Below, piece by piece: positions 1 through 32,926 of a stretch of 32,926 bases of DNA. Origin of the DNA: Pelatocladus maniniholoensis HA4357-MV3 (GTDB lineage: Bacteria; Cyanobacteriota; Cyanobacteriia; Cyanobacteriales; Nostocaceae). Every line of letters starts with the position of its first letter. Position 1 is the stretch's first letter. A program made the translations under genes and the position numbers. Where the stretch lies: assembly GCA_019359115.1 (NCBI GenBank), contig JAHHHW010000141.1, positions 1-32,926 on the forward strand, read 5' to 3'. The notes beneath the pieces are model-generated. The model did no database searches, had not been told where the DNA came from, and worked only from the letters and a program-made list of their open reading frames with translations.

Positions 1-61
1 GTACACCAACTAAACGTTTGAACTCCCGATTAGATAGCCGTTTGGTTTGCTCGTGTTGCAT
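1..61 (-). CDS. Transposase N-terminus, IS5/DDE_Tnp_4-like (partial)
   Basis: An ATG at 61-59 on the minus strand opens a frame of 20 codons that runs off the left edge of the window. The visible residues, MQHEQTKRLSNREFKRLVGV, resemble from memory the 'L-x-x-x-x-F-R/K-R-L-T/V-G-V' helix that opens many cyanobacterial DDE_Tnp_4/IS5-type transposases. That helix is a DNA-binding N-terminal segment, and the catalytic domain would lie outside the window. There is no clear Shine-Dalgarno sequence upstream. The call rests on a short motif only. It could be another protein beginning with a similar helix. Confidence 0.4.
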   Translation of the reverse strand, partial: MQHEQTKRLSNREFKRLVGV

Positions 62-678
62 GGGGGATATTGATTACATGATACAAAACCCTTAACTATA
101 CCATAAAATAATTTTGCAAGAGGTCTAGTGAAACCTTGGTTTTAGATGTCAAAACACCTAGTAGGTCGCCTGTTTACTGTTTCTTTCACTCATCGCGGAT
201 GGTGTGCCGCCATTGCGCTTGATTCTAAGAAACAGAAATGTTTCTTTACATCCATTTGGAAAATGATCGCTTCCCCAATGGATGTAAGTTGATATCTTGC
301 ACCATTCTCAACAATCATAGGGTGTACAATATCCACAACGTAAAGATAAGGATTAGAGCGAATTTCTGCATTGCCACCTGACTTTGATTGCAATAAAGAA
401 GCTAGTGCAAAATATAATTCAAGAAATACTTCTGTTTCTCAGAAGAGTGTTGCAGTCTCAAGTATCTTGACACTTATTCAGAATATCTATATTCAATGCC
501 CCCTCTTTGTTTTTTCATCCACAACAGGGACGAAAACCACCTCATGTGGGGAAATTTTTCAATCATTTCACGCAATTAACACTACTAACCCCCTGTTAAA
601 GGTTATGTAATATACTTTATCATCACTTCTGCTTTAGGTAAACAAAATCAGGTTCTAAGTACAAAAATTATAGCTAGT
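62..678. other. Intergenic region, no convincing gene
   Basis: This AT-rich stretch lies between the partial transposase and the 3' end of ndhH. A 67-codon frame exists on the minus strand (393-190), but its last third is made of the dispersed repeat at 227-272 and I recognise no family, so I do not call it a gene. The short phrase 'GGNAEIRSNPYLYVVDIVHP' in that frame could be a relic of a lost gene. No tRNA, no clear terminator for ndhH and no CRISPR repeat are visible. Confidence 0.5.
227..272 (-). repeat. Dispersed repeat, copy A (partner at 14734-14779)
   Basis: On the minus strand this segment matches 14734-14779 on the plus strand. The last 29 bases are identical (227-255 against 14751-14779) and the rest is similar, both copies starting AAGCGATC. 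A further partial copy in the opposite orientation lies next to it at about 265-288 (gatcgcttccccaatggatg). The identical part contains a small hairpin, AAGAAACA/TGTTTCTT. This looks like a short dispersed or MITE-derived repeat present in intergenic DNA on both sides of the biosynthetic cluster. Confidence 0.7.
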
Positions 679-1863
679 TCAACGGTCTACAGAACCCATG
701 ACCAAGTCAATACTTCCCAGGATGACAAAAATATCAGCTACTTTTCGTCCACGTATTAATTGGGGTAGAACTTGGAGATTGTTGAAATCTGCTGGGCGAA
801 TCTTCCATCGCCAAGGAAAAACGTTGTCATCGCCAACTAGATAAACTCCGAGTTCTCCTCTGCCTGACTCGACCCGTGCATAAACTTCGCCTTTAGGAAT
901 CTTGAAAGTTGGTGCAACCTTCTTAGCAATAAATTGGTAATTAAACTCGTTCCATTCTGATTTGCGATCTGATGTCATACGTTTAGCTTCTAGATTCTCG
1001 TAAGAACCACCAGGTAATCCTTTAAGTGCCTGTTTGATAATCTTGGCTGATTCCCGCATTTCTCGCATCCGCACTAAATAACGAGCAAGGCAATCTCCTG
1101 CTGTATCCCACTGTACCTCCCAATCAAAATTGTCGTAACATTCGTAGTGATCAACTTTTCGCAAATCCCACTTCACTCCAGAAGCACGAAGCATAGGGCC
1201 AGATATCCCCCAGTTAATTGCTTCTTCGCGGCTGAGTGTGCCTATTCCTTCGACTCGACGGCGGAAAATGGGGTTATCAGTAATCAATTTTTCGTACTCG
1301 TCAACTTTAGGTAGAAAGTAATTACAAAAATCTTCGCACTTATCCACCCATCCATAGGGAAGGTCAACAGCAACACCCCCAATACGAAAATAATTGTTGT
1401 TGACCATGCGGTAGCCAGTAGCAGCTTCAAACAGGTCTAAAATCATTTCGCGTTCACGCAAGGTGTAAAAGAAGAGGGCGTGTGCACCAATATCAGATAT
1501 GAAGGGTCCCAACCATAGCAAATGATTATTAATCCGGGTTAGCTCTAGCATGATGACCCGAATATAGCTGGCACGTTCAGGAATTTCAATATTTGCCAGT
1601 TTCTCTACAGCATTGACAGTGACTGCTTCATTAAACATTCCGCCATAGTAGTCCCAACGACTCACGTAAGGGACATACTGAATATTGGTGCGGTTCTCGG
1701 CAATTTTTTCCATGCCCCGATGTAGATAGCCAAGGACGGGTTCACAGTCGATCACATCTTCTCCGTCTAAAGTGACAATCAGTCGGAAGCACCCATGCAT
1801 GGCAGGATGATGGGGACCAAAGTTGATCACCATCGGTTCAGTTTTAGTTTCAATTTTTGCCAT
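679..1863 (-). CDS. ndhH: NAD(P)H-quinone oxidoreductase subunit H
   Basis: This is the 49-kDa-type subunit of the cyanobacterial NDH-1 complex, in the peripheral arm at the thylakoid membrane near the quinone site. It takes part in respiratory and cyclic photosynthetic electron flow. At 394 residues it has the usual full length. Visible family landmarks are [11 protein letters not shown] near residue 14, the [14 protein letters not shown] region, [10 protein letters not shown], and the C-terminal [18 protein letters not shown] ending. The protein looks intact. It is read from the minus strand, divergent from the WD40 gene, with a 156 bp gap between their starts. It is a housekeeping gene and gives the chromosomal context. 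It has no metabolic link to the cluster downstream. Confidence 0.97.
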
Positions 1864-2019
1864 AGCTAAGAATTTCCCTAAGCTTTCCTAATGGCACTAT
1901 CGCCTTTGTGATAATCTTAAACCAGGGAAAATAGGTAACTTAAGCAGGAAGTTAAACAGGAAATTAAGCACGTACGCTAGATTAAGGGATAAAACAGCTT
2001 TTATAACGACACTAAGCAA
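1864..2019. promoter_or_regulatory. Divergent promoter region between ndhH and the WD40 gene
   Basis: The two genes on either side are transcribed away from each other, so this 156 bp gap should hold both promoters. I see no textbook -35/-10 pair that I would place with confidence. A purine-rich AGGGAAA lies upstream of the ndhH start on the minus strand as a possible ribosome-binding site. The call rests on gene orientation. Confidence 0.35.
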
Positions 2020-5000
2020 ATGTCGTTTTTGTCAATTAAAAGTATGATGATCCAAGAAAAGCAAAAACGCCAACGTGGTATTGTTCTCACTTCTGTGGGA
2101 TTAGAGCGTCTGTTAACCAAGATTCGTGAAACAGAAATTTTACAGAACAATGGAGTCCGCTATACCCTAGAAGATTTGAGTGATCGCATCGGGCTCGACC
2201 CCAAAACTATCTCCAAAGTGTTAAAAGGTAATATTGGCTTAGATAAACGCACATTACAACGCTGCTTTAGAACCTTTGGTTTACAACTGACTTTGAGTGA
2301 CTACACAAAATATTTGGTCAGGGTAAATCAGGGAGAAATTCAAAATCCACAATCCACAATCTACAATCAAATAGACTGGGGCGAAGTTATCGATGTTTCT
2401 TTCTTCCAAGGACGTAGCGAAGAGCTTGCCAAATTACAGTATTGGACGCTACAAGACCGCTGTCGTCTGCTTACAATACTGGGTATGGGAGGAATTGGCA
2501 AGACCTCTTTAGCTGTAAAACTAGTCAACCTTGTTCAAGATCACTTTGAGTATGTGATATGGCAATCACTCCGTAACAATCCACCCGTCAAAGAACTGCT
2601 GGCTAACCTGCTCCAGTTCTTTTCTCAAGGTCAGGCAATCAGTCTGCCAGAAAGAGTCAGTGATAGCATTTCGCAGTTGATGACGTATTTACGGAAACAC
2701 CGTTGTCTTTTGTTATTAGACAATGCTGAGTCAATTTTTATAAGCGGTGAGCGAACTGGACACTACCAAGAGGATTATCAAGCTTACGGCCAACTACTTA
2801 AGCAAGTGGGAGAAACAGTTCATCAAAGTACGCTCGTACTGACTTCTAGAGAAAAGCCTCAAGAAATTGCCTTTCTTGAAACTAGCTCACTCTATGTTCA
2901 GTCATTGCATTTGAAGGGCTTGAATATCAGTGATGCCTTAGAAATCTTTAGAACTCAAAATTGTTTTCGTGGTTCAGAAGCGGATTGGCAAACACTGATA
3001 CAACGCTATGACGGCAATCCTTTGGCTTTGAAGATGATTGCAACCACTATTCAAGACTTGTTTAACTGCGATATTGCTGAATTTCTTGCCCAAGATACTA
3101 AAGTTTTTGGTGACATTCGCAACCTCTTAGAGCAGCAGTTTAAACGTTTGTCTGCATTAGAGAGAGATTTGATGTACTGGTTAGCAATTAATCGGGAGCC
3201 AGTATCCATAGCAGATTTACAGTTGGATCTGGTTTTGTCTTTATCTACAGCGAAATTATTGGAGGCGTTAGAGTCTTTGGTAAGACGTTGTCTGATTGAA
3301 ACTAGCTCAGGTGAGACACCTACTCGATTCACTCTCCAACCTGTAGTTATGGAGTATGTGATTTATTGTCTGATTGAGCAAATTTGTGCGGAAATTGTCA
3401 GGGAAATGGGAACAAAACCCTATATTGATTACTTCTTATCCCCAGAAGAAGCTCCACCTTCCCCAGCCCAAACATCAAAATACCTCTTCAACACACACGC
3501 CTTGATTAAGGCAGATGCAAAGGATTATGTCAGGACTGCTCAAGCTCAACTGATTCTCCAGCCTATAATTAATGAATTGTTAAGAACCTTGGGAACCCAA
3601 AAAGCAATCAAAGACTGTCTCAGGCGAATGCTGTCTACTTTGCAAGTTCAAGCTCCAAATCAACCGGGGTATATTGGTGGCAACATCCTCAACCTCCTTA
3701 TTTGTCTCCAAACTGACTTAACAGGTTACAACCTCTCCAATCTAACAATTAGACAGGCTTATCTACAAGATACTCCTTTACAGCAAGTTAATTTTGCTGG
3801 TGCAGACTTGAAGAACTCAGTGTTTGCCAACATCTTTGCCCCAACAATGTCCGTTGTTTTTAGCCCCAATGGCAAGCTTTTAGCTTCAGGTCATTCTAAT
3901 TACGAAATTTACTTATGGAATGCAAACACAGGTCAACAACTTTTGACTTGTCAGGGGCAAATGCGATTTCTTTGGTCTTTAGCGTTTAATCCGGGGGGAG
4001 ACATCCTTGCTAGTAGCGGTGAAGACCAGATCATTCTATTGTGGAGTGTTGCTACTGGAGAGTGTATTAAAACGTTGTCTGGTCATATGGGAGGTGTTCA
4101 TGCTGTTTGCTTCGTCAATAGTGATCTGCTAATTAGCGGTAATGCTGACCATACAATCCGCCTGTGGGATCTCAACACTGATAAGTGCTGTCGCATTTTC
4201 CAGGGACATAACGATGCCATTTGGGCGATTGCTCTGAGTCCCAATAGCAGAATTTTTGCTAGCGGCGGTGATGACTTTACAGTGAAACTGTGGGATATAA
4301 CTACAGGTCACTGCATTGCAACGCTATTAGGACATACAGATTGTATTAGATCTGTAGCATTTAGTCCTGATGGTGCTAGACTAGCTAGCTGCGGTCTAGA
4401 TAAAACGGTGAGACTATGGGATGTGAACAGTGGGGAATGCATTGGCATATTGACAGGACATACAAATGCTGTTTTTTCTGTTGTTTTTGTTGGTGAAGGA
4501 AACATGCTTGCCAGCAGCAGCCTAGACCGTACCATCCGACTTTGGGATCTCAGTTTAAGGCAGTGTGTCCGGACGCTGTTTGGACATAAAAATTCGGTGT
4601 ATACGATTGCTATTAACCCTTTAGGAAACATACTGGCAAGTGGTAGCGATGACCAGACTTTAAAGCTATGGGATGTTACCAGTGGTAGCTGTATCCGCAC
4701 CTTTAAAGGGCGGTTGAACTGGTTTTCGTCTATTACATTCAGTCCAGATGGGCAAATGCTGGCTACTGGCAGTGAAGACAGGATGGTAAGACTTTGGGAC
4801 TTGCATCAAGGGAAGTGTCAAACCTTTCGAGGACATACGGATTTAGTCACTTCTGTTGCTTTTAGTCCCAATGGTCGCATTCTAGCAAGCAGTAGTGCCG
4901 ATAAAACTATCAGACTGTGGGATGTTTCACATGGTTACTGCTTCCAAGTCCTGTGGGGACACGCAGCAACAGTATCGAAAACTTCTTTTAGTCCAGATGG

Positions 5001-5700
5001 CTATACATTAATCAGTGGTAGCCATGATGGAACTATTCGATTTTGGAATATAACAACAGGTCAGATATTGAAAACACTCTCAGAGCATGTGGTTCAGTCT
5101 ATTGCTTTGAGCCAAGATGGGAAAAAATTAGCGGTTGGTTCCTTTCATAAAACCGTAAAGTTGTGGGATACAACTATTGGACAGTACTGTCAAACTCTAC
5201 AAGGACACAGTGGTTGGGCTTGGTGTGTTGACTTTAGTCCAGATGGACAAACTATCGCCACTGGTAGTGTAGATGGTACTGTCAGACTGTGGAATACAAC
5301 CACAGGTAAATGTCTTCATATACTCCAAGAACACCAAAATTGGATTTTGGCAATCACCTTTAGTCCAGATGGTAAGACCTTGGCAACTACTTGTACTGAT
5401 TGTACGGTTAAACTTTGGAATGTTACGACAGGCACAAGATTACTAACCCTTCAAGGACATAAAAAATGGGTGATGGCGATCGCCTTTAGCCCAGACGGTC
5501 AAACACTAGCCAGTGCAGGAGCAGCAGATGAAACTATTAAGTTATGGAATCTGGAAAAAAAGGAGTACCTTAAAACCCTCAAAGCAGATCAACTCTATGA
5601 GGGAATGAATATCCAGGGAGTTAAAGGTTTGACAGAAGCACAGAAAGTGACACTCATATCATTGGGAGCAGTTGAGGAGCCACATTTACACAGAAGTTAG
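2020..5700 (+). CDS. HTH / NB-ARC (STAND) NTPase with 14 WD40 repeats
   Basis: This is a 1226-residue signalling protein of the STAND class, in which an NTPase switch is coupled to a WD40 sensor platform. Residues about 20-105 are helical and contain a helix-turn-helix-like segment (LEDLSDRIGLDPKTISKVL). The NB-ARC domain starts near residue 125, with its P-loop GMGGIGKTS at 155-163 and a Walker B-like CLLLLDNAES. A short pentapeptide-like stretch (LTGYNLSNLTIRQAYL) precedes the propellers. From about residue 610 to 1195 I count 14 WD40 repeats, most ending in LWD or LWN and separated by GH. That suits two seven-bladed propellers. No signal peptide or membrane segment is visible, so it should be cytoplasmic. 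The start could also be one of the tandem ATGs at 2044/2047, since no strong ribosome-binding site decides it. Function is unknown; such proteins are proposed in signalling or defence. No link to the biosynthetic cluster is evident. Confidence 0.9.
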   Translation: MSFLSIKSMMIQEKQKRQRGIVLTSVGLERLLTKIRETEILQNNGVRYTLEDLSDRIGLDPKTISKVLKGNIGLDKRTLQRCFRTFGLQLTLSDYTKYLVRVNQGEIQNPQSTIYNQIDWGEVIDVSFFQGRSEELAKLQYWTLQDRCRLLTILGMGGIGKTSLAVKLVNLVQDHFEYVIWQSLRNNPPVKELLANLLQFFSQGQAISLPERVSDSISQLMTYLRKHRCLLLLDNAESIFISGERTGHYQEDYQAYGQLLKQVGETVHQSTLVLTSREKPQEIAFLETSSLYVQSLHLKGLNISDALEIFRTQNCFRGSEADWQTLIQRYDGNPLALKMIATTIQDLFNCDIAEFLAQDTKVFGDIRNLLEQQFKRLSALERDLMYWLAINREPVSIADLQLDLVLSLSTAKLLEALESLVRRCLIETSSGETPTRFTLQPVVMEYVIYCLIEQICAEIVREMGTKPYIDYFLSPEEAPPSPAQTSKYLFNTHALIKADAKDYVRTAQAQLILQPIINELLRTLGTQKAIKDCLRRMLSTLQVQAPNQPGYIGGNILNLLICLQTDLTGYNLSNLTIRQAYLQDTPLQQVNFAGADLKNSVFANIFAPTMSVVFSPNGKLLASGHSNYEIYLWNANTGQQLLTCQGQMRFLWSLAFNPGGDILASSGEDQIILLWSVATGECIKTLSGHMGGVHAVCFVNSDLLISGNADHTIRLWDLNTDKCCRIFQGHNDAIWAIALSPNSRIFASGGDDFTVKLWDITTGHCIATLLGHTDCIRSVAFSPDGARLASCGLDKTVRLWDVNSGECIGILTGHTNAVFSVVFVGEGNMLASSSLDRTIRLWDLSLRQCVRTLFGHKNSVYTIAINPLGNILASGSDDQTLKLWDVTSGSCIRTFKGRLNWFSSITFSPDGQMLATGSEDRMVRLWDLHQGKCQTFRGHTDLVTSVAFSPNGRILASSSADKTIRLWDVSHGYCFQVLWGHAATVSKTSFSPDGYTLISGSHDGTIRFWNITTGQILKTLSEHVVQSIALSQDGKKLAVGSFHKTVKLWDTTIGQYCQTLQGHSGWAWCVDFSPDGQTIATGSVDGTVRLWNTTTGKCLHILQEHQNWILAITFSPDGKTLATTCTDCTVKLWNVTTGTRLLTLQGHKKWVMAIAFSPDGQTLASAGAADETIKLWNLEKKEYLKTLKADQLYEGMNIQGVKGLTEAQKVTLISLGAVEEPHLHRS

Positions 5701-7481
5701 CCTTGCAAATATACTTGTATAAGTTCAAAAGCCTGTTAAAACAATGGTTTAATTGTTGTGTACAATTACTTACCCATGTAAATCGTTGAGCAAAATTAAG
5801 TTCATCTTTGAAAACAGGGAATCAAGAATAGGTAACAACAAAACAATAGATCTGTCGCCAAATCAGCTAAAAAATTGATGAAAGTCTGTCACGGCTTTAG
5901 TCACTAAAACGAAACTATGCAGTATAGGATATTGAGCTTATTTTAGGTTTTATTAAGTGACATACTCTTTACAGTATGATTATTTACTTATTCATTTTTA
6001 ACTACTGAAAAATGTACCCCTGTTTTTACTTTTCTGTCAATACTTAAGCCATATAATTGATATCAGATATTACAATACTTACATTATATTAAGAATTTAT
6101 TTGCTAATTAAATTATTTGATACCCTTTTCTTCAAATTATTTGTATCTCTTGCTGGATAAAGAAAATTTTAGATTTTTAATTATACTTTTGTCTTTAGTG
6201 AGCAGTTTAGAGATAATTCTACTACTCTAAAAATTTATAAAACTTTAATTAATACATAGAGATATTAGTATAAATTGTGAATGATCCCCTGATCTCTTGA
6301 GTTCTTTTAAATTTCTATAAACTCAGCAATACATAGATTTGAATGCAAAAATTAAAAGTATGTTTTCTTACAATGTATTAAAAAATAATAGCATTTCAGC
6401 AAATTCACAGTTCTATTTGTCAAAGAAATCCTGAATAGTTATTTATTGGTAGCTAAATAGATTACTTAAAAATTTAGATAACGGCTTCAAAGTATTGTCA
6501 AACAGTTAAAAGTATAGGAGTATATATTTACAGTAGTTGCAACTTGGTGAGGTACAGATTCTCTTAAGGGCGTAAAGGCTTACTTATATCTCTACCTGTG
6601 TACTTCATTCACCTGAAAAACACTGTATCTGATACTCTCAGTAATTCACTCTTGTTTTATATACTAGAAGGATCTAAGTATCAATCTTTGAAAACATCTA
6701 TGAAACCAAATCTCATAACATTGTTTGCATTATATTCTCGGTGATTAGAGTTTAGAAACGTTTCGCCTTTATGATAGGTTCATATGTCAAAATTGATACA
6801 GAATTTGAGCTATTTTTATCAATTTTACTTCACATCCAAGACTTATGCTTAGACTTGTATTTGAACTTATAGATTAGCTAATACACAATGATTCCATTTA
6901 CTCCTGAAAAGCTAGTCATATTTAACCTTTGATGGTTATCAAAGATGTCTATTATAAGTTGTTTCTCAGCTTTTCTTTTATTCTCGAACCTTTAACTTTC
7001 TTGAAACACATTTTTAAAGCTGCCGCAAACCCGTCCAAGAGCCAGCGACAGCGCTCTCATTGTCCAAGTTACTCGTGAACTCAAAGAGTTATTTTATTAT
7101 GACACAAAACCAAGCATCCACAAGATTATTTTTCCCTAAAGTCCTTCTTTATATCGGATTTAAAGCTCTTCAAATTGAGTATAAAGATTGGATTTTATAT
7201 AGTTATAGAGATAAACTCTCATTACATTGAATCTAAGCTACATCTACAATCAGTATCTTAATTAACGCTCTTTCATCACTCTGGGTAAAGTATAATAAAA
7301 AACAAATTACGGTTCTTCGGTTCATTTTATGGAACAGAATAATAAAGAAAACCTAAAGATAGGCTATATTTATTGCTGTGACTGGGTTTTAAGTTTTTGA
7401 GCCTTTCTATAAAACTGCGGTTTTAATGCTCTACCATAAAACCAACGCAAGAACCCAAATTACTTGGTTGTAGAGAGAGCG
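5701..7481. other. Long AT-rich intergenic region without convincing genes
   Basis: About 1.8 kb between the WD40 gene and the IS701 relic is very AT-rich and rich in stop codons on both strands. The only small frame I noted is 7099-7230 on the plus strand (43 codons, starting MTQNQASTRLFFPK). It has no ribosome-binding site and no recognisable family. Nothing here looks like a tRNA, CRISPR array or phage attachment site. The position between core genes and the cluster, beside a decayed insertion sequence, suggests eroded DNA at an insertion boundary. Confidence 0.5.
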
Positions 7482-8301
7482 ATGATAGCGCCCAGAGAAG
7501 CAGCCAGGACAGTCCAGTTCGTGGATGATTACTGTGCGGCATATTGAAAATATATTTCCAGAAGTGAGAAGTTTTGAAAGTTTTAAATATTTGCATGTGG
7601 GAATGATATCTCAAATCAAAAGAAAGTCCCTGCCAGAGATAGCGAAGGTAGTAGGATTAAAGAATGAACAGAGTTTACATCATTTTCTAACTGAATCGTC
7701 TTGGGAAATTAAGGGTTTGGTAGAGAGGAGATTGTCTCTAACATTATCAATGTTGAAGGGAGAAACATTTATCTTATTAATAGATGAAACTGTAGATAAG
7801 AAGAAAGGGAACAGCACTGATTATGTATCGAGACAATACATTGGTAACTTAGGAAAAGTAGAAAATGGTTTAGTATCAGTAAATGCTTATGGAGTATTAG
7901 GAACAATAGTTTTTCCGCTAACTTTTAAAATCTTTAAACCAAAAACAACACTCACTGAAGGAGATATATATAAAACAAAACCAGAATTAGCAGGAGAAAT
8001 TATTCAGGAATTAAGAGAAATCGGATTTAAATTTGAGGTAGTATTAGCAGACTGCTTATATGGCGAAAGTAAAACTTTTCGCAAAGTTTTAGATGAGTGT
8101 GAGTTAAAGTACGTATTAGCAGTGCGGAGTAATCATCAAGCTTGGGCAGAAGCAGAAAAAGAGAAAAATACGGAGTGGTATACATTTGACCGCATATTTG
8201 CTAATGGCAAAGAGCAAGTTTATTATATCCAAGAAATTATTTGTAGTGGGAGAGAGGACCTGAGATATTGGAAGATAACTAAAGATATATTCAAAGATTA
8301 G
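7482..8301 (+). pseudogene. IS701-family transposase, frameshifted and 3'-truncated
   Basis: The reading frame starting at 7482 gives MIAPREAARTVQFVDDYCAA, a typical IS701-type N-terminus, and then hits a stop at about 7545. The continuation (NIFPEVRSFESFKYLHVGM) follows at once in another frame, which is open from 7525 to 8301. Removing one T near 7544-7545 would join the two. The family motifs ISQIKRKSLPEIAKVVG, the first catalytic Asp in LLIDETVD and the second in LADCLYGES are present. The protein stops after about 270 residues, short of the roughly 400 usual for the family, and the third acidic residue (Glu) of the DDE site is missing. The gene is therefore dead twice over. It sits directly upstream of the cluster's first gene and marks past mobile-element activity at that edge. 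I could not identify the terminal inverted repeats. Confidence 0.85.
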
Positions 8302-8428
8302 TTTTTAAAGCTAAATAAGTAGTCTTAGTTTTAAACTCAGTGATTAAAGTATATATAAACTTTATGTTGGTGGAAGAAGTGACTATAGCCACCAAAACCT
8401 GAACTCGCTAAGTATTTTTTATTTGTGA

Positions 8429-10261
8429 ATGAGTCTAATGGAAAACCAAAAAACTATTTCAAACCTTGCTACTTTGGTTGATATCCTGCTTCAAAGAGTC
8501 TCATACCAGCCTAATCAAATAGCCTATACTTTCATACAGCCTGGAAAAATAGAAGCAAAAAATTTGACTTACAAAGAGTTAGACCAACAGGCGCGAGCAA
8601 TTGCAGCTAAACTTCAAAGTATTGTTGCGATTGGCTCACGTGCCTTGCTGATATACCCATCAGGTTTAGAGTTTATTGCTGCCTTCTTTGGATGTCTGTA
8701 TGCAAAGGTAGTGGCTGTTCCTGCTTATCCACCTCGGCGTAATCAAAATATGTCTAGGCTACAGGCAATTATGGCAGATGCCCAGCCTACAGTAGTGCTC
8801 ACAGTTGGATCACTGTTACGCACTATAGAGGTTCACTTTACTCAAAATCCAGAATTAACCGAGTTGTATTGGCTAGCCACAGATAATTTAGACAATGATT
8901 TGGCGCAAACATGGAAACGACCAGAATTATGCAGCAATAGTCTGGCTTTTCTTCAATACACATCGGGATCTACAGCCACACCCAAGGGTGTCATGGTGAG
9001 TCACGGCAATCTTTTGTACAACTCGGCTTTAATTCGTAAGTGTTTCGATCACAGCTCTACTAGTCAAGGAGTAATCTGGCTACCACCTTATCACGATATG
9101 GGATTGATAGGTGGAGTTTTGCAACCTTTGTACTGCGGATTTCCGGTGACACTGATGTCACCATTAGAATTTCTTCGGAAACCTCTTAACTGGTTACAGG
9201 CAATTTCTGATTACAAGGCTACTACCAGTGGCGGACCCAATTTTGCTTATGAACTATGTATACGAAAAATTACTCTAGAACAGCGAGAGAATCTTGACTT
9301 AAGTAGTTGGGAGGTGGCTTTTAACGGAGCCGAAACTATCCGTAGTGAAACGTTGGAGCAGTTTGTCACAACTTTTAAACCTTATGGTTTTCGTAAAGAA
9401 ACATTTTACCCCTGTTATGGGATGGCGGAAGCGACTTTATTGATATCTGGAGGATTGAAAGCAGGATCACCTGTTGTTTACCATGTTAACGAATCAGCTC
9501 TAGAGCAGAATCAAGTAGTACCAGGTGTCCCAGGACAAGAAGGTGTCCAGAAAATAGTAGGTTGCGGTCAAACATGGTCTAATCAAGTTGTGATCGTTGA
9601 CCCTGAATTATTAACTCAATGTAAACCTAACCAAGTGGGAGAGATTTGGGTATCTGGTCTGGGTGTGGCTCAGGGCTATTGGAATAAAACTTTAGAGACA
9701 GAACAAAATTTTCATGCTTACTTAGGAGATAGGGGACCGTTTTTACGTACTGGAGATTTAGGATTTTTAGATAATGGTGAGTTGTTCGTCACAGGACGGA
9801 TCAAAGATGTGATTATTATTCGAGGACGCAACTATTATCCCCAGGATATTGAACTGACTGTAGAAAAGAGCCATTTAGCATTACGACCTAATAATGGAGC
9901 AGCATTTTCTGTAGATATAAAGGGTTCAGAGCGACTAGTAATTGTTCATGAAATAGAGCGAAGTTACTTAAATAAGTTAAATGTAAATGAGGTAGTTGGT
10001 AATATCTGTCAGGCTGTCGTAGAACAACATGATCTACAGGTTTATGCCATGGTATTAGTGAAGCCTGGAAGTATTCCCAAAACTTCCAGCGGTAAGATTC
10101 AGCGCCATGCTTGTCGAACAAGATTTCTTACTGGAAGTTTAAATGTTGTAAAGGATTGGAGTGAGAATCCTCAGGGCAAAACTGAGTTTTTGCGTCTCAA
10201 GTCTAATGTCGAATTTATGTTACTGCAACTATCTACTGATAAGACGAATGTCACTACTTAA
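8429..10261 (+). CDS. Fatty acyl-AMP ligase (FAAL), loading enzyme of the cluster
   Basis: This enzyme activates a free fatty acid with ATP to an acyl-adenylate and hands the acyl group to an acyl carrier protein, here most likely the ACP at 14066. Adenylation motifs are intact: A3 YTSGSTATPKG at residues 177-187, A5 CYGMAEAT at 329-336, RTGDL at 440-444, and the C-terminal lysine in SSGKIQR (K556). The family features IWLPPYHDMGLIGG and GRNYYPQDIE mark it as a FAAL, not a CoA ligase. Its 610 residues fit the stand-alone JamA/CylA type of cyanobacterial lipopeptide and polyketide clusters. The first ATG is taken; an in-frame ATG three codons on (8438) is equally possible. It is the first gene of the cluster and all following genes have the same orientation. 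It is followed 72 bp later by the SRPBCC gene. Chain length cannot be read from the sequence. Confidence 0.93.
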   Translation: MSLMENQKTISNLATLVDILLQRVSYQPNQIAYTFIQPGKIEAKNLTYKELDQQARAIAAKLQSIVAIGSRALLIYPSGLEFIAAFFGCLYAKVVAVPAYPPRRNQNMSRLQAIMADAQPTVVLTVGSLLRTIEVHFTQNPELTELYWLATDNLDNDLAQTWKRPELCSNSLAFLQYTSGSTATPKGVMVSHGNLLYNSALIRKCFDHSSTSQGVIWLPPYHDMGLIGGVLQPLYCGFPVTLMSPLEFLRKPLNWLQAISDYKATTSGGPNFAYELCIRKITLEQRENLDLSSWEVAFNGAETIRSETLEQFVTTFKPYGFRKETFYPCYGMAEATLLISGGLKAGSPVVYHVNESALEQNQVVPGVPGQEGVQKIVGCGQTWSNQVVIVDPELLTQCKPNQVGEIWVSGLGVAQGYWNKTLETEQNFHAYLGDRGPFLRTGDLGFLDNGELFVTGRIKDVIIIRGRNYYPQDIELTVEKSHLALRPNNGAAFSVDIKGSERLVIVHEIERSYLNKLNVNEVVGNICQAVVEQHDLQVYAMVLVKPGSIPKTSSGKIQRHACRTRFLTGSLNVVKDWSENPQGKTEFLRLKSNVEFMLLQLSTDKTNVTT

Positions 10262-10333
10262 TTTTATGTGTAATCTAAGAAGTGCAAGTTAAGTTTTCAC
10301 TTATATCAGTTAATTTCAGCCAAGGTGAGTCAA

Positions 10334-10891
10334 ATGACCGAAATTATTAATATTGAAAGTATATCGACGCCACAGACAATGATAAACATTTCATTAAGCA
10401 GACAGATTAGTGCACCTACAGAAAAAGTCTGGGAGGCAATTTCTAAACCTGGTAATTTGAGCTATTGCCATCCTTTTTGTGAAAAAAATTCTGTGGAAAA
10501 ATGGCCAGGTATTGGCTCTGAAGATACTGTGTATTTTTATAGTGGGAAAGTTGCTACTCGATATTTCACAAAATGGATTGAGGGTGTTGGTTATGACTTG
10601 GATCTTACCATTCAAAGCATAAATGTTCAAGTAAATGTGATATTTCGTATTAGCAGTATAAAAGAAAATTATGAAAGTTTACTAAATATTTCAATCATAA
10701 TAAATACTCTTCCAACAACTTTAGAAAGTTCTCGCTCAGGTTATTTACATTTTATTCGTCGCTCACTTGAGAATTACTTAGATTCTGTTTTGAAAGGTTA
10801 TGAGTATTATATTACTACGGGACAAGCAGTCAAAAGAAACCAATTTGGTTCTCATCCTATTTTTTCTCCTACTATCGATATTATCGATTAG
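10334..10891 (+). CDS. SRPBCC (START/polyketide cyclase-like) protein
   Basis: This is a 185-residue protein with the pattern of the SRPBCC fold: an N-terminal strand NISLSRQISAPTEKVWEAIS, then KPGNLSYCHPFCEKN, a set of beta strands, and a C-terminal helix (FIRRSLENYLDSVLKGYEYY). Members bind hydrophobic ligands in a deep pocket. Some are aromatases or cyclases, many only bind lipids. I prefer the ATG at 10334 because AAGGTGAG sits a few bases upstream. A GTG three codons earlier (10325) is also in frame. Between the FAAL and the dimetal enzyme it could hold or present the fatty acyl substrate, which is inference. No catalytic residue can be assigned. Confidence 0.7.
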   Translation: MTEIINIESISTPQTMINISLSRQISAPTEKVWEAISKPGNLSYCHPFCEKNSVEKWPGIGSEDTVYFYSGKVATRYFTKWIEGVGYDLDLTIQSINVQVNVIFRISSIKENYESLLNISIIINTLPTTLESSRSGYLHFIRRSLENYLDSVLKGYEYYITTGQAVKRNQFGSHPIFSPTIDIID

Positions 10892-11299
10892 ATACTTAAA
10901 TATCTAAAATTTGAGCTTTACCTTGATTTATATTATTAGTTAATCTAAAATAGGAAAGAAAGAGGAAAGTTATAAAAATCCAATAAAATAAAATAGATAC
11001 TAGATTATCTTTTTATTTTGGAATAACTTGTAATCAGAGAGTTTTTACCATTTACTGAGAAATCCAATTGAGACGTTAAGAACCATCTAATTTTTCAATC
11101 ACCTAATCATTCTTAAATATATTGATTGTACAATTACTGGTGTTTTTCGCTCAGTCAGTCTATCGTTTTAACTTTGATTATTCATAATATATATACTTCA
11201 CTTGTATGTATATTGCTGAAGAGTTATCTCTAAGAATATGAACAATATTCTTGATGATAGCAAAGAAAAATATATCTTTAATCATTTGAGGAAGATACC
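10892..11299. other. Intergenic region upstream of the dimetal enzyme gene
   Basis: This is 408 bp of AT-rich DNA with no gene. A good ribosome-binding site, GAGGAAG at 11288-11294, precedes the ATG at 11300 by 5 bases. The length suggests a separate promoter for the dimetal enzyme gene, but I cannot place -35/-10 boxes with confidence. Confidence 0.5.
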
Positions 11300-12670
11300 A
11301 TGAAACAAACTACTATTAACAATCTAGATACAGCGACACAACATTCCAAACAATCTCAGAAGGATGGAAAGAAAATTTTCAAAATTGTTGAGAATAACTA
11401 CCGGAATAACCTAGAGTCTGACTATACAGAGAAAATTAAAGAGCTAGACCGGAATTTCCATTATAGTAATAACAGCAATCATTATTGGACGGAGCCGGAA
11501 CAGTCAATTCTTTATGGAACGCCCTTATACGATGTAGCTTCATCTACGCAAAAGATAGCTCTTAATCACCTATTTTGGGTCTCACAGTACAACTATGCTG
11601 CCTATAGTGAAATAGAGACAATTGATTATAACCAAATCACAGCCGATTGTTTCTCTAATATAGGTAGCGATTATGAAATCATTTCACGCCAGTTAGAGCA
11701 TGAATCTGCTCAAGAACGTGTCCATATTCACGCTTTTTTCAAAGTTAATTACCAGACAATAAAAGCTTTGCTAGATAATCAAGCATTTAGTACTCCCATA
11801 GGAACGAAGCTTTCAGAGTATCATCAAATAGATTTGCAGCTTTCTAATTACCAATACTATGCTCTACGCTTCATAACTAAAATGATGCTGACTGGCAAAC
11901 AAAGATATGATTCACCCTATTTAAGAAAGTTAGAAGAAACCAGAAAGTTTACTTCAGCAACTACTAGAGGCTTTTTTCATGGACGTGGAGTAATACCTTC
12001 TCATCTAGTCAGATTCTTTGCCTTAAATTGGGGAAGTTCACCCTTTTTAGCTTCGCAATACTATACAGTACGCTTTATAGGTAATATGTTGCTCAAAAAT
12101 CAAGAGTACAGCATGTTTGCATATTTCAAAAAAATTAGCAACCAAGACAATTTTGTGCCAATACCAACAGCTCTATCCTACTATCACTTTTTGGATGAAG
12201 CTTTCCATACTTCAACTTCTCTATTTCTTGCCCGAGAGATACAGAAAACTTTTCCAAAACCAACTGCATACGAAAAATTTCTCATTAATTTAGCAGTCTA
12301 TTTGATTCAACGTATTAATTTGAGCCAACTTTCTGGGGTTGTCAGAAATCGCTTTTTTGGAGACGATATTTCGGGAATGATTGACATCTATAGACTGCTG
12401 AAAAGTTCTATATTTGCTATGTCTCACGAAGAAGCAGTTCATTGGGTGGAGAAATGTTTCTGCTATGAACATGAAGGTTTTCATCAATCAGCTCAATCTC
12501 ATAAGCGTTTGTTATCAGAGGCGCGCCAACTTTGCGAGCATCTCGACTACCTATGGCCTGCGAATCGTGAAATGCATATAATGGCTGAGGGCGGATCAAT
12601 TGATAAAGCTGTTCGCAACAACATCAAGACCTTTAAACAATTCTCAAAATTAAGCACTAGTTTAAACTAG
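11300..12670 (+). CDS. CylC/AurF-like dimetal-carboxylate enzyme, candidate fatty-acyl halogenase
   Basis: This 456-residue protein has a ferritin-like dimetal signature: E139-x2-H142 and H296-x3-E300-x2-H303. Both spacings match the iron ligands known for the N-oxygenase AurF (E136/H139 and H223/E227/H230). A third ExxH lies at E392-H395. AurF is much shorter. The length of about 455 residues and the company of a FAAL and a stand-alone ACP fit the CylC group of cyanobacterial dimetal-carboxylate halogenases, which chlorinate unactivated carbons of fatty acyl chains (cylindrocyclophane, columbamide). The ribosome-binding site GAGGAAG lies 5 bases before the start. No signal peptide or membrane segment is seen. 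The likely role is halogenation, or else hydroxylation, of the ACP-bound fatty acid. The dimetal fold is fairly secure. The halogenase assignment is inferred from family resemblance and context. Confidence 0.68.
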   Translation: MKQTTINNLDTATQHSKQSQKDGKKIFKIVENNYRNNLESDYTEKIKELDRNFHYSNNSNHYWTEPEQSILYGTPLYDVASSTQKIALNHLFWVSQYNYAAYSEIETIDYNQITADCFSNIGSDYEIISRQLEHESAQERVHIHAFFKVNYQTIKALLDNQAFSTPIGTKLSEYHQIDLQLSNYQYYALRFITKMMLTGKQRYDSPYLRKLEETRKFTSATTRGFFHGRGVIPSHLVRFFALNWGSSPFLASQYYTVRFIGNMLLKNQEYSMFAYFKKISNQDNFVPIPTALSYYHFLDEAFHTSTSLFLAREIQKTFPKPTAYEKFLINLAVYLIQRINLSQLSGVVRNRFFGDDISGMIDIYRLLKSSIFAMSHEEAVHWVEKCFCYEHEGFHQSAQSHKRLLSEARQLCEHLDYLWPANREMHIMAEGGSIDKAVRNNIKTFKQFSKLSTSLN

Positions 12671-13037
12671 TAGCCTAAAATCGCTAAAGATAAAAGATGG
12701 AAGTGGGGACTGTAAAGAAGAGCTTGTCTGTATGCAATGAAAACTAAAAACTTGCATCAGCTTAGCAACTTATTGAATTGATCTGACGTTTGTAATTTAA
12801 TAGACTCTAGCAAGCTGAAGTTAGTTTGGGCAGACAGAATTTGTAAATGTAAATACAAAACTCCTTTGTCCTTTAGCAATACGGTTTATTATTAAAAATT
12901 GCTTTAAGTAGCTAGCTACTTAAAGTAACACTACCGCTGTTGAAAAAGGGAATTTACCACACTTGCATCTGAAGAAAAAAATTAAAGTAGTGTCCAACCT
13001 TTGTTTATGAAATGTCAAAAGTAATTAGAAAAAATTC
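12671..13037. other. Intergenic region upstream of the desaturase
   Basis: This is 367 bp without a gene. Its one clear structure is the 24-base perfect palindrome at 12902-12925. No ribosome-binding site better than a purine-rich AGAAAAAA precedes the desaturase start. Confidence 0.5.
12902..12925. repeat. 24-base perfect palindrome upstream of the desaturase
   Basis: The half-site is CTTTAAGTAGCT, followed directly by its exact reverse complement. It lies 112 bp before the desaturase ATG. It could be an operator for a dimeric regulator. As RNA it could fold to a 10-bp stem with an AGCT loop, but no run of T follows, so it is not a standard terminator. Confidence 0.75.
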
Positions 13038-14006
13038 ATGTCGATGCAGCCGAATGATATAGCAACAGAGGAGTTCCTTGTGGACTCACCCAAGAGGCAG
13101 AAAATAACAATTAAGAGTGATCGCCTGAAAATTCCACAAAAGCTTCATGCTTTGGCTATAATCTTAGTCCCTTTATTAGGTTCAATAGTTGCAGTTGCAA
13201 TGGTTCCCTACTTAAGTGTTGGTTTAGTAGAGATAGGGTTGTTGTCAAGTATGTATGTCTTGACCGTTATTGGAATTACTGTAGGTTTTCATAGGTATTT
13301 TGCCCACTCTGCTTTCCAGACCAATACTACTGTCAGAGTCATCCTTGCCATACTTGGATCTATGGCTTGTCAAGGTCCTCTGATTTATTGGGTAAGTAAT
13401 CATCGACGACATCACCAGTACAGTGATCAACCAGGTGATCCTCATTCACCCTATTTCAATGGAGATAAAACGCTAGGTAAAATTTCAGGGCTGTGGCATT
13501 CTTATGTTGGCTGGACATTTACTCATGAACTCACCAACACTTTCTTTTTTGCCAAAGACCTGCTTCACGATCCTGTGATTCTAAAGATCAATCGGCTTTA
13601 CTACTTTTGGTTCTTCTTGAGTTATGCTCTTCCTACCATTCTAGGAGGAATGATAAAAGGGACAAGTATAGGTTTCATTTCTGGATTTATTTGGGGGGGC
13701 TGTGTTCGTCTTTTCCTCTCATATGTTTTTGGGCTTAGTATTAACTCAATCACTCACCTCTATGGTAATCGTTCCTTTGATACTCGTGAGCAAAGTACAA
13801 ATAATTCTTGGCTAGCAATACCTACTCTAGGAGAAGCTTGGCATAATAACCATCATGCCTTCCCTAATTCTGCAAAATTTGGACTAAGCTGGTGGCAATT
13901 AGATCCAGGTTACTGGGTCGTTAACGCTCTTGAAAAGCTTGGATTAGTCTACTTTGTTAAAGCTCCTACGGTAGGAATGATAGAGTCCAAAAGGGTATTT
14001 AAGTAG
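13038..14006 (+). CDS. Membrane fatty acid desaturase (JamB-like, acyl-ACP type candidate)
   Basis: This is a 322-residue integral membrane di-iron desaturase. The three histidine boxes are intact: HRYFAH at 85-90, HRRHH at 122-126 and HNNHH at 269-273, with a further His in SITHLYGN. Hydrophobic stretches near residues 35-80, 100-120 and 190-230 fit the usual membrane helices. The order FAAL, desaturase, ACP recalls the jamaicamide JamA-JamB-JamC set, where the desaturase acts on the ACP-bound fatty acid and makes a terminal alkene or alkyne. The gene ends 59 bp before the ACP gene. The protein is also close to ordinary delta-9 acyl-lipid desaturases, so position and degree of desaturation cannot be told from sequence. 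An in-frame ATG two codons downstream is an alternative start. Confidence 0.9.
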   Translation: MSMQPNDIATEEFLVDSPKRQKITIKSDRLKIPQKLHALAIILVPLLGSIVAVAMVPYLSVGLVEIGLLSSMYVLTVIGITVGFHRYFAHSAFQTNTTVRVILAILGSMACQGPLIYWVSNHRRHHQYSDQPGDPHSPYFNGDKTLGKISGLWHSYVGWTFTHELTNTFFFAKDLLHDPVILKINRLYYFWFFLSYALPTILGGMIKGTSIGFISGFIWGGCVRLFLSYVFGLSINSITHLYGNRSFDTREQSTNNSWLAIPTLGEAWHNNHHAFPNSAKFGLSWWQLDPGYWVVNALEKLGLVYFVKAPTVGMIESKRVFK

Positions 14007-14065
14007 ACTATCAGCAAATATCAAACGAAGCGTACATACTTATTAGAACTATAGAGAGCTAAACA

Positions 14066-14410
14066 ATGGAAATTCAAAATGCTCAATTTACTCAGATTGC
14101 TACAGAAGTAGTAAATAACAATATCGATTCTAAAGAGGTTCACAAAGCTCTGCCCACATTAGCAGAGATTCAAACTTGGTTAATCATCCATCTAGCACAA
14201 CAGATGGGAATAGAACCGGATCAGGTAGATGTCAAAACTGCCTTTGAACGTTACGGTTTAGATTCTTCGGCAGCAGTAGGCTTGATTGGTGACCTAGAGG
14301 ATTGGCTGGGATATGAGCTTGATCCTACTCTCATCTATGATTACCCCAATATTGAGGCTCTATCACAGCATTTAGCTCATCCCTCTTTTGTTACCTTCGG
14401 CAGAGAATAA
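14066..14410 (+). CDS. Stand-alone acyl carrier protein
   Basis: This is a 114-residue carrier protein. Its phosphopantetheine site is GLDSS with Ser67, followed by the typical helix-II region (AAVGLIGDLEDWLGYEL) and the YDYPNIEALSQHL ending. It is longer than a fatty-acid-synthase ACP because of an N-terminal extension of about 30 residues, as in the JamC/CylB-type ACPs loaded by FAALs. It probably carries the fatty acid from the FAAL during desaturation and C-H functionalisation, then delivers it to PKS1 or PKS2. A purine-rich GAGAG lies upstream of the ATG. The last ten codons and the stop belong to a segment that is duplicated 176 bp downstream. Confidence 0.92.
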   Translation: MEIQNAQFTQIATEVVNNNIDSKEVHKALPTLAEIQTWLIIHLAQQMGIEPDQVDVKTAFERYGLDSSAAVGLIGDLEDWLGYELDPTLIYDYPNIEALSQHLAHPSFVTFGRE

Positions 14411-14480
14411 TCTCAAACCCCTATTTTTACGTCTTTTTTCAACAAAGAGATTTAAATGACTTGCGTTGGGATGCGATCGC
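14381..14480 (+). repeat. Tandem duplication, copy 1 (ACP 3' end and downstream)
   Basis: This segment starts in the last ten codons of the ACP gene and ends at the HIP1 site GCGATCGC. It recurs at 14557-14655 with roughly a dozen differences, most of them near the 3' end. The period is 176 bp. Weaker similarity continues past both copies (ctcctcgtagtaacaaaag at 14529 against ctccttgtagtcataaaag at 14705), so the duplicated unit was larger than the clean part. Confidence 0.85.
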
Positions 14481-14538
14481 ACAATTCATTATTTTGTTTA
14501 GTATTCAGAGTTGGGGCTGTATTTTTATCTCCTCGTAG

Positions 14539-14569
14539 TAACAAAAGAGGGATCAGCCCTCTTTTGTTA
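14539..14569 (+). terminator. Perfect 13-bp hairpin after the ACP gene
   Basis: TAACAAAAGAGGG at 14539-14551 and its exact reverse complement at 14557-14569 enclose the loop ATCAG. The right arm is the start of the second repeat copy and equals the end of the ACP coding sequence. The stem could end transcription or stabilise the upstream mRNA. No T-tract follows, so a standard intrinsic terminator is doubtful. Confidence 0.45.
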
Positions 14570-14655
14570 CCTTCGGCAGAGAATAATCTGAAACCTCTAT
14601 TTTTATGTCTCTTTTCAACAAAGGGATGTAAATGATAAAGTCGGAATGCGATCGC
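14557..14655 (+). repeat. Tandem duplication, copy 2
   Basis: This is the second copy of 14381-14480. It includes the former ACP C-terminal codons and stop, now non-coding, and ends at a second HIP1 site. It shows a local duplication at the 3' end of the ACP gene. Confidence 0.85.
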
Positions 14656-14733
14656 CTACATTTGTGATGATATCTGAGGCTCAGGCTAGAAATAATATTT
14701 TTCTCTCCTTGTAGTCATAAAAGTGTCCGAGGA

Positions 14734-14779
14734 AAGCGATCGCATTCCCAATGGATGTAAAGAAACATTTCTGTTTCTT
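14734..14779 (+). repeat. Dispersed repeat, copy B (partner at 227-272)
   Basis: This is the plus-strand copy of the element described at 227-272. The 29 bases 14751-14779 are identical between the two copies. A HIP1 octamer sits at its left part. Confidence 0.7.
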
Positions 14780-14918
14780 GAAAGAGGGATCAGAAACTTA
14801 CAGTTAAGTGTGTAAGCCCTATTTTGAAAGAGTAATCAAACAATAAATAATGTGTTTGCTTGAATACCCGTAATTAGGACTAACATCATGATGCAAAGAA
14901 GTTATAGGTAATTAGAAA

Positions 14919-14939
14919 GACTTGATACGATATCAAGTC
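14919..14939. repeat. 9-bp inverted repeat with 3-base loop
   Basis: GACTTGATA, loop CGA, TATCAAGTC is a perfect inverted repeat about 330 bp upstream of the methyltransferase gene. It may be an operator or a transcript hairpin. No T-tract follows. Confidence 0.55.
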
Positions 14940-15267
14940 GCTATCAAAAGCGGCTTATTAGTAGGTGGGGTGTCAAATAACAGACAATTAAAATGAGCGT
15001 CGCGACAATTACAGTGTCCAAAAATGATTGAGTGATTACTGTCTCAAAAATATAGCTAGTAATTTGTCTAGAGTTTTATTAGAACAAGGGTTTAGAGTTT
15101 CAAGGATAAATGACTCAAAGAAAATTTTACTAGGGATATTTTTGCTTATTTTAACAGAAAACTGCTGTAAATAATGTGACAACTCTGTTATTTTTAATTG
15201 CAGATTTGTTTAAGATTTTTCAAAGTTATAGGTTTGTTGAAACAGATTAGATTGTCAAAACAAAAAC

Positions 15268-16155
15268 ATGGCTACGAACACTGTCAAAATTCCTAATCCC
15301 GGTGCTTCATCAGAGGCACTTCGCCATCATTACGACGTTAGTAACGAATTTTTCTCTCTCTGGCTCGATCCAACACGTACTTATTCAAGTGCATTTTGGG
15401 AGGAAAATGAAGGATTTGATGCCCTCGAAACTGCACAGATGCGAAAACTTGATTTTCATATTGAACAGGCAAGAGTCAAAGGCGCTAAGCGAGTGTTGGA
15501 TATAGGGTGTGGTTGGGGTTCACTGTTGAGACGTCTTGTAGACGTTCATGGTGTTGAAACTGCTGTGGGGATTACTTTAAATAAGGCTCATGCAGAATGC
15601 ATTTTAGCTTGGGAACATCCAAAAATAGAAGTACATTTAGAAAGTTGGACAGAACACTCTCCAAAGACACATTATGACGGGATTATTTCATTGGAGGTTT
15701 TTGAACACTTTGCTAAGTTGGAACTTTCTCCAGAAGAAAAAGTAGCAGGCTATCGTACGTTTTTTTTGCGTTGCCATGACTGGTTGAAGCCTGGAGGTTG
15801 GATATCACTCCAAACTAATGTCTATGAGAATTCTCAAAAAGAGGACTTTAGTCAGTTTTTTGCTGAACAAGTTTTTCCAGAATCAGATCTAGCTCGCCAG
15901 TCAGAAATTTTTCAGGCAACTGATAAACTTTTTGAAGTTGTAGCATTTCGCAATTACCGTAAACACTACGTACGCACGCTGAAAACTTGGCTCAAAAGGC
16001 TAAAGGCAAACCGTTCTAAAGCAGTCTATCTAGTCGGAGAGGAAATAGTTGCCAGATATGAAAAATATTTGAGCCTTTCTATTATTGGTTTCCATTCAGG
16101 AACAATGAATGTTTCATGTATTACAATGCAGAGGCTCAATAACCCCCGTAAGTAA
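15268..16155 (+). CDS. SAM-dependent methyltransferase, cyclopropane-fatty-acid-synthase family
   Basis: At 295 residues this is the short CFA/mycolic-acid methyltransferase type. Landmarks are HYDVSNEFFSLWLDPTRTYS, the SAM loop VLDIGCGWGSLLRRL near residue 76, EVFEHF, and the C-terminal YVRTLKTWLKRL ... RYEKYL pattern. Compared by memory with CmaA1, the bicarbonate-binding cysteine (YSCAY) is a serine here (YSSAF), and the histidine of LLHTI is a glutamine (SLQTN). The Glu of FEHF is kept. That argues for simple methylation of a chain or an oxygen over cyclopropanation. It stands 44 bp before PKS1 and probably belongs to the same transcript. Its target (fatty chain, PKS intermediate or an enol/hydroxyl oxygen) is not determined. 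The ribosome-binding site is weak. Confidence 0.85.
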   Translation: MATNTVKIPNPGASSEALRHHYDVSNEFFSLWLDPTRTYSSAFWEENEGFDALETAQMRKLDFHIEQARVKGAKRVLDIGCGWGSLLRRLVDVHGVETAVGITLNKAHAECILAWEHPKIEVHLESWTEHSPKTHYDGIISLEVFEHFAKLELSPEEKVAGYRTFFLRCHDWLKPGGWISLQTNVYENSQKEDFSQFFAEQVFPESDLARQSEIFQATDKLFEVVAFRNYRKHYVRTLKTWLKRLKANRSKAVYLVGEEIVARYEKYLSLSIIGFHSGTMNVSCITMQRLNNPRK

Positions 16156-16199
16156 TGAACTAGCAACATAGGCAAATATCTCAAGGTAGGAGCATAGAA

Positions 16200-18905
16200 G
16201 TGGAATATGTAGCAGTTATCGGTCTTGGCTGTCGTTTTCCCAGTGCTAACAACCCGGAATTATTCTGGCAGCTCTTGCACAATGGAGTGGATGCTATCAC
16301 TGAGGTTCCAAAAGACCGATGGGATATTGAAGCCTTTTATGATGCAAAGCCAGTTACACCAGGGAAAATGAATACCCGCTGGGGAGGTTTTCTACAACAA
16401 GTGGATAGGTTCGATCCTAGCTTCTTTGGAATTTCTCCTCGTGAGGCTGAACAAATAGACCCACAGCAAAGACTGTTGTTAGAGGTAGCTTGGGAAGCTC
16501 TAGAAAATGCCGCAATAGTGCCGGAAAAGTTAGCTCATACTCAAACCGGAGTGTTTGTTGGTATTAGCAATGGTGACTACCATAGGCTTCTATATAGAGA
16601 TTACTACGGAATAGATGCATATAGCGGTACGGGTACTGCTGCTTCCATGGCTGCTAACCGCTTGTCCTATACATTGGCTTTACGGGGACCTAGTATAGTA
16701 GTAGACACTGCTTGTTCTTCTTCCTTAGTTGCAGTCCATTTCGCTCGTCAAAGCTTGCAGAATGGGGAGTCTAATTTATGCATAGTTGCAGGGGTTAACT
16801 TAATGCTGACTCCAGAGCCGACTATCACTTTCTCTCAAGCTCGCATGATGGCTGCTGATGGTCGGTGTAAGACCTTTGATGCTAGTGCTGATGGGTATGT
16901 TCGGGGAGAAGGCTGTGGTGTAGTCATTCTAAAGCGCCTTTGTGATGCTTATAAGGATGGAGACAATATTCTGGCAATCATTAGAGGTTCAGCAGTTAAT
17001 CAAAATGGTTTGAGCAACGGTCTTACGGCACCCAATGGCTCTGCACAACAAGCTGTCATCTGTCAAGCCCTAAAAAATGCTTGCTTGCGACCAGATGAAA
17101 TTAGTTATGTGGAGGCTCATGGTACTGGCACTTCTTTAGGAGACCTTATTGAAATTAAATCTTTGAAAACAGTATTAATGCAAGGCCGCTCACAAAAGCA
17201 ACCTTGTTGGATTGGGTCGGTTAAAACTAATATTGGTCATCTGGAAGCAGCTGCTGGTATTGCTAGTATGATTAAGGTGATACTCTCACTACAACATAGA
17301 GAAATTCCGCCTCACCTGCACTTGAAGCAGCTGAATCCGTATATTTCTCTGGAAGGAACTCCGTTTTTCATTCCTACTGAATCCCAACCTTGGTCTGCTG
17401 CTACAAAAAGTTGTTTTGCCGGAGTAAGTTCATTTAGCTTTGGTGGCTCCAATTGTCATGTAATTTTGGAAGAAGCAGCTGCGGTACCTATTACGACAGA
17501 TAGTGAGATTGAACGTCCCCTGCACATACTCACTATTTCGGCAAGAAGTGAGAAAGCCTTGCTCGAACTGGCACAAAATTATGCTAATTTCTTAACGTTT
17601 CATCCAAGTATATCATTAGCATCTGTTTGCTTCACTGCGAATACTGGGCGATCGCATTTTGGCCATCGCCTAGCAATTGTTGCTGAATCTACCTCAGAAC
17701 TATGCAAGCATTTACAGGCTTTTATCTCTGCTAAAGAGACTTCCAGAATAGTCAAAAGACAGCTGTCTAGTCGAAAGCGACCTAAGATAGCCTATCTCTT
17801 TACTGGTCAGGGTTCCCAGTATGTTGGTATGGGACGCCAACTGTATGATACCCAACCCACTTTTCGCCAAAGTCTTGAATACTGTAGTGAAATTTTACTT
17901 CCTTATTTAGATAAGCCTCTAATTGAAGTTTTATACCCTCAGCCAGGGTTAAATTCTGCCTTGGATGAAACAGCATGTGCTCAACCAGCTTTATTTGCTT
18001 TAGAATATGCTCTTTTCCAGTTATGGAAATCTTGGGGAATAGAACCAAGTGCAGTGATGGGTTATGATGTGGGAGAGTATGTTGCTGCTTGTGTAGCAGG
18101 AGTATTTAGTTTAGAAGATGGGTTAAAGCTGATTGTAGAACGAGGACGTTTAATGCAGGCTCTAAACCTAGAATGTGAAATGATAACGATAATGTCAAAT
18201 GAAGCCAAGGGAAGAGCAGTCATTCAGTCCTACACTCAACAAGCAACGATCAGCACCATTAATGGTCTCCAAGGTATTGGAATTTCTGGCGAGCCTCATC
18301 TTCTAAACAATGTTGCAGTAGTCCCAGAGTTAGAAGGAGCCAATACTATAGAATTACCTATTTCTCAAACTTTCCACTCTCCGTTAATAGAGCCAAGGCT
18401 GGCAGCATTTGCACAAGTAATCAGTAGTGTCACTTACTCACCTCCACAGATAAAATTGATTGCTAATGTCACTGGACAGTTGGCTACAGATGAAATAGCA
18501 ACCCCAGAATACTGGTATCGATATATGCATCAGCATATGCAATTTGCAGCTGGTGTACAGACTTTATATCAGCAAGGGCATGAGTTATTTTTAGAAATTA
18601 GTCCGAAACCGACTATGTTGGCGATGGGTCGGCAATGCTTACCAGAATCAGTAGGTGCTTGGTTGCCTAGTCTACATCCAGAACTGGAGGATTGGCAAAC
18701 TATGCTGGAGAGTTTAGCACAATTATATGTGCGTGGTGTGTCAGTAGATTGGTCTGGTTTTGATCGAGATTACCCTCGTCGCCCTCTACAACTGCCCACT
18801 TATCCTTTTCAAAGGCAACATTATTGGTTGCAGAGAAACGCAACTGAGAATAAAAGATTGCATACTTCACAAAGCCAGTCTACAAAAACTTATCCTGATA
18901 TCTAA
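16200..18905 (+). CDS. PKS1: ketosynthase with dead acyltransferase, no ACP (KS-AT0)
   Basis: This is a 901-residue type I PKS protein. The KS (about 1-425) has a full catalytic set: Cys172 in DTACSSS, His307 in EAHGTGT and His347 in NIGHLEAAAG. A linker leads to an AT-like domain (about 530-830) with GQGSQYVGMG intact. The active-site GHSxG is GYDVG, with Asp623 in place of Ser, and the catalytic His of SHAFHS is Gln723 (SQTFHS). The segment before it is also shortened and diverged. The AT should therefore be inactive. The protein ends with the usual post-AT motif PTYPFQRQHYW and a tail of about 25 residues. There is no ACP, KR, DH or ER. The start is GTG at 16200, supported by AGGAG at 16188-16192. 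It lies 41 bp before PKS2, so it must work with an ACP on another protein. Confidence 0.93.
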   Translation: MEYVAVIGLGCRFPSANNPELFWQLLHNGVDAITEVPKDRWDIEAFYDAKPVTPGKMNTRWGGFLQQVDRFDPSFFGISPREAEQIDPQQRLLLEVAWEALENAAIVPEKLAHTQTGVFVGISNGDYHRLLYRDYYGIDAYSGTGTAASMAANRLSYTLALRGPSIVVDTACSSSLVAVHFARQSLQNGESNLCIVAGVNLMLTPEPTITFSQARMMAADGRCKTFDASADGYVRGEGCGVVILKRLCDAYKDGDNILAIIRGSAVNQNGLSNGLTAPNGSAQQAVICQALKNACLRPDEISYVEAHGTGTSLGDLIEIKSLKTVLMQGRSQKQPCWIGSVKTNIGHLEAAAGIASMIKVILSLQHREIPPHLHLKQLNPYISLEGTPFFIPTESQPWSAATKSCFAGVSSFSFGGSNCHVILEEAAAVPITTDSEIERPLHILTISARSEKALLELAQNYANFLTFHPSISLASVCFTANTGRSHFGHRLAIVAESTSELCKHLQAFISAKETSRIVKRQLSSRKRPKIAYLFTGQGSQYVGMGRQLYDTQPTFRQSLEYCSEILLPYLDKPLIEVLYPQPGLNSALDETACAQPALFALEYALFQLWKSWGIEPSAVMGYDVGEYVAACVAGVFSLEDGLKLIVERGRLMQALNLECEMITIMSNEAKGRAVIQSYTQQATISTINGLQGIGISGEPHLLNNVAVVPELEGANTIELPISQTFHSPLIEPRLAAFAQVISSVTYSPPQIKLIANVTGQLATDEIATPEYWYRYMHQHMQFAAGVQTLYQQGHELFLEISPKPTMLAMGRQCLPESVGAWLPSLHPELEDWQTMLESLAQLYVRGVSVDWSGFDRDYPRRPLQLPTYPFQRQHYWLQRNATENKRLHTSQSQSTKTYPDI

Positions 18906-18946
18906 AGATTCAGAGTCAGATCTTTAATAGTTTAAATATTTGTATT

Positions 18947-21900
18947 ATGGAAGCCATAGCAATCATTGGTATAGGATGCCGTTTTCCCGGTGCTGAAAAT
19001 CCTGAAGCTTTGTGGTGTTTGTTAAGGGAAGGTTCACATTCAATCTCTGAAGTGCCACCGGAGCGTTGGAATATTAATGTTGATAACAATTTAGACCTGG
19101 ATAAGTTAAGAGAAAAGGGGGTTTACAAAGGCGCTTTCATACAACAAGTAGACAACTTTGACCCCGATTTCTTCAGAATTTCCCCACGTGAAGCTAAGAC
19201 TATGGATCCCCAGCAACGGTTTCTTTTAGAGGTTAGCTGGGAAACGATGGAAAATGCTGGAATCGCACCAAATACCTTGTCTGGTAGCAATACTGGAGTG
19301 TTCATTGGTATCAACAGTTATGATTACTCCTGGATTCAATTACAAAATCTCAGCAGTTCAAATGTTTACTCCAGTACTGGCAACTCTCATTGTATAGCTG
19401 CCAACCGCTTGTCTTATACATATAATTTTCGTGGTCCTAGTGTAGCCTTAGACGCGGCTTGTTCATCATCCCTAGTGGCGGTGCATTTAGCTTGCCAAAG
19501 TTTGCGCCTTGGAGAGTGCAATGCGGCTCTAGCTGGCGGCGTGAGTATGATGTTATCTCCAGAATGGTCTATTCTTCTGTCTCAATCAGGTATACTTTCA
19601 GCTGAAGGTCGTTGTAAAACTTTCGATGCTAATGCTGACGGATATGTGCGAGGAGAAGGCTGTGGTCTAGTCCTTCTCAAGCGTTACTCGGATGCACTTC
19701 GTGACAATGATAATATTCTGGCACTAATTAGAGGATCAGCAGTTAATCAGGATGGTCTTAGTAATGGACTTACGGCACCTAATGGACCAGCACAACAAGA
19801 AGTCATACGCCAAGCACTAAAAAATGCCCAAGTCTCACCAACCCAAATAAGTTATGTCGAAACTCAAGGTACAGGTACCTCCTTAGGGGATTCAATTGAA
19901 GTCAATTCTATAAAAGCAGTTTTGATGCCGGATCGGTCTCCATCTCAACCCTGTTGGATTGGATCGGTTAAGACAAATATTGGTCATTTGGAAGCTGCTT
20001 CTGGAATTGCCAGCTTAATTAAGGTAATACTGGCAATGCAACATGGGGAAATTCCACCTCATTTGAATTTCAGTAACCTCAATTCATATATTTCCATACA
20101 ACAAAATGAGCCGCTCTTAATTCCTAAATATCTGACACCATGGCAATCAGAAAAAAATAGCTGTTTTGCTAGTATAAATACTTTTGGATTTGGCGGAACT
20201 AATTGCCATTTGATTCTAGAAAAAGCTCCTACTATTGATGAAGTAAAAGTACTTAATGAGTATAAACGGTCTTTCAATATTACTACTCTGTCAGCAAAAA
20301 GTGAAAAGGCACTTAAGCAATTAGCACAACTTTATGAAGTGTATCTTCAAGCTAACTCACAAGCATCACTAGGAGATATTTGTTTTACGAGCAACACAGG
20401 ACGTGTACATTTTGAGTATCGACTTGCTGTAGTATCTAAAACTAATGCAGAGTTAAACAAGTGTCTGAAAGATTTTATTGCTGGGAAGAAGTCCAGTGGA
20501 TTGATAAGTGGCAAGGTAACCAAAAGAAAGCTACCTAAAGTAGCATTTCTCTATACTGGTCAAGGCTTTCAATACATTGGTATGGGACGTCAACTTTACT
20601 CTACCCAGCCAGTTTTTCGGCAAGCACTTAACTACTGCGATGAAATTTTGTGTTCTTATACAGGGAAATCGTTCCTAAAATTTATCTATAGAGAACCAGG
20701 TCAGACGGTTTCTCTTGAGCAAACTGCTTATACCCAACTATCAGCTCTGTTTGCCCTCGAATATGCCTTAACCCAGCTATGGCTATCTTGGGGAGTAGAG
20801 CCAACAGCCGTGATGGGACATGGTGTAGGAGAATATGTTGCTGCTTGTGTGGCTGGAGTTTTTAGTCTAAAAGAAGCGCTGAAACTAATTAGCAAGTATG
20901 CTTCCTTAATGCAAACTCTACCAGCTAACGGTCAGATGGTAGCCGTGTTTGCTGATGAAGCATCGATTCAAGCTGTGCTGACGCAAGAGCAGAAGATAGC
21001 TATTGCGGCCCTCAATAGCCCACAAAACACTGTGATTACCGGTGAACAAAAGATAATTGAGAAAGTTTGTGCTACTTTAAAGGCAGCCGGAATCAAAACG
21101 AAAAAACTAAAAACATTCCATGCTTTTCACTCCCCGCTAGTAGAGCCAATTTTGACAGAGTTTAGTGAGATAGCTGCCAGTACTACTTATGCAACACCTA
21201 AGATAAAGCTGATTTCTAATGTCACTGGTAAACCATTAACAACCGAAGTAATTACATCTGAGTATTGGTGTCGTCATCTCAGCCAGACGGTGCGATTTGC
21301 AGATGGGATGCAGACACTTTATAAAGAAGGATATGAAGTCTTTGTAGAAGTAGGACCTAAACCAATTTTGCTGGGGATAGGACGGCAATGCTTACCGAAG
21401 AGAGCAGGAATTTGGTTAGCAAGTCTGCGTCAAGGACGGGAAGATTGGCAGCAGATGCTAGAGAGTTTGGGGCATTTGTATGTACAAGGGATACCGATCA
21501 ATTGGTCAAACTTTAGCCAGGAATATCATCACCAACGAATCAGCTTACCGACATATCCTTTTCAGAAAGAACGTTACTGGCTTGAGAGAGTTGAGAAAGG
21601 ATATTCAAAAGTAGAAGCTATCTCTGAGACAAAAAGTCAAACTCCAATTATTGATCTTCTCAATGCAGGAGATATTGAAAAACTAGCTGAACAGTTGGAA
21701 AAAGCAAGTAATTTTTCGGAAACTCAAAAACAACTACTGCCAAAACTTTTGAAAGTTTTAGTCAAACAACACCAAAAGTATCTTCAAAACAAAGGTGTAC
21801 TAACTGAACATTATGATCCCTCATCAAACAATGGTGTGGTGTCAGATATAGTGAAGCAATTAAATAGTGCAAGTCTCGACAGACGCTTAGAATTTTTGAT

Positions 21901-22192
21901 TGCTTATCTTCAAGTTCAAATCGCTAAAGTTTTAGAACTCCCTTCATCTAGTCAACCTGATCCATATCAATCCCTACATGAGTTAGGGCTTGACTCTTTG
22001 ATGGGCATGGAGATTAAAAATCGGATTAAGACTGATTTAGGTTTAGATATACCCTTACAAATATATAGTGAAGGAATTAGCATTAAACAACTAGCTTCCG
22101 ATCTACTGCAACAATTTGCATTGGCAAGTCTAGTCCAATGGAAGTCTCAGTCCCACGAGCTCAGTGAGGATTTAGAGGAAATAACAATATGA
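18947..22192 (+). CDS. PKS2: KS0-AT0-ACP with missing catalytic residues
   Basis: This is a 1081-residue type I PKS protein. The KS has the nucleophile Cys172 (DAACSSS) and His347 (NIGHLEAASG), but the first catalytic His is Gln307 (ETQGTGT, codon CAA). This is the change seen in non-elongating KS0 domains, which can transfer acyl groups but not condense them. The AT-like domain (about 535-855) keeps GQGFQYIGMG and FHAFHSPL, but the serine of GHSxG is Gly626 (GHGVG), and the usual RGRLMQ arginine is replaced (YASLMQ). It should not load malonyl. A helical linker follows, then an intact ACP with Ser1017 (GLDSLM). There are no reductive domains. The acidic tail SEDLEEITI probably docks to the N-terminus of the next protein. 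The last four bases overlap the NRPS1 start (ATGA), giving translational coupling. The likely role is to receive or pass the acyl chain to the Cyc domain. Confidence 0.93.
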   Translation: MEAIAIIGIGCRFPGAENPEALWCLLREGSHSISEVPPERWNINVDNNLDLDKLREKGVYKGAFIQQVDNFDPDFFRISPREAKTMDPQQRFLLEVSWETMENAGIAPNTLSGSNTGVFIGINSYDYSWIQLQNLSSSNVYSSTGNSHCIAANRLSYTYNFRGPSVALDAACSSSLVAVHLACQSLRLGECNAALAGGVSMMLSPEWSILLSQSGILSAEGRCKTFDANADGYVRGEGCGLVLLKRYSDALRDNDNILALIRGSAVNQDGLSNGLTAPNGPAQQEVIRQALKNAQVSPTQISYVETQGTGTSLGDSIEVNSIKAVLMPDRSPSQPCWIGSVKTNIGHLEAASGIASLIKVILAMQHGEIPPHLNFSNLNSYISIQQNEPLLIPKYLTPWQSEKNSCFASINTFGFGGTNCHLILEKAPTIDEVKVLNEYKRSFNITTLSAKSEKALKQLAQLYEVYLQANSQASLGDICFTSNTGRVHFEYRLAVVSKTNAELNKCLKDFIAGKKSSGLISGKVTKRKLPKVAFLYTGQGFQYIGMGRQLYSTQPVFRQALNYCDEILCSYTGKSFLKFIYREPGQTVSLEQTAYTQLSALFALEYALTQLWLSWGVEPTAVMGHGVGEYVAACVAGVFSLKEALKLISKYASLMQTLPANGQMVAVFADEASIQAVLTQEQKIAIAALNSPQNTVITGEQKIIEKVCATLKAAGIKTKKLKTFHAFHSPLVEPILTEFSEIAASTTYATPKIKLISNVTGKPLTTEVITSEYWCRHLSQTVRFADGMQTLYKEGYEVFVEVGPKPILLGIGRQCLPKRAGIWLASLRQGREDWQQMLESLGHLYVQGIPINWSNFSQEYHHQRISLPTYPFQKERYWLERVEKGYSKVEAISETKSQTPIIDLLNAGDIEKLAEQLEKASNFSETQKQLLPKLLKVLVKQHQKYLQNKGVLTEHYDPSSNNGVVSDIVKQLNSASLDRRLEFLIAYLQVQIAKVLELPSSSQPDPYQSLHELGLDSLMGMEIKNRIKTDLGLDIPLQIYSEGISIKQLASDLLQQFALASLVQWKSQSHELSEDLEEITI

Positions 22193-25100
22193 ACCTGAAT
22201 GAACTTTTAACTGAACTTTCTAAACGAAATGTTAAGGTATGGGCGGAAGCAGATAATTTGCGTGTTCGTGCGCCTAAGGAAGCTCTCACACTAGACTTAC
22301 GTAATTCTATAGCAGAGCATAAGGTAGACCTTCTGAGGTTACTCTGCGAAAGTAATTTTAGTATGCATGATGATGCTCTGCCTGCGGTTCTCCCAGTACT
22401 AGACGAACGCTATCAACCCTTTCCTCTTACCGATATTCAGTATGCTTATTGGGTGGGACGTAGTGGAGAGTTTGAATTAAGTAACGTAGCTACCCATGCC
22501 TATTTAGAACTTGAATGTAATGGCTTAGACCTAGAGCGGCTAAATTGTGCTTGGCAGCAATTGATTGAGCGACATGAGATGTTGCGGACTGTAGTACTGC
22601 CAGATGGTACACAAAAAATTCTCACAGATGTGCCTTTATACCAAATCTCGGTTTTGGATTTGCTTGGAGAAGATCCTGAAAGTATCAGGTTCAAAACTGA
22701 GGAAATTCGTCAACAAATGTCTCACCAGATGCTGCCAACTGACAAATGGCCTTTATTTGATATTCGAGTTGCTCATCTAAGCGAAACTTTCTTTCGGCTT
22801 TATCTTAGCTTTGATGCGTTAGTAACTGATTTGGGGAGCTTGCATCTTCTTTTTCAAGAGTGGAGTCAGCTCTACCAGAACCCAGAATTGGTTTTGCCTC
22901 AATTGGAACTTTCATTCCGCGATTACGTTTTAGCCGAAGAGCGCCTAGTAGGAACGCAACTATATCAGCGTTCACAAGCCTATTGGTTTAATCGTCTAGA
23001 TTCTCTGCCGCCAGCACCAGACCTGCCGCTAGCCAAAAATCCCAATTCTTTAAAACAGCCCCGGTTCCATCGTCGCACTTTTTGGCTGAATACAGAATAT
23101 TGGCAAAAGCTAAAGAAATATGCAACAGATGCTAATTTAACTCCCTCTGGAGTCTTGCTTGCAGCTTATGCTGAGATTTTGACAACTTGGAGCAAATCTC
23201 CTCAATTTACTATTGATCTAACTCTATTTAACCGTTTACCACTTCATCCTCAAGTCAATCAAATTGTTGGGGATTTTACTTCTGTAATACTGCTGCAGAT
23301 AGACAACTCAACGGTTAATGAATCCTTTGTCTCTCGTGCTGTCCGTCTCCAAAAACAACTTTGGCAGGATTTAGATCATCGCTACGTCAATGGAGTGCAT
23401 ATTCTAAGAGAATTGGCACGTAAAAAACGTAACTCTCCAAAGGCAATGATGCCTGTAGTCTTTACTAGTGCCTTGGGTGTTGGTTCGTTAAATAGCAATA
23501 GCCCTGGGTTAAGTCAATTTGGAGAAATTGTCTACGGCATTAGCCAAACACCTCAGGTCTGGCTAGACCATCAAGTCATTAAACAAGATGGGGGATTAGT
23601 TTTCAACTGGGATGCAGTAGAAGATCTTTTCCCCCCTGGAATGTTGGACGATATGTTCAATGCCTACTGCAATTTTTTGGTGCAACTAGCAACTCAGGAG
23701 CCAGTATGGCACTCAATGACAAGACAACTCGTTCCTCCAGAGCAATTGTCTCAACGAGTCGCGATCAATGCTACAAAGGCACCTCTGTCTGGTGAAATGC
23801 TACACACTCTATTTACAAGACAGGTAGAGCGTTGTGGTGACCGCTGTGCCATAATCTCACCCCAGCACACCCTGACTTACTCTGAGTTAAACAAATTAGC
23901 TCATCAAGTTGCTCATCAGTTGCGGCAGCTAGGAGCTTCTCCCAATCGTCTGATAGCTGTAGTTATGGAAAAAGGTTGGGAGCAAGTAGTTGCTGTACTA
24001 GGAATATTAATCTCTGGTGCAGCTTATTTACCAATTGATCCAGATTTACCAATTGAGCGCCAAAAGTATTTGCTCAAACAAGGGGAAATTCAAATAGTTT
24101 TGACTCAATCGTGTGTCAATGTAAAACTCGAGTGGTCGTCGGATATTCATAGAATAAATATTGATACTGAGAAGTTAACAGACCACAGTCCATCAACTTT
24201 GGAATCAGTTCAAAATCCAAAAGATTTAGCTTATGTAATCTATACTTCTGGCTCAACAGGTTTACCCAAGGGAGTAATGATTGATCACCAAGCTGCTGTG
24301 AATACGATTCTTGATATCAATCAATACTTCCAAATTGGAGAGCAAGATTGTATACTAGCACTTTCAGCTTTGAACTTCGATTTATCAGTTTACGATATCT
24401 TTGGTATTTTAGCTGCGGGAGGAACTATTGTTATTCCTAAAGCAACAGCAACTAGAGACCCAGCCCACTGGATAGATCTGATGACGCACTATCAAGTGAC
24501 CTTATGGAACTCGGTTCCGGCCTTGATGCAGATGCTTGTTGAATATATCAAACTCCACCCAGACAAAGTTCCTTCGTCTTTACGTTTGACTCTTTTAAGC
24601 GGAGATTGGTTGCCACTAAACTTACCTACTCAAATCAAAACTTTATGGCCGAAAGCTCAGGTGGTGAGTTTAGGAGGGGCAACTGAGGCATCAATTTGGT
24701 CTATTTTTTATCCAATCGAGAATATTTCTCCTGAATGGAAAAGTATTCCTTACGGTCGGTCTTTAACAAACCAAAGTTTTTATGTTTTCAATGAGTTACT
24801 TGAACCTTGCCCTATATGGGTGAGTGGACAACTTTACATTGGAGGAGTTGGGTTAGCCAAAGGTTACTGGCGCGATCAAGAAAAAACTCAAAATAGTTTC
24901 ATTACACATCCACGCACAAAAGAGCGTTTGTATAAAACAGGTGATCTAGGGCGTTACTTACCGGATGGTAATATTGAGTTCCTGGGCAGAGAAGATTTTC
25001 AAGTTAAAGTTAACGGCTACCGAATTGAATTAGGCGAAATAGAAGTTGCACTGAAACAACATCCATTGATAACTGATGCAATTGTTACTGCTATTGAGCA

Positions 25101-26439
25101 GGGAAAAGAGCAAAAGCAACTAGTTGCTTATGTTATTTCTAACTTAGAGAGAAAGTCTGCCCATTTGCAGAAAGAATCAGCAGTTCTACCTGTAGAAGCA
25201 ATTGAATTCCAAAAATTAGAAGGAGTGATAACTGATCCTGTAGAGCGTATTGAATTTAAGCTAAGACAACCAGGACTACAATCATTAGATCAAAATCACC
25301 TAACTGTAGAGCTAATTAGACCAGAATTTAATCAGACTTTAACTCAAACTTATCTAAAACGCCAAAGTTACCGCCAAATGTTGGAGGAGCCAGTCCCATT
25401 TGAGCAATTCGGCCTCTTTTTGAGCTGTCTCATGCAGATGAAAGTCAATCACATTCCTTTACCAAAATATCGCTATCCCTCTGCTGGCAGTCTTTACCCT
25501 GTCCAAACTTACCTACTAATTAAACCAAATCGCGTAGAAAAACTGGAAGGTGGCATTTATTACTATCACCCAGCAGAACATCGTTTAGTATTGATAAAAG
25601 CTGTTACTAACATTAGTGAGATTGAAGATAGCCTTTATAGTGGCTCAAATAAATCAATATTCGAGCAAGCAGCTTTTGCTTTATTTCTTATTGGGCAAAT
25701 GGATGCAATTAATCCTATGTATGGAGGATGGGCTAGAGATTTTTGTCTGTTAGAAGCCGGTTACATGAGTCAATTATTGATGGATACTGCACCAGATTAT
25801 GAGGTTGGTTTATGTCCAATTGGACATTTAAATTTTGAAAAGCTAAGAAATTTATCTGGTTTATCATCATCAAAGCATATTGTTCTGCATAGTTTTATCG
25901 GCGGAAGAATTATCTTAGAGCAAACAAAACAGTGGTTGAGATCTACAGCTTCTCCAACTGATGAATCAGCATTAACTTCAGAGAAACTGAGTATTTATTT
26001 ACAGCAAAAACTACCTAGCTATATGGTGCCTTGTATCTATGTTTTTTTAGATAAGCTACCATTGACACCTAATGGCAAGATAGACCGCAAGTCCTTACCA
26101 ATTCCAGATGCAGCTAGTTTAGAGTTGCCAGCAGCTTTTGTGGCTCCCTACACTGCTACTCAAAAAACTATAGTCGTTATCTGTGCTGATGTACTAGCTC
26201 TAGAAAAAATTGGCATACACGATAACTTAATTATGCTGGGAGTAGACTCTCTACAAGCTACTCAAATTGTTGCTCGTTTGCGGAAAATATTTCCAGTGGA
26301 ACTACCTCTGCGTCAATTGTGGGAGAGTCCTACCATAGCAGACTTAGCAGAATACATAGACATAGCTCTTTGGGCTACTTCAGATCAGCAAAATCGTAGT
26401 GATTTCAATAATTCTGAAAGAGAGGAAGGAGAAATATGA
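22189..26439 (+). CDS. NRPS1: docking-Cyc-A(Cys)-Ox-PCP, thiazole-forming module
   Basis: This is a 1416-residue NRPS that condenses the acyl chain with cysteine, cyclises it to a thiazoline and oxidises it to a thiazole. The order is: TubC-type docking domain (1-55); heterocyclisation domain (about 75-500) with the DxxxxD motif at 209-214 (DALVTD) in place of HHxxxDG; A domain with YTSGSTGLPKG near 685; FMN-dependent oxidase inserted between A8 and A9 (about 985-1265, with RYPSAGSLYPVQTY near 1094); A9/A10 with NGKIDRK; and PCP Ser1354 (GVDSLQ). Reading the substrate code against GrsA by eye gives DLYNLSLIWK, the classical cysteine code. The architecture matches EpoB and other Cyc-A-Ox-PCP modules. 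AGAGGAA precedes the start. The start overlaps the PKS2 stop, and the stop overlaps the NRPS2 start. The acidic tail SEREEGEI is a candidate docking peptide. Confidence 0.95.
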   Translation: MNLNELLTELSKRNVKVWAEADNLRVRAPKEALTLDLRNSIAEHKVDLLRLLCESNFSMHDDALPAVLPVLDERYQPFPLTDIQYAYWVGRSGEFELSNVATHAYLELECNGLDLERLNCAWQQLIERHEMLRTVVLPDGTQKILTDVPLYQISVLDLLGEDPESIRFKTEEIRQQMSHQMLPTDKWPLFDIRVAHLSETFFRLYLSFDALVTDLGSLHLLFQEWSQLYQNPELVLPQLELSFRDYVLAEERLVGTQLYQRSQAYWFNRLDSLPPAPDLPLAKNPNSLKQPRFHRRTFWLNTEYWQKLKKYATDANLTPSGVLLAAYAEILTTWSKSPQFTIDLTLFNRLPLHPQVNQIVGDFTSVILLQIDNSTVNESFVSRAVRLQKQLWQDLDHRYVNGVHILRELARKKRNSPKAMMPVVFTSALGVGSLNSNSPGLSQFGEIVYGISQTPQVWLDHQVIKQDGGLVFNWDAVEDLFPPGMLDDMFNAYCNFLVQLATQEPVWHSMTRQLVPPEQLSQRVAINATKAPLSGEMLHTLFTRQVERCGDRCAIISPQHTLTYSELNKLAHQVAHQLRQLGASPNRLIAVVMEKGWEQVVAVLGILISGAAYLPIDPDLPIERQKYLLKQGEIQIVLTQSCVNVKLEWSSDIHRINIDTEKLTDHSPSTLESVQNPKDLAYVIYTSGSTGLPKGVMIDHQAAVNTILDINQYFQIGEQDCILALSALNFDLSVYDIFGILAAGGTIVIPKATATRDPAHWIDLMTHYQVTLWNSVPALMQMLVEYIKLHPDKVPSSLRLTLLSGDWLPLNLPTQIKTLWPKAQVVSLGGATEASIWSIFYPIENISPEWKSIPYGRSLTNQSFYVFNELLEPCPIWVSGQLYIGGVGLAKGYWRDQEKTQNSFITHPRTKERLYKTGDLGRYLPDGNIEFLGREDFQVKVNGYRIELGEIEVALKQHPLITDAIVTAIEQGKEQKQLVAYVISNLERKSAHLQKESAVLPVEAIEFQKLEGVITDPVERIEFKLRQPGLQSLDQNHLTVELIRPEFNQTLTQTYLKRQSYRQMLEEPVPFEQFGLFLSCLMQMKVNHIPLPKYRYPSAGSLYPVQTYLLIKPNRVEKLEGGIYYYHPAEHRLVLIKAVTNISEIEDSLYSGSNKSIFEQAAFALFLIGQMDAINPMYGGWARDFCLLEAGYMSQLLMDTAPDYEVGLCPIGHLNFEKLRNLSGLSSSKHIVLHSFIGGRIILEQTKQWLRSTASPTDESALTSEKLSIYLQQKLPSYMVPCIYVFLDKLPLTPNGKIDRKSLPIPDAASLELPAAFVAPYTATQKTIVVICADVLALEKIGIHDNLIMLGVDSLQATQIVARLRKIFPVELPLRQLWESPTIADLAEYIDIALWATSDQQNRSDFNNSEREEGEI

Positions 26440-29400
26440 AAACCGTTCCCGAGCTATTGTCATATATTCGTCAATTAGGTATAGATCTTTGGGTAGATGG
26501 TAACTCTTTGCGATACAGCGCACCCAAGGAAGTAATGACACCGATTTTAAGTGCACAGTTAGCTGAACGCAAAAACGAAATTATTACCTTTCTTAATGGT
26601 TTCAAATCAGCATATACTTCTACTCTTTTACCACTGCAACCGATTGCAAGAGATGGAAAAATTCCACTATCTTCTGCCCAACAGCGATTGTGGTTTCTAG
26701 AACAACTAGAGGGAGATAGTGTTCCTTATAATGAGTTGGGAGCGTTGAGCATTGATGGCAGACTTAATATAGTGGCTTTAGAAGTAACTCTCAATGAAAT
26801 AGTTCGGCGTCATGAAGTTTTACGAACAAATTTTCCTAGTGTCAATGGGTCTCCCGTCTGTAAAATTTTCCCATTTCTAAAAATAGATTTGCCTATAATA
26901 GATTTGCAGACTTTTTCAGAAGTCGAGCAGTTTACCAAAGTTCAACAATTAGCTGCTGAACTAGTCCAACATCCCTTTGATCTAGCCAATGATCCCTTGT
27001 TGAGATTTAGGCTACTGCGACTAGGAGAACGATCGCATGTGCTAATTTTAGTTATGCATCACATCGTTTTTGATGGTAGGTCAATCAATGTATTTTTCAA
27101 CGAACTAGCAGTATTGTATGAGGCTTTTAGAAACAATCAAATCTCTCCCCTACCAGATTTGCCAGTTCAATATGCTGACTTTGCCGCATGGCAGCACCAA
27201 TGGCTAACTGGTAAATTTTTAGAAAAACAGCTTAACTATTGGAAACAAAAGCTTGCCAACGCTCCTGCTTTGTTAAAACTTCCTACTGATCAACCACGAC
27301 CTGCTGTTCAAACTTTTCGAGGAGCGCATCACAATTTTGCTCTACCTAAAAAACTAAGTGAAGCATTAGTTGCTTTAAGCAAGCGTAAAGAAGTTACCCT
27401 TTTTACAACATTAATAACAGCATTCCAAATATTGCTTTACCGATATAGTGGGCAGGAAGATATTTTAGTTGGTACGCCTATTGCCAACTTAGATATTACT
27501 GACATTGAAGGATTGATTGGCTTTTTTGCTAATACTATAGTTGTACGCACTAAAATAACAAACAAGATTAGCTTTGAACGGTTATTGGAACAAGTCCAGG
27601 AAACACTTTTAGAAGCTCAGGCTCATAGAGATGCTCCTCTAGAGCACATAATAGAAGCTCTACAGCCACAAAGAAGCTTGAGTTACACTCCTCTATTTCA
27701 GGTACTATTCATTTTCCAGGATACTCCAATCACAGAGATTAATTTAAAAGATTTAACTTTTAGACCATTAGCAGTAGAAAGTGGTATTTCAAAGTTTGAC
27801 ATCAGTATATTATTAAATAATACTGCTCAAGGTCTGACAGGATGGTGGGAATACAATGCAGATTTATTTAATGTAACCACCATAGAGCGGATGGCAAATA
27901 ACTTTGAAACTTTACTTGAAAGTATTGTTACTGATTCTCATCAACTGGTTACACATCTGCCCTTGTTAAATGAAGCGGAACAGCACTGGCTATTGGTAGA
28001 GCAAAATCGCAATCACGTGAGTTTACTACAGGAAAAGTATATTCACCAAAAATTTGAAGAGACTGTGAAGCGATCGCCTGAAAATATAGCAGTGATTTTT
28101 CAAGAGCAGCAGCTGACATATCAAGAGTTAAACAAGCGAGCCAATCAATTAGCACATTACTTGCAGAAACTAGGTGTGGGAGCAGATGTGCTTGTTGGCA
28201 TCTGTATAGAACGTTCTGTTGAGATGGTGATAGGTCTTTTAGCAATTCTCAAAGCAGGTGGAGCTTATGTACCTTTAGATCCAGCCTATCCTAAGAATCG
28301 CTTGGCCTTCATGATCTCGTATTCTCAATTGTCAGTACTCTTAACTCAACAAAAATTAGTGGCAGAACTGCCAGAAAATAAAGCACATTTGGTTTGCCTA
28401 GATACAAACTGGGAAACAATCTCTCTCGAAACAGAGGAAAATCCTTGTAGTAACTTGATGCCTGAAAACCTGGCATATGTGATTTACACTTCAGGATCTA
28501 CTGGTCAGCCTAAAGGTGTAATGGTTGAGCATGGTCAAGTTGTAAATTTCTTTACTGGAATGGATTTTCGCATTGGTAGTGATTCCCCCGGTACATGGTT
28601 GGCAGTTACAACTATTTCTTTTGATATCTCCGTCTTAGAGTTACTGTGGACACTTACGCGAGGTTTCCAAGTAGTGGTTTATACGGTGTATAATTCCTTT
28701 TTCTCTTCCATAGAGCCACAGGCTGAAGAAGCAAGTAAAGAAGATGTTGATTCTGTTATATCTAGTCTTCACCGTGTAGACCAAGTCAAGGAATTAAATG
28801 ATATCAGAAAAGAAATAGAAAAACATGATTACTCTTTACCTGCACAGATTATAAGGCACAATGTTACTCACTTGCAGTGTACACCTTCTCTAGTAAGGAT
28901 GCTAATCCTAAACTCGGAGACGCTCAAACCCCTACGGTCTCTTCAGAAACTCATATTGGGGGGAGAAGCACTTTCTGCTGAGCTTGCCAATAAGCTCAAT
29001 GAAGTAGTTTCAGGTGAAGTTCTCAATATGTATGGACCGACAGAGGCTACTATCTGGTCTACAACTTATACTGTCGGTTCATCTAAAAAAATCGTTGCCA
29101 TAGGTAAACCAATTGCAAACGTTCGCGTATATGTTCTAGATCAGCATTATCAACCAGTTCCTATTGGAATACCTGGTGAATTGTTTATTGGTGGTGCGGG
29201 TGTTGCTCGAGGTTATCTAAATAGATCTGAGTTAACTACTGAAAGATTCATCCCAGATACGTTCAGTAACGATCCCAAAGCGCGAATGTATAAGACAGGT
29301 GATTTAGTTCGCTATTTACCGGATGGTAACATTGAGTTTTTGGGTCGCATCGATCAGCAAATTAAGATTCGTGGCTTCCGCATTGAGCTGGGAGAGATTG

Positions 29401-32400
29401 AAGTAACATTGAAACAGCATCCGACAGTGCAAGATGCCGCTGTTTTGGCTAGAGAAAACTCCTTTGGAGACAAGCAATTAGTAGGTTATTTTGTTCCCAA
29501 GGCATTATCAGATGGCTTAGATGAGTCAAACCGAAAAGAATTGCTGGATCAACAAATATTGCAATGGTACTCCCTTTGGAATCAAACCTATGACAGTGCA
29601 GCTGCAAATCAAGATGCAAAGCTGAAATTTGCTGGCTGGCATAGCAGCTATACAGGTCAGCCTATCTCAGTACAGGAAATGGACGAGTGGGTAGATTTTA
29701 CGGTCAAACGTATTTTATCTCTAAAGCCAAATCGCGTTCTAGAGATTGGTTGTGGTTACGGTTTGCTATTATTGCGAATCGCTCCCTATTGTGCTGAGTA
29801 CTGGGGTACAGACTTCTCAGAAGTTGCCATAAACTATATTCAGCAGCAACTGGTAATGCAGTCTCCCTCTTTGTCCCAGGTTAAACTATTTCAGAGAGGG
29901 GCAGATAATTTTGAGGGACTAGAAACAGAGGCATTTGATACGGTAATCCTGAACTCTGTTGTTCAGTATTTTCCCAGCATTGACTATCTACTACAAGTCT
30001 TGGAAAATGCTGTTAAAGTAGTTAAGCCAGGTGGATTTATTGTTGTAGGAGATGTTCGTAGCTTACCACTATTGCAAGCTTTTCATATCTCAGTTGAATT
30101 GTATAAGGCTTCTGACTCTCTATCAACAAGTCATTTACTGTCGTGCGTGCAAAAAAGCATGGATCAAGAGCAGGAACTAGTCATTGATCCAGCATTTTTC
30201 ATTGCCCTCCAGGAGAACTTAACCAAGATTACCCACGTCCAAATTGAGCCTAAAAAAGGACATTATAGTAACGAGCTTAGCAAGTTTCGCTATGATGTTA
30301 TCCTCCATGTAGGAGGAGAAAAAGTTAATTCTACTCAAGATTTTCTCTGGTTAGACTGGCATAATCAAGACTTAACACTGACCTCTGTAAGTGAAATTAT
30401 AGAGTCTACTCAACCAGATATCCTCGGGCTACGTCGAGTAACTAACTTACGCTTGCAAACAGAAGTTAAGGCTTTGGAGCTATTGGCTAGTAACCAGGTG
30501 CCTAAGACGGTAGGTGACTTTCGCTCAATGCTAGAAAAAATTGTCGGCGAGGCTCAAGAATCTGGAGTTCTACCAGAAGATTTATGGAATTTAGGGAGTA
30601 GATTGTCTTACTCTGTTGAAATCAGCTGGTCAAATAACTATGAAAATGGAAGTTACGATGTACTATTCAAGCGACTTACATCTGATGAAAAATGTAGAGA
30701 TATGAGCTCTTACCTCTTGGGAAAAAAGCACCAACTAAAACCTTGGAGAACGTATGCAAATAACCCTTTACGGAAGCAAGAAACGAGCCATTTCATTTCA
30801 CAATTACGAGATTTTTTGAAAAAGCAATTGCCTGAATATATGGTACCTGGAGTGTTTGTGATGCTAGAGGCTCTGCCTTTGACTTCAAACGGCAAAGTAG
30901 ACCGCCGTGCCCTACCGCTACCAACTCGAGAAATTAATGAACGTGACTCCTTGCTTCTTCCCCGTAATCCTACTGAAAAAGTCGTAGTTAGTATTATAGC
31001 CGAAGTTCTTGGACTGGAACACTTAAGTATCTATGATAACTTTTTTGAACTAGGAGGACATTCCTTATTAGCCATCCAAGTTATTTCTCGGTTGCGAGAG
31101 ACTTTTAAGGTAGAGTTGCCAGTGCGTAGTCTGTTTGAGAAACCTGTTATAGCTGCGATTGCCAAAGCCATCGACACCGCTCTCGAGACGGGAATCTCAC
31201 CAATGACCACAAATACCTTAGATCTAAATGCAGAAGCTGTTTTAGACTCCACAATTCAGCCTCAGAGTGTATCGGTTGATCATGTTGTGAGTGAACCTCA
31301 AAGTATCTTGTTAACTGGAGCAACTGGCTTTTTAGGAGCATATTTACTTCATGAGCTTCTAGAGGAAACTCAGGCAAATATTTATTGCCTGGTTCGTTCC
31401 CCTAATATTCTTGAAGGCAAATGGAGGATACAAAGCAAGCTTGAATCCTATTTTCTCTGGAATGAAAGCTTTAGATCCAGAATTATCCCTGTTGTTGGAG
31501 ATTTATCTACTGCATTTTTGGGTCTTTCAGAACCACAGTTTCGCCATCTAGCTAGTCTGATCGATGTGATTTATCACAATGGTGCATTGGTGAATTTTGT
31601 TTATCCTTACTCGGTACTGAAAGAAGCCAATGTTCTCGGAACTCAAGAAATTCTGAGATTGGCTAGTGAAATCAGAGTAAAGCCTGTGCATTTTGTCTCG
31701 ACTATTGCTGTTGCATCTCCATTTATATATTCAGAGAGCAAGGTAGTTCGAGAATCAGATCCGTTTTTCTACAGCCGGGATATTGATACTGGATATGCTC
31801 AGAGTAAGTGGGTAGCGGAGAAATTAGTAATACAGGCCCGTGACCGAGGACTTCCTGTTTCTATCTATAGAGCAGCAAGAATAGCGGGTCACAGCAAAAC
31901 TGGAGTTTGTAATACAGATGACTTGATCTGCAGAATGATTAAAGGCTGTATTCAGCTTGGAAAAATGCCAAAACTGGACGGTATTGTAGACAACATTACT
32001 CCTGTGGATTATGTAAACCAGGCTATTGTTCATCTATCGCGTCAGAAAAAATCTTTGGGAAAAGATTTCCACGTAATTAACTCTTATCCCACCCCCGTCA
32101 ACGACATATTTAACTGGATTGGCTCTTTGGGCTACCAATTAGAGGAGGTTTCATATGATCAGTGGCGCTCAGAGCTAATTCTTCACGAAGAGCGTTCTTT
32201 GAAAAATGCTTTGCATCCTCTTTTACCTCTTTTTTCTCAAAATATGCTAAAACAAAAAGTAGCGCTACAGTTCGACTGTCATAACACTATTGATGGGCTG
32301 GCAGGCACTAATATTGTTTGTCCTTCCATAAACAAAAAATTATTCACCACTTACTTTTCATACTTAATTAGCAGCGGCTTTTTGAAGGCGCTACAGCAAA

Positions 32401-32405
32401 GCTAA
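26436..32405 (+). CDS. NRPS2: docking-C-A(Gly)-NMT-PCP-reductase, terminal module
   Basis: This is a 1989-residue NRPS. The order is: TubC-type docking domain (1-55); C domain with HHIVFDG at 208-214; A domain (from about 530); SAM-dependent N-methyltransferase between A8 and A9 (about 1045-1440, with VLEIGCGYG near 1101); A9/A10 (EYMVPGVFV, SNGKVDRR); PCP Ser1543 (ELGGHSL); and a terminal thioester reductase (about 1620-1985) with the NADPH loop TGATGFLG at 1627-1634 and YxxxK at Y1787/K1791. The substrate code read by eye is DILQIGMIWK, close to the glycine code DILQLGLIWK, so N-methylglycine is expected. The reductase should release an aldehyde or, after a second reduction, an alcohol. Between A4 and A5 there is an extra stretch of about 60 residues (about 750-810) that looks like the remnant of a luciferase-like monooxygenase insert. 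AAGGAG precedes the start, which overlaps the NRPS1 stop by four bases. Confidence 0.95.
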   Translation: MKTVPELLSYIRQLGIDLWVDGNSLRYSAPKEVMTPILSAQLAERKNEIITFLNGFKSAYTSTLLPLQPIARDGKIPLSSAQQRLWFLEQLEGDSVPYNELGALSIDGRLNIVALEVTLNEIVRRHEVLRTNFPSVNGSPVCKIFPFLKIDLPIIDLQTFSEVEQFTKVQQLAAELVQHPFDLANDPLLRFRLLRLGERSHVLILVMHHIVFDGRSINVFFNELAVLYEAFRNNQISPLPDLPVQYADFAAWQHQWLTGKFLEKQLNYWKQKLANAPALLKLPTDQPRPAVQTFRGAHHNFALPKKLSEALVALSKRKEVTLFTTLITAFQILLYRYSGQEDILVGTPIANLDITDIEGLIGFFANTIVVRTKITNKISFERLLEQVQETLLEAQAHRDAPLEHIIEALQPQRSLSYTPLFQVLFIFQDTPITEINLKDLTFRPLAVESGISKFDISILLNNTAQGLTGWWEYNADLFNVTTIERMANNFETLLESIVTDSHQLVTHLPLLNEAEQHWLLVEQNRNHVSLLQEKYIHQKFEETVKRSPENIAVIFQEQQLTYQELNKRANQLAHYLQKLGVGADVLVGICIERSVEMVIGLLAILKAGGAYVPLDPAYPKNRLAFMISYSQLSVLLTQQKLVAELPENKAHLVCLDTNWETISLETEENPCSNLMPENLAYVIYTSGSTGQPKGVMVEHGQVVNFFTGMDFRIGSDSPGTWLAVTTISFDISVLELLWTLTRGFQVVVYTVYNSFFSSIEPQAEEASKEDVDSVISSLHRVDQVKELNDIRKEIEKHDYSLPAQIIRHNVTHLQCTPSLVRMLILNSETLKPLRSLQKLILGGEALSAELANKLNEVVSGEVLNMYGPTEATIWSTTYTVGSSKKIVAIGKPIANVRVYVLDQHYQPVPIGIPGELFIGGAGVARGYLNRSELTTERFIPDTFSNDPKARMYKTGDLVRYLPDGNIEFLGRIDQQIKIRGFRIELGEIEVTLKQHPTVQDAAVLARENSFGDKQLVGYFVPKALSDGLDESNRKELLDQQILQWYSLWNQTYDSAAANQDAKLKFAGWHSSYTGQPISVQEMDEWVDFTVKRILSLKPNRVLEIGCGYGLLLLRIAPYCAEYWGTDFSEVAINYIQQQLVMQSPSLSQVKLFQRGADNFEGLETEAFDTVILNSVVQYFPSIDYLLQVLENAVKVVKPGGFIVVGDVRSLPLLQAFHISVELYKASDSLSTSHLLSCVQKSMDQEQELVIDPAFFIALQENLTKITHVQIEPKKGHYSNELSKFRYDVILHVGGEKVNSTQDFLWLDWHNQDLTLTSVSEIIESTQPDILGLRRVTNLRLQTEVKALELLASNQVPKTVGDFRSMLEKIVGEAQESGVLPEDLWNLGSRLSYSVEISWSNNYENGSYDVLFKRLTSDEKCRDMSSYLLGKKHQLKPWRTYANNPLRKQETSHFISQLRDFLKKQLPEYMVPGVFVMLEALPLTSNGKVDRRALPLPTREINERDSLLLPRNPTEKVVVSIIAEVLGLEHLSIYDNFFELGGHSLLAIQVISRLRETFKVELPVRSLFEKPVIAAIAKAIDTALETGISPMTTNTLDLNAEAVLDSTIQPQSVSVDHVVSEPQSILLTGATGFLGAYLLHELLEETQANIYCLVRSPNILEGKWRIQSKLESYFLWNESFRSRIIPVVGDLSTAFLGLSEPQFRHLASLIDVIYHNGALVNFVYPYSVLKEANVLGTQEILRLASEIRVKPVHFVSTIAVASPFIYSESKVVRESDPFFYSRDIDTGYAQSKWVAEKLVIQARDRGLPVSIYRAARIAGHSKTGVCNTDDLICRMIKGCIQLGKMPKLDGIVDNITPVDYVNQAIVHLSRQKKSLGKDFHVINSYPTPVNDIFNWIGSLGYQLEEVSYDQWRSELILHEERSLKNALHPLLPLFSQNMLKQKVALQFDCHNTIDGLAGTNIVCPSINKKLFTTYFSYLISSGFLKALQQS

Positions 32406-32678
32406 TCAACCCAGAATATAAGCCGTTTTATAAAGGAGATGTTAGGGCAACAACTAACATTTGAAAGTGTGCAGCAAAAGTTTTATTTGCTGTTTAAACT
32501 ATGGGATGTTTAATGCATTTTAAAAAAGCTTAAGTATCATTGATATATCATGACTTGGAATATAACATTAGGCATTCTTGTTTGATGTCATCAAGTAATC
32601 ACTTGAAGAAACGTAGATATCAATGAATTAGCGATCCTAATCAATAAAAAGACGTAAACTCCAAGTTGAGTAACAACC

Positions 32679-32926
32679 ATGACTACAACTACTCTAAAAG
32701 GCGGAAAATTACCAAGTGATGGTACGACGAATAAACCGAGACAAAACTGGTTTCGTACTCTCAGAACTATCGCGCTATTGACTATTTATGGGATTTATAA
32801 AGTCGTCTTTGTCCATAAATTCTTTTTGCACACATTTTTCCGCTCATCGATTTCCGATGTCCCGCCTCCTGTGCCATTGAATATTGGCTATGGAAATAAG
32901 CTTCAATTTAAAACAATTTTGTTGAT
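32679..32926 (+). CDS. Unknown protein with N-terminal membrane segment (partial)
   Basis: An ATG at 32679 opens a frame that stays open to the window end (82 codons seen). The N-terminus is Lys/Arg-rich and hydrophilic (MTTTTLKGGKLPSDG). Residues about 33-58 are hydrophobic and aromatic (TIALLTIYGIYKVVFVHKFF) and could be a membrane anchor or amphipathic helix. A Pro-rich piece, SDVPPPVPLNIGYG, follows. I do not recognise the family. It lies 273 bp after NRPS2 in the same orientation, so it may or may not belong to the cluster. No strong ribosome-binding site precedes it. Confidence 0.5.
   Translation, partial: MTTTTLKGGKLPSDGTTNKPRQNWFRTLRTIALLTIYGIYKVVFVHKFFLHTFFRSSISDVPPPVPLNIGYGNKLQFKTILL

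Follow-up and report, generated by a model that had tools for sequence, protein, structure and literature searches.

A ketosynthase-acyltransferase protein without its condensation histidine and its acyltransferase serine is probably a non-elongating relay in a FAAL-containing cyanobacterial gene cluster

The window, that is, the whole 32,926-nucleotide stretch of Pelatocladus maniniholoensis HA4357-MV3 DNA that was analysed, contains a gene cluster spanning 8429..32405 in which every gene lies on the + strand. The cluster comprises the following features:

8429..10261, + strand: FAAL, the presumed loader for the fatty acid starter (PF00501, E 5e-62)
10325..10891, + strand: small SRPBCC-like protein (PF10604, E 3e-4, under the cut-off)
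11300..12670, + strand: homologue of the CylC-like dimetal-carboxylate halogenases (PF11583, under the cut-off only)
13038..14006, + strand: fatty acid desaturase (PF00487, E 5e-23)
14066..14410, + strand: free-standing ACP, the presumed FAAL partner (PF00550, E 8e-15)
15268..16155, + strand: CMAS-type methyltransferase of the cyclopropane synthase family (PF02353, E 4e-59)
16200..18905, + strand: PKS1, KS-AT0 without an ACP (Pfam, alignment and residues read; motifs the same in Fischerella sp. PCC 9431)
18947..22192, + strand: PKS2, KS0-AT0-ACP (Pfam, alignment and residues read; motifs the same in PCC 9431)
22189..26439, + strand: NRPS1, TubC_N-Cy-A-Ox-PCP, presumed cysteine-to-thiazole module fed by PKS2
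26436..32405, + strand: NRPS2, TubC_N-C-A-MT-PCP-thioester reductase (TIGR01746, over the cut-off)

Several FAAL models are among the best NCBIfam matches of the first protein, none of them reaching its cut-off. The protein at 11300..12670 has no NCBIfam match; we take it to be CylC-like on the basis of its context, and its relatives adjoin FAAL, ACP and PKS genes in many of the fetched regions. The condensation domain of NRPS1 is presumably a cyclization (Cy) domain and its A domain presumably cysteine-specific, as judged by eye from their motifs and the presence of an Ox (nitroreductase) insert. The PKS2 stop and the NRPS1 start overlap by 4 bases, as do those of NRPS1 and NRPS2. No KR domain is found among the Pfam matches of the cluster's ten scanned proteins.

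In the AT of PKS2, the catalytic serine is replaced by Gly626 (GGT, 20822..20824, + strand) within MGHGVGEY and the carboxylate-binding arginine by Tyr651 (TAT, 20897..20899, + strand) within KYASLMQ, with the catalytic His728 kept (CAC, 21128-21130, HAFHSPL). An alignment with CurL (PDB 4mz0; E 2.1e-136) places GHSVG, RGRLMQ and HAFHS opposite these sites and so agrees with the sequence-only reading, which had described an AT that lacks the serine and the arginine and retains the histidine. Since both residues are absent, this AT cannot charge the ACP. A further lesion, absent from that reading, is located in the KS, where the condensation histidine of HGTGT is replaced by Gln307 (CAA, 19865..19867, + strand), giving QGTGT, and where Cys172 (AACSSS) and His347 are kept. 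KS0 domains retain the transacylation cysteine. PKS2 conforms to this class, as Cys172 is present, the condensation histidine is lost and the ACP has its attachment serine; the ACP (PF00550) occupies residues 988-1050 and its phosphopantetheine-site Ser1017 is intact (21995..21997, + strand). A structure model of PKS2 built from eight sequences was poor (mean pLDDT 47.7) and was not used.

PKS1 carries a different lesion. Its AT serine is replaced by Asp623 (GAT, 18066-18068), Arg648 is kept, and so is His726, the last histidine of QTFH, which we take to be the catalytic histidine and which the alignment supports. The two ATs are thus damaged differently, as had been claimed, with serine to aspartate only in PKS1 and serine to glycine plus arginine to tyrosine in PKS2, but the claim that PKS1 has lost its catalytic histidine is contradicted by the alignment. 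Neither Asp623 nor Gly626 supplies the GHSxG serine of a functional, CurL-like cis-AT. The KS of PKS1 is complete (Cys172, His307 and His347) and, with the histidine of HGTGT in place, PKS1 was not classed as KS0. By eye, the protein stops shortly past the post-AT linker and resembles a truncated elongation module. It most likely represents the remains of an elongation module without its ACP and AT, possibly retained as a chain-accepting KS. Its role in the cluster is uncertain, as it could also serve as a spare KS that accepts chains, be a remnant, or carry out one extension with trans-loaded malonyl.

The cluster is 98.4% identical in DNA to that of Fischerella sp. PCC 9431 over 14549-28739. 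The comparison with related genomes that the sequence-only reading had proposed recovers both genes in PCC 9431, each in an open frame and with unchanged AT motifs; PKS2 is 98% identical there and again has QGTGT. Because the lesions are shared in 98% identical genes, with identical residues in a separate assembly, sequencing error is ruled out. A search with PKS2 in 58 other genomes (three of the same genus) found high identity in PCC 9431 only, the next best being 58%, and orthologues with an intact GHSxG, which would have spoken against inactivation, were not found, PCC 9431 having the one orthologous cluster in the genomes searched.

PKS1, PKS2 and NRPS1 have open frames of near-equal length in both strains, which differ from each other at the end of NRPS2 and in the genes that follow it. 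The strains are separated by 18 synonymous and 22 nonsynonymous changes in PKS1 and by 17 and 21 in PKS2 (NG86 dN/dS 0.36 for each). This is a synonymous excess over the neutral expectation (P 0.0018 and 0.0020, from 40 and 38 differences), which supports the view that the proteins have been maintained, although the tests are weak because divergence is small (dS just 0.02-0.03). Within PKS2, the AT has 5 synonymous and 4 nonsynonymous changes (P 0.04), and the 1 and 3 of the ACP are uninformative. The AT of PKS1 has 0 and 5 (P of zero synonymous 0.28) and may be drifting freely. Elsewhere, AT-dead orthologue pairs (four pairs, seven proteins) give a dN/dS of 0.069-0.088 for the KS and 0.206-0.327 for the AT remnant, compared with 0.079 and 0.128 for the KS and AT of an intact pair (n=1). 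Thus, in AT-dead modules the KS is still constrained and the AT remnant is looser yet not free. The proposal that selection on AT chemistry had been relaxed is borne out by these looser pairs, but it is incomplete, as the KS of PKS2 has lost its condensation residue too.

These data also bear on the possibility that the cluster is being lost, with the ATs and the PKS2 KS inactivated early and no product made. Such decay could account for the PKS1 AT changes, for the long branch of the PKS2 KS in the KS tree (1.09) and for the differences between the strains at the end of NRPS2 and beyond. It is nonetheless very improbable, given the open frames of PKS1, PKS2 and NRPS1 in both strains, the synonymous excess in both PKS genes, the stop-start overlaps and retained docking parts, and the recurrence of the same changes in clusters whose KS is strongly constrained.

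PF00698 matches 30 places in the genome, and the two on the cluster contig are both dead domains, in accordance with the statement that no functional AT is encoded between 8429 and 32405. An AT beyond position 32926 had been suggested as worth looking for; in PCC 9431, whose scaffold continues ~12 kb beyond the window end, there is none to the scaffold end, and no AT-like match occurs in the last 19.7 kb (L036). That region contains the NRPS1 end, NRPS2, a 440-aa protein, an ACP, a second CylC-like protein, an apparent cytochrome P450 (by eye) and other ORFs. The discrete AT that marks a trans-AT PKS cluster is absent from the contig and from L036, and both KSs group with cyanobacterial KS-AT units in a tree built without trans-AT references. 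Elsewhere in its own genome, the organism has a 292-aa stand-alone AT, presumably FabD (L139), and, in another cluster, a 419-aa AT-bearing ORF with GHSIG (L138), so the PKS2 ACP could receive malonyl in trans.

These two enzymes would allow one trans-loaded extension, in which the PKS1 KS condenses the chain with malonyl on the PKS2 ACP, FabD or the AT of another cluster does the loading, and the PKS2 KS0 serves as partner or relay. The complete PKS1 triad is as this requires, and 13 of the 22 differences in the PKS1 KS between the strains are synonymous, an excess with P 3e-4. However, PKS1 lacks an ACP, the cluster has neither another AT nor, among the scanned proteins, a KR, and the layouts of the cyanochelin B cluster and of locus L132 described below argue that a KS0-AT0-ACP here passes the chain on unextended. 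We consider such an extension unlikely.

The combination of a dead AT with an altered KS recurs among cyanobacterial KS-AT units. The pattern used to find dead ATs required a G-starting codon at the serine, preceded by histidine or tyrosine, and its counts are lower bounds because it misses other replacements, such as a GDGIG dead AT in the organism's own genome and the GGGVG of L079 and GQGVG of L082, both found through the CylC search. Among 195 genomes of the order it gave 7 matches in 6 genomes, of which 6 are ATs, including the two of the window; the seventh (G124) looks by eye like a sensor kinase and was dropped. The same pattern with any residue at the serine gave 431 matches in 129 of the 195 genomes (kinase included). 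In 217 genomes of the family there are 37 matches in 27 genomes; all 21 that were inspected, in 20 regions, are PKS ATs, and 4 more are those of the window and PCC 9431. Outside these two clusters, the small subdomain with the catalytic histidine is partly or wholly lost in 24 of 27 dead ATs, the exceptions being L063, L129 and L134. Both dead ATs of the window are full length, and the window is perhaps at an earlier stage than the AT deletions elsewhere.

The residues were compared in 88 distinct KS-AT units (53 plus 35 more, two of them the PCC 9431 orthologues), a set that mixes loci chosen by similarity, by CylC and by AT0 and is not usable for AT0 frequency. The AT serine is intact in 56 units and dead or absent in 32, including L137/14291, which has a KS and an ACP and no recognisable AT. 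When the serine is intact, the arginine column is R in 56/56 and the histidine column is H in all 55 readable rows (the L019 row ends at a stop codon ahead of it), and the KS triad is C/H/H in 56/56. In the other 32 units the triad is C/H/H in 22 (six with HAVGT), C/Q/H in 9 and C/H/Y in 1. AT loss is therefore compatible with kept KS residues, as in PKS1. The KS histidine-to-glutamine change is found in 9/32 units whose AT is dead or missing and in 0/56 with an intact one (Fisher P 5e-5, indicative only because the rows are related). No live-AT module in the set has lost the KS histidine, and 17 extra units, selected by PKS1 similarity and new to the set, are all intact in AT serine, arginine and histidine and in the KS triad.

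On the KS tree of the 88 units, the AT-dead label takes 17 changes, of which well-supported branches require at least 13. On this tree PKS1 and PKS2 do not group as sisters, their stems being 0.40 and 1.09, and the lesions are in that sense independent, as had been claimed. Histidine to glutamine takes 5 changes on a more quickly built tree of 90 rows, cyanochelin among them, and thus has about five origins.

In 14/15 rows with Q or HAVGT in the KS, the next protein, or the one past an intervening small ORF (which in L059 is an ACP by Pfam), has a TubC_N-like N terminus; the exception is L137/14291, where the next protein is another KS-AT. FAAL and a CylC-like protein occur in the same stretch in 10/13 such rows, PCC 9431 and L137/14291 being left out, whilst L126 has the CylC-like protein only, and L124 and L133 have neither within the fetched stretch. 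In 10/15 upstream-downstream pairs, the C terminus of the upstream protein consists of acidic residues followed by FEI. Other tails are DLEEITI in PKS2, EREEGEI in NRPS1 and DWIELEL in L132, and the upstream ORF of L079 has no such tail.

Taken together, PKS2 is probably a non-elongating relay that receives a fatty acyl chain loaded by the FAAL and passes it on to the Cy-A-Ox NRPS. This draws on the residues, the domain order, the conservation in two strains, the recurrence and the cyanochelin signature, from which we infer the chain flow, the tailoring steps, the docking, the absence of extension and the role of PKS1. The FAAL (8429) would put a fatty acid onto the free ACP (14066), where the desaturase, the CMAS-type enzyme and the CylC-like enzyme would modify the chain. 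From there it would move to the KS cysteine of PKS2 and on to the ACP of the same protein, with no malonate added because the AT is dead and the KS lacks the histidine for decarboxylative condensation; the AT fold would be retained as a spacer. The PKS2 ACP, docking by its acidic C-terminal tail to the TubC_N domain of NRPS1, would then offer the chain to the cyclization domain, a handover that these sequences suggest. The cyclization domain would couple the chain to cysteine and would form a thiazole jointly with the Ox domain. Because the combination of KS0 with a dead AT recurs, including in cyanochelin B, the absence of any extension is more likely for PKS2 than loading by FabD.

Several observations weigh against a relay. 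The cluster has no proven product. The PKS1 KS is condensation-competent, and the stand-alone AT (L139) and the GHSIG ORF (L138) could supply malonyl. A relay has no need of two KS proteins and explains PKS1 poorly. Loss of the AT does not by itself imply a KS0, as the 22/32 AT-dead rows with C/H/H illustrate, and the changes in the PKS1 AT (0/5) and the PKS2 ACP (1/3) are compatible with drift.

The product may be fischerazoles A-C, as suggested by name and genus alone; the available text of PMC11837247 gives C16:0 as their hypothesised FAAL substrate, and that of PMC11880066 names them too. For the same cyanobacterial group, Micallef et al. 2015 (PMC4558948) mention two orphan clusters in which a fatty acid desaturase adjoins an AS (FAAL-like) domain.

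KS0 domains are already described in trans-AT and algal PKSs and listed for cyanochelin B, and PKS2 is a further member. That QGTGT and a dead cis-AT occur together repeatedly in cyanobacterial fatty-acid clusters is not described in the text available for the open-access matches listed, and an earlier report elsewhere in the literature is quite possible. Predicting the product of a cis-AT PKS usually means allotting one extender unit to each KS-AT-ACP. QGTGT with a dead AT, with its approximately five origins in the cyanobacterial units analysed, marks a module that adds nothing in the one fully structured pathway. Taking both motifs into account would correct the structures predicted for cyanobacterial clusters that start from a fatty acid, many of which have CylC-type halogenases, and the product of the window would directly test the rule.

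Among solved structures, the nearest sequence for the PKS2 AT region is CurL, the curacin KS-AT (PDB 4mz0, residues 10-428 of 428). CurL carries GHSVG, RGRLMQ and HAFHS, whereas PKS2 lacks the serine and the arginine. An altered or absent HGTGT is the mark of KS0 domains in trans-AT (swinholide) and algal PKSs, according to the text available for PMC5772238 and PMC4661987; in the algal case the histidine is changed to serine and the cysteine is shifted too (PMC4661987). PKS2 shares the altered HGTGT with these domains but, unlike them, is a cis-AT-type module with a full-length dead AT. The 'AT0' of reedsmycin was rejected as a dead AT, the term being a module number in the text available (PMC6006980).

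The cyanochelin B cluster of Leptolyngbya sp. NIES-3755 (AP017310.1) encodes a FAAL-ACP-KS-AT protein, whose KS and AT motifs are intact, and a second protein, BAU16014, that starts with KS(EAQGTGT)-AT(GYGVG, small subdomain gone)-ACP-Cy-A. The Fig. 1 legend for cyanochelin B lists a KS0, a 'non-elongating' ketosynthase (PMC12628792), and by our own assignment this is the QGTGT domain of BAU16014. As reported by NMR in the available text of that paper, a 15-carbon chain is attached to a CHOH, followed by a single methylated quaternary carbon that is joined directly to a methyl-thiazoline, and the ketoreductase of CcsC is assigned to the CHOH (PMC12628792). This accounts for one two-carbon unit, which the first KS-AT explains, so no carbons are left for the BAU16014 module. 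Similar to that module, PKS2 combines a KS histidine-to-glutamine change, an AT serine-to-glycine change and an ACP with a following cysteine cyclization module in a cluster that starts with a FAAL. In contrast to PKS2, the cyanochelin module is fused to Cy-A, its AT small subdomain is deleted, and one working elongation module lies upstream.

In L132, the order is FAAL, ACP, CylC-like protein, KS(QGTGT)-AT0-ACP and TubC_N-C-A-KR-PCP-TE, with no other AT match in the 20 kb analysed. By this layout only, and by the domain order of ClyF and NocQ, L132 would be a chlorosphaerolactylate/nocuolactylate-type cluster. The available text of PMC12184294 terms ClyF and NocQ typical depsipeptide synthetases. 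L132 shares with the window the FAAL, the ACP, the CylC-like protein and a KS(QGTGT)-AT0-ACP followed by a TubC_N-bearing NRPS, but has one KS-AT0 protein rather than two, and C-A-KR-PCP-TE in place of Cy-A-Ox.

These layouts also help to judge whether PKS1 and PKS2 might condense together. Adjacent KSs, one catalytically complete and one not, with a single integral ACP between them could form a heterodimer resembling a KS and its chain length factor, and condense the chain with a non-malonyl, ACP-bound partner such that malonyl loading would be unneeded. Chain length factors lack the KS active-site cysteine, whereas PKS2 retains it and Cys172 is present in both proteins. Moreover, a QGTGT KS0-AT0-ACP has no PKS1-like partner in L132 and follows a working module in cyanochelin, and a second acyl donor is not evident within the window. 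There is a precedent for such chemistry in the nocuolin ketosynthase NocG, which joins two fatty acyl thioesters according to the available text of PMC11837247, but a heterodimer of this kind is most improbable here. It is also highly unlikely that PKS1 and PKS2 are an AT-independent condensing pair in which the nucleophile is an acyl group other than AT-loaded malonate, on PKS2 or another ACP, and the PKS2 KS0 is non-catalytic; if so, the carbon skeleton would lie outside any prediction by the colinear rule.

A non-elongating relay thus remains the probable function of PKS2, in line with both the cyanochelin B module and L132. The PKS2 KS is close neither to the cyanochelin KS0 nor to L132, and the parallel is therefore one of signature, not of descent.

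The window and the orthologous cluster of Fischerella sp. PCC 9431 diverge sharply from approximately position 28742 onward (window 28742-32926, compared with L036, the last 19.7 kb of the PCC 9431 scaffold), a region covering the end of NRPS2, the last NRPS of the cluster, and the genes downstream of it. In the window NRPS2 terminates in a thioester reductase, whereas the PCC 9431 NRPS2 (2188 aa) gave no reductase match, and the genes behind it encode a P450-like protein (assigned by eye), an ACP, and another CylC-like protein in addition to the first. The part of the pathway that releases the product appears to have been swapped.

At the upstream flank, a putative transposase ORF (7525-8301, by eye) lies immediately before the FAAL gene.

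A related locus with Cy-A-Ox, ACP, CylC-like, and CMAS genes occurs on two stretches of another genome (L084 and L083 of G209). Its NRPS is split into overlapping frames, and the locus is perhaps a decaying relative.

The same assembly as the window encodes a third AT-dead KS-AT protein (contig C60; L140 115-2889), whose AT reads GDGIG and lacks the small subdomain. Its neighbors are another PKS and an NRPS-like ORF.

A protein of ~620 residues, consisting of an N-terminal TubC_N docking domain and a large remaining stretch, recurs across the fetched loci:

L059, 12836-14674: ~620-aa TubC_N protein
L142 (own genome), 11520-13409: ~620-aa TubC_N protein
L079, L120, L122-L124, L126, L128, L131, and L133: further loci with the protein

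The copies in L142 and L059 share 61% identity; next to the L142 copy lie an ACP and a CylC-like gene, and no KS-AT0. In the one copy searched (L059), the large stretch matched no Pfam or NCBIfam family; the protein looks like an unnamed putative enzyme acting on ACP-bound acyl chains.

L059, L079, L120, L126, L128, and L131 carry a clade of stand-alone KS-AT0 proteins, in which HAVGT replaces HGTGT and a CylC-like gene is adjacent. Downstream of the KS-AT0 in L059 are an SDR and a GMC oxidoreductase (Pfam), and other ORFs there appear glycosyltransferase-like by eye. Judged by this gene content of L059, the HAVGT KS-AT0/CylC-like loci may be a family making chlorinated glycolipids.
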